Positions 1 through 64,000 of a DNA stretch of 64,000 nt are shown here, piece by piece. The DNA comes from Nitrospirales bacterium (GTDB taxonomy: Bacteria > Nitrospirota > Nitrospiria > Nitrospirales > UBA8639). Below the pieces are notes generated by a model, which made no database searches, was not told where the DNA came from, and worked only from the letters and a program-made list of their open reading frames with translations. Location of the stretch: positions 1-64,000 of the forward strand of contig JAJDBP010000007.1 of the NCBI GenBank assembly GCA_029261295.1, written 5' to 3'. The translations under genes and the position numbers were made by a program. Each line of letters begins with the position of its first letter. Positions within the stretch are counted from its first letter, which is position 1.

Positions 1-1028
1 GCTCTGGGGAAGAGACAATTTGAGCGCTACAGCCATCGTCGTCGCCTCCCCGCCACCACGATAGCCCAGACCTGTCGCCGCACTCGGGTTCGCAGATCGT
101 CCTTGTTCGTGTCGTTCATCGTTCGTTCTGGGCTGCGCGGCATAGTCCCTCGGCATTGAGAGTCATAGGGTTAGATTTCGTGTTTTCTCTATTCATTAAG
201 TAACCACTCTCCACTTCCATCGGCATTGCTACTGGAAAAGTTTAGTTTCAGCAAAAATTTGCTATTTTCTTTCACCTGATCATTCATGATGTTTTTTGTG
301 TTTCATACCGTTCTGATGATTAATGATACCTTTCTCAATGCTCTTTGAAGTGGGGTGTTATCTCCTACCGTTAACCGAGTTTTCTTGTTATTTTGTGATT
401 TCTGTCTCAATTGCTTTAACTCTATTCACTTCCATCGGCATTCTTATCGCGTAAATTAAACACAAGAACGAAAAAAACTTTCGTTTAGCCTCAATTGATG
501 ATTACGAGGAATACAGTACATATAAAAGGCTAGATATAGTTACGTATAACTCGTGCCCTCTTTATTCTAAAATTCAATTCAATCGACTCTTCGAAGAGAT
601 CAAACACTCTCATGAAACGAACAGATTTGAGTCAAGCAGACCAATCAATAGGTTGATGACAAAAGTGGGCCCGATCAAATCCTCATTATATTTTTGGAGT
701 AAGTGCGGATGGCGGAGCAAGCTCAATGTTTCGACCAAGCAGAGAAGGCATACCTGAACGGCAAATCATTACCGCCAAATTTGTGGGAAGGATAAATTAC
801 GATTGGAATGATGGACGAATTTTAAAAAGAAGACTGGGGAATAGCCGACGCACTCCAACCAAAACTATTCAGACCTAGACAGACCTAGGAAACGGATTTC
901 AGCATAAATGCAATTGGAAGGAGAAGGTAATGGGCAAGAGTTATTCATATATTTCGCTAAACCTAGAAGTCCAAGAAAAATAGGAGACCGATGAGATCAG
1001 CCACCAAAGAGTCCAAATTTCTCTCATT
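1..1028. other. Intergenic / decayed region without a confident gene
   Basis: No frame here has a start codon, a ribosome-binding site and a recognisable product together. A 16-base direct repeat (CACTTCCATCGGCATT) occurs at 212-227 and 427-442. A stop-free stretch runs from 455 to 757 on the plus strand without an upstream start, and an overlapping one in another frame runs from about 693 to 878. Together they look like a frameshifted remnant of an unidentified gene. At 871-888 the octamer AGACCTAG is repeated with a 2-base gap. The first 180 bases are richer in GC than the rest and may be the edge of a gene outside the window. Confidence 0.5.
212..442. repeat. Pair of 16-bp direct repeats
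   Basis: CACTTCCATCGGCATT is found exactly at 212-227 and 427-442, a 215-base period. A shorter relative (TCGGCATT) sits near 150. No gene separates the copies and neither copy has an inverted partner, so the nature of the repeat is unknown. Confidence 0.6.
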
Positions 1029-2624
1029 TTATTTTTCAGCCATTCCCTTGATTTTTTTGACAGCAGAATTAATCGTTTGCAGACTGGTGGAATCTACACA
1101 GATCACATGTGGTTGCTCTAACTGAGCAAAAGATTCTTCCGTTTCTCGTTGCCGTTTCATGACCTCAATGGTCGCATCAGACGCATCAACCCCTTGGAGA
1201 AACCGTTTGTCTATTCTCTCGGCGAGTACAGCATCGGAGGCGAACACATCCACAATGAACCAGGTAGATCCTATTTCTTGAGCCAAAAATCGGAATAACT
1301 TTCTTTGACGAATTCTCAGAAATGCCGCATCAACCACCACCAAAAATCCGGCCTGCGTTAGTACTCTTGTCAGATCTCTTAACCGACGATAAGTACGCAC
1401 GGTCATGCTTGAATCATAAAGACTGCCATCTTGCACAGAAGTATCTTTGAGTTGCCCTACCCGTGCGAATAGGCGCTTTCGCTCGACATCCGACCGTACT
1501 CTTATTGCCCCAACGGCTTTTATAATCTCTGTAGACACAGTGGTTTTCCCAGTTCCGGAAACCCCGTGCATAAGAATAAGGCACGGAGCATGCTCCCTAA
1601 GAAAACCATGTGCGAATTGAAGATATTCGTTCAGTTCACCTTTAATCTTCTCTCTCTTTTCATCCCCTCCTGCCTCTTCCACATGACTTTCTACTAATTG
1701 TGCAAACCGTAACCCCGCCACTTTCGCACGGACGAGACTTCGATAGACCTTATACAACTGAAAGACTTTCAAACCCTCATAGTCCCCAGTGACTTCTACA
1801 TATCGATTCAAGAACAGGAAGGCTAAATCTTGTCGGCCATGCTTTTCGAGATCCATCACAAGAAAGGCAACTTCACTCATCACATCGATCCAGCGTAAGC
1901 TTGGCTTAAACTCCAACGCATCAAACACACACAAACGTCCTTCAAACATGGCGATATTTCCCAAATGAAGATCCCCATGGCATTCTCGGACAAAACCAGC
2001 ACGTCTTCTGTGGACGAACACGTCGAATAAATCTTGCCATTCCTGGTGTAACCATTTCTTTATCTGTGTCAAATATTCTTGAGTGGTTGGAGTCAGTAGA
2101 TTGAGCGGCAAGTCATCAAGGCATTCTTTTATGGGTTGCCAAACCATATCTGGGTTCCCATAGCATGTAGGCTCTCCAGCCTTTTCTATATTTTCATGGA
2201 ATGAAGCAATGCGATCCCCCAGTTGAAAAATACAGGCTTCGACCTTTCTTCCTTTGCTGAGAATCCAGTCAATTCCCTGATCTTCAGAAAATTGTTTCAT
2301 TTTGACCGCAAATTCAAATGGATCCCCTTGACCTTCAATTCTAGGGGTAGTGGGCGATCCGGTTAGACGAACAATCCCCATGTAAACTTCAGGCACCAAT
2401 CGTCTATTGAGTCGGACCTCTTCTTCACAAAACCACCGACGTTTTTCCAGGGTAGAGAAATCCACAAAGGAATAATGCACAGGTTTTTTGATTTTATAAG
2501 CAAACGGACCCGTTAACAGCACCCAGGATATATGAGTTTCAATTAGCTGAATCTGAGTAACTGGATGCGGGTAGCATTCGGGATTCTTTAGCTCCAAAAC
2601 CCATGTGGAAGAGATTTCATTCAT
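1029..2624 (-). CDS. Bifunctional APH-like kinase / P-loop ATP-binding protein
   Basis: A 531-residue two-domain protein. The N-terminal half resembles the aminoglycoside phosphotransferase/choline kinase fold of COG2187: the catalytic motif HGDLHLGN is at about 216-223, followed by FDALEF, the expected metal-binding aspartate region. The C-terminal third is a P-loop kinase-like domain with Walker A GVSGTGKTT at about 354-362 and is of the COG0645 type. This fusion is a known family usually annotated as aminoglycoside phosphotransferase/ATP-binding protein; its substrate is unknown and a resistance role should not be assumed. It is probably cytoplasmic, since no signal peptide is visible. It stands alone on the minus strand, divergent from the cytochrome c gene. 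Confidence 0.85.
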   Translation of the reverse strand: MNEISSTWVLELKNPECYPHPVTQIQLIETHISWVLLTGPFAYKIKKPVHYSFVDFSTLEKRRWFCEEEVRLNRRLVPEVYMGIVRLTGSPTTPRIEGQGDPFEFAVKMKQFSEDQGIDWILSKGRKVEACIFQLGDRIASFHENIEKAGEPTCYGNPDMVWQPIKECLDDLPLNLLTPTTQEYLTQIKKWLHQEWQDLFDVFVHRRRAGFVRECHGDLHLGNIAMFEGRLCVFDALEFKPSLRWIDVMSEVAFLVMDLEKHGRQDLAFLFLNRYVEVTGDYEGLKVFQLYKVYRSLVRAKVAGLRFAQLVESHVEEAGGDEKREKIKGELNEYLQFAHGFLREHAPCLILMHGVSGTGKTTVSTEIIKAVGAIRVRSDVERKRLFARVGQLKDTSVQDGSLYDSSMTVRTYRRLRDLTRVLTQAGFLVVVDAAFLRIRQRKLFRFLAQEIGSTWFIVDVFASDAVLAERIDKRFLQGVDASDATIEVMKRQRETEESFAQLEQPHVICVDSTSLQTINSAVKKIKGMAEK

Positions 2625-2802
2625 TGAGAGAAAACCCCAAGACCTTCATGTTGATATGAAAACCCAAAAGACCGGAAATATTTCATCACATTGAATATTG
2701 TCGTTGAGGCCTCCAGTTATCCATGTACCATTTATGATCTATTTTAATCCTGGCTTGTAACGAAAATCACGGACAAGGTACACTGAGTAATTAAGGTATC
2801 CC

Positions 2803-3411
2803 ATGTTCAGACGAATTAAATGGCTCTTCCTCCTGTTTGTCCTCTTCCTCGTTGGAGGGCTCCTTGCGGCTCTGTGGTTTCTGCCTGGGACCTTCTCAGC
2901 AAAAGCCACCCCACCAGCATGGGAAGTTAAAATCGCTCGCTTCATCCGCCACATGGCCACACCCAGTCATTTTCTCAAGATGGGCAATCCCATTCCCGTT
3001 TCTCATGAGATCTTAGCCGAAGCCCGACATCATTTTGCTGATCATTGTGCAACCTGCCATGCCAATGATGGAAGTGGAAAAACCCATATGGGGCCTAACT
3101 TTTATCCTCCAGTACCTGACCTTCGTGATCCAGTTATTCAATCGATGCAAGATGGTGAGCTTTTTTACGTCATACATTTTGGCATTCGCTTAACCGGTAT
3201 GCCGGCCTGGGGTAAGGGACCGCCTGAGCAAGATCAGGAGAGCTGGAAGCTTGTTCATTTCATACGACATTTGCCAAATATTACGCCAGAAGAAATCGCT
3301 GAAATGAAAAAAGACAACCCCCTTACTCGGGTAGAACGAGAACAGCAAGAAATGCTTGATCAATTCTTATCGGGTAGAGACGCGGAACCGGCCACGTCAC
3401 ACCACCATTAA
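2803..3411 (+). CDS. Membrane-anchored mono-heme cytochrome c
   Basis: A 202-residue protein with one N-terminal membrane segment (about 6-28) that would anchor a periplasmic domain. A single heme-attachment motif CATCH lies at 82-86. The sixth iron ligand is likely Met133 in TGMPAW, a typical class I cytochrome c arrangement. The C-terminus ends in a His tract (SHHH). The start has AAGG ahead of it. It is followed after 24 bases by a small exported protein and then an Slp-type lipoprotein, probably one transcription unit. The protein probably shuttles electrons at the periplasmic face of the inner membrane; its partner is not shown by the neighbours. Confidence 0.88.
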   Translation: MFRRIKWLFLLFVLFLVGGLLAALWFLPGTFSAKATPPAWEVKIARFIRHMATPSHFLKMGNPIPVSHEILAEARHHFADHCATCHANDGSGKTHMGPNFYPPVPDLRDPVIQSMQDGELFYVIHFGIRLTGMPAWGKGPPEQDQESWKLVHFIRHLPNITPEEIAEMKKDNPLTRVEREQQEMLDQFLSGRDAEPATSHHH

Positions 3412-3435
3412 TTTTATTATCTAAGGAGAATAGCC

Positions 3436-3762
3436 ATGAAACCCTTTGTTCGCTTTCTCATTATTACTTCTTTTTTAATAATCCCAAGTATGGCATGGGG
3501 ACACGGAGATGCGTCCCATGTCATGGGCACCGTGACCGCAATGGAAGTGGATCATGTTGTTGTCAAAACAACAAAAGGTGAATCCGTGTCTCTCGCATTT
3601 CAACCTGAAACCATTTTCCAACAAAATGGCATCCATAAGAAAGATGCGCGTCCCCTTGTGGGAGACCGCTTGGTCGCAGAAGTTACTAAGAAAGGACTTC
3701 CCCAAGATCGAGACTGGGTTGCCACTGAAATCACTTTTGCCACTCCCAAGAAAAAACCTTAA
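3436..3762 (+). CDS. Small exported protein, DUF5666-like
   Basis: A 108-residue protein with a cleavable signal peptide (about 1-22, ending at SMAWG). The remainder reads as a short beta-rich domain: the opening HVMGTVTAMEVDHVVVKT and the later GDRLVAEV resemble the DUF5666-like/OB-type domains found in periplasmic proteins. A strong ribosome-binding site (AAGGAG, 7 bases spacing) supports the start. It sits between the cytochrome c and the Slp lipoprotein on the same strand. Its function is unknown; a metal-related role is possible because several His residues follow the signal peptide, but this is speculation. Confidence 0.7.
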   Translation: MKPFVRFLIITSFLIIPSMAWGHGDASHVMGTVTAMEVDHVVVKTTKGESVSLAFQPETIFQQNGIHKKDARPLVGDRLVAEVTKKGLPQDRDWVATEITFATPKKKP

Positions 3763-3795
3763 CGGTCCTTTTGTTACGTTCTGATAGAACGTCTA

Positions 3796-4404
3796 ATGAT
3801 TCATTTGGCCCCGACGCCACAACCCGCAATGCATTTCACATTTTGGCTAATCATGGCGTTGTCCACCCTTACCCTTTTACTAGGATGTGCAAAACCTTAC
3901 AAGGCGACACTTCCACCTGACCTAACCAAACAACTCAGCGACTCGTTGACCTTTTCGCAAATAAAAGCATTTCCTGATGAACATAATGGAAAATTCGTTG
4001 TACTTGGAGGGCAAATCCTTTCAGCCAAACGACTTACCAATGCAACTGAACTCACGATCCTTCATCTCCCACTTATTCAACAACGAGAACCGACCACAGT
4101 CTTAACCCATTCTCAAGGCCGATTTATTGCTTATCAACAGGATTTTTTAGATCCGGCTACAGTTCCCGCCGGAACCCGAATCACCCTCGTGGGAGAACTG
4201 ACTGGATCTGTTTCCCAAAAACTGGATGAGACGGACTATACCTACCCCACTCTCACCATCAAGCGAATTAAAGTCTGGCCCACGCATTCTTCCGGGTATC
4301 CCACTTATGGACATCCTTATCCCTATTGGGGACCATACTATGGGTCTCCTTACTGGGGACCACGGGGGCGCTTTTTCAGACCCTACCCTTATTGGTATTG
4401 GTAA
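3796..4404 (+). CDS. Slp-family outer-membrane lipoprotein
   Basis: A 202-residue protein with a lipoprotein signal ending in LLLGC (lipidated Cys31 from this start). The body matches the Slp (starvation-inducible outer-membrane lipoprotein) family: the conserved region FSQIKAFPDEHNGKFVVLGG is followed by strands ending in GTRITLVGELTG. The C-terminal 35 residues are an unusual Tyr/Pro/Gly/Trp-rich tail, seen in some environmental Slp homologues. An alternative start at 3829 gives a shorter, more typical signal peptide; neither start has a clear Shine-Dalgarno sequence. Its role in the envelope is not known beyond family membership. Confidence 0.85.
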   Translation: MIHLAPTPQPAMHFTFWLIMALSTLTLLLGCAKPYKATLPPDLTKQLSDSLTFSQIKAFPDEHNGKFVVLGGQILSAKRLTNATELTILHLPLIQQREPTTVLTHSQGRFIAYQQDFLDPATVPAGTRITLVGELTGSVSQKLDETDYTYPTLTIKRIKVWPTHSSGYPTYGHPYPYWGPYYGSPYWGPRGRFFRPYPYWYW

Positions 4405-4514
4405 CGAGAAATAGAAGGAAAAATACGAACCTACCTCAAAGGGGAAACTGTTCGTATGACGAAAGGCAATGTGGGAAGGGGGATACTCTGTTGCAGCAGA
4501 TAATGAGCTTGATT

Positions 4515-4552
4515 AAAAAAAAATGCTAGGGGAATATGTGCATCCCCCTAGC
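4515..4552 (-). terminator. Rho-independent terminator of the acidic repeat protein gene
   Basis: A perfect 8-bp stem (GCTAGGGG at 4525-4532 pairing with CCCCTAGC at 4545-4552) is followed, read on the minus strand, by a run of nine T residues. It lies 40 bases past the stop of the minus-strand gene at 4592 and between two convergent genes. Confidence 0.85.
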
Positions 4553-4591
4553 AAAAGTATAAAACTAAAATTTTTCGCCACTCAACTCCGC

Positions 4592-6058
4592 TTATAGGTG
4601 CTGCGGCTCTAGTTCTTCCTCGGATTCCATGGCGTGGTCATTGGCATGCTCATCAACAGCTGGTTCACTAACCTGGTCATCAGAAGGATGGACGTCAATT
4701 CCAGACTCCTCAATCACCGGTTCAGCGGGTATTGCTTCTGACATTTCAAGCGTATTTTCTGACACTTGTCCCTCGTCAAATGGCTCAATCTGATTCGTCG
4801 GGATCACTTCCTCATCTATAGGGTGCATGTCATGTATAGCGTGATCATCCAAAATTTCAGGTCCAACTTCTTCGCCATGTAACATGGTCTGGTTCTCGGG
4901 AGTAGCCTCTGAGGCACCTTCAGGGTTACTCTCGTTACCCGGCAGAACTTCCTCATCCATAGAGTGCGATTCATGTATACCATGATCATCTAGAATTTCA
5001 TGCCCAATTTCTTCGCCATGCAACATGGTCTGGTTTTCGGGAGCAGCCTCTAGCGTCGCTTCAGGCACACCCTCATGGATCGTGTCGGACATGGCAGGTT
5101 CTACTGACTCAGTTAACGGAGGAAATTCTTCATTAAGCATTTGCTCAATTTCTTCTAATTCCTCCATCTCGTTGACCGGACTTTGTGAGGCAACTTCTGC
5201 TTCAGGAGTAAACTCACCGCTCCCGCCGACTTCATGCGTCATCTCTTGTCCTGACACATCTTCGCTTAACGTATCGGCAGTCGGTTCACTAGGAAGGGCT
5301 TCCTGTACTGTCGTTTCTTCCAGGACTTCCTCAATAGTCTCTTCCTGACTCTGCATATCCAGTGACACAGGAATAGCAAAAGTCGTACTGGCAAAATCAG
5401 CAACTAATCCTACTTCATCATTGCCACCATCCAAGACCAGAACAATATCAGTCCCAGGGTTTTTCCATTCAGCGACCATCACCAAATGACCACGCTTGAC
5501 GGCTTGCCCCCACAAACTCTTGTCATATTGATAAAGTTTATCAAGCCAAATTTCTTGGACAGATGTGGGCAGTCCATAACTTTGGCTTATCCAATTTTCC
5601 ACAGTATGGAAATCATTCACAAAATCGACCGCATCGTCATGCTGCGGTTCAAACACATATTTAGCCTGTCCTAAATGATCTTGATAAAACGTATAGGTTA
5701 ATGCGGCCTGAATCCCTTCGATTTGCGTATGATAGGCCACTCGCTTTTCAAACTCAGCCAATACCGGAGACTGTAACTCCCAAGAAGACGTGACTGGTTC
5801 ATTTTCTTTCACATCCTGCACACTCATTCCCCAATCAGTGCTCCGCTTTTCAAACGTCTTTGGTTGGGACGGCAGCATAGTTTTTTGCATAACAGAGGCT
5901 TCAGCTTGATGCTGCGTAGGCCCCATAAGCAAATGGCCGTTAGAATCACGATGTCGTGTGAAATGTAAATACTCGGAAGTATTTTCCGCATAACTCGTGG
6001 TCACAAGTGATGTTCCCAACAATGACACGGCTCCAATTAAAAAAAGATGTGTTTTCAT
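4592..6058 (-). CDS. Exported acidic repeat protein of unknown function
   Basis: A 488-residue protein with a clear signal peptide (about 1-24, ending TTSYA). The open frame reaches back to 6106, but the methionine at 6058 directly precedes the signal peptide and is the better start. Residues up to about 230 form a soluble domain with LVMVAEWKNPGTDIVLVLDGG. The C-terminal half is very acidic (Glu/Asp rich) and His-containing, and includes an imperfect tandem repeat of 47 residues beginning PENQTMLHGEE. No known domain is recognised in either part. An acidic, His-bearing secreted tail could bind divalent metal ions, but this is inference. The gene ends in a strong terminator. Confidence 0.7.
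   Translation of the reverse strand: MKTHLFLIGAVSLLGTSLVTTSYAENTSEYLHFTRHRDSNGHLLMGPTQHQAEASVMQKTMLPSQPKTFEKRSTDWGMSVQDVKENEPVTSSWELQSPVLAEFEKRVAYHTQIEGIQAALTYTFYQDHLGQAKYVFEPQHDDAVDFVNDFHTVENWISQSYGLPTSVQEIWLDKLYQYDKSLWGQAVKRGHLVMVAEWKNPGTDIVLVLDGGNDEVGLVADFASTTFAIPVSLDMQSQEETIEEVLEETTVQEALPSEPTADTLSEDVSGQEMTHEVGGSGEFTPEAEVASQSPVNEMEELEEIEQMLNEEFPPLTESVEPAMSDTIHEGVPEATLEAAPENQTMLHGEEIGHEILDDHGIHESHSMDEEVLPGNESNPEGASEATPENQTMLHGEEVGPEILDDHAIHDMHPIDEEVIPTNQIEPFDEGQVSENTLEMSEAIPAEPVIEESGIDVHPSDDQVSEPAVDEHANDHAMESEEELEPQHL
4770..5045 (-). repeat. 141-bp imperfect tandem repeat inside the acidic protein gene
   Basis: The segment with AACATGGTCT at 4881 recurs at 5022, a period of 141 bases or 47 codons. 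Both copies encode PENQTMLHGEE followed by EILDDH and then D/E-rich text with conserved His. The copies differ at many third positions, so the duplication is not recent. Confidence 0.75.
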
Positions 6059-6340
6059 AACGATTCTCGTTGTCCTCTTGGTTCCTAATCGTTGGAAATG
6101 ATTCAAGATCGCTCAAAAACAGCGTTGAGACAAATCTCTACACCACCTCTCATCCTGTATACAATTCTGTCGGTTTTTGCTGTGAGAACTTTAGAGGAAG
6201 GCGGAAATTCTTTAGAGGAGGAGACCAGATACGTGCGTTTTCAGGCTACCTGGCCAGAATAGAGACCCAAAACAGATCTCATAGGCAGAAGACGTCTTCA
6301 TTTACTAGATAGTTGGCTCTAAAAAAATCCTCGCTATCTC

Positions 6341-7141
6341 TTACAGAAGGTTTTTTCGATTCTCTTTTCGCCCCAGATTCTTGATATAGCGAGCCATACT
6401 ATGATCATGAATCCCATCAGTCCCAGGCTTACCTAAATCAGCAATCCTCCCCAAGACCCGGTCCAAAAAGTGGTTCCAAAAATGCAGATCTGTTTGAAGT
6501 GTGCCAGAGGCATCAAACATGAGGACTTGTCCAACATGTCGGAAACCCATTTTTCGAGTAGGCACCCTGGTTACCACATCATTATTATTCACGAAACGAA
6601 ACATTCTAGATTTGAAATCTAAATCAAAATTTCTAGCAAACCTTTTTCCACCCACCCGCGGTTGCCCAAAAGTATACAGCCCGTGTACTGGCTTCGCTTC
6701 TTCTCCTAATGAAGCCATTCCCAACGTCGCCAAGGCTCCACCGAGACTATGGCCGGTTAACCACAGTGATTGAGCTTGTGTTTGCCATTCCTGTATAACC
6801 TGCCTGATTTCCGGCCAGACGACTTGAAACCCTTTCAAAAATCCCCGGTGAACTTTTCCATATGGCCCAGGTTTTTTTCGAATTTTTATATCAGTCATCC
6901 AGTCCTTCAGATTCGTTGGCTCTGTTCCACGAAAGGCAATGATAATCATCGCCGCATTCCCTGCCATAAAGGCTTGGGAATCTTTTTGATCAATGAAAGC
7001 AAATTGTGAAAACCCCCATTTCAGAATTTCTGGCTGAATGACCTCTGGCGATTGATAGGCGATTGCGGAGGCTTGAGCCAACAGTCGCGCATTCTGATGT
7101 CGATAGCCGGTTGTGTGTGCATCAAAGAAACTCTGTTTCAT
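6341..7141 (-). CDS. Lipase class 3 family alpha/beta-hydrolase
   Basis: A 266-residue protein of the fungal-type (class 3) lipase family. The nucleophile elbow GHSLGG holds Ser132. The catalytic Asp is probably D188 in NNNDVVTRVP and the His H245 or H247 in HDHSMARY. FRGTEP near residue 70 is the usual oxyanion-loop segment. A strong ribosome-binding site (AGGAGG) precedes the ATG. No signal peptide is visible, so it is either cytoplasmic or exported without one. It would hydrolyse acyl-ester bonds; the substrate is unknown. Flanking genes give no operon partner. Confidence 0.88.
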   Translation of the reverse strand: MKQSFFDAHTTGYRHQNARLLAQASAIAYQSPEVIQPEILKWGFSQFAFIDQKDSQAFMAGNAAMIIIAFRGTEPTNLKDWMTDIKIRKKPGPYGKVHRGFLKGFQVVWPEIRQVIQEWQTQAQSLWLTGHSLGGALATLGMASLGEEAKPVHGLYTFGQPRVGGKRFARNFDLDFKSRMFRFVNNNDVVTRVPTRKMGFRHVGQVLMFDASGTLQTDLHFWNHFLDRVLGRIADLGKPGTDGIHDHSMARYIKNLGRKENRKNLL

Positions 7142-7321
7142 ATCAATCCTCCTTGGATAGAAGGGAAACGATGGTAGGCAAACTGCACTTTTTACGATGA
7201 TCGCTTGGGGTAAGAATAACTATACGTGAGGAATATTCACAAATCTAGAAGAAATTTGTGCGGTGATGGTATACAGGCAATCAGACAAATCTAATGGAAT
7301 GGGAAAATAGCCACAAACGAT

Positions 7322-7807
7322 CTAGCACCACGCAAAATTTCCACTCCATTCTGCACCTCCTCCCGAGAGAGGTCGATCAAGAATTTCTCCCCAGTGGTCG
7401 CGAAGATTTGAAAAAATCTGAAGATACCCTGCATAGGTGTTGGGTTTTTGCATATAGCCGTTCACCCCTAACCCAGCTGTTTGCACAATATCTATCGGTG
7501 CTTTTGATGTCGTTAACACCACGATTGGAATACATGCCAGTCCGGAGTCTTGTTTGATTTCCGTCAACACTTCCGTTCCGGTCATCTGAGGCATGTTCAA
7601 ATCCAATAAAATTACACTAGGGCGTGGCGAAGATTCTGAGGAACTGAACGGCCCTTGGCGGCACAAATAATTCCAGAGCTCAGTTCCATTATTGACCAAC
7701 CGCAAACGATCGCCAACCGGGAATTCTTCCCAGGCTTCTTTGATCAATTCACAATCATCAGGGTTATCATCAGCCAACAAGATCGTTTGAATAGGAGGGT
7801 AAACCAT
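7322..7807 (-). CDS. Single-domain response regulator (Rcp1-like receiver)
   Basis: A 161-residue stand-alone receiver domain. The acidic pocket is DDN (13-15), the phospho-acceptor is Asp69 in LLDLNMP, the conserved Thr is in VVLTTS (about 97-101) and the Lys is K121 in MQKPN. The NxxGTELWNYL segment and the length are typical of Rcp1-like regulators that partner with phytochrome-type or other histidine kinases. No output domain follows, so signalling must go through protein contact or phosphotransfer. No kinase is adjacent; the nearest is the PAS hybrid kinase at 23.4 kb. Confidence 0.9.
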   Translation of the reverse strand: MVYPPIQTILLADDNPDDCELIKEAWEEFPVGDRLRLVNNGTELWNYLCRQGPFSSSESSPRPSVILLDLNMPQMTGTEVLTEIKQDSGLACIPIVVLTTSKAPIDIVQTAGLGVNGYMQKPNTYAGYLQIFSNLRDHWGEILDRPLSGGGAEWSGNFAWC

Positions 7808-7976
7808 TATTCACCGTACCCAGTTAACAATGCCAAATATACGTATTCATTCATAATCTATTAGGTGACACATCAGAATTCAGATACATGATTACTTTCG
7901 TCTTATCGGCAGATGTACACCAAATCTTGAAATTGAGATTATACGGAGGACAAACTTACCGAACTCCGCACATCTT

Positions 7977-8615
7977 CTAGGCAGGAACTGGCGGGCGTTT
8001 CCAAAGGTATTGAGGAGCCGGAGTTTCTTGTTTATGAGGACTCCGCCACGTATTGGCATGCCGAAAATGCCACCATTGCAATAAGGCATCCCATCCATTG
8101 ACCCGAATCACATTCGGATCGTCGATCTGACGGTTCCAAGGTTGATCCATGACAAAAACCCGAGCCCCCACAGCTTGATAACTCATGAGATGCTCGGGAT
8201 GATCATCAATGGCCACAGATATCGTTTCTGGTATTTCCGTTTTTTCCTCCGTATGGTACAGCTCGTCGAAGGGAAGACCATGACTGGTTAACCACTCCAA
8301 TGTTTGTGGCCTGGAGTACGACCGTCGGGCAGTCACAATAATTATGCGAGTTGTTTGATGAATGACGTCCAGGGCATATTTGGCTCCAGGGTATACAGGC
8401 AATTGAGGAATAGACTCCTGGTGAAACCGAGTAAAGATATCTTCAATCATCGAACGGTCATAGTCACTAGAATCTAGCCCACCTGCGCTTCCATATCTCC
8501 CTATGGGCCAGGGAGTGCGGGTAATATCTTCAAAGAGGCGCTGAACTTCAGGCTCGGCTCGCCCTAAAACATTATCGATATCAACAGCAAAACAGGATTG
8601 TACCTTAGTATTCAT
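7977..8615 (-). CDS. HAD-superfamily phosphatase, 5'-nucleotidase-like
   Basis: A 212-residue protein with the three HAD hallmarks: motif I DIDNVLG (nucleophile and acid/base Asp near 12-14), motif II IIVTARRS, and motif IV VAIDDHPEH. The overall pattern resembles the 5'(3')-deoxyribonucleotidase branch (NT5C-like), suggesting a small phosphorylated metabolite as substrate. It is probably cytoplasmic. The start has no strong ribosome-binding site. It stands alone on the minus strand, so the physiological role cannot be read from context. Confidence 0.78.
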   Translation of the reverse strand: MNTKVQSCFAVDIDNVLGRAEPEVQRLFEDITRTPWPIGRYGSAGGLDSSDYDRSMIEDIFTRFHQESIPQLPVYPGAKYALDVIHQTTRIIIVTARRSYSRPQTLEWLTSHGLPFDELYHTEEKTEIPETISVAIDDHPEHLMSYQAVGARVFVMDQPWNRQIDDPNVIRVNGWDALLQWWHFRHANTWRSPHKQETPAPQYLWKRPPVPA

Positions 8616-8838
8616 GGATAGCCATTCTTCAAGACCCCAACAAATGGAGAATCAAAAATAGGGAGGAGTTGGGAAGGATGATCACAGACGTTTCCTCACC
8701 ATAGAAATATTGTGAAGGAAGAATCAAGTATCTCATCTGACATGTATTCTTCAAATACCTCGCAGACAACTCAACACGCTCATCCCCAAAAAATGATTAC
8801 GTAAAGATTTCAACTGCCCAGAGGAACCAAGGAAAGGG

Positions 8839-9648
8839 TCAGGGAGTTAGCCCAGCGGTGAGTGAATGTGTTTCTAGAATAGTCCGAAGGGGGCGATTGG
8901 TTAAAGCTAAATACGCCTTACTAATAGAGCCGACCGGACGAACTTCCATGAGAAACGGCGTCGCCCAATCCCCGTCGGCAACATCAGGTTCTTCAGGAAT
9001 TAAGACTTTTCGAAAATGTTTCTCATGTGCCGCAAGTATTTTCAAGGGTACTCCGCCAACGGTTCCTACCTGTCCATCAGCGGTCACCGTCCCCGTCAAC
9101 ACCGTTTCTTCATCAACGGGTTCATTTTTAGCTAGTGAGATAATGGTCAAAGCCGCCATTGCAGACAAGCTTCCCCCATAGAGAGTCACCCCAGGATATG
9201 GCAACTGAAAGCGAACGGTCCATGAGTCCGGATTCAATTCGGCCGCCTCTACCACACGATAGATGGCTTCGATCACCGACTGTTGCGCATGGGGAGAAAA
9301 TTTACCAGGAGTTGTTTGAAATTGGACATCTAACCCATCATGATCACGCCGTTGCAGGAATTCCAATTCAATTTCAGCCACTATTCCCATGGGCTCTGCA
9401 TCTTCATTCATGGTCGTTCCCAAAATAGGAATGGCAGTTCGAATATGTCTGAGGGGTCCATCATGCCCTGGAGCTGTCCAACCTAGAGACGGCCAACAGA
9501 AGGAGAAAGTCACAAAGAGGAGCAGCCCAACGAAAGACGCATACCTAGAGAGACTCCAATTGAGGCCGCCCCTTAAGGCACGGGAAAATTGAGTGCCGAA
9601 TTGAAAACAACGGCTATGTCTGTAGGACGATGTCGGTAACCCAACCAT
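8839..9648 (-). CDS. Exported stand-alone Lon-type (S16) protease domain
   Basis: A 269-residue protein with an N-terminal hydrophobic segment (about 38-57) followed by a lone Lon proteolytic domain, with no AAA+ module. Likely catalytic Ser160 lies in YGGSLSAMAAL, aligned with the GPSAG region of Lon; likely catalytic Lys203 lies in VGGVPLKILAAHEK, aligned with the GG..K region; VLIPEEPD follows as in Lon. The fold would place the active site in the periplasm or at the membrane. A strong GGAGGA ribosome-binding site supports the start. Related stand-alone domains occur in YlbL/LonB-like proteins, often with a PDZ domain, which is absent here. Confidence 0.8.
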   Translation of the reverse strand: MVGLPTSSYRHSRCFQFGTQFSRALRGGLNWSLSRYASFVGLLLFVTFSFCWPSLGWTAPGHDGPLRHIRTAIPILGTTMNEDAEPMGIVAEIELEFLQRRDHDGLDVQFQTTPGKFSPHAQQSVIEAIYRVVEAAELNPDSWTVRFQLPYPGVTLYGGSLSAMAALTIISLAKNEPVDEETVLTGTVTADGQVGTVGGVPLKILAAHEKHFRKVLIPEEPDVADGDWATPFLMEVRPVGSISKAYLALTNRPLRTILETHSLTAGLTP

Positions 9649-9969
9649 CGCAGTCCTCCATATTGACTATCCCTTTCCCTTCGGTCCAACAAAAGGGAAA
9701 CTGAAATCTTTATGAGTCTGCGCAGTGGGAGTTTTTTCACATCCCTACCCAATACATCCAGTTACTATCTACATGAACTCCCTCTCTCTGGGGAAAATTT
9801 ACCGCCTTCGCTCAAATCCAACGCAATCAACCACCTCTCCTTATTCGTCTCAACGCACATGACTTTTATATGCAACATTAAGAACCAATTTTGGATCGCC
9901 GACAAAAAGAATAGAGATTGAAAAACCCTGACAGAAGAGCAACTTCGCCGTTTAGAACCTGGAACCATC
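9649..9969. other. Divergent intergenic region
   Basis: About 320 bases separate the minus-strand S16 protease from the plus-strand HD-GYP gene. It should hold both promoters. No confident promoter, terminator or RNA element was recognised. Confidence 0.4.
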
Positions 9970-11253
9970 ATGGCTAAAAAACGCATCCCGATTTCTTCCG
10001 TAGTCATTGGCATGTATCTCTGCGGAATTGACCGATCTTGGCTGGACACACCATTCCTGAAACATCGGTTTCTTATTCGATCGCAAGGAGACCTTTCCAA
10101 GCTTCTTCAATGTGGAGTCGAGGAAATCACAATCGATACCGACCGTGGACTTGATTGCGTAACCACCGAGCCGACCGAACCCGCAAGAAAAAACCTAGAC
10201 AACCCTGAGATCAAGTCATCTCAGGCAACGAACACGATAACCATCCCTCCAGAAGTCGCACGGATCCAGGATCTTCCTCAGGAGGTCCATGGCACAGACT
10301 TGGGCCAAGAACTCACCAGCATTGCCCACACTCGTCAATATATGTTGGAAGGAGTCCAGGACATTCTAGAGACCTTGGGCAAAACAGGTGGGCTGGCTCT
10401 TGAGCAAATCAATCAGGTCACTCAATCCATCATGACAGAGACGATTGACCATGAAGAAGCCTACATTGCCCTCATAAGCACAAGAGAATGTTCACCGGCC
10501 TTGCACGATCACGCCTTAGCCGTGAGTACCTTAGCCGTTCTCTTGGGACGGGCCGTCGGGCTAGAAGACAGACAATGCCAAGACCTGGCTATCGCAGGGC
10601 TTCTTCACGATGTGGGCTTGATCAAAATTCCACAAGCCCTCCATCGACCCTTGAACGAATTATCTGGTCCGGGATTGGAAAAATATCAAACTCACCCACA
10701 ACTAGGATTAGACCGTTTGACGAAAAAGTCCACATTGTCTGAACAGGTACAAACATGTATTCGTGAACACCATGTAGCTCTTGATGGATCGGGGTTTCCA
10801 AACAATCTTGCTCCAGAGACTATTCAGACTCCTAGCCGAATCCTTCGCCTCGTTGATGAATATGATGAACTGTTAGCTGGCACGCATAATGGGAAAGCTC
10901 AAACCGTTCGAGAAGCTCTTCAAACCCTGTATCAACAGGGCCAGAAGGGAGTCCTAGATGCACAGTTAGTTAGCACTTTCATTAATCTCATCGGGATTTA
11001 TCCAACCTATAGCTTAGTGGAACTCAGTACAGGTGAGCGGGGCATTGTCACAGCAAACTCCAAAGACAATCTTCTCCATCCCACCATATTACTTATTCAG
11101 GATGCCGCCCACCAACCATTCGCTGAACCCATTCCCTTTAATTTTTCCGTCTTAGGATCAGAAAATCTCAGCCCTGAGATCGTCAGAACCTTACCTCCAA
11201 AGGAAATGGGCATTCAGCTCGATGTCGTGTTAGAGGATTGGGTGACTTTGTAG
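9970..11253 (+). CDS. HD-GYP cyclic-di-GMP phosphodiesterase with DUF3391-like N-terminus
   Basis: A 427-residue protein. The N-terminal 60 residues (KKRIPISSVVIGMYLCGID) match the DUF3391 domain that precedes many HD-GYP domains. The HD dyad is His213-Asp214 in GLLHDVGLIKIP. The GYP region is HH at 267-268 followed by DGSGFP at 272-277, so Tyr of the motif is Phe here; such variants are usually still counted as HD-GYP. The family hydrolyses cyclic di-GMP to pGpG or GMP. It is a paralogue of the protein at 22.2 kb and relevant to the Tad locus, whose leaders carry putative cyclic-di-GMP aptamers. No membrane segment is visible. Confidence 0.9.
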   Translation: MAKKRIPISSVVIGMYLCGIDRSWLDTPFLKHRFLIRSQGDLSKLLQCGVEEITIDTDRGLDCVTTEPTEPARKNLDNPEIKSSQATNTITIPPEVARIQDLPQEVHGTDLGQELTSIAHTRQYMLEGVQDILETLGKTGGLALEQINQVTQSIMTETIDHEEAYIALISTRECSPALHDHALAVSTLAVLLGRAVGLEDRQCQDLAIAGLLHDVGLIKIPQALHRPLNELSGPGLEKYQTHPQLGLDRLTKKSTLSEQVQTCIREHHVALDGSGFPNNLAPETIQTPSRILRLVDEYDELLAGTHNGKAQTVREALQTLYQQGQKGVLDAQLVSTFINLIGIYPTYSLVELSTGERGIVTANSKDNLLHPTILLIQDAAHQPFAEPIPFNFSVLGSENLSPEIVRTLPPKEMGIQLDVVLEDWVTL

Positions 11254-11494
11254 AAGATACGGAAGCCTATATCCCTTACCACCTGGCAATTCCCGGTTTG
11301 GGAATCCTCACATTCACTCTCCTATATAAAGATTCCATTCATTCTGACCGATAATCTTAAATAAACACGCGCATCGAATAAGAACGACCAGGAACACATC
11401 ATTGCGCAAGATTCTGAGGAACATGGCGATAAGGGAAGGAGCGGCAGTGCATCATTCGTTGAACAACACAACCGTTGGGCTGGAGGGCACAATC

Positions 11495-11827
11495 ATGAAA
11501 ACAATTCTTCAGAACGCAAAGGCCAGATTCTGGTGTCTCAGTGGACTGACAGGAATGGTTCTCATGGCAGGATTACTGTTAGAGGAAGGTCAAGCTCGGA
11601 CCTATACCCCGTCTCCTGTTCCTACTTCTATCTCAGTGAGCCAGGTGAAGCTCGAAACAGATTCATTAGAATCAATGAACACCAAAGCCTTACAAAAAGA
11701 CCAATCCAAGGGAAACAAGAAAATTCAAGACCTCACTGACCAGGAACAACGAGCAGACAAGAAACCAGCCAAAAAAAGAATGGGGTTAGCCATCTTATTC
11801 TTAGGAATCTTGGCAGAGGAAGGCTAA
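11495..11827 (+). CDS. Small exported or membrane protein of unknown function
   Basis: A 110-residue protein starting at the methionine with a strong GGAGGG ribosome-binding site at 11482-11487 (7 bases spacing); the open frame extends further upstream to 11402 but without a good site. A signal or anchor segment occupies about residues 10-30. A charged, Lys/Gln/Asp-rich stretch follows, then a short hydrophobic end (MGLAILFLGILAEEG). No family was recognised. Its stop codon overlaps the stop of the convergent ATPase gene by four bases. Confidence 0.55.
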   Translation: MKTILQNAKARFWCLSGLTGMVLMAGLLLEEGQARTYTPSPVPTSISVSQVKLETDSLESMNTKALQKDQSKGNKKIQDLTDQEQRADKKPAKKRMGLAILFLGILAEEG

Positions 11828-13581
11828 TTTTTCTGACGCATACACACGGTTCGAAGACGATTTAACGCTGCACCGATTTCAAATCTTCTTGGACGAGCGA
11901 AGTTTCCAGGGTGTCGCCCTGGGACTCCGTAGGATGACAAAACATCCAATCCCTCCTCGTCAATACACCTCTCCACTTCCTCCAAGACCTTCTTCACGGT
12001 CCGCGCGCCATCGATTAAGCGTGAGCTGGCCAAGTGTAAAACGTGGCCAATGGCACGAGTTTGACTCGTATCAACAATTTGCTCAACCCCAAAAAGATCA
12101 ATAGTGTCCTCGCCAAAGACAAGGTCATGTAAAGACCTGACCGAAATCTTAGATTCATGCCGACCACATGTAGCATTTACTGAATGACCTTGAGGCACGC
12201 GTTGGTGAAGAGAACGTAAGGGTTCCTGAGATTCACATTGTCGATTCGTAGGGATTTTGGTCGCCACCATCTTAGCCTCCGCTGTCACATCAATGGGTAA
12301 AAAATTATCCATCTTGATCACCGTATCCGCCACATCAAAATAGTCGCCGCACCCACCCATCACCAAAACCGTTGACACCCCGAACCTTTCATACAATTCC
12401 CGAACTCGATCAAGGAAAGGAGTAATGGGTTCATCCACTTTCTGAACTAAGGCCTGCATCCTCGCATCTCGAACCATAAAATTCGTCGCACTCGTATCTT
12501 CATCGAGTAATAACACCTGCGCACCAACTTCCAAGGCCTCAAGAATTCCGGCTGCTTGGCTCGTACTTCCACTCGCATCATCAGTAGAAAACGTCTGTGT
12601 CGAAACCCCCTTGGGTAGATGTTGAATAAATCCACTGAGATCCACCTTCTCAATTCGCCGTCCATCTTCAGCACGGATTTTAATGGCATCCGAAACAGTG
12701 ACCACCAGCTCTCGTCCATCCTTAGGAATATGTGGATACACGCCTCGTTGCAACGCCTGGAGAAGAGTTGATTTACCATGGTACCCACCCCCAACGATCA
12801 AGGTGACACCTTGTGGGATGCCCATTCCTTTCACAATTGTCGATTCTCCCTTCGAATGTGGGACGGGATGAGGAACATGAAAAGAGACGGCCAAGGAATC
12901 CGGCGACTGCCACTTGGCTACCTGAATTCCCACAAGAGGACTATCCGATACGCCACTTGACCGAGGTAAAATGGAATCATCAGACACAAAAGCCACAAGT
13001 CCCATGGAAACAAGTTGGGATTGAATGGAGAAATAATTTTCTACCTGATTGACGAAAAATTGGCAGTCCTCCTGAGACGTCTGATCCCATTTTAAAGCTT
13101 GCTCGACCACCTGAGGAATTTCTTGGCAGAGCATGACCTCTGCTTCCTTTCCTAGAATCGTCCGTCCGCGAGCAGGCAACCCCACCTCTATACGGGCCTC
13201 AATCCACCCATCACCCACGATAACAGCCGTGCGCTCGAGCACCTCTTGTCCACCAACATCAATCGATATCCTTCCACTTTTGCCAATACCCCGATGACCC
13301 CGCACAATCTTTTGAAAAGCCCCACACACCATTCGAGTCAGAAAATCTCGAAAAGCAACGGCCCGAACCCCATTGTCCCAAAGACTTTCCGGAAAGCCGG
13401 CAACAGAATGTGAAAGTCGAATCCGCATTTTTGAAGGCTCGGCAAAGGGGTCTCCCTGGACATGATCAATCCAGAGCGTGTACACCTCGAAATCATAGGA
13501 ACCTTCGAGATCTTTATAGGCTTTATAGCCTCTTCCATCTAACCGAAGCAGATGTTGGCGAAGATCAGAAGAAGACTTCAT
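11824..13581 (-). CDS. ABC-class ATPase, COG3044 family
   Basis: A 585-residue protein matching the predicted ATPase of the ABC class (COG3044, DUF2791-type). Walker A is GGGYHGKST near 264-272 and Walker B is VLLLDEDT near 355-362, with the signature-like ASGSTSQAAG segment between. N-terminal (LRQHLLRLDGRGYKAYKDLE) and C-terminal regions are as in the family. There is no transmembrane domain, so it is not a transporter subunit by itself. The start codon overlaps the stop of the upstream dehydrogenase gene as TGATG, a translational-coupling arrangement; a GTG three bases earlier is the alternative. Its role is unknown; nucleic-acid or RNA-linked roles have been suggested for relatives. Confidence 0.85.
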   Translation of the reverse strand: MKSSSDLRQHLLRLDGRGYKAYKDLEGSYDFEVYTLWIDHVQGDPFAEPSKMRIRLSHSVAGFPESLWDNGVRAVAFRDFLTRMVCGAFQKIVRGHRGIGKSGRISIDVGGQEVLERTAVIVGDGWIEARIEVGLPARGRTILGKEAEVMLCQEIPQVVEQALKWDQTSQEDCQFFVNQVENYFSIQSQLVSMGLVAFVSDDSILPRSSGVSDSPLVGIQVAKWQSPDSLAVSFHVPHPVPHSKGESTIVKGMGIPQGVTLIVGGGYHGKSTLLQALQRGVYPHIPKDGRELVVTVSDAIKIRAEDGRRIEKVDLSGFIQHLPKGVSTQTFSTDDASGSTSQAAGILEALEVGAQVLLLDEDTSATNFMVRDARMQALVQKVDEPITPFLDRVRELYERFGVSTVLVMGGCGDYFDVADTVIKMDNFLPIDVTAEAKMVATKIPTNRQCESQEPLRSLHQRVPQGHSVNATCGRHESKISVRSLHDLVFGEDTIDLFGVEQIVDTSQTRAIGHVLHLASSRLIDGARTVKKVLEEVERCIDEEGLDVLSSYGVPGRHPGNFARPRRFEIGAALNRLRTVCMRQKN

Positions 13582-14543
13582 CACACCCCTGGGGATGAAG
13601 AAAGGGAAGGGGCTTGATGACTCGAAAGGTGAGTTGGCGACATATGTTCTAACGCCAACAATAAGGCTTGCGTGCCTGAACGACCATGTCCATAGGATTG
13701 AACGGCCTGATACAACTTGTGAACCACTGCCAGTCCTGGAAGAAGTAAACCCATGCGATTGGCTTCCCCTAAGGCAATGCCCATATCTTTAATAAAATGT
13801 TCCACAAAAAATCCCGGGGCAAAATCTCGTTGCAATATTTTTGGCGCCAGGTTCTCTAACGTCCAACACTTAGCTGCCCCTTGTCCGATGGACAACAACA
13901 GTTTTTCTCCATTGACCCCAGCGCGATGGGCATACACAAGCGCTTCACAAACGCCGATCATGGTTCCTGCAATAGTGATTTGATTGCACAATTTGGCATG
14001 TTGTCCACACCCCGCCAAACCGTGATGCATCACCACTTTTCCAAAAACTTGGAAGATTGGGGTCAGAGCTTCAAAGGCAGAACCCTCCCCTCCCACCATG
14101 ATGGATAAGGTTCCTCGATTGGCCCCGACATCACCTCCAGAAACGGGAGCATCCAAAGCAAAAGCCTGTCGTTCATTCGCTGCTTCGGCAATCTCTTGGG
14201 CAAGACTCGGTTCGGAAGTGGTGAAATCCACAAACACTTGTCCAGGGTGAGCATGAGCCAGCAACCCATTTGTACCCAAATAGATCTTTCGAACATCATT
14301 AGGAAAACCCACCATGGAACAAATCACGTCAGCATGCTCAAGCAAGGCTTGGGGAGAATCAGCCCAGCGCGCGCCTTGATCTAAGACCCCCTGGGCTTTC
14401 GAAGCGGTACGCGTAAATATCGTCAGTGCATAACCAGCACGAAGAAGGTGGCCACACATGGGACTACCCATAACTCCTGTGCCAATCCAACCAAGACGAA
14501 CTGGAGAAGGAAGTGTGCAAGGAATGAGAGAAGAAACAATCAT
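13581..14543 (-). CDS. NAD(P)-dependent dehydrogenase, 3-hydroxyisobutyrate dehydrogenase family
   Basis: A 320-residue protein of the beta-hydroxyacid dehydrogenase family (MmsB/GarR type). The dinucleotide-binding loop is GWIGTGVMG near residues 18-26. The substrate signature DAPVSGGDVGA and the catalytic-lysine helix GQHAKLCNQ follow at the usual places. Members reduce or oxidise short beta-hydroxy acids or succinic semialdehyde. It lies 30 bases after the agmatine deiminase and overlaps the ATPase gene, so it is cotranscribed with polyamine genes; a succinic-semialdehyde reductase role in putrescine breakdown is a reasonable but unproven idea. Confidence 0.85.
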   Translation of the reverse strand: MIVSSLIPCTLPSPVRLGWIGTGVMGSPMCGHLLRAGYALTIFTRTASKAQGVLDQGARWADSPQALLEHADVICSMVGFPNDVRKIYLGTNGLLAHAHPGQVFVDFTTSEPSLAQEIAEAANERQAFALDAPVSGGDVGANRGTLSIMVGGEGSAFEALTPIFQVFGKVVMHHGLAGCGQHAKLCNQITIAGTMIGVCEALVYAHRAGVNGEKLLLSIGQGAAKCWTLENLAPKILQRDFAPGFFVEHFIKDMGIALGEANRMGLLLPGLAVVHKLYQAVQSYGHGRSGTQALLLALEHMSPTHLSSHQAPSLSSSPGV

Positions 14544-14573
14544 GAAAAAACCCTATTGGCTAAAAGAACAATA

Positions 14574-16082
14574 TCAATAGACCGGTTGCTGTTGAGTCAG
14601 ACAATGCAGCGTACCAAATCCCCACACTAAATCGACTGAGTGAATGCCGATCACCGTTCGATCAGAAAAAAGCTCAGACAAAATGCCCAACGCCACTCGA
14701 TCATTCAGATCATTAAAAGTCGGGACAACCACAACGGAATTCCCAATATAAAAATTCGCATAACTGGCTGGAAGTCGTTGGCCATCAAAAAATAACGGAG
14801 CAGGCATGGGTAAGGGCACAATCCCGATTTTTCTTCCATCTTCACAGCGCATCCCTTCAAGCCGTTCACGATTCTCTGCCAGCGGTCGATGATTGTCATC
14901 CAAAGGATTGGGCTCCTGGCAAAGAACCACGGTATAGGGATCCACAAACCGGCAAAGATCATCCACATGCCCATGCGTGTCGTCACCCGCAATCCCTTGG
15001 CCCAACCACAACACTTGGGGAACCCCCAAATATTCCCGAAAGACCTCTTCGTAATCTTGACGGGAAAACCCCGGATTCCTTACCTGAACGGTTTCATCTA
15101 AGAGGCATTCTTCAGTGGTCAACAGGGTTCCTTGTCCATTCACATCAATACTGCCACCCTCCAAGACTACCTTCTGATCCTGATGAATTATCGGAACAAG
15201 GGGAATTTGACATTTTGCGGCGATGCGATCCGGAACTCGATTATCTTTTTGCCAATCGGAATACCGTGCCCAAGCATTAAACTGAAAACGGGCAATCTTA
15301 ACTGGAGATTGGGAATCATCTTCTCTAAGAAAAATGGGCCCAAGGTCACGCGTCCACCCACGGTTCGTAGGAATGCGCACAAACTCCACATGATCAGGAA
15401 GGACCCCGACACGATCCAGCACCCGACGAGCCTTCAATTCATGCGTTTTGTCATTGACCAGAATACGAACCAGTTCACTCGCTGATATTTGACGGACAAT
15501 TTCTCCATAGACCCATTGGATAGCAGACATCTTCCCTGGCCAATCAGTAGCATTATGCGGCCAACCAATCCAGGTCGCCTCATGCGGTTCCCACTCCGCC
15601 GGCATCCGAAGCCCCTTTTCAAATCCCCTCTCCTTGAGAGAGTTTTTCTCTTGAAAAGACACAGCACTATGGTGAGAATTCTCTTGTTCCCTCTCCCTCC
15701 CAGGGAGAGGGCTAGGGTGAGGGTCAAGACCACCAGAACCCTCGAGGCGCCTCAATATCTCCTCCAACACATCATCCGTCTTCTTCAACACCTCATCATT
15801 CAAAAATCGTAAAACACGAAAGCCCACAGAACTCAAATACTGGGTACGCGCCTCATCAGCATCACCTTGCTCCAAATGTTGCCCACCATCAAGTTCAATG
15901 ATCAACATCCCTTCTAAACAACAAAAATCAACAATGTACCCACCAATAGGATGTTGCCGCCGGAACTTCCATCCTTTCAGTTGAGAGTCGCGAATCCTCA
16001 TCCATAATTTTTGTTCAGCATCGGTTTGCTCGCCCCGGAGACGTTGAGCAAATGATCGCAATGTCGGTGGAATTCGTTTCAT
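14574..16082 (-). CDS. aguA: DUF559-agmatine deiminase fusion
   Basis: A 502-residue two-part protein. Residues 1 to about 115 are a DUF559 (Vsr-like endonuclease fold) domain with IELDGGQH as the acidic core. A linker DPHPSPLPGRERE is the translation of a palindromic repeat. From about residue 160 on it is a full-length agmatine deiminase: GWTRDLGPIF, the HGHVDD motif and the Cys in LHCLTQQQP near the C-terminus. The enzyme turns agmatine into N-carbamoylputrescine, the substrate of the AguB-like neighbour. An internal ATG at 15605 with AAGGGG upstream may give a normal-length AguA alone. The ATG at 16082 is preceded by a second palindrome copy; a GTG at 16094 is possible. Confidence 0.85.
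   Translation of the reverse strand: MKRIPPTLRSFAQRLRGEQTDAEQKLWMRIRDSQLKGWKFRRQHPIGGYIVDFCCLEGMLIIELDGGQHLEQGDADEARTQYLSSVGFRVLRFLNDEVLKKTDDVLEEILRRLEGSGGLDPHPSPLPGREREQENSHHSAVSFQEKNSLKERGFEKGLRMPAEWEPHEATWIGWPHNATDWPGKMSAIQWVYGEIVRQISASELVRILVNDKTHELKARRVLDRVGVLPDHVEFVRIPTNRGWTRDLGPIFLREDDSQSPVKIARFQFNAWARYSDWQKDNRVPDRIAAKCQIPLVPIIHQDQKVVLEGGSIDVNGQGTLLTTEECLLDETVQVRNPGFSRQDYEEVFREYLGVPQVLWLGQGIAGDDTHGHVDDLCRFVDPYTVVLCQEPNPLDDNHRPLAENRERLEGMRCEDGRKIGIVPLPMPAPLFFDGQRLPASYANFYIGNSVVVVPTFNDLNDRVALGILSELFSDRTVIGIHSVDLVWGFGTLHCLTQQQPVY
15689..15724 (+). repeat. C/G-rich palindromic repeat, copy A (inside the aguA fusion)
   Basis: CCCTCTCCCTCCCAGGGAG opens a hairpin followed by GGGCTAGGGTGAGGGT. 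It is read through as the linker DPHPSPLPGRERE on the minus strand. Together with the oppositely oriented copy at 16087 it brackets the DUF559 segment. Confidence 0.8.
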
Positions 16083-16086
16083 CTCT

Positions 16087-16121
16087 CCCCTCACCTTAGT
16101 CCTCTCCCCTCCGGGGAGAGG
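16087..16121 (-). repeat. C/G-rich palindromic repeat, copy B (upstream of DUF559)
   Basis: On the minus strand the hairpin CCTCTCCCCGGAGGGGAGAGG is followed by ACTAAGGTGAGGGG, the same layout as copy A in inverted orientation. Its end supplies the purine-rich sequence just ahead of the DUF559 start codon. Confidence 0.8.
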
Positions 16122-16188
16122 AAATAGAAGAACGAAAAGAGATGAAAGACAGAAGGCCGCATGATGTTCATTGAAATAATAAAATAGG

Positions 16189-16242
16189 CCTCTCTCCCTT
16201 TAAGGGCTTGGCCTTGAAGAGAGGACAAGCTAAGGTGAGGGT
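16189..16242 (+). repeat. C/G-rich palindromic repeat, copy C
   Basis: CCTCTCTCCCTTTAAGGG leads a longer imperfect hairpin ending in AAGCTAAGGTGAGGG. It sits between aguB and the aguA fusion. Confidence 0.7.
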
Positions 16243-16271
16243 AAAAACATCAAAATGAAACCGATCCCAAA

Positions 16272-17153
16272 CTAATTAGACCCATCCAAAAATCTCTTCG
16301 TCATCCCCTCATAGGCATCAATCCGCCGATCACGGAGGAAAGGCCAATTGCGCCGTACCTCTTCAATCCGCTTCAAATCAATATCCACGACCAACGTTTC
16401 TTCTTTATTAACTGATGCCTGAGCCAATACCACCCCAAACGGATCACAGACAAACGAACTACCCCAAAAATCCAAGCCATCACCGCCAGCAGGAGCTTCA
16501 TGGCCAACTCGATTCACCGCCACTACAAACACCCCGTTAGCAATAGCATGACTGCGTTGAATCGTCATCCAGGCATCGCGTTGCGCATGTCCCTCTTCAG
16601 TCTTTTCTTGAGGATGCCACCCGATTGCCGTAGGATAAAACAAAATTTCTGCCCCTTGCAAAGCGGTCATCCGTGCCGCTTCGGGATACCATTGATCCCA
16701 ACAAATAAGAGGACCTACGGTTGCGTGAGTCGTCTTGATCGCCTGAAACCCTTTATCTCCTGGAGTAAAATAGAACTTTTCATAATAGGCGGGATCATCA
16801 GGAATATGCATTTTCCTATAAAGACCAGCTATCTTACCCTGTTCATTCAACACCGCAAGGGAGTTGTGGTAGACCCCCGCAGTCCGGCGCTCAAACACCG
16901 ACACTAAAATCGTCGAACGATATTTTTTGGCAAGCTTGCTGAATGCTTCAGTAGTAGGACCTGGAACAGATTCGGCTAAATCAAAAAGCGCCGCATCTTC
17001 CTGTTGGCAAAAGTATTGAGAACGAAACAATTCAGGCAGACAAATAATCTGTGCGCCACTCTTCGCAACCTCGTCAACTTTGGCTACAGCCCGTTCCAGG
17101 TTTTCAGCCAGATTGGCCGAACAAGCCATTTGAATCAATCCGATTTTCACCAC
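16272..17153 (-). CDS. aguB: N-carbamoylputrescine amidase
   Basis: A 293-residue carbon-nitrogen hydrolase of the nitrilase superfamily. The catalytic triad is visible as Glu41 (LPELF), Lys114 (YRKMHIPDD) and Cys151 (LICWDQWYPE). The DDPAYYEKFYFTPGD segment and the length are characteristic of the plant/bacterial N-carbamoylputrescine amidase group. It converts N-carbamoylputrescine to putrescine, CO2 and ammonia, the step after AguA, which is encoded just downstream. The start codon is GTG with AGAGG eight bases before it. It is the first gene of the putative aguB-aguA-dehydrogenase-ATPase operon. Confidence 0.92.
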   Translation of the reverse strand: MVKIGLIQMACSANLAENLERAVAKVDEVAKSGAQIICLPELFRSQYFCQQEDAALFDLAESVPGPTTEAFSKLAKKYRSTILVSVFERRTAGVYHNSLAVLNEQGKIAGLYRKMHIPDDPAYYEKFYFTPGDKGFQAIKTTHATVGPLICWDQWYPEAARMTALQGAEILFYPTAIGWHPQEKTEEGHAQRDAWMTIQRSHAIANGVFVVAVNRVGHEAPAGGDGLDFWGSSFVCDPFGVVLAQASVNKEETLVVDIDLKRIEEVRRNWPFLRDRRIDAYEGMTKRFLDGSN

Positions 17154-17179
17154 GTCTTTATCCTCTTCTTAGCAATTCA

Positions 17180-17216
17180 TTCTCCCCTCCTTTGTAAGGA
17201 GGGGCTGGGGGAGGTA
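17180..17216 (+). repeat. C/G-rich palindromic repeat, copy D
   Basis: CTCCCCTCCTTTGTAAGGAG begins a hairpin followed by GGGCTGGGGGAGGTAG. It is a variant of the same repeat type upstream of aguB. Confidence 0.7.
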
Positions 17217-17281
17217 GAAACTCCAAACGTGGACTCCCCATCATTGACAATTCCCCATTCAAAGTTCATAAGCGCCATGAC

Positions 17282-17326
17282 GCCTCAACCCTCTCCCTGC
17301 CCTCTCCCTGGAAAGGAGAAGAAGTT
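17282..17326 (-). repeat. C/G-rich palindromic repeat, copy E
   Basis: On the minus strand the element reads as a CTCCTTTCCAGGGAGAGG hairpin followed by GCAGGGAGAGGGTTGAGG. It is the inverted partner of copy D about 65 bases away. Confidence 0.65.
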
Positions 17327-17366
17327 TCTTAATCATTCATTGTAAAGATAAGAGAAGTTTACTCAT

Positions 17367-18152
17367 TTATTCGTTGGGGCGGAGCATGGCGCAGCCTGGG
17401 TCTCGGGCGACATACATGCCTGCAATTTTTCGATTATCTTCTTTAAAGGCTTTGTGCCACCAACGGGCCGCATTCCACAAATGTTCAGGTGCACTATTCC
17501 GCGAAGAGGCTCCTGGAGTGACGCCCATTCCCAAACGTTCAAAAATAAACTCGATATACGCCGACGCGGCAATCGGCACCCCTTCGCGCAATGGATTGGT
17601 TTTCATACCTTGCGACCAAAGGTAGCTCTGCCACGACCCAAGCATGTCCCAAAAATTATATCGCACTCGATCCGCATTCCAGGCTTGTGCTCGTGTGAAT
17701 AATTTTTGCACTTCTTGATCGGACATGGTGATGGCCACTAACCCGACATTCGCATCCACGACTTTATCTTCATATTGACCCAAAGTTCCTTCGTTGACTC
17801 CATTATTTTCCGGCTTAGGAAATTGTCCATTTCGAGAGAAGAGTGGAATTTCCAGAATTTTCAGTTTACTCAATGAGGTGCGGGAGTTCACGGGTTCAGC
17901 CACGACAAATACATGGGACCAATAACTGGGTCGCAAATCCCATCTCAGGATACTTTGCGCCATTCGTAGGGTATGGCCTGGCAAATCCCGGCTTCCGATG
18001 AGCCCTACAGTCATCAATCCTCGATTGCCCATGTTTTGTTTGTGCAACGCCGCAAAGGCATCATTGAAAAATTGCAGATTGGTACGCTTCTGGTATTTAC
18101 TGGTCCAATTTTTGATGTCGGGATTTTTCGTGGTGGTTTGGGAATCACGCAT
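17367..18152 (-). CDS. Conserved protein of unknown function
   Basis: A 261-residue protein not confidently recognised. Segments such as SHVFVVAEP, PIAASAYIEFIFERLGM and SAPEHLWNAARWW recall the permuted papain-like (YiiX/NlpC-P60-related) domains, but the expected catalytic Cys is not evident, so an inactive relative or another fold is possible. No signal peptide is visible. A ribosome-binding site (AAGGTAG) precedes the ATG. It lies 51 bases downstream of the PhoD-like phosphatase gene and is probably cotranscribed with it. Confidence 0.6.
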   Translation of the reverse strand: MRDSQTTTKNPDIKNWTSKYQKRTNLQFFNDAFAALHKQNMGNRGLMTVGLIGSRDLPGHTLRMAQSILRWDLRPSYWSHVFVVAEPVNSRTSLSKLKILEIPLFSRNGQFPKPENNGVNEGTLGQYEDKVVDANVGLVAITMSDQEVQKLFTRAQAWNADRVRYNFWDMLGSWQSYLWSQGMKTNPLREGVPIAASAYIEFIFERLGMGVTPGASSRNSAPEHLWNAARWWHKAFKEDNRKIAGMYVARDPGCAMLRPNE

Positions 18153-18203
18153 GAGGACTACCTTTCTTCAACAATCCAACATATGGATAAGAACAAATAA
18201 AAT

Positions 18204-19655
18204 CTAGCGAAGCAATAATTCTTTTGTGAACACCTTTTTGAGCGGCCCGCCCATTCCTTGAGCCGGTTCGTATTGGTCCACCCCAAGTGGCGGAAGGACC
18301 TTGGCTGGAAGACGCCATAACTCCAATTCAAACCGGACGCGCGGTGTTCCCTCAACCTGGCCACCTGGAAAAATCTTGACCATTCCCACATTATTTTTAA
18401 TCGTCATAATTTCGATATCCCGGTCTCGGTCAATTCTCCATACCGATTCGCCGCCTTCGGCATTCGGACGGATGGTGATTTTCTTTGGAGGCTTTTCCGG
18501 TTTGGTATTGCCAGGATCAATCATAGCGGCTGGAGAAGCAATAAATTCTGGAACCCCATACGGAGCATCTGGAAAGGGCCCGTGAGCTTCGGCATAGCGA
18601 CCTGTATGAATATCGCCTGATAATATTAAAATGTCATGGGGTTGGTGTTGAAGATTTTCCCCTCCTAAACTTCGTTCGATGATCCGCCAAAGGCGATCAT
18701 AATCATTTTCAAAATTAGAAAGAGAATGATCCTTGTAATTTCCATCCTCTTGAAACAGCGGCTGCCCCAACACGAGCACTCCTGGACCCTGCAGGGACGC
18801 TTGCCATGTCTCCAGAGCTACCCATTGGTCTTCTGACATGAAATGACTCGCCCCTTCCTCGTTACATTGCTCGCGTTCAGACCTTGTATCCGTCACAAAG
18901 AATGACACGGGATCAATGGCGAATGTATACCACCGCGCCTGGTCAGGATTTAGGCAACGTTGAAATTGGGAATATAACTCCTCTGCCCCATGTCCATATT
19001 TAATCCGATTCTCAGGGTCCCAGGTTTGAGGAATTTGAATTTGGAATTCCGGAAAGTCGTTCCAAAATTCATGATCATCACACATGACAAAATTAGGACA
19101 AGTCTGTAGCGCCTCTCGATAAAAGGCATCCCCCCAATACTGTCGATATCGCTTGCCAAATAACTCGATAGGGTCGTCCATGGCCCAGTCCGTCGGCCAA
19201 TCCAAATACACCTGATCGCCAATTAGCATTTTAAACTGAGGGTTGGACAGGGTTTGTAAGTCTTTGAGGCCGGCTCGGTAATAGCCATCTCGATCATTGT
19301 TTTGCCAGAAGCAGGACGCAAAGAGAAAAGTCACGCCTTTTTCACTGACTTGATACGGCATGGTCGACCAATCGAAATCCTGACTCTGGTTGTTCGTGGT
19401 GAGCGTGATGCGAAATTGTGCTCCTTCTGATGGTGCAGGAGTGGTAAGGGTCACCGTCAGCAACCCGATCCGCCGCTTAAGGCCGGCTAACTTTGGAAGG
19501 AGCTCCCACTTCGCCTCAAAGGACACAGCAGTCGTTTGACGGCGAACTTCAACCTCTGGCGAAGGAAAATTCCCTTCTCCTTTTCTTGAGCACCATATGA
19601 CCCACCCTTTCCCATCGGGCAACGGGGCTCCCGGAACAATCCAGAGGTTCTTCAT
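18204..19655 (-). CDS. PhoD-like metallophosphatase
   Basis: A 483-residue protein of the alkaline phosphatase D (PhoD-like) family. The metal-binding motifs appear in order: SCFWQN near 114-119, GDQVYLD at 146-152, CDDHEFWND at 192-200 and SGDIHTGR at 346-353. An N-terminal beta-rich domain of about 110 residues precedes the catalytic core, as in other PhoD-like proteins. No Tat or Sec signal is evident, unlike secreted PhoD, so a cytoplasmic location is likely. It would cleave phosphomonoesters or diesters with bound Fe/Ca-type metals; the substrate is not known. Confidence 0.88.
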   Translation of the reverse strand: MKNLWIVPGAPLPDGKGWVIWCSRKGEGNFPSPEVEVRRQTTAVSFEAKWELLPKLAGLKRRIGLLTVTLTTPAPSEGAQFRITLTTNNQSQDFDWSTMPYQVSEKGVTFLFASCFWQNNDRDGYYRAGLKDLQTLSNPQFKMLIGDQVYLDWPTDWAMDDPIELFGKRYRQYWGDAFYREALQTCPNFVMCDDHEFWNDFPEFQIQIPQTWDPENRIKYGHGAEELYSQFQRCLNPDQARWYTFAIDPVSFFVTDTRSEREQCNEEGASHFMSEDQWVALETWQASLQGPGVLVLGQPLFQEDGNYKDHSLSNFENDYDRLWRIIERSLGGENLQHQPHDILILSGDIHTGRYAEAHGPFPDAPYGVPEFIASPAAMIDPGNTKPEKPPKKITIRPNAEGGESVWRIDRDRDIEIMTIKNNVGMVKIFPGGQVEGTPRVRFELELWRLPAKVLPPLGVDQYEPAQGMGGPLKKVFTKELLLR

Positions 19656-19731
19656 TTTTTGGTAACCGATAACACAGGTAGGAAAAACATCATTTCCCTC
19701 TTCGAAGGAAAAAAACTATTTAGTTACTTCG

Positions 19732-21150
19732 TCAAGCAAGAGGATCACGGGAGATCGGGCTGATGAGTTCTCTTTCTTCAGATTGGTCAGGATCCAACTC
19801 GGCTGATCTCTCCCATTCTTCATCGGAAACAGGATCAATGGCTTGATCTTTAATAAGATGCCGGAGAGTGATGCCCTCTAGCGCTCCTTGCACCGCTGCA
19901 TCGCGCCGCATCAATAATTGACTAATTCGATCAGTCCCGACTGTAAACCCCTGCGGGCCATTATGCAATTGATGCTGTACCACCTTCAAGACATCCGCCA
20001 CGGCAATCATTTCGGGTGGTCGGGCCAGTGCGACACCTCTTGGTTTTTCTGTGCACACCAGCATATTCGCCTGGATAAGGTCATTGATGAGTGAACCGAC
20101 AAAGGTGAGAGGGACCCGTTGCACGCGCGCCAATTGCTCCTCTTTGAGTGGAACTTTGCCCGCCAAGAAACGGCGAGTGATATGTCCCAAAATGGCAAGA
20201 GTCAAATATTCACGAAATAAGGGCGTTTGATGTTTTCGACGTAAATGCAGTAAATACGCTGAAGGATGTTGGTGATAATAGGCCACCTGCGCCCCGGCCA
20301 GAACAATGAGCCATCCGACATAGAGCCAAATAAGAAAAAGGACGAGCACAGCGAAGCTGGAATAGATGGCGCTATAGCGTCCTGAACTTGCGACAAACGC
20401 GGCAAAGCCCATCCCCGCTACTTGCCAACAAATTCCTGCCGTGATCCCTCCAACAAAAGCCGAACCCATATTGACAGGTGTATTGGGAACCCATTTGTAC
20501 AAAAACGTAAAGAGCATGCACATAAAGAGGAAGGGCAACAGGTTGGTGAGAGCCACCACGAGATAGCCAAAGGGCTGGATTTCCATGACCCGCTGGACCA
20601 ACCAATGGCTTTGAGAAGAGGCCATCAGACCAAAGGCGGTAAAGACAAACACCGGGCCCACCAGCACCACACTCAAATAATCTGTGATTCGCCGTGCTAA
20701 CGGACGACCAACCTCCACGCGCCAAATCGAATTGAGGGCTTCCTCGATTTTTTCAATGAGGGAATAGGTTGTATAGAAAAGGCCCGCGACACCCACGGCG
20801 CCTAATACGCCAACTTTCAAGTTATCGACGAACTGGATAATATTGTCGGTAATTTCTGCGCCTTTGGCTCCCAGCGGATCAAAGGCTTGAGAGAGAATCG
20901 GTTCAATTTGCTGATGAACACCAAAGGCTTTCAGGACCGAAAAGGTCACCGCCAGGAAGGGCACCATGGAGAGCAACGTGGTATACACCAAGCTCGTCGC
21001 CCGGATACTGAGGAAACTTTCGCGAAATTCAGTCGCCGCCACCAACCCTAAGCGCAACAGCTTGACGCCGAATTGGCGTAACCCAGTGAGCTTGCGAACA
21101 TCTACCGTCCACACATCATGCTCACAAAAACGAATGATTCGATCAATCAT
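19732..21150 (-). CDS. YihY/UPF0761 family inner-membrane protein with C-terminal winged helix
   Basis: A 472-residue protein. Residues 30-310 are a YihY/BrkB domain with about six membrane segments and the hallmarks ATSLVYTTLLSMVPFLAV and IEEALNSIWRVE. The C-terminal 150 residues form a soluble region resembling a winged helix (LTLAILGHITRRFLAG), as in many YihY homologues. The family was once called RNase BN by mistake; its true role is uncertain, probably envelope or transport related. It is divergently transcribed from the TPR lipoprotein gene. Confidence 0.9.
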   Translation of the reverse strand: MIDRIIRFCEHDVWTVDVRKLTGLRQFGVKLLRLGLVAATEFRESFLSIRATSLVYTTLLSMVPFLAVTFSVLKAFGVHQQIEPILSQAFDPLGAKGAEITDNIIQFVDNLKVGVLGAVGVAGLFYTTYSLIEKIEEALNSIWRVEVGRPLARRITDYLSVVLVGPVFVFTAFGLMASSQSHWLVQRVMEIQPFGYLVVALTNLLPFLFMCMLFTFLYKWVPNTPVNMGSAFVGGITAGICWQVAGMGFAAFVASSGRYSAIYSSFAVLVLFLIWLYVGWLIVLAGAQVAYYHQHPSAYLLHLRRKHQTPLFREYLTLAILGHITRRFLAGKVPLKEEQLARVQRVPLTFVGSLINDLIQANMLVCTEKPRGVALARPPEMIAVADVLKVVQHQLHNGPQGFTVGTDRISQLLMRRDAAVQGALEGITLRHLIKDQAIDPVSDEEWERSAELDPDQSEERELISPISRDPLA

Positions 21151-21281
21151 ATCCAGCGTTGTTCTAGAATTTGTAAGTGGACTACACTACAAAGCGCCAC
21201 TGAAAATGTCTAGACTTTCCCTTCCGACTTCATTATGTTTTCGAGTCCGTTTGTTTTTTTGAGCCCATTCCGCATGAACCC

Positions 21282-21899
21282 ATGGCACCAGCTCATTTTA
21301 CAAAAAACCCTCATGTGAGAGCCTTCAAGATACGGCTTAAACGCAGGCTCACTTCCTGTATGTGCATACTCATTCCAATGGTCTTTTTGATTACGGGATG
21401 TCCCAAATCTTCAGAATGGGATCAACAATGGGAACATATTCAACTCAGGCTCCAAGAGGGCCGTCTTCAAGAGGCCAAAGACTTACTTCAGAATATCTTA
21501 CCATCCCTTCGTGATAATGGCCCGACTGATGAACATTTTGGACAAGTCATCTATCAATTAGCAGACATTGCCCGACTCCAAGGGAACCTGCCTCAAGCTG
21601 AATCGTATTATTGGGAAGCCTTACCCCTCTTTGCTGAATCCCTGGGCCCGGAACACGTTCGCATGGCTGAGCCCTTGGTAGAGCTCGCCACCTTGTATGA
21701 ACAGAAAAGCCAACCATTAATCGCCCTCCCCCTTCTTAAGCGAGCCTTAGCCATTCGGGAAAAAGCCTGGGGAAGCTCAAATCGACAATTGCTCCCCACT
21801 CTCAAACATTATCATGTTCTACTCATGCTCAGTGACCGGCACACAGAAGCCGTAGAAATCTTAACGCGCATTTCTCAAATCGAGGGAAGACCTTCTTAA
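21282..21899 (+). CDS. TPR lipoprotein
   Basis: A 205-residue protein with a lipobox FLITGC (Cys about residue 40 from this start). Its body consists of tetratricopeptide repeats of the kinesin-light-chain type (AESYYWEALPLFAESLG and LLKRALAIREKAWG). A start at 21360 would give a shorter signal peptide; neither start has an evident ribosome-binding site. It is likely anchored to the inner face of the outer membrane or to the inner membrane and to mediate protein contacts. The partner is unknown. Confidence 0.75.
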   Translation: MAPAHFTKNPHVRAFKIRLKRRLTSCMCILIPMVFLITGCPKSSEWDQQWEHIQLRLQEGRLQEAKDLLQNILPSLRDNGPTDEHFGQVIYQLADIARLQGNLPQAESYYWEALPLFAESLGPEHVRMAEPLVELATLYEQKSQPLIALPLLKRALAIREKAWGSSNRQLLPTLKHYHVLLMLSDRHTEAVEILTRISQIEGRPS

Positions 21900-22163
21900 G
21901 TCCATGATTCTCCCGAGTGGGCAGATGAAGATCCTTTCACTCATCCAAAGAACAGAAAAGGTTCGGTTGGATTTTTGTTCTTCACCTGAGGGTTCAAACC
22001 CCCCGCTTCACCCACTCCCTATTGCTCTTTCCGCCTAATTACCTTACGATATTTGGGATCTTTTAAATGTGCGTGCGGGCTTGATCATGCTTCATTCTTC
22101 CTAATTTTGACCTGGCAGTTGTCTTAGGTGCGGTTTCCATCTCCTTTAGCCATCCCCTTTGCA

Positions 22164-23384
22164 ATGAAGAAACGCATTGCTATTCAAGATTTGCGACCCG
22201 GTATGTATATCGCCGGGATGGACCAATCCTGGTTTCAAACGCCTTTTCTCCGCCATCGCTGGTTAGTCAAACGCAAAGATGAAATTACCTTATTACAAAG
22301 CTATGGAATTCAAGACGTCTTCATCGATACAGAAAAGGGGTGCGATGTGGCACCCGCCTCCAGTATTGAGGACCTCTCAAGCACCCAGAATGCTTCGACG
22401 GAATCCCCGCCTTCCGCCCCGCTTGACCTTGGGCCCAACCCTGAAGATATCGAATCGGCTCGACTCCTACGTGCGGAAGCCATTTCCACACTCGATGTTT
22501 TTTTTCGCCAAATGGAAGCTCCTTCCTCGCAACATCTCATGGAAGTGCGAGGAGTCGTCAGCACCCTGTTAGACGGCCTCTTAGATCACCAAGCGGCCAT
22601 GGTGTCCCTCATCCAAATGCGTCGTTTTGATGCCAATCTGGCCACACATGGAGTTGATACAGGTGTCTTGGCAATGGCCATTGGCCAAGCAAATGGGTGT
22701 GACCCGGCCCACCTTAAACTTCTGGGACTGGCCGCCATGGTCCACGATATTGGACAACTGCGGTTACCACTGAATCTTTTGCGAAAAATTGAACCCTATT
22801 CAGTACAGGATCACAAACTGGTCCAAGCCCATTGTGAGATTGGCGAGAGCATTCTCAATCAATTTCCCAATTTTCCCCAAGAATCGAAACACATGGTCCT
22901 CCAACATCATGAACGCCTAGATGGATCGGGATATCCTCATGGACTTGAGGGGAAAAATATTTCTGAACTGACCCAAATTTTGAGTATTGCGGATACCTAT
23001 GACGCGCAAATCAGTGGACGCTGCAGCCAACCACCTGTTCCTCCGGCCAGAGCCTTATCAGAATTATATCGGGGAGCCCTTGCTGGCCAGTACGCGATGA
23101 CGTTCGTACAGCAACTCATTCAACTTTTAGGGGTTTATCCTATTGGGTCGCTCGTCCGGCTTAATACGGGGGAAGAAGCTGTCGTCGTTTGGGTTCACAG
23201 CCATTCTCGTCTTACACCCACCATTAAATTGCTTAAAAATTCCTCAGGACAACTCTACGAAGAACAAGAAATTATTGATCTGTCGTTGCACACGAAAAAC
23301 GGGACAACCCGTTCAATTCAAGAATCAATTGATCCCACGGAAGCGGGGTGGGATATGACCAAGCTCCTGGATTCCTTATGGTAA
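22164..23384 (+). CDS. HD-GYP cyclic-di-GMP phosphodiesterase with DUF3391-like N-terminus
   Basis: A 406-residue paralogue of the protein at 9970. The start was set at the ATG before KKRIAIQDLRPGMYIAGMD by comparison with that paralogue; the frame is open back to 22128. The HD dyad is His194-Asp195 in MVHDIGQLRLP. The GYP signature is complete: HH at 248-249 and DGSGYP at 253-258. It should degrade cyclic di-GMP and is the more canonical of the two. It is followed 40 bases later by the PAS hybrid kinase on the same strand and may be cotranscribed with it, so the kinase could modulate cyclic-di-GMP output. Confidence 0.92.
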   Translation: MKKRIAIQDLRPGMYIAGMDQSWFQTPFLRHRWLVKRKDEITLLQSYGIQDVFIDTEKGCDVAPASSIEDLSSTQNASTESPPSAPLDLGPNPEDIESARLLRAEAISTLDVFFRQMEAPSSQHLMEVRGVVSTLLDGLLDHQAAMVSLIQMRRFDANLATHGVDTGVLAMAIGQANGCDPAHLKLLGLAAMVHDIGQLRLPLNLLRKIEPYSVQDHKLVQAHCEIGESILNQFPNFPQESKHMVLQHHERLDGSGYPHGLEGKNISELTQILSIADTYDAQISGRCSQPPVPPARALSELYRGALAGQYAMTFVQQLIQLLGVYPIGSLVRLNTGEEAVVVWVHSHSRLTPTIKLLKNSSGQLYEEQEIIDLSLHTKNGTTRSIQESIDPTEAGWDMTKLLDSLW

Positions 23385-23424
23385 ACAATACGAATTCATT
23401 TTCCGTCCTCTTAGCGAGCAAACT

Positions 23425-26124
23425 ATGAATCCCCACCAACCATACCAGGAACTCCACCACATGGATCTTCCTAGTCTGAATCAAGCCCTTCGGTCCGCCC
23501 AAACCTTTGTTCATACCCTCTTAGATTCTATTCATATTGGTATTTGCCAAGTAAACTCTCAAGGAGACATTCTCTCTTTGAATTTGGAAGGAGCACGGAT
23601 TCTTCACCGAACGGAACAATCCTGTCTGGGGCAAAATTTTCATGCGCATTCCGGCTGTTTGTATTCCGACCTCATGACGCAAGAAGAGGATTGCCCTATT
23701 ATCCAAGTCCTCAAAACAGGCAAGTCTATTTGGACCCCAAAATTATTGATACGACGACCCAGTGGAGAGACTCGTTGGGTCGAGTTTCAATGCACTCAAC
23801 TCAACGACCCCCTTAACTCTGGAGCGTTATTAATTTTCCGCGATTTAAGCCAGCAGCTTCAACAACATGAAGAGCACCAACATCTCGCCTCCATGCCTGA
23901 GGAAAGTCCCAACCCTATCGTCGAAGTTGATCCTCAGGGCCGGTTAGCCTATGCCAACCCCGCCATGATCGCGTTACTCGATACCTATCGATTTCGTGAA
24001 GATGGCATTCCTGAAGTCTTACCACCTACGCTGACCCACATAGCCATGGAATGTCTGAAATCTCTCGTTCCCCAACGCGGCTTGACGGTGATCATTGATA
24101 CCCATCACTTTGATTGGACGTTTTCTCCCATCCAGGAGAAAGGTCTTGTGCGTGGTTATGGTTTGGACATCACCAATCATGTCCGCGTCAGCAATAGCTT
24201 AACTGAAATCCAATCACAATATTCCTCTTTAGTCGATTCTGCACACGAAGGAATTATTTCAGCTGACCTCCATGGCACGATCGTCTCCTGGAATCCGGCA
24301 GCCGAATCCATGTTTGGATTTAAACAGGACGAGATTATTGGGCAATCGATCCTGATGCTTTTGGAAGAAAGCTATCGCGACATGTACCGAAAGGGGTTGG
24401 AAGATATTAGTTACGGCGAATCCATTGCACACCCCATTCAACAGCCGGTGGAATTAACGGGCCTCCATCAATCTGGAGAACCATTTCCACTTGAGATTTC
24501 CTTAACGAGCTGGAAAGTGGGATTAGATACGCGATATGGCTTTATTCTCCGAGATATTTCCAGTCGGAAGCGGATCGAGCAATCACTGGTCGCAGAAAAA
24601 GATCGCTTAGTTACTACTCTGCAGTCACTTGATGAAGGAATTATTACCACCGACCGGGAAGGCCGGATTACCTTTGTAAACCCTCTGGCAGAACATATTA
24701 CGGAATGGACTCATCAAGATGCGATATCCCGCTCGCTTCAAGATGTGTTTCGCTTAACCACCGAAGGGTCCTCTCCAGGAAATGAGGCAGCGTTCCAATT
24801 TTCCCCATCGACTTCCTCAGCGCTCACTGAACCAAATACTCCGAAACAACTCCTCACGAAAAACGGGATTCAACGTACCATTTCGATGCGGGAAACTCCT
24901 ATCCGCGATCACAGCTCCCATTTAATGGGAACCGTAATTATTTTCCACGATATCACTGATCAATATCGGCACCAAGATGAGCAACAGCGAATCAGCAAAT
25001 TAAATTCCCTCGGCGTCCTAGCAGGAGGGCTTGCTCATGATTTCAATAATTTATTGACCACGATTCTCGGGAATGTTTTCGTCGCCAAATTGCGGATGGT
25101 CCCACAAGACCCCCTTACACAAAACCTTGAACAAGCCGAACAGGCTTGCTTACGGGCCAAGGAACTGACTCAACAACTCCTCACCTTTGCCAAAGGGGGG
25201 GCACCGATTAAGACATCAATCGCACTCGGGGATCTTCTTCGAAAAAGTGCGATTTTTGCCTTATCAGGTTCATCAATCAGCTGTCACTTCGATATACCCA
25301 ATGATCTCTGGCCTTTGGATGCCGACGCGAGCCAACTACGACAAGTGATACAAAACATTACGCTCAATGCTCGCCAAGCCATGATCAATGGAGGTCATTT
25401 TTCTATTCGAGTGGAAAATGTGGACCTCCACACATTGGGGACACTTCCATCACCCAGCTTGACTCTTGGCAACTATGTCCAAATCTCTTTTGAAGATCAG
25501 GGTGAAGGAATTTCTGACCAGGAATTACCGAATATATTTGACCCCTACTTCACCACGAAACCTGGTGCGTCCGGCTTAGGACTCGCCACAGCCCATAGTA
25601 TTATTCAACAACATCAAGGACATATCAGTGTTCATACTGCTATCGATAAAGGGACAACCTTCACCGTTTATTTGCCTTCTTCTTATGCCACCACAGATTT
25701 CGCCAATCAAGTTCTTCCGAAAGGACGCGGACGCATTTTAGTCATGGATGATGAGCAAAGCATTCGGCGAATGGTTCAAGATGCCTTGACCCAATTTGGC
25801 TATGAGGTTTCCGCTGCGGAGGATGGTCAAGCGGCAATTGATATATTTTCAGAAGCCCAAGCCCATGGAAAATCCTTTGACGCTGTTCTTCTGGATCTGA
25901 CTATTCCGGGCGGAATGGGCGGGAAGGAAGCCATTCAACATCTTCGGAGACTAGACCCTCATGTTAAAGCGGTTGTGACCAGTGGCTATTCCGATGATCC
26001 CATTATGTCGGATTTCCAAGCCTATGGCTTTCAAGACATTTTAGTAAAACCCTACAAAATTGTTGATCTCGCCAAGACCCTGGAATCCCTCTGCACTCAT
26101 TCCAACGGCAACATAGCCCGCTAA
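23425..26124 (+). CDS. PAS-rich hybrid histidine kinase with C-terminal receiver
   Basis: An 899-residue sensor. About four PAS-like modules occupy residues 30-510 (visible cores IGICQVNSQGDI, PIVEVDPQGRLAYANP, GIISADLHGTIVSWN and GIITTDREGRITFVNP). The phospho-acceptor is His538 in GGLAHDFNNLL. The ATP-binding domain shows N-box, DQGEGIS and GASGLGLATAH. A receiver domain fills the C-terminus with DDE at 775-777, Asp824 in LLDLTIPGG and Lys in LVKPY. No membrane segment is visible, so the sensing is cytoplasmic. The AHDFNN H-box is that of the NtrB-like/soluble hybrid class. It lies directly after an HD-GYP gene. Confidence 0.92.
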   Translation: MNPHQPYQELHHMDLPSLNQALRSAQTFVHTLLDSIHIGICQVNSQGDILSLNLEGARILHRTEQSCLGQNFHAHSGCLYSDLMTQEEDCPIIQVLKTGKSIWTPKLLIRRPSGETRWVEFQCTQLNDPLNSGALLIFRDLSQQLQQHEEHQHLASMPEESPNPIVEVDPQGRLAYANPAMIALLDTYRFREDGIPEVLPPTLTHIAMECLKSLVPQRGLTVIIDTHHFDWTFSPIQEKGLVRGYGLDITNHVRVSNSLTEIQSQYSSLVDSAHEGIISADLHGTIVSWNPAAESMFGFKQDEIIGQSILMLLEESYRDMYRKGLEDISYGESIAHPIQQPVELTGLHQSGEPFPLEISLTSWKVGLDTRYGFILRDISSRKRIEQSLVAEKDRLVTTLQSLDEGIITTDREGRITFVNPLAEHITEWTHQDAISRSLQDVFRLTTEGSSPGNEAAFQFSPSTSSALTEPNTPKQLLTKNGIQRTISMRETPIRDHSSHLMGTVIIFHDITDQYRHQDEQQRISKLNSLGVLAGGLAHDFNNLLTTILGNVFVAKLRMVPQDPLTQNLEQAEQACLRAKELTQQLLTFAKGGAPIKTSIALGDLLRKSAIFALSGSSISCHFDIPNDLWPLDADASQLRQVIQNITLNARQAMINGGHFSIRVENVDLHTLGTLPSPSLTLGNYVQISFEDQGEGISDQELPNIFDPYFTTKPGASGLGLATAHSIIQQHQGHISVHTAIDKGTTFTVYLPSSYATTDFANQVLPKGRGRILVMDDEQSIRRMVQDALTQFGYEVSAAEDGQAAIDIFSEAQAHGKSFDAVLLDLTIPGGMGGKEAIQHLRRLDPHVKAVVTSGYSDDPIMSDFQAYGFQDILVKPYKIVDLAKTLESLCTHSNGNIAR

Positions 26125-26364
26125 TCTGAACAGGCTTCAGCGACAGCGCCTAACAAGACCTTCGCTTACTTCTTAGGAAATTCAACCCACCTGTGGATGA
26201 AGACTGAGGAAATTGAAGAGAAAAAGTCGGTTGGTAAAAGTAAGCCGGACTAAGATAAATCCCAGCTAAAATTCACCATGACCTCAAAAAAGCCCTTCTC
26301 TTATCAAACGATGTTCATGAGAAGAGAAAACCCGTTCCTTTACTCACCAGCTACGGGTGATTCT

Positions 26365-27351
26365 TTAGAGGCAAGCCGGTTCCTGACGAAGAAGCGTTTG
26401 CTGTTGAATCATCGGAAGTTTATACAGCATGCGATTACTTGTCACTAAGTTTTCTTTGGCTTTTTCATAAAATGTGGGTTGCGTTTCAATTGCTTTTTCA
26501 AAACACCGTGAGGCCCGCGCAAATTGGCCTTTATCAAGAAACGCCACTCCGAGATTATTGTACGCCTTAGCGGGATCCATGCCTCGAGTATAGGCATCAT
26601 AGGCTAGATCATAATGTTCTAGCTGGGCCAGGGAGAGACCTAAGTTATTGGCGATTTTTTTATGGTCCCCACCAGCCTGCAAGGCTTGTTGAAACGTTCT
26701 CACAGCATTTTCATACTGGTGATCAAGATAATAGGCCATTCCTAAATTATTCAGGATCGCCGGATTATTGGCCTTTTTCTCCAAAGCCACTTCATACATC
26801 CGGATGGCATCCTTATGGGCATGTCGACGATCAGCCACAATTCCTAAATAATTCGTTGAGGTCCATAATTCAGAATCATAGAGCAAGGCAGCTTGAAATT
26901 CCCGTTCAGCCTCAACATCCTTTTCCATTTTCAAAAGAGCTCGACCCATCCCTTCATAGGCTGGAGCAAAATCCAAATCATAATCCAAAATTTCATGAAA
27001 TTGGTCATACGCCTGCTGGGAACTTCCTTTTTCCATATAAATAACGGCTAACTTGTAACGAGCAGAAACACTCTCTGGCTCCAATTTCAGGACTTTTTCA
27101 TATTGCACCTTGGCCGTTTGAAGGTCACCTTTTTGGAAATGTGCATCACCTATTTTTTCATAGTCCTGGACAGTCATCTCTTCTGTGAGGTTAACCTCAG
27201 GTTCAAGACTGGCATCCATACCGGCCTTTTGCCGTTCTAATATCTGTTGATAATGTTCATCTTGGACGGAAAACATCGGTTTCTCTTTCGAACTACAAGC
27301 ACTCGACACTAAAACCAGGCCCACAAGGCCCACTATACATACATGTTTCAT
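26365..27351 (-). CDS. tadD: TadD-like TPR lipoprotein
   Basis: A 328-residue protein. The ATG at 27351 has GGGAG eight bases upstream and opens a lipoprotein signal ending VSSAC; the frame is open to 27513 but those codons lack a site. The mature part is a series of about seven tetratricopeptide repeats (GDAHFQKGDLQTAKVQYEKV, NLGVAFLDKGQFARASRCFE). In Tad loci a TPR lipoprotein of this kind, TadD, aids assembly or localisation of the RcpA secretin. It is the last gene of the tad cluster, after TadC. Confidence 0.82.
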   Translation of the reverse strand: MKHVCIVGLVGLVLVSSACSSKEKPMFSVQDEHYQQILERQKAGMDASLEPEVNLTEEMTVQDYEKIGDAHFQKGDLQTAKVQYEKVLKLEPESVSARYKLAVIYMEKGSSQQAYDQFHEILDYDLDFAPAYEGMGRALLKMEKDVEAEREFQAALLYDSELWTSTNYLGIVADRRHAHKDAIRMYEVALEKKANNPAILNNLGMAYYLDHQYENAVRTFQQALQAGGDHKKIANNLGLSLAQLEHYDLAYDAYTRGMDPAKAYNNLGVAFLDKGQFARASRCFEKAIETQPTFYEKAKENLVTSNRMLYKLPMIQQQTLLRQEPACL

Positions 27352-27516
27352 GTTCATGGCTCCCACAAGATGGTTGACAACTTTGGTAACGGTCTCCCTC
27401 AGCTCTAATATCGATTTCCCAATAAATTTCATATGTTTCCATTCATCATAAATTTTCCAGCTAATACTCACCTTTATGACATGCCAAAAAAACCGCCGGT
27501 CCGAAATTTTCATGCA

Positions 27517-28473
27517 TTAAAAATTGGCAAAGTTATTCATCAAACGAATGGCACCTGGACCTGCAATCACCACCATCAAGCTTGGAAAAATAAATAAGAT
27601 AAGTGGAATCATCAGCTTCACGGCCAATTGAGCCGCTTTCTCCTCAGCCTTCATTCGACGGTTCATTCTCATAGAATCAGAATGAACACGTAACGCTTGT
27701 CCGATACTTGTCCCAAATCTATCAGTTTGAATAAGCAACGCTACAAGGCTTCGGATATCCTCTAAATCCGTGCGTTGCACAAGATTGCGAAGCGCTTGCT
27801 CACGCGACAAACCCGCTCGGAGTTCGAGATTGAGAAGGCTAAATTCTTCCCCAAGATCCTTATGACCCATGATGATTTCCTGGCCGACCCGATTCATGGC
27901 CTGATCCAACCCCAACCCCGCTTCAACGCAAACCACCATCAGATCTAGTGCATCCGGGAATCCATCAACCAAGAGTTCTTTTCGACTACTGATTGCCGAA
28001 TTCAGCCAGAGCTGAGGAGCATAAAAACCAGCCACCATGCACAGGATTAAAATTCCAGGAAAGGCATAGGGAGAAGACATTTCTCTCGTGGCTTCTGTCC
28101 CGAATAAGAGAAAACTCAAGCCCAAGACAACGGCGAGAAATATTCGGGAGCCAAGGAAAAGAATGGGCGCACGAGAATTTCGATAGCCGGCGCTCACCAG
28201 TTTCTCCCGAATTCTGGAAACCTGCACCTGGTCCTTGGGCTTACTGGCTTGACCTAAACGTTCTAGGACGGACATCAGAGATTGTTGAAGTGAATTCGTG
28301 GCCTTTTCTTTACCTGTCCCCTGTGCCCGTTTTGCAGATTCCCCCGTTACCCTCGCACCCCATTCCGACGCCTGTTGCCTGGATTGATAGAACACCCACG
28401 CGCCCCAGCCAAGCAAGAGCATCATGATAAATACTAAAATGGGAATAAAAATAAGAGGATCCATTTGAGTCAT
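27517..28473 (-). CDS. tadC: Tad inner-membrane platform protein TadC
   Basis: A 318-residue membrane protein of the type II secretion F family. Hydrophobic segments lie near the N-terminus (LIFIPILVFIMMLLLGW), in the middle and at the C-terminus (MIPLILFIFPSLMVVIAGP). The cytoplasmic domain contains DALDLMVVCVEAGLGLDQA and LRVHSDSMRMNRRMKAEE, as in TadC/GspF. The start at 28473 overlaps the TadB stop as ATGA; the frame extends to 28518 but coupling favours the later ATG. With TadB it forms the platform on which the TadA ATPase works. Confidence 0.92.
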   Translation of the reverse strand: MTQMDPLIFIPILVFIMMLLLGWGAWVFYQSRQQASEWGARVTGESAKRAQGTGKEKATNSLQQSLMSVLERLGQASKPKDQVQVSRIREKLVSAGYRNSRAPILFLGSRIFLAVVLGLSFLLFGTEATREMSSPYAFPGILILCMVAGFYAPQLWLNSAISSRKELLVDGFPDALDLMVVCVEAGLGLDQAMNRVGQEIIMGHKDLGEEFSLLNLELRAGLSREQALRNLVQRTDLEDIRSLVALLIQTDRFGTSIGQALRVHSDSMRMNRRMKAEEKAAQLAVKLMIPLILFIFPSLMVVIAGPGAIRLMNNFANF

Positions 28474-29444
28474 ACCTTTATTTGACACATGTTTTTCATC
28501 ACAAACGCCCCAATACACATCATCAAACCAGCCCCACCAATCATCATATGCCCAACTGGGTCGTCAAAGAGTAACGACATATATTCCTCATTGAGGTACC
28601 ACAAGACCCCCGCCATCACGAATGGCAGTCCAAAGAGAATATAGCCTGACAATCTTCCTTCAGCTGAGAGGGATCGAATTCGACCAAATAATTCATACCG
28701 TTGACGAATTAATCGACTAATGGCTTCAATTATTTCCGCGAGATTTCCGCCCGTTTCCCGTTGGACAGTTAAGGCCGTGACAAAAAATTTCAAATCGACA
28801 CAGTCAACTCGGCCGGTCAAGTTCATCAAGGCCTCAGGAACATCAATCCCGAATGAAATTTCTTCCACCGTCCGCCCAAATTCCGGGCCAATGGGATCAG
28901 AAAATTCATCGCCAACCATTTTCATGCCAACCGAAAAGGCATGTCCCGCCCGAAGAGCACGGGCCATCAAGTCTAACCCATCCGGCAATTGTCGCTGAAA
29001 TTCTGCAAACCGTTTTTTTCGTTTGAATCGAATATACATCCAGGGAATGATCGCGCCAACCAACCCCAGACCAAGGGCCACGAGAACACCCCAATCTTTA
29101 AACGCCCCAATCAAACACCCGATCATTCCAGAGCAACCACTTAGCAACAAGAACACACCCATCGGCATCTGGCTATTGGCTTGCTGTAATAACTGTTCTA
29201 TTCCACCAAGATTACTCAGAGAGGATAGCCATTGCTGAATCCACGCGACATCACTCAGCTTGCGCTTTCGCAGAATATCTTGCTCTGCTGACTTCTCTTT
29301 TTCCTCCGCCCGTTTACCAGACCCACGCAAGCGCCGCTTCATCGTGCGCTGTTGAGGACTGATAAATTGGTGGTAAAAGTAATAGGCCCCCTCAATGAGG
29401 AGAATCAACGAAAGGAAAATCCCAAGACTGATGACTATGGTCAT
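28470..29444 (-). CDS. tadB: Tad inner-membrane platform protein TadB
   Basis: A 324-residue type II secretion F-domain protein. The ATG at 29444 has GAGGG seven bases upstream. One membrane segment lies at the N-terminus, two in the middle and two at the C-terminus. The conserved region reads LPDGLDLMARALRAGHAFS, then VQRETGGNLAEIIEAIS. TadB and TadC are the paired inner-membrane proteins of Flp pilus assembly. The gene follows TadA by 75 bases and overlaps TadC by four bases. Confidence 0.92.
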   Translation of the reverse strand: MTIVISLGIFLSLILLIEGAYYFYHQFISPQQRTMKRRLRGSGKRAEEKEKSAEQDILRKRKLSDVAWIQQWLSSLSNLGGIEQLLQQANSQMPMGVFLLLSGCSGMIGCLIGAFKDWGVLVALGLGLVGAIIPWMYIRFKRKKRFAEFQRQLPDGLDLMARALRAGHAFSVGMKMVGDEFSDPIGPEFGRTVEEISFGIDVPEALMNLTGRVDCVDLKFFVTALTVQRETGGNLAEIIEAISRLIRQRYELFGRIRSLSAEGRLSGYILFGLPFVMAGVLWYLNEEYMSLLFDDPVGHMMIGGAGLMMCIGAFVMKNMCQIKV

Positions 29445-29519
29445 ACCAATTCCCTCACGAACCCATATAGCCAAACTGGCAACATCTTCATATGAATACC
29501 CACTATGCTAAGTTGAGAA

Positions 29520-30845
29520 TTACACTTCATAGATTTTTTCGGGATCAAAAATATTCTGATCACATGCAATTCCTAAGGCTTTAAACCGTTCAACAAATTT
29601 TGGGCGAACTCCGCTGGCCTTAAAAGTCCCATGCACTTTCCGCTGGTCATCAAGACCAGTTTGTTGAAATAAAAATATTTCCTGGAGCGTGATGGTCTCA
29701 CCTTCCATTCCCACGATTTCTGACAAACTCGTCAGTTTACGCGACCCATCGGACAGGCGAGTCATTTGTAACACCACGTCAATGGCGGAACTAATATAAT
29801 GGCGCAAGGCTTTAGTGGCGAGATTCAATCCAGCCATGGCCACCAATGTTTCAACCCGAGTCAGACAATCGCGTGGAGTATTGGCATGAATCGTTGTGAG
29901 TGAACCATCATGACCTGTATTCATCGCCTGAAGCATATCCAAACATTCCCCGCTCCGTACCTCACCCATGACAATACGGTCAGGTCTCATTCGCAAACAA
30001 TTCTTCACCAACTCCCGTTGAGAAACTTCGCCGCGGCCTTCTACATTAGGAGGACGGGTTTCCAAGCGAACAACATGCTCTTGACGCAATTGTAATTCGG
30101 CAGAATCTTCAATCGTCACGATTCGCTCATCTTCTGGAATAAACCCTGACAAAATATTGAGGATGGTAGTTTTTCCACAACCCGTCCCCCCTGAGATCAA
30201 GATATTCAATCGGGCTTCGACGATGCCACGGAGAAGTTCGGCAATTTCTGGGGTGATGGAACGTTTTTCTACTAAATCTGAAATTTGTAGTTTATCCTTG
30301 GAAAATTTCCGAATTGAAATTGAGGAACCATCCAAAGCCAGGGGAGGGATAATGGCATTCACCCGTGATCCATCAAGCAATCTGGCGTCACACATAGGCG
30401 ACGATTCATCGATTCTCCGACCCACCGCAGACACAATTTTTTCAATGATTTTCCGAAGATGGCTTTCGTCCCGAAACTTCACATCAGTCAACTCAAGTTT
30501 CCCTGCCCGTTCCACAAAAATTTGATCACAGCGATTGACCAAAATATCGTTCACCGTCTGATCCTGAACCAACGGCTCTAATGGTCCAAGGCCCATCACT
30601 TCATGTTGAATGTCAGAAATGAGGGCTTCTCGTTCCTTCATACTGAGAGGAACCGATTCACCTTCCAATATTTCATTGACGAGCTTCGTGAGTTCGGCCT
30701 TGAGGAGGTCGTCCTCCAATTTCGCGACAATGGTCAGATCCAAGGCATCAATGACTTGCCGATGAAGCTTCTCTTTGAGAGGTCCCAGGTCTAATGTGCC
30801 GGAACCCGATCCAACGCCTACTTCACTCCACTCTGATTGATACAT
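29520..30845 (-). CDS. tadA: Tad secretion ATPase TadA/CpaF
   Basis: A 441-residue hexameric-type ATPase of the CpaF family. Walker A is GGTGCGKTT at 219-227; the Asp box region IEDSAEL and the Walker B region RIVMGEVRSGE follow, then the His box TGHDGSLTTIHAN. The N-terminal domain has VNDILVNRCDQIFVERAGK. It powers Flp pilin polymerisation at the TadB/TadC platform. The start codon at 30845 has only a weak AAAGA site. It lies between TadZ and TadB in the usual order. Confidence 0.95.
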   Translation of the reverse strand: MYQSEWSEVGVGSGSGTLDLGPLKEKLHRQVIDALDLTIVAKLEDDLLKAELTKLVNEILEGESVPLSMKEREALISDIQHEVMGLGPLEPLVQDQTVNDILVNRCDQIFVERAGKLELTDVKFRDESHLRKIIEKIVSAVGRRIDESSPMCDARLLDGSRVNAIIPPLALDGSSISIRKFSKDKLQISDLVEKRSITPEIAELLRGIVEARLNILISGGTGCGKTTILNILSGFIPEDERIVTIEDSAELQLRQEHVVRLETRPPNVEGRGEVSQRELVKNCLRMRPDRIVMGEVRSGECLDMLQAMNTGHDGSLTTIHANTPRDCLTRVETLVAMAGLNLATKALRHYISSAIDVVLQMTRLSDGSRKLTSLSEIVGMEGETITLQEIFLFQQTGLDDQRKVHGTFKASGVRPKFVERFKALGIACDQNIFDPEKIYEV

Positions 30846-30886
30846 ATCTGTCTTTACCCCTTAAAATTATTGATCAAGGCGTTTCA

Positions 30887-32134
30887 TTAAGTGGCGGCTT
30901 GCGCTTTCCCAGACTTAAATGGGCTTAACCAACCAAGAACGGATGATTTCCCTTGTGACTGACCAGGCGTATCGTCAAAAGAAGCAGCATATTCCATATA
31001 GGACTTACCAACAGCAGTTTTAGGGGCCGTTTCAATGAGCGGCTTTCCACTATTCACTGAATGACTTGCCGAGGGATAATCATTAGGAAACAACCAATGC
31101 GCTTTTTGTTTCAAAATTTCTTCTGTTTCAACCAGGACATCCTTTTCACCTGATAAATATCGATTCATGATTAAACGTAATTTTGATTGGGGGAATCCAG
31201 ATCCACGAAGCAATTCTAAGATTCGTTTTGTTCGATGCACGACCGGCACCATGAGGGTAGAGGTCACGTTAATCCATGAGGCCAATTCCAAAGCTTTCTT
31301 CGTGGTTAAATCTAAAACATGCCCGCAATCGACCACGACATAATCAAAACTCGCCTGAAGAAGTTTTAAGGTCGCCTCTACACAGTCTGGACTCAATCGT
31401 CCTGTGCTCAAATCATCATAGCCAGAGGGCAAGACTTGAAGCCCCGACTCACATTTCGTCAACAATCGAATGAGAAACGCTTGATCGAGTCGAGACGGAT
31501 CAGCCGCAATATCTCTGAAGCTATGCATTGGTTGAAGATCAAGATAGAGGGGTAGATCACCACCATGTTGATTCACATCAACAATAACGACTCTGGGCTT
31601 ACTCGGTAAATTTAACAAGGCTGCAGCCACGTTCACCGTGATACTCGTGGTTCCCACTCCGCCTTTTCCGCCAAAAAATGCCAAAACTTTTCCTGCCACG
31701 ATGCTGGCTTCACCCCTTTTATCGGTGCTAGAAGCCGCACGTTCCTGAAAACGAGAAAACGCACCTTCGACTTCTTGTGGCTGTATCGGTTGGGCAAGGA
31801 ATTCTTTCGCGCCAGCGCGCATAGCCTCTAACAAAATTCCCGAATCAAGCTTAGATGATGTGAGGAATATTTCCGTACCCTTCGCGACTTTGGCTAAATC
31901 CCGAATCACCGCAAACGTCTCTTCAGGTGTCTCTGCTAACTCTAAAATAAGGAGCGAAGAGGGTGTGGCATCTTTACTGTCCTTAATTTGAAAGTCTGTC
32001 TTTTCTGATATAATGCCTTCTAGCGTTTTTTTTGTTTCAGCACATTGAATGGACAACTCTACCTTGAAGATTTTTCCGGTAGAATCGGAGGGTCCATCAG
32101 TTACACGTTTAGGCTTCCATGCTGTATCGCTCAT
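30887..32134 (-). CDS. tadZ: Pilus localisation ATPase-like protein TadZ/CpaE
   Basis: A 415-residue protein. Residues 25-130 resemble an atypical receiver domain (LLILELAE, LLEAMRAGAKEFLAQP), as in TadZ/CpaE. A MinD/ParA-like ATPase domain follows with a deviant P-loop KGGVGTT at 157-163, where the lysine usually just before the final Thr is Thr. Such deviations are common in CpaE/TadZ. The family marks the pole or focus where the Tad apparatus is assembled. Its ATG has GGAGGGGG upstream and overlaps the preceding lipoprotein stop by four bases. Confidence 0.9.
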   Translation of the reverse strand: MSDTAWKPKRVTDGPSDSTGKIFKVELSIQCAETKKTLEGIISEKTDFQIKDSKDATPSSLLILELAETPEETFAVIRDLAKVAKGTEIFLTSSKLDSGILLEAMRAGAKEFLAQPIQPQEVEGAFSRFQERAASSTDKRGEASIVAGKVLAFFGGKGGVGTTSITVNVAAALLNLPSKPRVVIVDVNQHGGDLPLYLDLQPMHSFRDIAADPSRLDQAFLIRLLTKCESGLQVLPSGYDDLSTGRLSPDCVEATLKLLQASFDYVVVDCGHVLDLTTKKALELASWINVTSTLMVPVVHRTKRILELLRGSGFPQSKLRLIMNRYLSGEKDVLVETEEILKQKAHWLFPNDYPSASHSVNSGKPLIETAPKTAVGKSYMEYAASFDDTPGQSQGKSSVLGWLSPFKSGKAQAAT

Positions 32135-32493
32135 TTTTTCTTACCCCCTCCCCCCGATGCTTTCAGAAATGGTGGCTTCTTAAACAGTTCTTGATACCGA
32201 GTCATATTATAGTCAGCAGCTCTCCCGTCTATCCCTTCAACCACTTCTAGAGAATTGGCAGCTTGAGGATTCAAGATTTGAGTCTCTACCGAATATCGAT
32301 AAGATTCCCCATACCCTTCACTCAGATGCACTGGCTGCCGAGCCCACGGAGAGAACACTTGATCGCTCCGCCCCATGGCAAAAGGACGCCGTCCATCCTC
32401 TTCCGTCATCACTGGCCAAACACCACATCCAGTGAGACCAACAACGCTTGCGACAACAATAACAACACATTGAATTCTTATGGTCTTATTCAT
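32131..32493 (-). CDS. Small lipoprotein of the tad locus
   Basis: A 120-residue protein with a lipoprotein signal ending VGLTGC (about Cys23). The ATG at 32493 has AAGGAG six bases before it. The mature sequence shows no recognised domain; it contains SEGYGESYRYSVETQILNPQ and ends in a Gly/Lys tail. Its position between the RcpA secretin and TadZ, with a four-base overlap with TadZ, is that of RcpB/CpaD-type lipoproteins in other tad loci, so a role in the outer-membrane channel is likely by context only. Confidence 0.7.
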   Translation of the reverse strand: MNKTIRIQCVVIVVASVVGLTGCGVWPVMTEEDGRRPFAMGRSDQVFSPWARQPVHLSEGYGESYRYSVETQILNPQAANSLEVVEGIDGRAADYNMTRYQELFKKPPFLKASGGGGKKK

Positions 32494-32521
32494 TCCAATC
32501 TCCTTTTCTAACCCATTCACT

Positions 32522-33991
32522 TCAGGGCGCTAGATGGCCAAACGTGCCTTCCAAACCACCTTTTCCAAAAGATCGACCTGCAGCCATTTTGGGACGTCCA
32601 ATCGTATAGGCTTCGGAAGGTCGATGAGCCTCTTTAGAAGGAAACGCTCCTTGCATATAGCCCATGATCATAAATTCGAAATCATTCGGCTCTAAGTAAT
32701 AATCGGTTGGCAACGGTTGATTCACGACATTCAATGGCTTAACAAGATGTGGTGTCACAATGACAATCAACTCAGTTTCACTCTTTTCAAAACTCGTACT
32801 ACGAAAGATTGCGCCGAGGATTGGAATATCCCCCAAAAATGGATATTTCTGTATGGTTTCTCGAATATTATCCTGAAGCAACCCAGCAATCGCGAAACTT
32901 TGGCCGTCGCCAAGCTCAACAACGGTTTTCACCCGTCGAGTGATGAGTGAAGGAATGTTAAACCCATTGAGGGTCACTCCGTTTCCAAAATCCAATTCTG
33001 AGACTTCTGGATTTACCACCACGGAAATTTGTCCGTCAGCCAGAACCGTTGGGGTGAATTTCAAGCCTACTCCGAACTCCTTATAACTCACGGTAACTTG
33101 GCTAAATTGCTGGGGTATCGGAACAGGAAACTCTCCTCCAACTAAGAATTCTGCTGGTTGGCCACTTTCTGTAATCAATGTGGGTTCTGCCAGAGATCTT
33201 GATAGGCCATGTTCTTTCAACATATCAAGGAGAACTGTCCAAGCATCGTTCCCAATATTAAATCCCAAGACAGCATTCACCGCTTGTGAGGCAAAAAGAT
33301 CGATCCCACCTGGGGTATCATCATTCGCTTCGTAAGAACTCAAGGTATTCAGGGTTCCAATGGTAAAATCATGGTGGCCCAATTGCCGCCTGGTAAAGTT
33401 GACACCTAGGCGTTTCAATAGACCTCGTTGCATTTCAGCAACTTTCACTTCCATCATCACTTGTTGCACCCCACCGACCTGCAAGAGATTTAACACCTTT
33501 TTGGGAGCATAGGGTTCGGCCAAGGCCAACGCTTTATTGAGAGAAGGGGTACTCGACACATCTCCAGCCAAGGTAATGAAATCATGGCTACTCAGAACTT
33601 GAATATTCGGTTCATTCGGCAATAACTGATGCATTTGTTCTTTGAGACGATTAATATCTGGGGAAATTTGAAGTTGAAAGACATTGGCGACTTGTCCGTC
33701 TTTACCCCATAACGTCAGGGTCGTTGTTCCTACCGCTTTTCCTGTTAAATAGATTTGCTTGGGGGACAGAACAATTTGTTCTGAAATTTCGGGATTCGCG
33801 ACAGATGCCCGCTTAAATACAGTAGAAGTCTCGATAATTTTTGATTCTCCCACGGCAACCCGCAGGACTTGAGGAGCATCTACCTGAACAGCTTGATGAG
33901 TGAGCCCCCCTCCAAAAGCCTGGGACACGAAGAACACACTCAGTAAAACCATGATGCCAGGGAGGAATCGAAATACATTAATCTGCTTCAT
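32522..33991 (-). CDS. rcpA: Tad outer-membrane secretin RcpA/CpaC
   Basis: A 489-residue secretin. The ATG at 33991 has AAGAGG seven bases before it; codons further up are in frame but lack a site. A signal peptide (about 1-30, ending SQAFG) is followed by a pilus N-domain (VAVGESKIIETSTVFKRASV), a BON-like region and the secretin core with VPVPIPQ-like and GLLQDNIRE segments and the ending TELIVIVTPHLV. It forms the channel through which the Flp pilus leaves the cell. It lies between CpaB/RcpC and the tad lipoprotein. Confidence 0.93.
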   Translation of the reverse strand: MKQINVFRFLPGIMVLLSVFFVSQAFGGGLTHQAVQVDAPQVLRVAVGESKIIETSTVFKRASVANPEISEQIVLSPKQIYLTGKAVGTTTLTLWGKDGQVANVFQLQISPDINRLKEQMHQLLPNEPNIQVLSSHDFITLAGDVSSTPSLNKALALAEPYAPKKVLNLLQVGGVQQVMMEVKVAEMQRGLLKRLGVNFTRRQLGHHDFTIGTLNTLSSYEANDDTPGGIDLFASQAVNAVLGFNIGNDAWTVLLDMLKEHGLSRSLAEPTLITESGQPAEFLVGGEFPVPIPQQFSQVTVSYKEFGVGLKFTPTVLADGQISVVVNPEVSELDFGNGVTLNGFNIPSLITRRVKTVVELGDGQSFAIAGLLQDNIRETIQKYPFLGDIPILGAIFRSTSFEKSETELIVIVTPHLVKPLNVVNQPLPTDYYLEPNDFEFMIMGYMQGAFPSKEAHRPSEAYTIGRPKMAAGRSFGKGGLEGTFGHLAP

Positions 33992-34033
33992 AAACATACC
34001 TCTTATAGTGCGATTTCTCATCGTGAGACCCAG

Positions 34034-34861
34034 TTAAAATTTTAAGGTTTTCCGTTTGGTACCATTAATGACTTCTACACGATCTTTGCGTTTGCCTGTC
34101 CTTGTTTTGGGCAGTGGCTTGAGTTGATAGGACTTCATTAAGTCACTCGTCTTCACCCCTCTAGTTTTCTGAATATCAGGATTGAGAGGACTACGCAGGG
34201 CAACATGGATCTTTCCACCATTCTCAGACATGGCCAGTTTCTCTGATTCTTCCAAGGTGACTTCCAATGTGAGAACCTTGACCGGCTTCGGTTCCTCTCC
34301 CTCTACACGGACCATTTGGGTGCCCGTCGCGAGAACCAGCGTGTTTTCCAACACGACCTTGGTAATTTGAGCATCAACATCCTTGCCGGGCTGGTTAAAG
34401 GTCACCATCACATCGACACGATCCCCAGGCTTCACAAATCCAGGTAGTCCCACGACTTCGTTCACTTTCACCGCCATAGCCCGCTTCTGCGGATCCATCA
34501 CCGCACTCACTCCACCAGTTGTGAGCTCAATTGGAGCAAGCTTTGATTCCATAATCGGTTCATTTTTCTTTAAATTCGCTAACACCACTCGTCCCTTCAC
34601 ATCTTCAGCGACGGTGAAATGTCCGACTGGCAATGATCCGTCTGGATAATCAACAAAGCGAATCACTTCATCCGTTAACGCGGTTCCCCAGGGTACATCC
34701 GCACTGGCCACCGCAATGCCCGTTCCTTCGAATTCTACGACAGCCTGCACTTCAGGCTCGGTGGCTTGCTGCCCTGCCAACCATTGGTAAATTAAAACAG
34801 TGGTCACTAAGGCAATACCTACTGCTAGACCTAGAAAAATGAGCGGACGTTTTTGCCCCAT
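34034..34861 (-). CDS. cpaB: Flp pilus assembly protein CpaB/RcpC
   Basis: A 275-residue protein with an N-terminal membrane anchor (about 6-25), then an SAF domain (VASADVPWGTALTDEVIRFV) and the RcpC/CpaB domain (GDRVDVMVTFN). The ATG at 34861 is served by GAGGAGG seven bases upstream; a GTG at 34864 is less well spaced. RcpC/CpaB is a periplasmic factor that stabilises or modulates the RcpA secretin. It is followed by rcpA after 42 bases. Confidence 0.92.
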   Translation of the reverse strand: MGQKRPLIFLGLAVGIALVTTVLIYQWLAGQQATEPEVQAVVEFEGTGIAVASADVPWGTALTDEVIRFVDYPDGSLPVGHFTVAEDVKGRVVLANLKKNEPIMESKLAPIELTTGGVSAVMDPQKRAMAVKVNEVVGLPGFVKPGDRVDVMVTFNQPGKDVDAQITKVVLENTLVLATGTQMVRVEGEEPKPVKVLTLEVTLEESEKLAMSENGGKIHVALRSPLNPDIQKTRGVKTSDLMKSYQLKPLPKTRTGKRKDRVEVINGTKRKTLKF

Positions 34862-35027
34862 CACGATGCCTCCTCTGTATTTCTTCGCACCTGGTATTCA
34901 ATGACTTTCTATGAAGATCATTCTTCAGGGAAAAATAGATACCTTTGTCTTGATTCATGCCCTTACCTGCCAATATCGGACTTCTCAGGCAGGTTCTTTA
35001 ATTGTTTTTTGGAGGATTGCCTTTCCG

Positions 35028-35558
35028 TTAAATGGAATGGAACCACTGGTACCCTTGGCCGACGAGAGTCCCTAAGCCAATCACCAAAGCGTAGCGCAGC
35101 TTTGGAAGAGGCGTTTCTTCTAATGATGCGGCCATATTAATTTTCATGAAAACCATACTGACCAACAAGGCTTTAATTCGTTCAGCCGTGTGAGCCAGGC
35201 CAAGGTGCCAGCACATCATGGCCACGGCATATAATCCACCAAATAAGGAAGCAAAGAGAAAACCCATAAAAACATTATACGGCCCAACAATGGCGCCTAT
35301 GGCGGCCAGAAGCTTCACATCACCAGCTCCCATTCCCCCATACACGTAAAAGCCTAAGAGCAAGAGAAGTCCTAGGCCGAGCCCCTCTAAACTAAAGAAC
35401 AACCCATTCCCCGAATCGGAGATGGTATGAAATCCAACCCCCACAAGAGCCAAAGGGAACGTAATGGCATTCGGCACACGACTCGAACGAACATCTGTAA
35501 TCCCTGCGGCAAGAAGGCCGAGAACTAAGACTCCAAACATCGTCAATTGTGTTGTCAT
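35028..35558 (-). CDS. tadV: Prepilin peptidase TadV/CpaA
   Basis: A 176-residue integral membrane aspartyl protease of the A24 family. The two catalytic aspartates are Asp22 (AAGITDVRSSRVPN) and Asp80 (GGMGAGDVKL). It has about five membrane segments and lacks the cytoplasmic methylase domain of PilD, as expected for TadV. It cleaves the leader peptides of the Flp prepilins and TadE-like pseudopilins encoded upstream. It opens the assembly half of the locus, 169 bases ahead of cpaB; no strong ribosome-binding site is seen. Confidence 0.92.
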   Translation of the reverse strand: MTTQLTMFGVLVLGLLAAGITDVRSSRVPNAITFPLALVGVGFHTISDSGNGLFFSLEGLGLGLLLLLGFYVYGGMGAGDVKLLAAIGAIVGPYNVFMGFLFASLFGGLYAVAMMCWHLGLAHTAERIKALLVSMVFMKINMAASLEETPLPKLRYALVIGLGTLVGQGYQWFHSI

Positions 35559-35978
35559 AAGAGAAATACGAACAATTTTATGCTTCGACCGACAAGATCG
35601 CCTTATTACGCGAAATTTTTAGACCATGATCAACATTCAACAGGGTATTATTCGGAGTCTTTTTCGCAATCTGTAGTGACAAGGGCAAAAGAAGGAGAAG
35701 ATTGAAAGGCCAAGGCTCATCAACGGAGCAGAAGAGTCTCTTGCGGCAAGCATCAGAACACAAAACCCGTTGGCCGATGTATTTGGAAACTGAAAGATAG
35801 AGAGAAAGCCAGCTAGAAAATTGGAGAAGAAGACTGAGAATGATTTAATGAAAGGATGAGGAATGTCGGCGAGAATGCCCCACATATTTTTCTAGACAAC
35901 CGCCGCTACAGAAGGAGAAGAATCGTCTCGTTAAAAACGCTTTTCTCACCCAACTCTGTTGTCTTCAAAAACAGGGAT
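35559..35978. other. Intergenic region between pseudopilin and assembly genes
   Basis: About 420 bases with only short unsupported frames. It divides the tad locus into a pseudopilin half and an assembly half and so may hold a promoter for tadV onward. A TTGATC hexamer near 35625 on the minus strand is followed by an AT-rich stretch, but no convincing -10 box could be placed. No terminator was recognised. Confidence 0.4.
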
Positions 35979-36563
35979 CTAAAAAATGGCTTTGGTTGAC
36001 ATAATAAGGTTTGGACTCTGGTGACCAGGTCCACCTAAAAATGGACTCATGCCCCCAACAGGAGTAATTGGATTATGTTGATAATAGACTTTCACCACGG
36101 TGAATTGATCCACCCCTGGGCCATCAATAGGCGGCCCTTGCCATGTGAGATAGTTCCACAAATTATTAGGAAGATCGCATTGTCCCGCTTGAGTAGGAGC
36201 TTGAATTTGTGGGTCCGTTAAGGTCCCAATGGGTGTGACCGTACATTGAGGAGGCTGACCTAATCCGGTAGAGCCCACGATTTTCGCCAAAAATATGGAA
36301 TATTTTTCAGGATGTCCTTTGAGTGCTAAGGTGCCTTCTGTCGACTGCATGAGAGACAGGATATTCGCATCGGTCGTCAGCTCTCGTGAAGCAAGGCTCG
36401 CTCCCTCCCGAGCTAAGGATGTTACCGCGTTGCGTTCACTGAAAAGCACCCCATACTCCACAGTCGCAAAGGCTAAGAACATAAACAATAAAGAAGAAAC
36501 AGCGAATTCTACCGTCGCGCTGCCTTGCGCCGACCAAAGTAAAGACCGTCGAGATTGGTTCAT
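35979..36563 (-). CDS. tadE: TadE-like minor pseudopilin
   Basis: A 194-residue protein. The ATG at 36563 has AGGAGGG eight bases before it; the frame is open to 36596 without a site. A TadE-type N-terminus (GSATVEFAVSSLLFMFLAFA) holds the prepilin-like cleavage site and the conserved Glu, followed by an extracytoplasmic domain with several Cys and a Pro/Gly-rich end. TadE-like pseudopilins are processed by TadV and are needed for pilus formation. It follows another TadE-like gene after 35 bases. Confidence 0.85.
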   Translation of the reverse strand: MNQSRRSLLWSAQGSATVEFAVSSLLFMFLAFATVEYGVLFSERNAVTSLAREGASLASRELTTDANILSLMQSTEGTLALKGHPEKYSIFLAKIVGSTGLGQPPQCTVTPIGTLTDPQIQAPTQAGQCDLPNNLWNYLTWQGPPIDGPGVDQFTVVKVYYQHNPITPVGGMSPFLGGPGHQSPNLIMSTKAIF

Positions 36564-36598
36564 AAGTCGAGCCCTCCTCCTCACACCACGCATCATGG

Positions 36599-37123
36599 TT
36601 ATAATATAAAGTTTTCGTTTCGATATGTGGCTTGCGCGTTCATGATGACCGTACCCCCGCTACTAAAAAATCCTCCAACCAAATCCGTAAAAAAATGATG
36701 GGTATAGAGCACACGAACACGCATAAACGCCCCCTCGTCCCCCCCATTATTGTCTGCATCCACCACCCCAGGAGCCGTAGGATCGGCCCAGGTGACATTA
36801 TCAATGGGAAAAATCTTAATGTCAGTCGGATTAATGACGATGATCCCATTGGCTTTATCAAGAATGGCCTTTTTAATAGATTCTTGACGAGTCAACGTAG
36901 TCCCGCCATCAGTGAGAACAGCGCCAGTTGAACCTATTCGAACACCCTCACTGACAGCGGCATTCATCGTATGCTGATGAAGGAAGTAATATCCAAATTC
37001 GGCAACCCCAAAAATCATGAGCAAAAAAGGAAGTAGGGTAATCCCGACTTCAACTGCTGAGACACCAGAATCATCCCGGCAGATTCTTTTGAATATTTTA
37101 GTGAATGTGCGCCAACCGTTCAT
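36599..37123 (-). CDS. tadE: TadE-like minor pseudopilin
   Basis: A 174-residue protein with GGAGGG six bases before the ATG at 37123. The N-terminal segment DDSGVSAVEVGITLLPFLLM is the TadE-type prepilin signal with hydrophobic stem. The extracytoplasmic part includes VDADNNGGDEGAFMRVRVLY. It is second in a run of pseudopilin genes after the vWA TadG-like gene and most likely a structural or initiating subunit of the Flp pilus. Confidence 0.85.
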   Translation of the reverse strand: MNGWRTFTKIFKRICRDDSGVSAVEVGITLLPFLLMIFGVAEFGYYFLHQHTMNAAVSEGVRIGSTGAVLTDGGTTLTRQESIKKAILDKANGIIVINPTDIKIFPIDNVTWADPTAPGVVDADNNGGDEGAFMRVRVLYTHHFFTDLVGGFFSSGGTVIMNAQATYRNENFIL

Positions 37124-37203
37124 AAATAACCCTCCACATTTCGTGCCCGTGAAGAACAAGGCTCGGCTCTCTACAGTTCCATCATTCGAAATGCCACATC
37201 GTT

Positions 37204-38547
37204 CTAACTGATCAGGACAAGTTTGAGCCTATTGGCAATTTCTTGAAAAATTCCCTGAAGCATCGCAGGATTCGTCGCAAAATGTGCATGGTCTTTATCG
37301 GTGGCAAGGGCTTCCATGAACAACTGATCAGCACCTCCTCCTACGTCTAATCCGATGGTATAAATTTCAACACCAGCATCTTTTAAGGCCTGAGCATTTG
37401 CCAAGGCCTTGGCCTGAGCAACCCATCGGACGTAATTATCCAAGGGGGCATCCCCATTTCCACCATCAATATTACATTGCTCAACTCCCGCTGATACGGG
37501 TGGCACAGCCTGACTAAATCCATAGGTTGAGTCTGCGGCAATGTGCCATTTGACTGTCAGTCCCCCTGAACAAGCAGAAGTGCCTGAAGTTTTTCCATCT
37601 CCCGTATTTCTCATCCTATCAATAGCAGGAGAGGAATAATCTACGTTTTGAATGTCGTGTCTTTTTAGATCTCGAACAACATTGCCACCGTTGACGGACA
37701 CCTGGCCCACGCCATCATGCACGACCCCATTGTAAGTAAAATCCCCTCGAAAAGCCGTGGGCTCCCCATCTGAGAAAAAGACCACCACTTGCCGCGTCCG
37801 TTCATTTTTTGGAAGATGCATTTGTGGCGCGGACCAGGTAAGAGAGGTGAGAGCTTGGGCGAGGGCATCTTCCACATTGGTGCCTCCGTTATTGGGGGTC
37901 AACCCAGAGATCGCGGTATTAATTGGACTCACGTAATAATGATCAAACTGAAAATCCCTTTCTACGCCAGCCGCAAAATGAATGAGGGAAAATCTATGAT
38001 CTCGTTCAAACGCGGTAAAGTTATTCACAAAGTTTTGCGCGCCAGCAATCAGGTCATCAATGGGTGGGTTTGAAGTGGGCCGTCCCATGGAACCCGAAAT
38101 ATCCAAAACCAGAGCCACTTCGGCTTTTCGAAGTTTTGCCGACCCATTGGCACCCAAGCCAGTATGTGACGACCCCGTGTCGAAGACCGTCGTCAAATGA
38201 TTCACAGAGTTGACTGAGCCAGTGACGGTTACCAACCCCTCCACATCCACATTTCCAACAAAAGCTGGGGTATCCGTATCTAATAACCCAGGCGGAAAAT
38301 TGGCCGCAGCCACTTCAACGGCAAATGATTGTATATCCGCGGGATTAGGAAACATCGGATTGGACACGTTTTTAGCAGCCGCAAAAGCTGCGCCATCAAT
38401 CGCTTTCCCCAATTCTCCCTGAATGCTATACCACCGACCGATTTCAACCCCTAAGGCGGCGAAGGCCACCATCGAAAAGAGGATCACGGCAGACATGAGA
38501 AAATAGGCCCCTTTTTGGTCGACTAGAATGTCACGAATTGGTTTCAT
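37204..38547 (-). CDS. tadG: TadG-like protein with von Willebrand factor A domain
   Basis: A 447-residue protein. The ATG at 38547 has AAGG seven bases upstream. The N-terminal segment DQKGAYFLMSAVILFSMVAF is a TadG-type pseudopilin stem, followed by GVEIGRWYSIQGELGKAIDG. A von Willebrand A domain follows with a complete MIDAS start DISGSMG (Asp149) and later TNVEDAL and FFSDGEPT. Such domains bind divalent metal and mediate adhesion. TadG with a vWA domain is a candidate tip adhesin of the Flp pilus. It lies downstream of the TadG-like gene at 39908 behind a strong hairpin. Confidence 0.88.
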   Translation of the reverse strand: MKPIRDILVDQKGAYFLMSAVILFSMVAFAALGVEIGRWYSIQGELGKAIDGAAFAAAKNVSNPMFPNPADIQSFAVEVAAANFPPGLLDTDTPAFVGNVDVEGLVTVTGSVNSVNHLTTVFDTGSSHTGLGANGSAKLRKAEVALVLDISGSMGRPTSNPPIDDLIAGAQNFVNNFTAFERDHRFSLIHFAAGVERDFQFDHYYVSPINTAISGLTPNNGGTNVEDALAQALTSLTWSAPQMHLPKNERTRQVVVFFSDGEPTAFRGDFTYNGVVHDGVGQVSVNGGNVVRDLKRHDIQNVDYSSPAIDRMRNTGDGKTSGTSACSGGLTVKWHIAADSTYGFSQAVPPVSAGVEQCNIDGGNGDAPLDNYVRWVAQAKALANAQALKDAGVEIYTIGLDVGGGADQLFMEALATDKDHAHFATNPAMLQGIFQEIANRLKLVLIS

Positions 38548-38638
38548 AACAAGACCTTTCATGTAATTGAGCGGATGAGCTCACCATCACTGGAATCTCC
38601 CCCACAAACTTGAAGGAAAATTAACCTTCAAACGACCG

Positions 38639-38675
38639 AAGGCATGCTGAAACGGCGGCCGTTTCAGCATGCCTT
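38639..38675 (-). other. Perfect 17-bp-stem hairpin between two tadG-like genes
   Basis: Arm 38639-38655 (AAGGCATGCTGAAACGG) pairs perfectly with 38659-38675 across a 3-base loop. No T-run follows on either strand, so it is not a classical terminator. It lies about 65 bases past the stop of the TadG-like gene and 90 before the vWA TadG gene, where it could act as an RNA-processing or stabilising element. Confidence 0.85.
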
Positions 38676-38741
38676 AAGCCCCTATCTCACCCTTGTGGTC
38701 ACGTCCCCACCTTCACATTCATTGTTTCTCCAAATTTCTCA

Positions 38742-39908
38742 TTAGCTCACTAAGCCTGGGATACTTCCCTTGGGTGATAAGCCACCTAACCCACTTCCTG
38801 GAGGTCCTGATGGAGCATCAGGAAGAATGGCATTACAATCCACCTTTGCATCAATAATTTTTTGCGACGCATTAATACCCGTCACTGTGGCTCGAGCAAA
38901 TCCCACAATCGTGGTCGCCCCAATTGGGCCCAAACAATCCGATGATTGGTATACAGGAATGGTCACTTCCCAATTACCACTGGCATCTTTTTTAGAATCA
39001 TATAAATTTTCCAAATTATTAAAGGCATTAGCCACTTGCCCATTTGTAAAATCGAATTGAGTTTGATAAGGGGTCACTTCAGGACTGGTATAATTATCTG
39101 CCGCGAGGCAATCAATCACTTCCCTTAACAATTTGGCGTTGGCACTTCCGCCACCGCCGCCACCGCCGCCACCGCCGCCACCGCCGCCAGCACAATGGGC
39201 AGGGTTATTTGGATTGGAACCTAGTTGAACCTCATCGTAGACATGCCATCCCGCACAGGCTATGGGATCATTAGATGGAGAGAACCGAATTGCGTCGTTA
39301 CATTGGCCTCCATTGGCAAACCATTGCTCGGAAATGCCAAATGGGGCAGTCATACCCCCAGGTGGCACACTTGAGGCCGGACCCAATGCCGCTGTGGCCG
39401 TGGCAGATAATCCCAGAGTATTGTTTCCAAAAATGGCAGCAAATATTGTAGTCAGTGGACCATTTGAGGTGGCATCTCTCCGCACACGAATGGTCGCGGA
39501 ATCAGGAGCTGTGAGAGTTGCAGCAACTGTTTCACTGGAAGGATTATAGGTTCCCACCGAAATGTCGTTTGAGTCTAACGCAATATTGGATTTTCCACCG
39601 GCATCATGAAGATTGGCTATAGAATTCGCGACGGTTGAAATGGAACCGCCCTCACTTCCAGAAAGAGTGACATCCGAAGTGGCCAAATTATTATTTGACG
39701 TGGCAATGTCCTGATACACGAGTCCTAATTTTCCCGCCGCTGCAAGTGCGGAAGCATCAGCAATATTTTGGAGTTCACTTCGCGTCACAAAAGCTCGACC
39801 TAGGTCAATGGTAATGGCCGCCATTCCTAAAATGGTCGAGAGCGAGATGGCAAAAGTCATCCCGGTCACACCTCGTTGATCTGCTAATAATGTCTTTAAT
39901 CGTTTCAT
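38742..39908 (-). CDS. tadG: TadG-like pseudopilin with polyglycine tract
   Basis: A 388-residue protein. The N-terminus (DQRGVTGMTFAISLSTILGM, then DLGRAFVTRSELQNIADASA) is the Flp-assembly TadG-like domain. The extracytoplasmic part has FGISEQWF and a run of 14 glycines at about 243-256, flanked by CAG and SANAK, then a Cys-containing domain. The ribosome-binding site GAGGAG lies just after a putative GEMM-I aptamer, so translation is probably under cyclic-di-GMP control. No vWA domain is present, unlike the next gene. Its role is likely structural or adhesive at the pilus. Confidence 0.8.
   Translation of the reverse strand: MKRLKTLLADQRGVTGMTFAISLSTILGMAAITIDLGRAFVTRSELQNIADASALAAAGKLGLVYQDIATSNNNLATSDVTLSGSEGGSISTVANSIANLHDAGGKSNIALDSNDISVGTYNPSSETVAATLTAPDSATIRVRRDATSNGPLTTIFAAIFGNNTLGLSATATAALGPASSVPPGGMTAPFGISEQWFANGGQCNDAIRFSPSNDPIACAGWHVYDEVQLGSNPNNPAHCAGGGGGGGGGGGGGGSANAKLLREVIDCLAADNYTSPEVTPYQTQFDFTNGQVANAFNNLENLYDSKKDASGNWEVTIPVYQSSDCLGPIGATTIVGFARATVTGINASQKIIDAKVDCNAILPDAPSGPPGSGLGGLSPKGSIPGLVS
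39147..39188 (-). repeat. 9-bp microsatellite encoding polyglycine
   Basis: Four full units of GGCGGCGGT plus GGCGGA, read on the minus strand, encode 14 consecutive glycines in the TadG-like protein. All units are multiples of three, so slippage would change the glycine number without shifting frame. Confidence 0.9.
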
Positions 39909-39925
39909 GTGTTGTTCTCCTCAGT

Positions 39926-40014
39926 TTTCTTCGGTAGCCCGGCTATCAGAAAATCCTGACCCGTGGCTTTGCGTCCCCATTTCACAATGGGTTTGCCTTT
40001 ATCGGAAAGAGGAC
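39926..40014 (-). promoter_or_regulatory. GEMM-I (cyclic-di-GMP-I) riboswitch aptamer, TadG-like leader
   Basis: Read on the minus strand: GATAAAGGCAAACC, a P2 stem CCCATT/AATGGG capped by the GNRA loop GTGA, the invariant GACGCAAAGCC, a P3 arm TCAG/CTGA, then TAGCCGGGCTACCGAAG. These are the hallmarks of the GEMM-I class. Its 3' strand ends about ten bases before the GAGGAG ribosome-binding site of the TadG-like gene at 39908, so the control is probably at translation initiation. The base I align with the ligand-contacting G20 of the Vc2 aptamer is G, which favours cyclic di-GMP over 3',3'-cGAMP. Confidence 0.92.
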
Positions 40015-40028
40015 TTTTTAAACCAAAA

Positions 40029-40057
40029 ATGAAAACCACCTTATTGGGTTGTGTCCA
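40029..40057 (-). promoter_or_regulatory. Possible sigma-70 promoter ahead of the TadG-like riboswitch
   Basis: On the minus strand TGGACA (40052-40057) and TTTCAT (40029-40034) are separated by 17 bases, five and four matches to consensus. Transcription would begin about ten bases before the aptamer. Confidence 0.4.
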
Positions 40058-40083
40058 TTTTTAGGTCCATAGGCATTGACAGA

Positions 40084-40527
40084 TCACGTTCCTTCCATTC
40101 TCATAATGGAAGTGGAGGTGAGTGTCCGGTTTTGACTTAATCCTGGAATAAGGGCACTCGCGACAAGAAAGGAAAAATTGTAATTCACCGCGACTTGTAA
40201 GTTGGTTGAAGTCCCCACGGCAATGCGGTTGATCGCCACTGTGGCTTTGGTTGAATCTGCTAATTGGCTTCCATCAATCACCGTGTTGACCTGGGTGGTA
40301 ATTTGCGGATCTGTCACAGGAACGGTTTTCAATTTGATGCCAACCCGCGCCCCTTCACGAACGGCATTATTCAGGACTTCTTTCGTATACAACATACGTC
40401 CAAAATCGATCATGCCGAACACCAAAGCCAGGAGAATAGGGAGGATCAACGCAAACTCCACAGCGGTTGAGCCTCGCTCGTTTCGATAATTCGTCGCCTT
40501 TTTCACCGGTTGTTTTCGACATGTCAT
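40084..40527 (-). CDS. tadE: TadE-like minor pseudopilin
   Basis: A 147-residue protein. The ATG at 40527 has GAGG nine bases upstream; the frame is open to 40581. The N-terminal NERGSTAVEFALILPILLAL is a textbook TadE prepilin stem with cleavage after Gly and Glu five residues later. The rest is a short extracytoplasmic domain. It follows the two Flp prepilin genes and ends 70 bases before the TadG-like riboswitch. Confidence 0.9.
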   Translation of the reverse strand: MTCRKQPVKKATNYRNERGSTAVEFALILPILLALVFGMIDFGRMLYTKEVLNNAVREGARVGIKLKTVPVTDPQITTQVNTVIDGSQLADSTKATVAINRIAVGTSTNLQVAVNYNFSFLVASALIPGLSQNRTLTSTSIMRMEGT

Positions 40528-40611
40528 AATCTTGTTCCTCAGAGTAATTTTTATTTCCTTTGCCCAACCCCATTTAACCAATGAAATTGGCCATTTTGTG
40601 TGTTCTTAGGT

Positions 40612-40785
40612 TTAAGGCAGTGCAGTGTCTACTGTGTTATAGAGGCCCACGATCTTTGGGGATAATCCCGCCACGGTTGATATAATCGCTCCAGCAATGA
40701 GAGCAGCAAGCAATCCATATTCAATCGCTGTCGCACCTTCTTCATCCTCGATCAAAATCGCAATGCATTGTATGGTATTTTTCAT
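40612..40785 (-). CDS. flp: Flp/Fap family prepilin
   Basis: A 57-residue prepilin. The Flp signature EEGATAIEYGLLAALIAG places TadV cleavage after Gly17. The mature pilin is about 40 residues, typical for Flp. The start at 40785 has AGGAG about ten bases upstream. It is a paralogue of the prepilin just upstream and differs mainly in the C-terminal tail (VGLYNTVDTALP). Tandem flp genes are common in tad loci. Confidence 0.92.
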   Translation of the reverse strand: MKNTIQCIAILIEDEEGATAIEYGLLAALIAGAIISTVAGLSPKIVGLYNTVDTALP

Positions 40786-40856
40786 TATGTGACGTCTCCT
40801 ACCCAAACTATCCAACATAACGCTCCCTAGTTTCAGTGTTCCCTTTCTCAAAGAAA

Positions 40857-40899
40857 CCGGGGGCTCCTCCCGGCCTACATAACCAGAAAAAACCCCCGG
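40857..40899 (-). terminator. Possible attenuator hairpin between the two flp genes
   Basis: A perfect 7-bp inverted repeat, CCGGGGG at 40893-40899 and CCCCCGG at 40857-40863 on the minus strand, encloses about 29 bases and is followed by TTTCTTT. It lies 20 bases past the first flp stop and could lower read-through into downstream genes. Confidence 0.45.
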
Positions 40900-40919
40900 A
40901 AGTCTTCGAGATACTAAAT

Positions 40920-41084
40920 TTAGGGAAGATTGGTGTTCACGGTGGTGAAGGCCGTGTTCAATTTAATACCAATCTGACCAACCACAACAATGATGACGGC
41001 GGCGATTAAAGCTGCTAACAAACCGTACTCAATAGCGGTGGCTCCTTCTTCGTCATTCAAGAAACTCATGAGTTGATTCACCAT
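40920..41084 (-). CDS. flp: Flp/Fap family prepilin (first gene of the tad locus)
   Basis: A 54-residue prepilin with NDEEGATAIEYGLLAALIAA; cleavage by TadV is expected after Gly14, giving a 40-residue mature pilin with the conserved Glu5 and Tyr6. The ATG at 41084 has AAGGAG seven bases before it. It is the first gene after a putative GEMM-I riboswitch and is probably the major pilin. The C-terminal tail ends FTTVNTNLP. Confidence 0.93.
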   Translation of the reverse strand: MVNQLMSFLNDEEGATAIEYGLLAALIAAVIIVVVGQIGIKLNTAFTTVNTNLP

Positions 41085-41104
41085 AGCGTATCTCCTTGTC
41101 GGGC

Positions 41105-41152
41105 GAATAAAAATTGAAAAACGCACAGTCAGTATGCCCGCGTGCCCTGACT
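41105..41152 (-). terminator. Possible expression-platform terminator of the flp leader
   Basis: Downstream of the aptamer, on the minus strand, AGTCAG and CTGACT form a 6-bp stem, while GCAC and GTGC offer an alternative overlapping stem; both are followed by GTTTTTC and a second T-run. The two pairings are mutually exclusive, as expected for a switching platform, but this is by eye only. Confidence 0.4.
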
Positions 41153-41175
41153 CGTACGCTGCCTCTTAAACCATG

Positions 41176-41268
41176 TTTCCTTCGGCAACCCGGCAATCAA
41201 GGCCCAGCCTTGACCCGTGGCTTTGCGCCCACGCCTTCCGACGTGTTCGCCTTTATCGGGAAGAGGCA
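41176..41268 (-). promoter_or_regulatory. GEMM-I (cyclic-di-GMP-I) riboswitch aptamer, flp leader
   Basis: On the minus strand: GATAAAGGCGAAC, a P2 stem CACGTC/GGCGTG with GNRA loop GGAA, GCGCAAAGCC, a 7-bp P3 stem TCAAGGC/GCCTTGA, then TTGCCGGGTTGCCGAAGG. Stems differ in sequence from the other aptamer but keep pairing, which supports the structure. Two conserved adenines are G here (GGCGAAC for GGCAAAC, and GGCGCAAAG for GACGCAAAG). It lies about 90 bases upstream of the first flp start, with a possible terminator between. Confidence 0.88.
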
Positions 41269-41278
41269 CCCGATCCAA

Positions 41279-41284
41279 ACTATA
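41279..41284 (-). promoter_or_regulatory. Possible -10 element of the tad locus promoter
   Basis: TATAGT on the minus strand would start transcription about five bases before the flp aptamer, which fits. No good -35 hexamer lies at the proper distance, so an activator or another sigma factor may be involved. Confidence 0.35.
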
Positions 41285-41747
41285 GTTCTTGGTGATTTGG
41301 TCATGTTCATAGACCCACACCATACTTCCATGTCGCTTTCTTTGAATTCTGCGTTGCATGACCTATTATCGACTCGGCCTCAAAAAACTTGCTCAACTAT
41401 TTTTTACGATATTCACACTATTGTTGGCCGTTTCTTTCGCTTGGGGCATAGTATTCTCCTCGCCACTTTTTTAGTCCTTAAAAAATATCATTTCTTCTTC
41501 TACGGCTCATTTGTGAGCACCAAGAAGTGGTCACTCTTCCTTAAGACAAAAGTCCTTATAACCGAAACCAGTTGTACGCTAAATTCATTTACCGAAAATT
41601 AATTACGCGACTGCTAGGGGATTCCCTAAAACCTCAAAAACATGACCAAATGGTACATTTTCTATTCCTGACTTATGACGTATTCCAGGTTACATCCATT
41701 TTCAACACCCCATTGACCTCCTTCACCTATGCAGAGAGCTTTCACAA
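41285..41747. other. Divergent intergenic region between the tad locus and the glycan region
   Basis: About 460 bases with no supported gene. It must hold the upstream control region of the flp leader on the minus strand and the promoter of the GT2 gene on the plus strand. Short frames in it lack ribosome-binding sites and similarity. Confidence 0.4.
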
Positions 41748-42761
41748 ATGAAGCCCGACATTGCTACTCCTGACGTACCAACTCACCTTACCTCCCCTGA
41801 CAATGAGCAGGATCTCTTGTCTCATCTCCAACATCTTTCCATCGCAGTCCTTATCCCTTCTTTTAATGAAGAAAAAGGCATTGGGAATGTTATTGAAGGC
41901 TTTCACAAGGCCATTCCCTCCGCAGAAATTTTTGTGTATGACAATAATTCCTCTGATCACACGGCGGAATTAGCTAAGCAATCCGGGGCCATTGTTCGAC
42001 AGGAATGTCGGCAGGGAAAGGGTTATGTCGTCAGACGTATGTTCGCTGATATCGATTCAGACGTGTTCATTTTGGTCGATGGGGACGATACCTACGACCC
42101 CAAAATCGCCCAGACTCTTGTGGAAATTCTCATGACCAATGGGCTTGATATGATCAACTGTGCCCGAGTACCCACATCGGATTCGGCATATCGTCCCGGG
42201 CACAAATTTGGGAATGGTTTGTTATCTGGCATTGTTAAAATCATTTTTGGCAATCAATTTCAGGATTTACTTTCAGGATACCGAGTCTTTTCTCGCCGTT
42301 TCGTAAAATCCTTCCCCGTGAAAGCCACTGGATTTGAAATTGAAACCGAACTCACCATTCATGCGCTGGCTCTTGAAATGCCTTCAATGGAAATACCGTG
42401 TAATTTTCAAAATCGGCAAGAGGGCTCCGAAAGCAAACTACATACATTTTCCGATGGATTTCGCATTCTGATTACGATTGGAAATCTCTTGCGACAAGAA
42501 AAGCCTTTGATCGTGTTTTCTGCTTCGAGTCTCATTCTTTTTGTAGCCTCTCTTATCCTTGGCTATCCCATCATCGACACCTACCTTGAAACTGGCCTCG
42601 TCCCACGGTTACCTACTGCAGTTCTTGCCATGGGTCTTGTATTAGCTGGCCTATTAAGCATGGCTTGTGGACTTATTTTGGATACGGTCACCAGAGGGCG
42701 CCAGGAAGCCAAACGACTGGCGTACCTCGCTATCCCTGGAATTCTTGAAAAATTAAAATGA
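41748..42761 (+). CDS. Family 2 glycosyltransferase with C-terminal membrane segments
   Basis: A 337-residue GT-A fold enzyme of the dolichol-phosphate mannosyltransferase type. IAVLIPSFNEEKGIGNVIEG opens the nucleotide-binding domain; the metal-binding motif is DGDDTYD and the acceptor region LSGYRVFSRRFVKSFP. Two hydrophobic segments near 260-315 anchor it in the inner membrane. The product is likely a polyprenyl-phosphate sugar that the membrane-embedded GT-C enzymes downstream could use. It is divergent from the tad locus and convergent with the STT3-like gene. Confidence 0.88.
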   Translation: MKPDIATPDVPTHLTSPDNEQDLLSHLQHLSIAVLIPSFNEEKGIGNVIEGFHKAIPSAEIFVYDNNSSDHTAELAKQSGAIVRQECRQGKGYVVRRMFADIDSDVFILVDGDDTYDPKIAQTLVEILMTNGLDMINCARVPTSDSAYRPGHKFGNGLLSGIVKIIFGNQFQDLLSGYRVFSRRFVKSFPVKATGFEIETELTIHALALEMPSMEIPCNFQNRQEGSESKLHTFSDGFRILITIGNLLRQEKPLIVFSASSLILFVASLILGYPIIDTYLETGLVPRLPTAVLAMGLVLAGLLSMACGLILDTVTRGRQEAKRLAYLAIPGILEKLK

Positions 42762-42775
42762 ACTGATCGGATGAC

Positions 42776-42795
42776 AGCGAGAATAGACTCTCGCT
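42776..42795. repeat. Short hairpin between convergent genes
   Basis: AGCGAGA at 42776-42782 pairs with TCTCGCT at 42789-42795 across six bases. It lacks a following T-run on either strand, so a terminator role is uncertain. Confidence 0.45.
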
Positions 42796-42845
42796 AAAAG
42801 GGAAGGGGGAGAGGTAATACTACCGATCTCACATTCTCACATTTC

Positions 42846-44705
42846 TCAACTTGCGCTTTTTCGAACCTGAAAGAGGCGAAAGGACTCCTCTAATTGATCC
42901 TGAAGAGGAATCTCTCTCAACCATTTTGGTGGGACGGGTTGTAGTAGAGCCTCATAAAATGTTGATTCTCCAGAATCAGCTCGATAGACAGTTGACTCCA
43001 AACCCAGATTTGGACAAATAACAATGAAGTCAATTTTCCGATGATGAATAAGATCTTGGGCTTGGCCAAGGTCTTTTGCTTTCATAATCGCGAGCATATC
43101 CCTTAGACCTTCTACATTTCGATGCATGGGAGTGCCAATAATTTGGTAAGAAGTCCGATAGAGTAATTCTGGGCCAAAGTCCTTAAAGGCTAATATTGTT
43201 TGAGCAGGCTGATCCTGCGGGTTGATGGCCGTTAAATATTCTGCAAGAGGCTTGACGGGACAATTCCCCCCTAATGTTGTTGGCCTTGCTGTCGGTTCGT
43301 CGATGGCCATGACTGTTCCTACCGTGACGGGCCAAAACAATAAAACCAAGGCAAAGACTAATGACAAGGCTTCTCCCCTCCTACTTTCCCAGCGAGTTTC
43401 CACCCATCTCAAAGCTCTTCGAACCAATTCGACATATGGAATTAACAACATGATACTCGCATACGGTGCCCAGCGAGATTCATACAGGGTCAATGGAATA
43501 AAGATACCCGCGCCTATGAACAGCAAAAGACATTGATACTTTCGCCATAACGTGTTCTCTTGACTGAAGCTCCACACCAAAAATGGAAGCGCAAGCATAC
43601 CTATCCCTACACCCACCATCGCATCTCCACCGACTAACGGTTGCGTCTCGGCCACATGATCCCAGACTAACTGTCGAATGGCAGGATCCATATCGACAAG
43701 TGGTCCATGGAAAAAACCAGGGAATACATACCATTGCATGAATGCCGCTAAAATCGACCCGACTCCAATGATCGCCACTCTACTTGCGGGAGTAGACAGG
43801 AAGGACGTTTTCTTTTCTATTAAAAAAATCCCCATCCATACGACGAAAATTAGGCCAAGGACCAATTCATGTGGAAGAGAAATTCGATCATATTCAATGA
43901 GAGTCCAATCCTCACCAATTCTTTCCACCCCAAAGAAAAGGGTAGAAAATACAAGGAGACTCCCCATTATTGTCAGAATGGGTGCAATCTTTGCCTTTCC
44001 CTCCCAAATCCACACCAAAGTATAGGCGGCAAGAAAAATTCCAATAGGCACTAAAAATTCTACGCTCACCCATAATCCCAATGCCCCTAGACACCCAATG
44101 AAAATGAGGTGACGAATGTTTCGAGGATTTTCCAGCCCCCAATTCAACCCAACTAAAAACCAAGAGAAAATGGCTAGAATGAGACTATGATGATCAGGGC
44201 GGCCAACCATAAAATATCCGGTAAGAATAGGCTGTAATTGGAACAAAATGGCGAAGAGGATTATCCCAAGTCGATCTACTTGTTGCCGCATTAGACAAAA
44301 AAGCCCCACAAAAGCAACCATATGCAATAGCGGACTAATCATGACACCCCACAGATGTAGTGCCGTTGGAAAAGGCAGGACTAGCGAGAACGCCGCGGCA
44401 CCAGCCAACAGCAAGAAGTCCATGGGTTTTGTCCAATGAATACTTTCTCCATAAGGAGCATTACTTCGTGGATATATGGAATTGTTCCATGTTCCTTGAT
44501 CATAAATAAATTGCACACGATTGAGCCGAGTATATCCATCAGTTCCTAACAACTCCCCTTCCATGATATTCATTGGGCCCCAAAAGGCATAAAGAAGATG
44601 AATAATGCAAAAAACTCCAAAAATGATTAGGCTGAGAGATTGTGTTTCTCCTTCGAGTAATTGCCCCTGAGAACAAGAGTCTGTTCGAATCAATTTGGTC
44701 TCCAC
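42846..44705 (-). CDS. Polytopic membrane glycosyltransferase, STT3/PglB-like
   Basis: A 619-residue protein with about a dozen membrane segments and a soluble C-terminal region of about 150 residues. The first periplasmic loop has LLGTDGYTRLNRVQFIYDQG, resembling the metal-binding DxxxR region of GT-C enzymes, and GRPDHHSLILAI resembles the DHH motif of STT3/PglB oligosaccharyltransferases. This suggests transfer of a lipid-linked sugar or glycan at the outer face of the inner membrane. The WWDYG-type motif was not found, so true oligosaccharyltransferase activity is unproven. Neighbouring GT2 and GT39-like genes fit a glycosylation locus. Confidence 0.7.
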   Translation of the reverse strand: METKLIRTDSCSQGQLLEGETQSLSLIIFGVFCIIHLLYAFWGPMNIMEGELLGTDGYTRLNRVQFIYDQGTWNNSIYPRSNAPYGESIHWTKPMDFLLLAGAAAFSLVLPFPTALHLWGVMISPLLHMVAFVGLFCLMRQQVDRLGIILFAILFQLQPILTGYFMVGRPDHHSLILAIFSWFLVGLNWGLENPRNIRHLIFIGCLGALGLWVSVEFLVPIGIFLAAYTLVWIWEGKAKIAPILTIMGSLLVFSTLFFGVERIGEDWTLIEYDRISLPHELVLGLIFVVWMGIFLIEKKTSFLSTPASRVAIIGVGSILAAFMQWYVFPGFFHGPLVDMDPAIRQLVWDHVAETQPLVGGDAMVGVGIGMLALPFLVWSFSQENTLWRKYQCLLLFIGAGIFIPLTLYESRWAPYASIMLLIPYVELVRRALRWVETRWESRRGEALSLVFALVLLFWPVTVGTVMAIDEPTARPTTLGGNCPVKPLAEYLTAINPQDQPAQTILAFKDFGPELLYRTSYQIIGTPMHRNVEGLRDMLAIMKAKDLGQAQDLIHHRKIDFIVICPNLGLESTVYRADSGESTFYEALLQPVPPKWLREIPLQDQLEESFRLFQVRKSAS

Positions 44706-45194
44706 CTTTGCGTACTCCTAGGGAAGGATCATTCGCCCACTAACGCATGCCTAAAGGCACTGCCAAAAACAGAATGTTGGATGTTATAAATCCACGAACT
44801 GACGTGCTTTTTCAAGCCGTGTCTTTTCCGCTAAATCCTTTTGACAAGAGTCTTTGTACATTTCCTCTCGGATATCTTTCTTCCGGCATTAACGCCATTA
44901 TGTAATTTTCATCAATACACCCCAGGTACGATCCGCGTACCAAGTATGTTTCTTCCTCATCCTCTCATGTTGTAGCCCATGATGATCTAGAGCTAGGCTA
45001 TTTCAACAACCTCCATCCTCCTCTATCCCAATTTCACCATTTCCATGGACCAATAGAGGCCTCAAGGTTTCCCCAGAACTCTTCCGATAAGAGTAGTTTT
45101 AGGTCATTTTATATCGCGGACCTATATCCGTTCACGACTGTATCGCTCTGTAGCCAGTGTAAAGACTGCCTCAGGGATGATTTTGGAGAAGGTA
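44706..45194. other. Intergenic region between divergent glycan genes
   Basis: Nearly 490 bases with no supported gene. It separates the minus-strand STT3-like gene from the plus-strand GT2-methyltransferase fusion and should hold both promoters. A TTGACA hexamer at about 44839 has no fitting -10 box. Confidence 0.4.
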
Positions 45195-46715
45195 ATGGAG
45201 CAACAGAAAGTTCTCATTTTTATTGTCAGCTATAATGCAGATACAACCATCACCAGCGTCCTATCTAGAATTCCGTCTGGACTTTTCAAAAATCCAAATG
45301 CTCAGGTGGAAGTTCTCATCATCGACGACGGCTCATCAGACCATACGGTGTTTGAGTGCCAAACATGGCGCCAGCAACATCCTGAAACTCCTTTGACCAT
45401 CCTCGTTAATCCTCAAAATTTGGGATATGGTGGCAATCAAAAGCTTGGCTATCAGTATGCCATTGACCGAAGCTTCGACGTGGTGTGTTTGGTGCATGGG
45501 GATGGACAATATGCACCAGAGGAGCTCACAAAATTACTTCAACCTCTTCTCAATGGGGAATGTGAGGCCGTTTTCGGTTCAAGGATGATGGAGGCGGGGG
45601 CAGCTCTTAAGGGCGGAATGCCCGTCTATAAATACTATGGCAACAAGGTTCTTTCCTGGCTACAAAATAAAATCGTAGGCACCAACCTCTCGGAATATCA
45701 TAGCGGCTATCGCCTGTATTCCATTCAAGCTCTCAAAAAAATTCCCTTTGGATATAATTCCAATGGGTTTGATTTCGATACAGATATCATCATCCAACTA
45801 CATAATGCTGGTTTTCGTATTCAGGAAATTCCGATTCCTACCTTCTATGGTGATGAGATTTGTAATGTAAACGGTATTCCTTATGCCTTCACCATCTTAT
45901 CCTCTTGCTTGGCAAGCCGCATGCAAAAATTGGGATTGTTTTACAATCGAAAATTTGATCTTCAAATTAACAATGAACATTACCAATCAAAATTTGATTT
46001 CTTTTCATCGCACTCGCTCGCACTTAACGCGGTTAAATCTGATGAACGGCTACTTGTCCTTGGCTGCGGTTCTGCTGCGCTCGTGGCGCCCTTTGCCAAA
46101 AAAGGCTGTCGCCTTAGTGTCCTCGATAAGTACATTTCTCTTGAACTGGAAGCCCTGAGCGAGCATTGTGCTGCGGTGAACCTTAACGAATTTGACTTTA
46201 TGGATCTTCCCGAAGGCCCCTCTCACGACACAGTCTTGGCATTAGATATTATTGAACATCTCCTCTCTCCAGAGTCTTTTCTTGAAAGCCTGCGACAAGC
46301 CGCTTGCCTGCGGGGAAGCCGCCTTATTCTGACGACACCCAATGTCACGTTTCTTCCCTTACGCATGATGTTTCTCTTTGGGTTTTTTAACTATGGCAAG
46401 AGAGGGATCCTTGATCGAACCCACACGAGGCTCTTTACGTTTGATTCATTGGAGCGGATTCTTCGACAAGCTGGGTTCAATATTACTGAATTACGTGGGA
46501 TTCCCGCCCCCTTCCCTCTTGCCTTTGGACAACAACACTGGGCAGGACAATTCCTTTTAAAAATTAATCTATTCATGACCAAGATCTGGCGTGGTGCTTT
46601 TTCGTATCAAATTTACTGTGAAGCCACTCCCTCGCCGACAGTCGACGAATTGCTTGAGCAGACGATGGAACATTCGCGCAAAACCGTCGCTTCCCCTGAA
46701 ACGGTTCAATGTTGA
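45195..46715 (+). CDS. Glycosyltransferase family 2 / SAM methyltransferase fusion
   Basis: A 506-residue two-domain protein. Residues 1-240 are a GT2 enzyme (VLIFIVSYNADTTITSVL, IDDGSSDHT, HGDGQYAPEEL, GYRLYSIQAL). Residues about 265-440 are a class I methyltransferase with LLVLGCGSAALVAPFAKKG as the SAM-binding loop, LALDIIEHLLSPE as motif IV and a LILTTPN strand. The ATG at 45195 has GGAG six bases upstream; another ATG lies at 45177. The methyltransferase could cap or modify the sugar the GT2 half transfers. Its stop overlaps the start of the GT39-like gene. Confidence 0.85.
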   Translation: MEQQKVLIFIVSYNADTTITSVLSRIPSGLFKNPNAQVEVLIIDDGSSDHTVFECQTWRQQHPETPLTILVNPQNLGYGGNQKLGYQYAIDRSFDVVCLVHGDGQYAPEELTKLLQPLLNGECEAVFGSRMMEAGAALKGGMPVYKYYGNKVLSWLQNKIVGTNLSEYHSGYRLYSIQALKKIPFGYNSNGFDFDTDIIIQLHNAGFRIQEIPIPTFYGDEICNVNGIPYAFTILSSCLASRMQKLGLFYNRKFDLQINNEHYQSKFDFFSSHSLALNAVKSDERLLVLGCGSAALVAPFAKKGCRLSVLDKYISLELEALSEHCAAVNLNEFDFMDLPEGPSHDTVLALDIIEHLLSPESFLESLRQAACLRGSRLILTTPNVTFLPLRMMFLFGFFNYGKRGILDRTHTRLFTFDSLERILRQAGFNITELRGIPAPFPLAFGQQHWAGQFLLKINLFMTKIWRGAFSYQIYCEATPSPTVDELLEQTMEHSRKTVASPETVQC

Positions 46716-48535
46716 CGCGAACGGTCCCAGAAAAATCACTCACCTGGATTACAATTTTTGTCTCCGTGACACTCCTCAATGCCGGCCTCCTGTGGTGGTT
46801 TCATGACCGCACCTGGTGGGAACCGGATGATGGCCAACTCGCACACGTCGCCGAACGCCTCTTACAGGGCGAAGTCCTTCACCGAGATATCCAGGATGTT
46901 CGACCGGGGTACGTCAACTTCATCAACGCCGCCGCCCTCTATCTTTTTGGGCCCAGCCTACTGAGTTTGCGCTACCCCTTAGCCCTGATTGCCCTCGCCC
47001 AATCTGCCCTTTTATTTTTCCTCTTCCGTTCCCAGGGAGCCATGCTGGCCGGCGCCCTTTCCCTGGGTTCCGTCACCCTCGGGGTGTTGCACTACATTAA
47101 TCCCAACCACCATTGGTACGCCTTATTCTTTACCATTGTGCTCATCTGTCATTTGATTTGGACGCCCCGAACAAGCCGTTGGTATGTACCGCTCGCCGGC
47201 CTCCTGATTGTCACGATCGGATTACTACGCCACCTGACCGGAGCCTTTGTCGGGATGGGCACACTCGCCTTTCTGCTTTTTGAGGAATCGAACCAGGCTA
47301 AGCAGTCGTTTGCCTGGCGCGAGCACTCGCTGGCTCGGCTCTTCTGTGGGGCAATGCTGGCCCTCCTCTCCCTCTACCTCTGGCGGGCAACGGACTTCTT
47401 AGCTTTTCTCATGTTTGGGCTGTGGCCAGTGGGCTTACTAGCCTGGCAACTCACAGCCACGACGGTATCCAACACCCGCGCTATGAGCATCGTGGGAGGC
47501 CTCTGTCTCGGGATGGGGATTGGGGCCCTGCCTCTGCTTGCCTATCACCTGGTAAATGGCTCCCTCATGGCGATGATCGATGACAACTTCCTACGCGCAC
47601 TCGATGTTCTCAATTGGGATTACGGAAAAAAAGTAAAATACTGGATGTTGCCCTTGGGCGGCGCGGTGGAATTTGGAAACAACCCGGGATTACCCACACT
47701 ACTCAATGCTCTTTACTTTCTGGCCGTACCTCTCTTCGCTACGCTAAATGGGTTCATTTTGTTTCAGGTCGTCCGTAGGAGAACCGTACACATTTCGCTG
47801 GCCTTACCTATTCTGGCAGCATTCTACGGTTTAGTCGCGCTCTTCCTGCAAATCCCGATCTATCTCCACTGGACTTCCATCCTATCAATAGCCGGATCTC
47901 TATGGATGCTTGTCGAGTTGAAGCCGAGCTGGAAGTCATCAATGTGCGCGATGCTAGTAACTCTGTCCATGGTCAGTATCGCTTTCCAGGCTGGCGTTCC
48001 TATACGCAGCTCCATCATGGAACTCGTGAGCACGGAAAAGCCTAAACTTTTTGATAGTCGCGGGCAGTTGCCCAAAGTAGATTTGTGGATTAGGGGAAAA
48101 TCACTGGAAGCCTACAAGAAGGTCGTCCATTTTATAGAAGAGGAAACGAACCCAGGAGACTACCTTTTTGCCGTTCCCAACAATGCTGAGCTCTATTTCA
48201 TGACGGAAAGGCGCAATCCCTTTCGATTCTTCAGTACCGACCATGGTGTTCTCAATGAACGGGAAGTTCAACACGTCATCCAACGGTTGGAGGAACTTCG
48301 TCCTCGCATCATTACATTCGCACCTGTTTCTCAAAGAAACACTCCTCACTCGTTGGCCATCATGGACCACGTTCGAGAACACTCAGAATTGCTCTCGCAG
48401 GATTCGTTTTTCGAAGTCTATCTTTATGATGCCAAAAGCAAACCACCAACAGAATACGTAGGAAAACCCAAACGCCGGGATGTAGAAATTGGCAGATATA
48501 TGGAAGAAGAGGTAAACAGGATACCCAGAATTTAG
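46709..48535 (+). CDS. GT39/ArnT-like membrane glycosyltransferase, copy 1
   Basis: A 608-residue polytopic protein with 10-12 membrane segments and a soluble C-terminal part. The first periplasmic loop carries PDDGQLAHVAERLLQGEVLH and DIQDVRPGYVNFIN, the acidic and arginine motifs of the PMT/ArnT GT-C superfamily. It would transfer a sugar from a polyprenyl-phosphate donor to an unknown acceptor. The ATG overlaps the stop of the GT2-methyltransferase gene by seven bases. The next gene is a collinear duplicate exactly 2007 bases away. Confidence 0.82.
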   Translation: MLTRTVPEKSLTWITIFVSVTLLNAGLLWWFHDRTWWEPDDGQLAHVAERLLQGEVLHRDIQDVRPGYVNFINAAALYLFGPSLLSLRYPLALIALAQSALLFFLFRSQGAMLAGALSLGSVTLGVLHYINPNHHWYALFFTIVLICHLIWTPRTSRWYVPLAGLLIVTIGLLRHLTGAFVGMGTLAFLLFEESNQAKQSFAWREHSLARLFCGAMLALLSLYLWRATDFLAFLMFGLWPVGLLAWQLTATTVSNTRAMSIVGGLCLGMGIGALPLLAYHLVNGSLMAMIDDNFLRALDVLNWDYGKKVKYWMLPLGGAVEFGNNPGLPTLLNALYFLAVPLFATLNGFILFQVVRRRTVHISLALPILAAFYGLVALFLQIPIYLHWTSILSIAGSLWMLVELKPSWKSSMCAMLVTLSMVSIAFQAGVPIRSSIMELVSTEKPKLFDSRGQLPKVDLWIRGKSLEAYKKVVHFIEEETNPGDYLFAVPNNAELYFMTERRNPFRFFSTDHGVLNEREVQHVIQRLEELRPRIITFAPVSQRNTPHSLAIMDHVREHSELLSQDSFFEVYLYDAKSKPPTEYVGKPKRRDVEIGRYMEEEVNRIPRI

Positions 48536-48656
48536 AAGGGGAAGAAATGTGCGACGAGATAATAAAGATTATTGGATTATTCCGATAGCCCCCTCTCACT
48601 ACTCGGTTTTTGAAAAAATATCTCTATTCGATCATGTAAATTACGGCAAGAGAAGT

Positions 48657-48722
48657 ATGTTCGAGCAGTCGATGGAACATTCAGACAAAATCGTCGCGTC
48701 CACTGGAACGGTTCAATGTTAA
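48657..48722 (+). pseudogene. 3'-end remnant of the GT2-methyltransferase gene
   Basis: A 21-codon frame (FEQSMEHSDKIVASTGTVQC) closely matches the C-terminal end of the GT2-methyltransferase protein (LEQTMEHSRKTVASPETVQC). It is carried ahead of GT39 copy 2 as a by-product of the tandem duplication and overlaps that gene's start by seven bases, as in the original. Confidence 0.85.
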
Positions 48723-50482
48723 CGCGAACGGCACCAGAGAAATCACTCACCTGGATTGCCATTTTTGTTTCCGTGACGCTCTTCAATGCCGGCCTCCTGT
48801 GGTGGTTTCATGACCGCACCTGGTGGGGGCCGGATGATGGTCAACTCGCTCACGTCGCCGAACGCCTCTTACAAGGTGAAGTCCTGCACCGCGATATCCA
48901 GGACGTCCGACCAGGGTACGTCAACTTTATCAACGCCGCCGCCCTCTATCTTTTTGGACCCAGCCTACTGAGTTTGCGCTACCCCTTAGCCCTGATTGCT
49001 CTGGCCCAATCTGCCTTCATATTTTTCCTCTTCCGTTCCCATGGGGCCATGCTGGCCGGCGCCCTTTCTCTGGGTTCCGTCACCCTCGGGGTGTTGCACT
49101 ACATTAATCCCAACCACCATTGGTACGCCTTATTCTTTACCATTCTGCTCATCTGTCATTTGATCTGGACGCCACGAACGAGCCGCTGGTATGTACCGGT
49201 TGCCGGCCTCCTGATTGTCACGATCGGATTACTACGCCACCTAACTGGAGCCTTCGTCGGGATGGGCACACTCGCCTTTCTCCTCCTTGAGGAATCGAAC
49301 CAACATACGGGGTTGTTTGCCTGGCGGGAGCATTGGCTGGCACGACTCCTCTGTGGGTTGATGCTGACTCTCCTCTCCCTGTACCTCTGGCGGTCAACGG
49401 ACTTTTTAGCGTTTCTCATGTTTGGACTCTGGCCGGTGGGCTTATTGGCCTGGCAACTTACGGCCACGACGGTATCCAACACCCGGGCTCTGAGCATCGT
49501 GGGAGATCTCTGTCTGGGGATGGGAATTGGGGCTCTGCCTCTGCTTGCCTATCACCTGGCAAATGGCTCCCTCGGGGCAATGATCGATGACAACTTCCTG
49601 CGCGCGCTCGATATGCTTAATTGGAGCGCCATCAAGAAATTCAATTACTGGATGTTACCCTTTTCCGGAGCAATTGAATTCAGCCAGAACCCTGGAATAT
49701 TTAGCCTTATGAATGCTTTGTATTTTCTGGCTTTGCCACTCTTAGGCGCGTTAAATGGGGTCATCTTGTTTCAGGTCGTCCGTAGGAGAACCCTACACAT
49801 TTCGTTAGCCTTACCTATCCTGGCGGCATTTTATAGTTTGGTGTCGCTCTTCCTTCAAATCCCTGCCTATCTATATTTAACAGCCATTTTACCCATTACC
49901 GGATCTCTGTGGATGCTTGTCGAGTTGAAGCCGAGCTGGAAGCCATCAATGTGCGCGGTGCTCATGGGTCTGTCAGTCGTCAGTATCGCATTCCAGGCTG
50001 GTGAGCCAAGTAGCCGCTCTATTATGGATCACATTCGTGCCGGAAAGGCTACCCTGTTAGATAGCCGCGGTCAGTTATCCAAAGTAGATTTGTGGATCAA
50101 TGAAAATTCGCTGGAAGCCTACAAGAAGGTGAGCCATCTTATTGAAAAGGAGACAAACCCAGGAGACTACCTTTTTGCCATTCCCAACAATGCTGAACTC
50201 TATTTTATGACGGAAAGGCGCAATCCCTTTCGATTCTTCAGTACCGACCATGGTGTTCTCAATGAACGGGAAGTCCAACACGTCATCCAACGATTGGAGG
50301 AACTTCGTCCTCGCATCATTACTTTTTCACCGAAGGATACCCGAAACACCCCCCACTCATTGGCCATCATGGACCACGTTCGGGAATACTCAGAATTGCT
50401 CTCACAGGATTCGTTTTTTGAAGTCTATCTTTATGGTGAGAAGAATGGAACAACGAAGAATATTGCTTCATTGACTAGGTAG
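48716..50482 (+). CDS. GT39/ArnT-like membrane glycosyltransferase, copy 2
   Basis: A 588-residue paralogue of the preceding gene, with the same PDDGQLAHVAERLLQGEVLH loop and membrane topology. The middle periplasmic region, which in GT-C enzymes helps select the acceptor, is the most diverged part (WSAIKKFNYWMLPFSGAIEF here, WDYGKKVKYWMLPLGGAVEF in copy 1). The C-terminal tail is shorter by about 20 residues. It may act on a different acceptor or sugar than copy 1. Its start overlaps the remnant of the methyltransferase end. Confidence 0.82.
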   Translation: MLTRTAPEKSLTWIAIFVSVTLFNAGLLWWFHDRTWWGPDDGQLAHVAERLLQGEVLHRDIQDVRPGYVNFINAAALYLFGPSLLSLRYPLALIALAQSAFIFFLFRSHGAMLAGALSLGSVTLGVLHYINPNHHWYALFFTILLICHLIWTPRTSRWYVPVAGLLIVTIGLLRHLTGAFVGMGTLAFLLLEESNQHTGLFAWREHWLARLLCGLMLTLLSLYLWRSTDFLAFLMFGLWPVGLLAWQLTATTVSNTRALSIVGDLCLGMGIGALPLLAYHLANGSLGAMIDDNFLRALDMLNWSAIKKFNYWMLPFSGAIEFSQNPGIFSLMNALYFLALPLLGALNGVILFQVVRRRTLHISLALPILAAFYSLVSLFLQIPAYLYLTAILPITGSLWMLVELKPSWKPSMCAVLMGLSVVSIAFQAGEPSSRSIMDHIRAGKATLLDSRGQLSKVDLWINENSLEAYKKVSHLIEKETNPGDYLFAIPNNAELYFMTERRNPFRFFSTDHGVLNEREVQHVIQRLEELRPRIITFSPKDTRNTPHSLAIMDHVREYSELLSQDSFFEVYLYGEKNGTTKNIASLTR

Positions 50483-50869
50483 GGGTAGCGCTAAAATTTT
50501 CCATCCTAAAAATGCCAGCACTCTCTTCGAGATGAAATCATTTCTGGTTCTCCCTCAGTACTGGTCGCCCGCAGAACCTTCCATTTCCCCCCACCTCCTC
50601 CTCGATCAAGATTCGCCTTCTATCTTAAGAAACCTTCTTTTGAGGCCGAAATAGCCTCTATTGGGATAGAGCCCTTCATTTTGTTAAATACCCTGCGGAT
50701 GAATCCTGAAAGATTATTGAAATGAAAGTGATCATCTCTTCAAACTGCTCTCCCTTATGGATGAATGAGTGCCTACCAATGACCCTAAATTTTGAATACT
50801 TCATTCATACCTATTCAAGAAGCCTCATTAAATATTGTGGGGATGGCAGTACACAAGGGACCAAAAATC
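50483..50869. other. Intergenic region upstream of the His-rich membrane protein
   Basis: About 385 bases with no supported gene. A short GAGGC/GCCTC hairpin at 50642-50658 lacks a T-run. The promoter of the following gene must lie here, but none is clear. Confidence 0.35.
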
Positions 50870-52036
50870 ATGCTCACTGAGACTATTGAGACAGGCATTG
50901 ATCACAGAGGGAAAAAGACAAAGGCACAGGCAGAGGGGAAATATTTATTTCATCCTGTCGTTGACTTCATTTGTCTCGGTGGAGGCTCGCTCGCGCTCTT
51001 TGTCCTACTCGCGATATTTATTCCTTTAGAAGCCGCAACTCCAGCAGCTTCTGTCATTACCCTTGGACTTGCCAACTTAATTAATCACCCACATTTTGCG
51101 CATTCCTATCAAATTTTCTACCAAAACTATTGGCAGAAAATTAGCCACCAACACCCATCGAATGGCTTACGAGTTCGGTACATCTTTGCTGGATTGGTTG
51201 TCCCTATGGCGTTGGGAGTGTTCTTTGCTACCTGCGTTCAAATGAATGATGCAGTGATGTTGAGCTATGGAGCCAACATCATGCTCTTCTTTGTGGGCTG
51301 GCACTACGTCAAACAGGGTTATGGCATGTTGATTGTGGATTCAGTTTTAAAACGAAAATTCTTCAGTGATTCTGAAAAGAAAGTTTTTCTTGGTAATGCC
51401 TATTCATCTTGGATTTTTTTCTGGCTCCTGACAAACTGGACAATTTCAGAACAAAACATTTGGGGGCTCAAATCTCTGACATTCTCAATACCAATATGGT
51501 CCCTCTATGTCAGTGGAAGCATCGCCATTGTGTCAATGGCCTTAACCTTCACGATGCTAGGCCATAAATATTTCATCCGAAAATGTCCCTTACCTATCAA
51601 TGGACTTATCGCCTATTTCACCTCGGTGTACATTTGGTTGGCTTTAAGACTCCATCCCTTTTTCTTGTTTTTTGTCCCGGTCTTCCATTCGTTGCAATAT
51701 CTCATTGTGGTCTGGCGTTATCAATACAACAAAACTCATTCAACCGACCTATCCCCTCAACAAACTCATGAACCACAAATGGAAGATGCGCTTTCTCCAA
51801 ACCTTTGGAAGTTTGTCGCGTTTATTGCCATGGGATTAGTTCTCGGCTATGTGGGATTCTGGGGTGCTCCACAATTCTTTGACGCAACTATCCCATATGA
51901 CCACACCGTTTTTGGGGGTACAATGTTCATGTTTATATTTTGGATTTTCATCAATATTCATCATTATTTTATTGATAATGTCATATGGAGACGTGAAAAT
52001 CCCGACACCAAGCGATTCCTCTTCGGCTCGTCATAA
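50870..52036 (+). CDS. Histidine-rich polytopic membrane protein of unknown function
   Basis: A 388-residue protein with about nine membrane segments. The ATG at 50870 has AAGGGA nine bases upstream; the frame is open to 50792 from a TTG. Conserved-looking His/Tyr motifs lie at membrane boundaries: NHPHFAHSYQIFY, GWHYVKQGYGM, PVFHSLQYL and INIHHYFIDNVIWRRENP. Such a pattern recalls membrane di-iron or Brp/Blh-like oxygenases, but no family could be assigned. Position after the glycosyltransferases suggests a role in lipid or glycan metabolism of the envelope, by context only. Confidence 0.65.
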   Translation: MLTETIETGIDHRGKKTKAQAEGKYLFHPVVDFICLGGGSLALFVLLAIFIPLEAATPAASVITLGLANLINHPHFAHSYQIFYQNYWQKISHQHPSNGLRVRYIFAGLVVPMALGVFFATCVQMNDAVMLSYGANIMLFFVGWHYVKQGYGMLIVDSVLKRKFFSDSEKKVFLGNAYSSWIFFWLLTNWTISEQNIWGLKSLTFSIPIWSLYVSGSIAIVSMALTFTMLGHKYFIRKCPLPINGLIAYFTSVYIWLALRLHPFFLFFVPVFHSLQYLIVVWRYQYNKTHSTDLSPQQTHEPQMEDALSPNLWKFVAFIAMGLVLGYVGFWGAPQFFDATIPYDHTVFGGTMFMFIFWIFINIHHYFIDNVIWRRENPDTKRFLFGSS

Positions 52037-52185
52037 TGAGAGCCTCCGACCGGCAACGCGCAAAATTGTGTAACTAGCAATCAACGAGCAAGCCGTACTT
52101 CACAATTACAGATACCTGCTCTGCCAATCATGGGTATTCTTCTTTACACCCACATAACTCGTCGCACAATAAAATAGGAAATGGA

Positions 52186-53592
52186 TTAAGAAGGGTTATG
52201 GAGAAGGGCATTCACTTCTTGAAGACGACCATGCGCTTTGATGGCCGCTTTACTTTGCGGATAGATACGCACGAGTTGTTGAAAAACTGAACGCGCGCGC
52301 GCGGGCTGTTGAAGTTCCAAATGTGAATATCCAATCTTAAGAAGAGAGGCCGGGACTTTATTGCTGGAAGGATAAAAGGTCAACACGCGTTCAAATTCAT
52401 CAATGGCTTCTTGAAATCGGCGTTCTCCATAGTAACATTCTCCCAACCAATACTGACTATTTGCTGCTAAACGAGAATTTGGAAAGATTCGAAGAAAACC
52501 CGAAAATTTTTGCGCGGCCCCAACATATTTTTTCCCCCTCAACAAATTAAAAGCTTGGTCGTAGGCCACTTGCTCCTGTTGAGTCGTTTTCTTCTGAGAG
52601 GGGACTGCCCGTTTAAGCGAAGATGACGGGAGAGAAGAAGGAGAGCCATATGAAACCGCAGCTTCAGGTACCAGGCTTTGTGAACGTCGATGAGAATGAA
52701 TTGATGCTTGCGAAGTTTGCCCAGAAGAAGGGGAATTTGTCGCAAAGGACGACCGGGACAATTGACCTCTTGCCGGGCTCAGGCTGGCCAATGAGGACTC
52801 TGACGGGGGCAAGGCGCCCTCAACTCTGGCTTGTTGAGAACCAGTTCCACCTTTTTGTTCATACGCATCTAATCGTCTGCTAAAGGTTGTACTCACTTCT
52901 TCCAATGTTCCAATAACAGATTTGATATGTTGCCGAATATCATTGACCTCGGTTTGGACCTGTTGAAAATTCATTGTTTGGTTTTGTTCCATCCGCCCAA
53001 CCTGTCCTTGCAAGGCTGCAACCTGTTTCTCCTGTTGAGCAACATTTTGACGGAGGGACGTGAGCACCTGCTGATAATCTACCAACGACGTACGAAATTC
53101 TCCTAGCTTCCCACCTTGCTCTGTCCGAAGTTGTTCTTCGGCAGTTAATTGCGATTTCAGTTCTTGGACGAGAGGTTCAATGGCTTTGCGTGATTGTTGA
53201 ACCTGAGATTCCACATGCTGCATTTTGGTATTCAGCACACCTATTTTCTGGTCAATCTCGCCAACCACATGCTGATTTTTCTCTATCGCACCACGCACTT
53301 CTGACAAATCAGTATCTTTCAACGTCGCCACCTGGTCCATCACTTCAGCCCGATTCTGCAATAACTGTTGAATTTCCGCTCGTTGGCCCGCAATGAGAAC
53401 ATTGGCTTTCTCTAGGGCAGTATTGGCATCTGTGACGGCTTGTTGAAGGGAGGTTTTACTTTTATCGAGCTGGCTAATCTTGGCATCTAATTCCCGTTTG
53501 ATACGTACCACATCAGCCTGCTGTGCGACACATCCCGCCAGCAGCACCCCAAAGATAAGCGTAATGGAAATAGCCTTTCCCAGGCTTACCAT
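52186..53592 (-). CDS. YbgF/CpoB-like TPR lipoprotein with long coiled coil
   Basis: A 468-residue protein. The ATG at 53592 opens a compact lipoprotein signal ending GVLLAGC (Cys21), with AAGGTG nine bases upstream; ATGs at 53661 and 53634 are in frame. Residues 30-240 are predicted coiled coil (repeated Leu/Gln heptads). A Ser/Pro-rich linker precedes a C-terminal YbgF-type TPR domain (YDQAFNLLRGKKYVGAAQKF, YYGERRFQEAIDEFERVL). YbgF/CpoB coordinates Tol-Pal with peptidoglycan synthesis; the coiled coil is longer than in CpoB. It lies directly after pal, which supports the assignment. Confidence 0.82.
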   Translation of the reverse strand: MVSLGKAISITLIFGVLLAGCVAQQADVVRIKRELDAKISQLDKSKTSLQQAVTDANTALEKANVLIAGQRAEIQQLLQNRAEVMDQVATLKDTDLSEVRGAIEKNQHVVGEIDQKIGVLNTKMQHVESQVQQSRKAIEPLVQELKSQLTAEEQLRTEQGGKLGEFRTSLVDYQQVLTSLRQNVAQQEKQVAALQGQVGRMEQNQTMNFQQVQTEVNDIRQHIKSVIGTLEEVSTTFSRRLDAYEQKGGTGSQQARVEGALPPSESSLASLSPARGQLSRSSFATNSPSSGQTSQASIHSHRRSQSLVPEAAVSYGSPSSLPSSSLKRAVPSQKKTTQQEQVAYDQAFNLLRGKKYVGAAQKFSGFLRIFPNSRLAANSQYWLGECYYGERRFQEAIDEFERVLTFYPSSNKVPASLLKIGYSHLELQQPARARSVFQQLVRIYPQSKAAIKAHGRLQEVNALLHNPS

Positions 53593-53682
53593 AGAGGAAG
53601 TCACCTTGAAAAAGCAGTTTGGCTTTTTGGTCATACCATCAAATTTCCCTATCGCTTTCATTGTTATTTCATACCACCTTGC

Positions 53683-54393
53683 TTACCGCATGGCGGTTGA
53701 AGCGACCTTCATCCCCAAGACTAAATGAGCACGACGATTCTTTTGATAACACGGTTCAGTAGGGTCCCAACAGGCAGGATTATCTTTTCCAAATGACATC
53801 ACCTGTAATCTCTTTCCGTCCACTCCTAAACTTGCCAGGAAGACTTTTGTGCGAGTCGCCCGTTTTTCACCCAACACATAATTATAGGAAGAAGTCCCTC
53901 GATCATCACAATGCCCTTCAATCGTCACTTCCGCCTCAGGATGGGCTTTCAGCCAATCTGCATTTGCCATTAATATGGATTTGGCTTGCTCGCTCAATTG
54001 AACACTATTAAAATCAAAGTGAATATCTTCTAACCCGCTCTTGGCTGTAAACTGCTCAGCACGAGTACGATTAAGCCAATAATCGTTCGAAGAATTTCCT
54101 GCTATCCGGTCATTACCAAAGCGCGGGTCTTCTTGAATGAGCGATTCTTCATCCAACAGATCAGGAAACGCTCCAGAATCCTTCTGGAAATAACCCTGCC
54201 CTCCATCTTTTCCATTCGAAGAAGTCAGATCTGATGCCTTTGATTGGTGAGCCACCATTCGAGGCTTACTAAATTTCTTTGAATGGGCTTGACTGCCATG
54301 AGAGGATCGATGGCCACATCCCATAGCAAGAAACATCATGACAAGCACCAAACCCCAGGCCAGTATTTTCAAAGCTTGTAGCCGAACACTCAT
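53683..54393 (-). CDS. pal: Peptidoglycan-associated lipoprotein Pal
   Basis: A 236-residue lipoprotein with signal ending FLAMGC (Cys26) and a C-terminal OmpA domain: DIHFDFNSVQLSEQAKSIL, EVTIEGHCDDRGTSSYN and LGEKRATRTKVFL. These are the peptidoglycan-binding residues of Pal. A strong AAGGAG site precedes the ATG. The segment between the signal and the OmpA domain is long (about 90 residues) and Ser/Lys-rich. Pal ties the outer membrane to the wall as part of Tol-Pal; tolB, tolQ, tolR and tolA are not in this window. Confidence 0.92.
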   Translation of the reverse strand: MSVRLQALKILAWGLVLVMMFLAMGCGHRSSHGSQAHSKKFSKPRMVAHQSKASDLTSSNGKDGGQGYFQKDSGAFPDLLDEESLIQEDPRFGNDRIAGNSSNDYWLNRTRAEQFTAKSGLEDIHFDFNSVQLSEQAKSILMANADWLKAHPEAEVTIEGHCDDRGTSSYNYVLGEKRATRTKVFLASLGVDGKRLQVMSFGKDNPACWDPTEPCYQKNRRAHLVLGMKVASTAMR

Positions 54394-54885
54394 GGTGTAA
54401 CACTCCTTTTTCTCGCACTGCCGAATGAGCAGAATCCCCTCAGCGCACTACTTCCCTACATCATGATTTCTAAAAGATAGCAAAAACAGGGCCAAACCAT
54501 TTATCGACCAAGTTGTCATAGTGAAAAACCAAATAAATAAAAACCAATAGCATAGATATAGGTGAATTAACCGGTTGGCTTGAAGGCCACATCACAAAAT
54601 TTCACGAGTTAATGCATGCAGTTAGGGTTAAGCTACTCCATAAACCCATGAAACATAAGATTAAAGACGGGACAGGAAATTTTAGCGAGACCAAGCTAAT
54701 GGAGGGAACGGCCTACAAATCGTATCCTTAGGCATGCAGTACAGGAGGAACACTTACGAAGCTTTTTCTCAACAATCGTGGGTTTTCCTCAACGAAAAGA
54801 AAAACAGATTTCACTACAACGAGGTGAAGGGCAGGATGGGAGAAAATTTTTAAGAATGAACGAGGCAACGAATCAGAAACTGCCG
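54394..54885. other. Intergenic region upstream of pal
   Basis: About 490 bases with no supported gene. It contains a possible sigma-54 promoter for pal (54479-54494) and an AT-rich stretch around 54520-54560. No terminator for the GGDEF gene, which ends at 54886, was recognised. Confidence 0.45.
54479..54494 (-). promoter_or_regulatory. Possible sigma-54 promoter of pal
   Basis: On the minus strand TGGCCCTGTTTTTGCT keeps the GG-N10-GC spacing of sigma-54 sites and the TTGC of the -12 box; the -24 box is TGGCCC rather than TGGCAC. It lies 86 bases upstream of the pal start. A chance match is possible. Confidence 0.35.
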
Positions 54886-56892
54886 TTACTCCATGTTCCA
54901 TTCAAGTGTGGCGAAACACAAACGCTGTCCACCAAAATCTTTGGCGTGATACATGGCTTGATCCGCCATAGCCAAAAGACGCCGTGGATCGGTTGAGTCT
55001 TTAGGGGAGACCGCAATCCCAATACTGGTTTGTACGGGAATATCTTGCCCATTCACATGAATAGGGGCAGACAAACAATCCAGAATTTTCTTGGCCACCT
55101 GCCGAATATCTTGAATTCGATCAAGCCCTTGCAAAATAATCGTAAACTCATCTCCACTTAATCGAGAAACGGTATCCGTCGTCCGAACACAGGTCAAAAG
55201 ACGTTTGGCCACCATCCGTAACAAACGATCACCTATTGGATGGCCATATTGATCATTAATAGATTTGAAATTATCCAAATCCAAAAAAAGAAGGGCCAGC
55301 AAGGTCCCATCTCGTCTAGCCTGAGCCAAAGCCAATTGAAGCCGATCTTCAAATAAGATCCGATTGGGCAAATCGGTTAAGCAATCGTGATAGGCTTGAT
55401 GCTTCATTTGCATTTCTGCCACCGCGCGGGCCGTGACATCATGAAGGATCACGACAAAATGTGTGACTTTACCTTGATCATCCAATAAGGGCGTCAACAC
55501 CTGTTCAAAGACAAGTGATTCTCCCTGACTCCCCTTTTCCATCACTTCAGTTTTTACATAATCAATCTCCGGGCGCACCGAATCGATCGTCGGCCAAGCT
55601 TCTTGTAGCTGTGCATGGGGAAATGAACGCAACGGTACACCCATTGCCTGCTGAGAAGTCACACCCAATATTTTCGAATAGGCTTGATTGACCCATTCCA
55701 CACGACCATGAGGATCTGTGACACACACCGCGTCATGAACAGATCCAACCACAGCGCTATGAAGACGCAATTGCTCAATTTCCCTTCCTCGAGCCATCAA
55801 ATTTTCAATAAGCTGTCCTACACCTTCTAACCATTCTCGTATGGAAGAGGGGAATCCTTTGGATTCCTTGGAACACACCACCAGCAAGCCTGATAGATCG
55901 CCTTGTCGCCAGGGCAAGGAATAGGCTTCTCGTAAATTGAAACTTGACGGGAACCAAGAAAACTCGCCTGTATGAGGAGTCTCGCTCGAAACGGATGGCC
56001 CTTCAGATGCCACACACGCTTGAGCCATCATCTCTTGTCGAGCGATCGAAGCCCACCAAATGGGACCTTGCTCATCCCAATCTAGTTCAGAGCCCAATGA
56101 TTGGGCCCGCAATTGAATACGTTGATTATCCTGCACCGTGGCAATCCACACGAAGGGATAGCCAAATGTCTGGACAAGCCCTTCACAGATATATTTCAAA
56201 CACTCATCAAGACCTTGTCCATTCAATAGATTCGTTTCAAGAGTCTGGAAGAGTTGAGTAAAAGGGTGAGATGAAAGGGTGGCAAGGTGGGGACGGAAGT
56301 CCCAATGCCAAGAGGTTAAATTTCCGGATTGGTCCAACAGGGGAGTAACCACGCACTTCATTTTCATGAGGGCCTTTGGCAGGAGTTTCATGCTCACAAC
56401 CCAAGTCATCCCCTTTTGGGAAAGTTGCGTTTTGCTCAATTGCTGCCGAATCCACAGCCATTCCTCATAGGGAATCCATTCAGCGAGAGACATTTTCCCA
56501 ATATGAGCCACATCCAACCCCAAGGCTTCAACGGCGGCTTCATTGGCCATCTGAATAACTCCATCACGAGAAATCATGAGATGATTGGGGACTTCCGGAG
56601 AAGGAACAGAGTTCGGAGGAGAGGGCAATATCGAAGAAGGAAGGATTTCTCTATTGAGGAAATTTTGGTCAGTTGATTCAGCAAGAATATGTTGCAAACG
56701 ATTGGCTAAACGCGTAAGTGCCTGGCTTAACTCTTCGTCTTCCGAAGATTCTACACCTGAGGATTCAGGATGAAGATCTCGCAATGATTGTTGTAATAAT
56801 TGCTGAAGTTGATGAAATCTTGCCACGGATCCAATCACCTCGGCATGAGGAACGGAAAGAGGACTTATTGAATGTGAAGTCTGAAGAGACAA
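54886..56892 (-). CDS. PAS-GGDEF diguanylate cyclase
   Basis: A 668-residue protein with an N-terminal helical/PAS region (MISRDGVIQMANEAAVEAL), a GAF-like middle part, a PAS domain around 380-480 (AVCVTDPHGRVEWVNQAYSK) and a C-terminal GGDEF domain. The active-site loop is SGDEF at 579-583, a first-Gly-to-Ser form still found in active enzymes. RTTD five residues upstream is a classic RxxD product-inhibition site. It should make cyclic di-GMP from GTP and supply the ligand for the two tad riboswitches. The only usable start in frame is a TTG at 56892 with AAGGA nine bases before it. Confidence 0.9.
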   Translation of the reverse strand: MSLQTSHSISPLSVPHAEVIGSVARFHQLQQLLQQSLRDLHPESSGVESSEDEELSQALTRLANRLQHILAESTDQNFLNREILPSSILPSPPNSVPSPEVPNHLMISRDGVIQMANEAAVEALGLDVAHIGKMSLAEWIPYEEWLWIRQQLSKTQLSQKGMTWVVSMKLLPKALMKMKCVVTPLLDQSGNLTSWHWDFRPHLATLSSHPFTQLFQTLETNLLNGQGLDECLKYICEGLVQTFGYPFVWIATVQDNQRIQLRAQSLGSELDWDEQGPIWWASIARQEMMAQACVASEGPSVSSETPHTGEFSWFPSSFNLREAYSLPWRQGDLSGLLVVCSKESKGFPSSIREWLEGVGQLIENLMARGREIEQLRLHSAVVGSVHDAVCVTDPHGRVEWVNQAYSKILGVTSQQAMGVPLRSFPHAQLQEAWPTIDSVRPEIDYVKTEVMEKGSQGESLVFEQVLTPLLDDQGKVTHFVVILHDVTARAVAEMQMKHQAYHDCLTDLPNRILFEDRLQLALAQARRDGTLLALLFLDLDNFKSINDQYGHPIGDRLLRMVAKRLLTCVRTTDTVSRLSGDEFTIILQGLDRIQDIRQVAKKILDCLSAPIHVNGQDIPVQTSIGIAVSPKDSTDPRRLLAMADQAMYHAKDFGGQRLCFATLEWNME

Positions 56893-57045
56893 CCTACCGT
56901 ATCCTTTCTGAAAACCTCTTCACCGGCAACCCATCAAAAGAGGGAGACTCGTTATGAAATTTGGCATCAACTCATCTATCTGAATGCCCAGACTCAGTTT
57001 TCAATATTCTTTTATCATTCATTGTGACGCCGATCAATCTCACAA

Positions 57046-57780
57046 TCAATGGGGGAGAGTGATGATTCCAGCTTCCGCATCAGCTTGTACTTGATAATAA
57101 CGCTCCCGCGTCCCCACATCTGACCAATAACCAGCATGAACGAATCCAAACATGCGAGAACCAGAAGCAAGAGCGTGTGTATAAGAATCAATGATCGAAA
57201 ATGACTCGCCAGCCGCGGCTTCACGCAACAGAGAGGGATGAAGAATATGAACACCCGCAAACATCCGAGTATGTATGCCCCTCGGTGAGACAGAAGAATC
57301 AAGTCCACGACCATTGATTCGAAGAATCCGTTCTTGGGCATCAGATTCAACAGGTCCCCATTGTTTAGCCTCAGGATCATCACGGAGAACAAGCGTGGCC
57401 AACCCACCATGTTGACTATGGAAATCGAGCAGGGCTGAAACATCCAAGGCAATGAGAGTATCCGCATTCATCACCAGAAAAGGTTCCCCTTCAAAAAAAC
57501 TCTCTGCAGCCTTTAAGCCACCTCCAGTTCCTAACAACACGGGTTCATGCGAATAGCTGATTCGCATACCCCAACGTGAACCATCACCTAATGCCTCCTG
57601 AATCATTGAACCTAAATAATGTAGATTAAGAATAATTTCTCGAATTCCACTCGCACGCAATAGCAATAAATTCCATACAACCAAGGGCGTGCCCCCAACA
57701 AGCAACAAGGGCTTAGGGAGGGAAGCCGTCAAAGGCCGGAGGCGTGTCCCCAATCCGGCTGCGAGAATCATCGCCTTCAT
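57046..57780 (-). CDS. murU: Sugar nucleotidyltransferase, MurU-like
   Basis: A 244-residue nucleotidyltransferase with the signature LAAGLGTRLRPLT at 6-18, KPLLLVGGTPL, VMNADTL for metal binding and GYWSDVGTRERY near the end. Length and domain lack of a hexapeptide tail match MurU (N-acetylmuramate-1-phosphate uridylyltransferase). The neighbouring kinase supports this: AmgK and MurU form a peptidoglycan-recycling shortcut to UDP-MurNAc that bypasses GlcNAc-6-P. The start lies 10 bases after the AmgK-like gene, so they are coupled. Confidence 0.82.
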   Translation of the reverse strand: MKAMILAAGLGTRLRPLTASLPKPLLLVGGTPLVVWNLLLLRASGIREIILNLHYLGSMIQEALGDGSRWGMRISYSHEPVLLGTGGGLKAAESFFEGEPFLVMNADTLIALDVSALLDFHSQHGGLATLVLRDDPEAKQWGPVESDAQERILRINGRGLDSSVSPRGIHTRMFAGVHILHPSLLREAAAGESFSIIDSYTHALASGSRMFGFVHAGYWSDVGTRERYYQVQADAEAGIITLPH

Positions 57781-57790
57781 AATCGAAAAT

Positions 57791-58903
57791 TTACTGCCAT
57801 TCAGGAACGTAGGGGGAGAGGTGTTTCAATAAACGATGGAGTTGGGGGTATTTCGTTAAATTGGCTCGGACATTGTGGAGCGTTCGAGGAATGGAATCAA
57901 GAAAATTTTGATTGCCCTTCACGCGGTCAATATACACAAACCGCCCAGCCGCCTTCAAATTGCGTTGGATACTCGTGTAATCAAAAAGTCGGCGAAACGT
58001 GTCCGCATCATGTAAGTGCATCTCCGAATGTTGCGAAGTAGGAAGAGCCTGACACATCTTCTCTCGGTAATAAACGAGTAACGCATCGACTAACGACTCA
58101 TCCAACGCAATATACGAATCGCGCAGAAGCGAGGCCAAATCATAAGCGGGTGGCCCCAGTAACGCATCCTGAAAATCAATCACACCCATCCGTGGGCCAT
58201 CCACCATCAAATTGCGTGAATGAAAATCACGATGCGTAAACACCTTGGATTGTTTAGCTAACCATTCCGCAATATTTTGGAATTCCTTTTGAATCGGCAC
58301 CAAGTCTTCCTCACGTAACGGCTGGTCCTGTCTGGCCACAACCCCATATTCTAAAAAATGATCAAATTCCCACAGATACAACGGCACATCAAAGGAACGA
58401 GAAAATGCGAGGCAGGGAGATTTGGAGGGAACCGAAGCGTGCACATGCAGTTGCACCAACACATCAATGGCCTGCCGATAGAGCCGTTCAATAGTAGCGC
58501 CTGACGCCCCCTGACAAGCCTGCGCTAATGTCACATCACCAAAATCTTCTAAATACAACAGGCCGGCAGGCTCATCAAAAAAATATAAGGCCGGAACTGA
58601 TACACCCACCGACTGAAGATGCTTCAACACATTCAGAAAGGGCAGTTCGACAATATCAGGTTCATTTCCACTGACCGCCTCTTCAGAGGCCTTAAATCCT
58701 TCAGCCTCAGCTAATTGCATCAAAATGATTGAAGAGACAGAGGATCCAGAAAGATGCAAGCGATAATACCGTCGATTTGAAGCATCACCCGCCAACGGCA
58801 CAGAGTGTTCAAGGTTCGCTGAAAACGGAAGAGAATTCTGAAGCGTGGAAGAAAGATGTTGAATATTCAGGGAAGAGGGTGACGAAGAATTCGGAGGTCC
58901 CAT
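57791..58903 (-). CDS. amgK: Sugar kinase of the APH fold, AmgK-like
   Basis: A 370-residue aminoglycoside-phosphotransferase-fold kinase (COG3178). The N-terminal PLAGDASNRRYYRL is the nucleotide-binding strand-loop of AmgK; the catalytic loop is HRDFHSRN at 224-231, and the metal-binding DFQDALLGP follows. AmgK phosphorylates the anomeric carbon of N-acetylmuramic acid or GlcNAc. With the MurU-like enzyme encoded next it would return muramic acid to UDP-MurNAc. No strong ribosome-binding site precedes the ATG. Confidence 0.85.
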   Translation of the reverse strand: MGPPNSSSPSSLNIQHLSSTLQNSLPFSANLEHSVPLAGDASNRRYYRLHLSGSSVSSIILMQLAEAEGFKASEEAVSGNEPDIVELPFLNVLKHLQSVGVSVPALYFFDEPAGLLYLEDFGDVTLAQACQGASGATIERLYRQAIDVLVQLHVHASVPSKSPCLAFSRSFDVPLYLWEFDHFLEYGVVARQDQPLREEDLVPIQKEFQNIAEWLAKQSKVFTHRDFHSRNLMVDGPRMGVIDFQDALLGPPAYDLASLLRDSYIALDESLVDALLVYYREKMCQALPTSQHSEMHLHDADTFRRLFDYTSIQRNLKAAGRFVYIDRVKGNQNFLDSIPRTLHNVRANLTKYPQLHRLLKHLSPYVPEWQ

Positions 58904-59031
58904 GCTGGCCGATTATACGATCACCCTATGTCCATGTCATCCATTAACAACAAAAAGATTCCTGATGCCAGCTCTCACAATAAAAACTTTTTCCTCATTG
59001 AAACAGACAACATACCTTGAAAGAAAATTCG

Positions 59032-60828
59032 TTACACAGAATTTTTAAGACAGCCTTGCCTCCAAAGCTTCATAATTTCTTGCTTGGGGCGTTGGTTGGA
59101 ATTTGGAGGCGGCGTGTCCTCCTTAATAAAATCAATCTCGAGATGAAGAAGATGTTGCAACGGTTGATGAGATTCATTCCAAAGGCGACAAAGATAGGCA
59201 CCATAATGCTTGCGATCACCCTGGAACTTCGTGGCCACAATATTTTGTAAATATTTCCTCCATCGGTAACTGGAGTACGGATATTCCTGAAGACTCGAGT
59301 CTTCTAAATTCGGCGTCTTCAATTCACCATTGGACACATTAACTGCCGTCCCATCAATTACCTGTCCAGAAACCACATACCAGCCATCCCACTCACGTGG
59401 TGAAGGGGCAAACATATCCCATATTTGATTGAGACCTAAAGAACGTTGAATGAAGGGTACCGGATCGGAAATGGCGAGCGGAAGATTCGGAACCGTCGTC
59501 AGATTGATAAAGATCATATAGAGAGCCAGAACCCCAACCAGAACCTCTACAGAAGGGGAACGCCGAAGCTCTCCTTGATCATCAGCGTGATTTGAGTGGA
59601 CAAAATGGGTGAGTCGACTCAACGTCCCTCGATTATTGGCAATCATTTGGTATATCCATGTTCCAATCGGATGGAAAAGAGAAAGCCCTAACACATGGGC
59701 AATTGGCCAAAATATTGGCGAGCACCGAAATAGCAGCAGGACTCCTTCCCATTGCGTGTAAGCCAATCCATTGGAGTCGTACACTACCCAGCTATTCTCT
59801 CGTTCCATCACCTCAAAAACCTCAGGACGGGGTTGAGCTGGATGAATCGATGCCGATGGAAGTATCAAAAATGTTTTCAAAAACAAACACATCTTCCGAC
59901 AAAAACCACAGTCCTCATCATAAAAAATGGTCAGAGCTATTTTTTCCTGACTTTGAAACAAGGGAATCAACCGATCCCAAAACCAGGAAGGAATAAACAG
60001 GAGAAGAGACACCGTATTAAAGAGAGGGAAAAGCCCCACGTTCATACACAGAACAATTCCCACATGAAGCGCGACGAATTGAACCCACAAACTGAGGCGC
60101 AAAGAAAGAAAGAACCACGGGGAGAAAAGAAGAAAAGGACCAATGAATTCAAGAATCCAGACATAGTAAGTCAACCATTGCAGCAGGGAAGGAAAATGTA
60201 GCACCCATTCGCCAACCGGTCTGGCAAAGGAACCCAAGTGCAAGGCGTAATGAAGAGCCGTGCCATCAGGCATCCACTCAGGCGTGTTTTTTAAGAGCGC
60301 ACTAAAAAAATACAGACAGGCGACTTGCAAAAGAATAGCGACTGTTCCCATAGAGAAATAGGTATGGATGGAACCATGTCCATTATCAGTAGAATGGTTA
60401 TCACCTATTGCGTCCACCGAATACCTGGCGCCAAGCGGCAGGAAATAGCCCCAAAAAAACATCAGTAGAAGTAATTTATCACCACCCTGAAAAACAAGAT
60501 TATTGCGGGATTGAATCCATAAGAGAAGAAACCAGCATATCAAAGTAGAAAATTTTGTTTTGTATCCAACCGCAACCGCAACCGCAAATAACCCGGCTAC
60601 AAGAAAGACACTTCCTTGGAAATAGACAGACCCCACTACGAGATACAGACTTTTCAGGAAAACCGATTCTACGCCCGTAGGCTCCGGTATAACCCCAAAG
60701 TACGTGTAGTGCGCACGTAAATCACGTGCTCGACTGAGTAGGTCAATGAGAAATGCCAAGCCCAACGCCAGCCGAAAGAGAGCGAGCGATCGTAAATCAC
60801 ACTCAAAAAGATTTCGAAAAGAGGTCAT
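59032..60828 (-). CDS. HTTM-domain membrane protein fused to a DCC thiol-disulfide domain
   Basis: A 598-residue protein. Residues 10-285 form an HTTM (vitamin-K-dependent-carboxylase-like) membrane domain with DLRSLALFRLALGLAFLIDL. A DCC/DUF393 thioredoxin-like domain follows with YDEDCGFCRK (Cys307 and Cys310), where the motif DxxCxxC is complete. The C-terminal 170 residues (DMFAPSPREWDGWYVVSGQV) form a further soluble part. The ATG at 60828 is favoured over a TTG at 60837. HTTM-DCC fusions are known; the reaction is not. The cysteine pair suggests redox chemistry at the membrane. Confidence 0.85.
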   Translation of the reverse strand: MTSFRNLFECDLRSLALFRLALGLAFLIDLLSRARDLRAHYTYFGVIPEPTGVESVFLKSLYLVVGSVYFQGSVFLVAGLFAVAVAVGYKTKFSTLICWFLLLWIQSRNNLVFQGGDKLLLLMFFWGYFLPLGARYSVDAIGDNHSTDNGHGSIHTYFSMGTVAILLQVACLYFFSALLKNTPEWMPDGTALHYALHLGSFARPVGEWVLHFPSLLQWLTYYVWILEFIGPFLLFSPWFFLSLRLSLWVQFVALHVGIVLCMNVGLFPLFNTVSLLLFIPSWFWDRLIPLFQSQEKIALTIFYDEDCGFCRKMCLFLKTFLILPSASIHPAQPRPEVFEVMERENSWVVYDSNGLAYTQWEGVLLLFRCSPIFWPIAHVLGLSLFHPIGTWIYQMIANNRGTLSRLTHFVHSNHADDQGELRRSPSVEVLVGVLALYMIFINLTTVPNLPLAISDPVPFIQRSLGLNQIWDMFAPSPREWDGWYVVSGQVIDGTAVNVSNGELKTPNLEDSSLQEYPYSSYRWRKYLQNIVATKFQGDRKHYGAYLCRLWNESHQPLQHLLHLEIDFIKEDTPPPNSNQRPKQEIMKLWRQGCLKNSV

Positions 60829-61208
60829 ACCAGACAATTCTTCCTATTACAGACGCATCTCAAAAAAAGTGGAACAAAGCATTGGATTCGAAACCGGGAA
60901 ACTCCCTGGAAGAGAAAGATTTAAGTCTAATCGAATGAATCCCATGCCTACGTTCATGTTGAAACATGTTGATGGGAAGGCTTGAAAATTCCGCCTGCAA
61001 CGGGGCCAAAACCTATCTGTAGCATACCCGAAACAAGGGTAAATTCAACGACTCCAGACTTCAATTTTTGACAACACCATTCCTTTCTTCGAATGTGAGA
61101 GAAAAATGCCTCTGTAAAAAACCTCAATGAGCAGGAAGGAGGAAAATCTGCGAAAAGAAAAATCTAGAGTTATCGACTAGGCGGGAGAAGCTAGGATGGG
61201 GGTTGGAC
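60829..61208. other. Intergenic region without a supported gene
   Basis: About 380 bases between the HTTM-DCC gene start and the terminator of the PEP-CTERM gene. The promoter of the HTTM-DCC gene must lie here. Short frames show no ribosome-binding sites or similarity. Confidence 0.4.
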
Positions 61209-61248
61209 AAAAAAAACCGCGGCCCTCATTTCAACATGAGGACCGCGG
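61209..61248 (-). terminator. Rho-independent terminator of the PEP-CTERM gene
   Basis: On the minus strand a 13-bp stem (arms at 61236-61248 and 61217-61229, one mismatch) with a short loop is followed by eight T residues. It lies 30 bases past the stop of the PEP-CTERM gene. Confidence 0.92.
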
Positions 61249-61278
61249 GTTAACCTACTATTTTTCTTTAACTAATAG

Positions 61279-61992
61279 TTATTTCTTTTTGTTCTTCAAC
61301 CGCCAGAGGCCTAAACCAGCCAATCCAGAACCGAAGAGTATAATCGTTCCTGGTTCGGGAACGGCTCCTGTCGTACCAGTGGTCCCCGTTGTTCCGGTGG
61401 TCCCCGTTGTTCCGGTTGTTCCAGTGGTACCTGTTGTTTTTGACAAGATAGAGAGATGCGAAAGTCCTGGAGCTTTTGGATTTGGGCCGCCTCCAACCGT
61501 CCATTGGACTGTCCAGTTACCAGAATTAGACTGGTTATCAGTACCGGTAAATAACCAGACGCCAAATCCCGGAGAATTTGCTGCTTTGAGCACCACCATG
61601 AAGTCACCCGTTAGCGCTCCCGCATTAAACGACCATGTTCCTGAGGAACCTCCCTGACCAGTCAAAGCCAACCCAATGTTGGTCCCAGAATTAACACAGC
61701 TTGAACCCGAAATGTCACACTTAGCAAGTTCAGTAAAATTCATGGTCATGGCATAGTAAGGACTGCCCAGATCAATGTCATCATTACTATTGAGGTTACC
61801 GTTATAAGTTCCCCAACAATCGGTGGCTCCACCAGCATTGCCAGTTACCCCAGCGGTCGTCATTCCATTGATAGCATTACCTGCACCACATCGGTTGGTA
61901 TCATCAAGGTTTATGGTCGCTGCTTGGGCCATACCCGCCCATCCTAAGAAACTCAAACACATAATTAATGTAAGTAAACTCAATTTTTTCAT
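61279..61992 (-). CDS. PEP-CTERM sorting-domain protein
   Basis: A 237-residue exported protein. The ATG at 61992 has AAGGAG seven bases before it and opens a signal peptide (ending GMAQA). The C-terminus is a full PEP-CTERM signal: VPEPGT, a hydrophobic span (IILFGSGLAGLGLW) and a basic tail (RLKNKKK), recognised by exosortase. Just before it is a low-complexity run of Thr-Thr-Gly triplets. The body is Gly/Asn/Ser-rich with four Cys and probably beta-structured. Such proteins accompany exopolysaccharide in biofilms. It is preceded by a near-consensus sigma-54 promoter; no exosortase gene is in this window. Confidence 0.9.
   Translation of the reverse strand: MKKLSLLTLIMCLSFLGWAGMAQAATINLDDTNRCGAGNAINGMTTAGVTGNAGGATDCWGTYNGNLNSNDDIDLGSPYYAMTMNFTELAKCDISGSSCVNSGTNIGLALTGQGGSSGTWSFNAGALTGDFMVVLKAANSPGFGVWLFTGTDNQSNSGNWTVQWTVGGGPNPKAPGLSHLSILSKTTGTTGTTGTTGTTGTTGTTGTTGAVPEPGTIILFGSGLAGLGLWRLKNKKK
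61371..61440 (-). repeat. 9-bp tandem repeat encoding Thr-Thr-Gly
   Basis: About seven units of a 9-base sequence encode consecutive TTG residues directly before the PEP-CTERM signal. The unit length keeps the frame, so copy number can change the spacer length without loss of the sorting signal. Confidence 0.85.
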
Positions 61993-62356
61993 TTCCGCAC
62001 TCCTTCGATAGATTATGAGGGCTGTTGTCTTTATAAAATATATATTCGAATTCGCACAAACTTTTAATTGCAAATTGTGCGCCAACAATATAATTAAGAT
62101 AAGTTATTGTTTTTGTTAAGTTTTTATTAGAGTTTGACTTTTGAAACAAAACACTATTGTAAAAAATTCCTACTGTCTTATTACGAAATCCAATATAAAA
62201 AACAGCATAACTGATTGAAATATAAAAAATTTTATAGGAAAACGCAATAAGAACCTGCGTGTGTGTGTTTAAAAATGGTTTTTTGCCAATATTACCCTGT
62301 GAATTCAATGTTTTCACGACCTATTCCCCACTCATTGACGGATTTTTTAACATGAC
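61993..62356. other. AT-rich intergenic region upstream of the PEP-CTERM gene
   Basis: About 360 bases, markedly more AT-rich than the surroundings, with no supported gene. It holds the sigma-54 promoter at 62069-62084 and room upstream for an enhancer-binding activator site. Confidence 0.5.
62069..62084 (-). promoter_or_regulatory. Sigma-54 promoter of the PEP-CTERM gene
   Basis: On the minus strand TGGCGCACAATTTGCA matches the sigma-54 consensus TGGCRCR-N4-TTGCW with exact GG-N10-GC spacing. Transcription would begin about 65 bases ahead of the start codon. PEP-CTERM genes in other bacteria are controlled by RpoN and the PrsK/PrsR pair, so this fits established regulation. Confidence 0.78.
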
Positions 62357-62402
62357 AAAAAAAACCCCCTCCCGATTATTCATCGAGAGAGGGGCCTTTT
62401 TA
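62357..62402 (-). terminator. Rho-independent terminator of the subtilisin-like protease gene
   Basis: On the minus strand an imperfect hairpin (GCCCCTCTCTCGAT with ATCGGGAGGGG) is followed by eight T residues. It lies about 40 bases past the protease stop. Confidence 0.85.
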
Positions 62403-62438
62403 TGCTTCTAAACCTATCTAATATCTAGATATATTAAC

Positions 62439-64000
62439 CTACTTATTTCGCCCCTTCCCTCCCTTTTTTCCTCCTCCACCGGAAGTAGAGCCCTTAGAGA
62501 CTTGAATTTGGATTTCGGATGAATGATTCGCTCCATCCACAGCCACAGCTTTAATTGTATGTGTGCCACTGCTGACTTTCCGTGTATTCCATGAATAATC
62601 CATGGGACTTACATTGGAGGAAGCTTTTAATGATCCATTAATATAGAGCTTCACCGATGCCAGACTCACGTCGTCTGAGGCATTCACTCGAATTTGAACT
62701 GTGCGACTCACGCTACTTCCGTTTACGGGATTCGTAATGTCGACGGATGGTGGATTCTGGTCTGGAGTATCAGGAACATTGTCTACGATAACCGGGTGAG
62801 CCCCTGAACTGCCTTCATTATTGGCTGCATCATACGCATAGGCGATGAGCGTGATCGGCCCATCCGATTCATTGGTGGAATCCCACGAGAATTGGTAAGG
62901 CGCCACGGTATCTTCACCCACCTTGAGGCTGCCCGCATACAGCACCACCTTGGTCACTCCGACGTTATCACCGGCATTCACATCGACGGGGACCCAACCA
63001 TTCACTTCCGCATCCCGCGCGGGTGTATTAATGGTTACCGTCGGACTTTGCGTATCCCCACCACCCGAAGTATTCCCCGCCATGGCCACAGCCTGAGCGG
63101 CATTGACTCGTCCTTCGCCATAATACAAGCTATTCCCAATATTATCTGCTGAATCTTCTAACACCGCTTCTGCTTCCGCTGGCGAGAGCGACGGATTTTG
63201 AGACATAATTAAGGCTACGACCCCTGCGGCTACTGGTGTCGAAAAAGAGGTCCCATACCATTGGCCCGTTCCACCGCCATTATTTGTCGTCCACAGCCAA
63301 TTACCCGGCGCCGCCACATCAATGTAATCGCCATAATTCGACCAGGAGGGCCGCACATCATTATTGTCTGTCGCAGATACATAGATCATTGAAGGGTTAT
63401 CAGCTAACCCAGGGTTGGTTCCATCATTCCCCCCGGCAGTTAAGACCACCCCACCTTTACTACGAAAATAGTTAGCCGCTGTCGTGACGGTACTGCTGTT
63501 AATCGGACCATAACTGATATTGGCCACTCGGGCGCCTTGATCGGCTGCCCAATTCAACGCCTCAGCAATATCTGAATAGTACGCATATAAATTACTTTGT
63601 TCCGTTATGCGCATAGGCATAATTTTGGCTGCTCCGGCAATCCCTGCCACGGCGGTGGAATTATGCGTCATGGCCCCAATAATGCCTGCCACGGCGGTGC
63701 CATGCCCGTGGTGATCGGAAAGATTGGAATTATTAGAGACCACGTTCCACCCGGACACCAATTGCCCTTGAAAATCTTGATGATTGGCATCGATACCCGA
63801 ATCCAGGACGGCGACTGTTACGCCCTCACCTTGTGTGGTATCCCATGCCAAAGGAGCTTGAATGATGGGCAAATGCCATTGGCTCGGATACACCGGATCA
63901 TTGGGAATGAATTCACTGGGGGCAACCAGCCCATCGACTTCGGCAAACTTGATATGAGGATTACGGGACAACGCTCGTACCATCGCTTGTTCAGCCTGCG
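62439..64000 (-). CDS. Subtilisin-like serine protease with Ig-like repeats (5' end outside window)
   Basis: At least 519 residues are visible; the frame stays open through position 64000, so the signal peptide and most of the propeptide lie outside. Counting from the methionine at 63983, the catalytic triad is Asp61 (VAVLDSGID), His94 (HHGHGTAVAG) and Ser246 (GTSFSTPVAAG), a complete S8 family site. Two immunoglobulin-like (Big/FN3-type) repeats follow (PTVTINTPARDAEVNGWVPV and PSVDITNPVNGSSVSRTVQI), and the protein ends in a Gly/Lys-rich tail. It is surely secreted. It ends in a terminator and is upstream of the PEP-CTERM gene on the same strand. Confidence 0.92.
   Translation of the reverse strand, partial: QAEQAMVRALSRNPHIKFAEVDGLVAPSEFIPNDPVYPSQWHLPIIQAPLAWDTTQGEGVTVAVLDSGIDANHQDFQGQLVSGWNVVSNNSNLSDHHGHGTAVAGIIGAMTHNSTAVAGIAGAAKIMPMRITEQSNLYAYYSDIAEALNWAADQGARVANISYGPINSSTVTTAANYFRSKGGVVLTAGGNDGTNPGLADNPSMIYVSATDNNDVRPSWSNYGDYIDVAAPGNWLWTTNNGGGTGQWYGTSFSTPVAAGVVALIMSQNPSLSPAEAEAVLEDSADNIGNSLYYGEGRVNAAQAVAMAGNTSGGGDTQSPTVTINTPARDAEVNGWVPVDVNAGDNVGVTKVVLYAGSLKVGEDTVAPYQFSWDSTNESDGPITLIAYAYDAANNEGSSGAHPVIVDNVPDTPDQNPPSVDITNPVNGSSVSRTVQIRVNASDDVSLASVKLYINGSLKASSNVSPMDYSWNTRKVSSGTHTIKAVAVDGANHSSEIQIQVSKGSTSGGGGKKGGKGRNK

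Follow-up and report, generated by a model that had tools for sequence, protein, structure and literature searches.

The c-di-GMP-I aptamer inside the tad locus

Why should a riboswitch stand in the middle of a tad locus, directly before the gene of a single minor pilin? The question is raised by a 64,000-nucleotide stretch of the genome of an uncultured Nitrospirales bacterium (contig JAJDBP010000007.1, positions 1-64,000; hereafter the window), in which a preliminary description had reported a GEMM-I riboswitch on the minus strand at 39926-40014 and had read it as separate translational control of one TadG-like pilus component. The covariance-model search proposed there bears the element out. 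RF01051 (c-di-GMP-I) matches at 39930-40007 (-) with 75.2 bits (gathering threshold 35; model positions 1-87 of 87), and in a cmscan of the window the variant model RF03167 (c-di-GMP-I-GGC) matches at 39929-40006 (-) with 74.4 bits (gathering threshold 59; E = 8.6e-16; full length, 1-80). The alignment contains each of the parts described earlier: the three-helix core with the invariant GACGCAAAGCC, a P2 capped by a GUGA (GNRA) loop, P3, and the closing CGGGCUACCGAAG. Every residue and pair of the core is preserved, and the score is the highest among the seven GEMM-I copies of the genome. The element is thus a complete GEMM-I/c-di-GMP-I aptamer.

The aptamer lies between tadE1 (40084-40527, -; PF07811, 73.3 bits) and tadG1 (38742-39908, -; 388 aa), directly 5′ of the latter. 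The Shine-Dalgarno (SD) sequence GAGGAG of tadG1 occupies 39922-39917 (-), six bases 3′ of the aptamer, close enough to the "about ten" first given, and the ATG is at 39908. With a Tad N-terminal domain (PF13400, 39.7 bits), a Tad_C match (PF09977, 22.7 bits) and its place within a tad locus, tadG1 is a TadG-type minor pilin, in line with the first reading of the gene. A lengthy stretch of Gly codons (GGCGGTGGC repeats, near 39150-39190) lies in the middle of its coding sequence.

One statement of the preliminary description does not hold: the riboswitch was said to sit on an internal gene rather than on the first. The first tad gene, flp1 (40920-41084, -; PF04964, 67.5 bits), carries a GEMM-I of its own at 41180-41260 (-), with 66.7 bits for RF03167 and 67.2 bits for RF01051, so that the internal aptamer is an addition and not a replacement.

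On the minus strand the locus begins with a sigma28-like promoter, a leader ORF overlapping the first GEMM, flp1, a hairpin, flp2 (40612-40785, -; PF04964), tadE1, the internal GEMM, tadG1, and a second hairpin. There follow a VWA-domain TadG-type minor pilin (37204-38562, -; PF00092, 65.9 bits), tadE2 (36599-37159, -; PF07811) and tadE3 (35979-36596, -; PF07811), which together form a second tip module, and then genes for a prepilin peptidase, RcpC, the secretin, a small product, a TadZ-like protein, TadA, two TadB/C-type proteins, and a TPR protein. The hairpin after flp1 (40857-40899, -) is strong and terminator-like, a 19-pair stem followed by TTTCTTT; the one after tadG1 (38639-38675, -) has 17 pairs and no clear U tract. 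Three long ORFs beside the locus (588-619 aa; 42846-44705, -; 46709-48535, +; 48716-50482, +) have no Pfam match.

The leader of flp1

The flp1 transcript has a sigma28-like promoter, GCAAGTTT-N11-GTCGATAA, at 41366-41392 (-), with 13 of 16 consensus bases, a spacing of 11, and a position common to most loci of the genus. Promoters were scored against a consensus of the TAAAGTTT-N11-GCCGATAA type, which we take to represent sigma28. A similar motif appears in published work (PMC3627812).

About six bases past the sigma28-like -10 box begins a conserved leader ORF of 76 aa (41129-41359, -), which runs in frame through the flp1 aptamer. An upstream ORF of the same length is found in 13 genomes of the genus, and across these its dN/dS is 0.43, against ~1.4 in the other frames. 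The flp aptamers are also enclosed by an outer helix of eight pairs, which keeps a single register across the leaders (15 of 15) and shows compensatory changes. Because the best 8-mer helix anywhere reaches eight of eight pairs in ~31% of shuffled flanks, the argument for this helix rests on its fixed register and the compensation. A corresponding leader ORF through the tadG1 aptamer was considered and rejected: although open as far as an ATGA that overlaps the start codon, that frame lacks a convincing SD-backed start of its own.

A predicted switch at the tadG1 Shine-Dalgarno sequence

Folding calculations point to a tract directly 5′ of P1, GUCCUC (40009-40014, -), as a putative anti-SD. 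When the aptamer is enforced, UCCUC (40013-40009) pairs with GAGGA of the SD with P = 0.98-1.0. In the free fold the GUCCUC tract pairs instead with GGGGAC (39973-39978, -), on the 3′ side of P2 and J2/3 in the aptamer core, with P = 0.83. Over several window lengths the unpaired probability of the SD is 0.04-0.21 in the enforced state and 0.26-0.62 in the free state, values matched by 9%-16% of flank shuffles (9% of shuffled 5′ flanks hide the SD equally well and 16% switch as strongly). Changing UCCUC to AGGAG raises the unpaired probability to 0.80 with the aptamer enforced. The calculations are of the nearest-neighbor kind, which leaves out tertiary structure and cotranscriptional order, and the tadG1 platform is a single sequence without a homolog, which precludes a covariation test.

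These results suggest the following scheme. Without c-di-GMP, the GUCCUC tract just upstream of P1 would pair with the core of the aptamer, the SD of tadG1 being mostly open; with c-di-GMP, P1 would form, the tract would pair with the SD, and translation of tadG1 would be lowered. On balance we lean, if only slightly, toward an adhesin-type c-di-GMP-I translational OFF riboswitch on tadG1, within a tad operon whose first gene is itself led by a c-di-GMP-I aptamer. Since 9% and 16% of the flank shuffles reach the native values, the OFF sign is a best guess rather than a finding, and the folding is suggestive only. A tract able to pair with the SD is present in most adhesin leaders too. In the flp and adhesin leaders themselves, switching of the SD is predicted to be slight or absent, so the folding does not reveal a general rule; in several of these leaders an SD or start codon had been misassigned automatically, and those cases carry no weight.

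Two parts of the preliminary description bear on this scheme. Translational control is the best-supported mode, given that formation of the aptamer is predicted to bring the SD into pairing with the 5′ flank and that the stretch from tadE1 to the aptamer holds no recognizable sigma28 or sigma70 promoter for tadG1. Separate control of one pilus component is plausible, but it is a deduction from the fold, the hairpins after flp1 and tadG1, and the second tip module downstream.

The sign may also be the reverse. In a functional ON switch the ligand would raise tadG1 expression, for example by a kinetic route in which the aptamer folds ahead of SD synthesis and keeps out a different structure that would block the SD. 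Closely similar aptamers are known with both signs (PMC9262584), and c-di-GMP usually favors adhesion, an example being pilA1 of C. difficile with its class II riboswitch, an ON switch (PMC6366702). Equilibrium folding gives the opposite sign at every window length tried, and we consider the ON switch unlikely.

Comparison with relatives and origin of the internal aptamer

The placement before flp1 is widespread. In 21 genomes of the genus, with 90 GEMM-I hits analyzed, 16 copies head a tad locus 5′ of flp1, and no tad leader located in the genus lacks one. In the wider family, ten genomes with a Tad-domain match carry GEMM-I copies, and each of the nine regions read around tad-linked hits has one or two copies upstream of flp genes. 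A GEMM-I leader on flp1 is a conserved trait of the genus and, by less direct evidence, of the family. In three of the family genomes (L202, L203, and L204) flp1 is preceded by two GEMM-I copies ~450-480 bases apart, and a small ORF begins after the first of them.

The internal copy is found in the present genome only. A class-wide search with tadG1 (270 genomes), combined with Rfam scanning of 30 of its loci and also of regions from the family and the order, found no GEMM directly upstream of any tadG1 relative; in the 30 class-wide loci the GEMMs are at the flp position only. Used as a query against the genome contigs, tadG1 found no relative; the secretin, used likewise, gave 17 contigs of Nitrospirota, by which the genome is placed among the Nitrospirales. 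The internal tad GEMM-I is therefore unique among the relatives searched, which are mostly metagenome-assembled and fragmented genomes, so that absence means absence on the contigs at hand. The gap between tadE1 and tadG1 is 175 bp here, against 10-53 bp in the five other genus loci in which both genes are readable, and those shorter gaps contain no GEMM. A search of the open-access literature found no published account of the arrangement, which is no proof of absence.

The tip genes of the locus are also combined in an unusual way. Intact readable loci of the genus have either tadE1-tadG1 (some with a second tadG) or VWA-tadE2-tadE3; both occur together only here. Since flp1, the peptidase, and RcpC of the present locus are closest to the VWA type, the tadE1-GEMM-tadG1 segment looks like an added module.

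Where did its aptamer come from? In a tree of 36 aptamers the tadG1 copy falls among those in the leaders of fibronectin-III (fn3) adhesin genes, with 96% identity to the nearest, its precise position there being poorly supported (81/72). Origin as a copy of the flp aptamer was considered and rejected, since the tadG1 aptamer stands outside a group, supported at 100/100, that unites the 16 flp aptamers. By its position in the tree, the aptamer is of the adhesin-leader type and not of the flp type. Past the aptamer, tadG1 lacks the adhesin platform.

This history could also mean that the aptamer is a recent arrival that binds its ligand with little regulatory effect, tadG1 being translated mainly from the tad mRNA. 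Its occurrence in one genome, its adhesin-leader kinship, the missing platform, and the shuffled flanks that often do as well would all fit. The intact core, with the best score in the genome, and the workable distance to the SD argue the other way, and we regard an idle aptamer as rather improbable.

The ligand

The tadG1 aptamer has G20 and A47 in its pocket, the c-di-GMP form and not the cGAMP form; the A20 that marks the cGAMP type (GEMM-Ib) is replaced by G. The positions follow Vc2 numbering; when this numbering was checked on a Vc2 sequence, the third pocket base (C92) came out one position off. The match to RF03167 is full length and above the gathering threshold, yet the consensus of that model has G at the A47 position and both window copies have A (GACGCGAAG vs. 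GACGCAAAG), while RF01051 gives slightly more bits. On the assumption that the "GGC" of c-di-GMP-I-GGC denotes this G, we rejected assignment of the tadG1 aptamer to the variant despite its score, and set the RF03167 label aside as a guide to the ligand.

The genome has seven GGDEF domains. The motif is readable in six, and all six have Asp at the position that we take to be the Hypr selectivity site. In the window there are two HD-GYP-type genes (HD_5 + DUF3391) and one PAS-GGDEF gene (9970-11253, +; 22128-23384, +; 54886-56892, -). Taken together, the sequence evidence makes c-di-GMP the likely ligand. A variant for 3′,3′-cGAMP or another ligand, to which the better E-value of RF03167 in the window scan and the A at position 20 of another GEMM of the genome (C29:59885) might point, is very improbable because the tadG1 copy has G20 (with A47, and the higher bit score for RF01051) and the six readable GGDEF domains carry Asp where the selectivity residue is expected.

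The A20-type copy just mentioned (C29:59885-59976) lies 5′ of a Kelch-repeat protein gene, and A20-type GEMMs are present in other members of the genus as well.

Known systems and a wider c-di-GMP pattern

The GEMM-I class is well known, as is control of pili by c-di-GMP riboswitches, which act on an entire operon or on the major pilin. A close parallel to the tadG1 element is the Vc2 RNA (RF01051) of V. cholerae, for which translational OFF switching dependent on P1 has been described (PMC9262584). The two share a full aptamer, the pocket residues, and a site just 5′ of the SD; the present copy differs in standing in mid tad operon, before a minor-pilin gene, with another copy on the operon's first gene. 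Cdi-2-4 on pilA1 of C. difficile likewise places a type IV pilus operon under a c-di-GMP RNA (PMC6366702), in that case a class II aptamer, with transcriptional ON control, before the major pilin at the operon head.

The genome carries further copies. A third GEMM-I lies ~400 bases past the end of the window, 5′ of a subtilase gene that also starts outside it. Across the genus, sigma28-like promoters scoring 12-14 of 16 stand ~100 bases (about 100-104) upstream of most flp and adhesin GEMMs, and in three flp leaders the promoter is ~186 bases upstream. In the present genome the gene for a FliA/WhiG-family sigma factor (TIGR02479, 204.9 bits) itself has a GEMM leader (C22:109901), and most genomes of the genus have a gene of fliA length at the same distance after a GEMM. 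Control of flp/tad genes by FliA (sigma28) is known from Bdellovibrio, where a c-di-GMP riboswitch RNA (merRNA) occurs in the same cells (PMC5430801, PMC3627812). That RNA has no downstream gene, whereas the riboswitches of the present genome stand before flp, adhesin, and fliA genes.

For the pilus, the arrangement suggests that one alternative tip is regulated apart from the fiber. The Kil pilus of Myxococcus has interchangeable Tips, with several TadE/F/G-type minor-pilin modules per pilus (PMC12075869); we found no mention of a riboswitch there, and here two modules share one locus, one of them with a riboswitch of its own. By analogy with those Tips, and if the OFF sign is right, high c-di-GMP might leave less of the TadG1 tip subunit, while the downstream VWA-type tip genes would not be stopped. 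A still bolder extension, which we think improbable, is that the second messenger chooses the tip: the tadG1 riboswitch would exchange a TadG1-type tip (low c-di-GMP) for a VWA-type tip (high c-di-GMP), and a separate riboswitch and sigma28-like promoter would set the amount of fiber.

Here a single lineage appears to have equipped one tip subunit with a switch of its own, by way of an adhesin-leader aptamer and in a locus with two tip modules. Interchangeable Tad tips under messenger control thereby become an idea that a simple reporter could test. More broadly, riboswitches on fliA, and likewise on the flp and adhesin genes that lie behind sigma28-like promoters, outline what may be a c-di-GMP regulon in the Nitrospirales.
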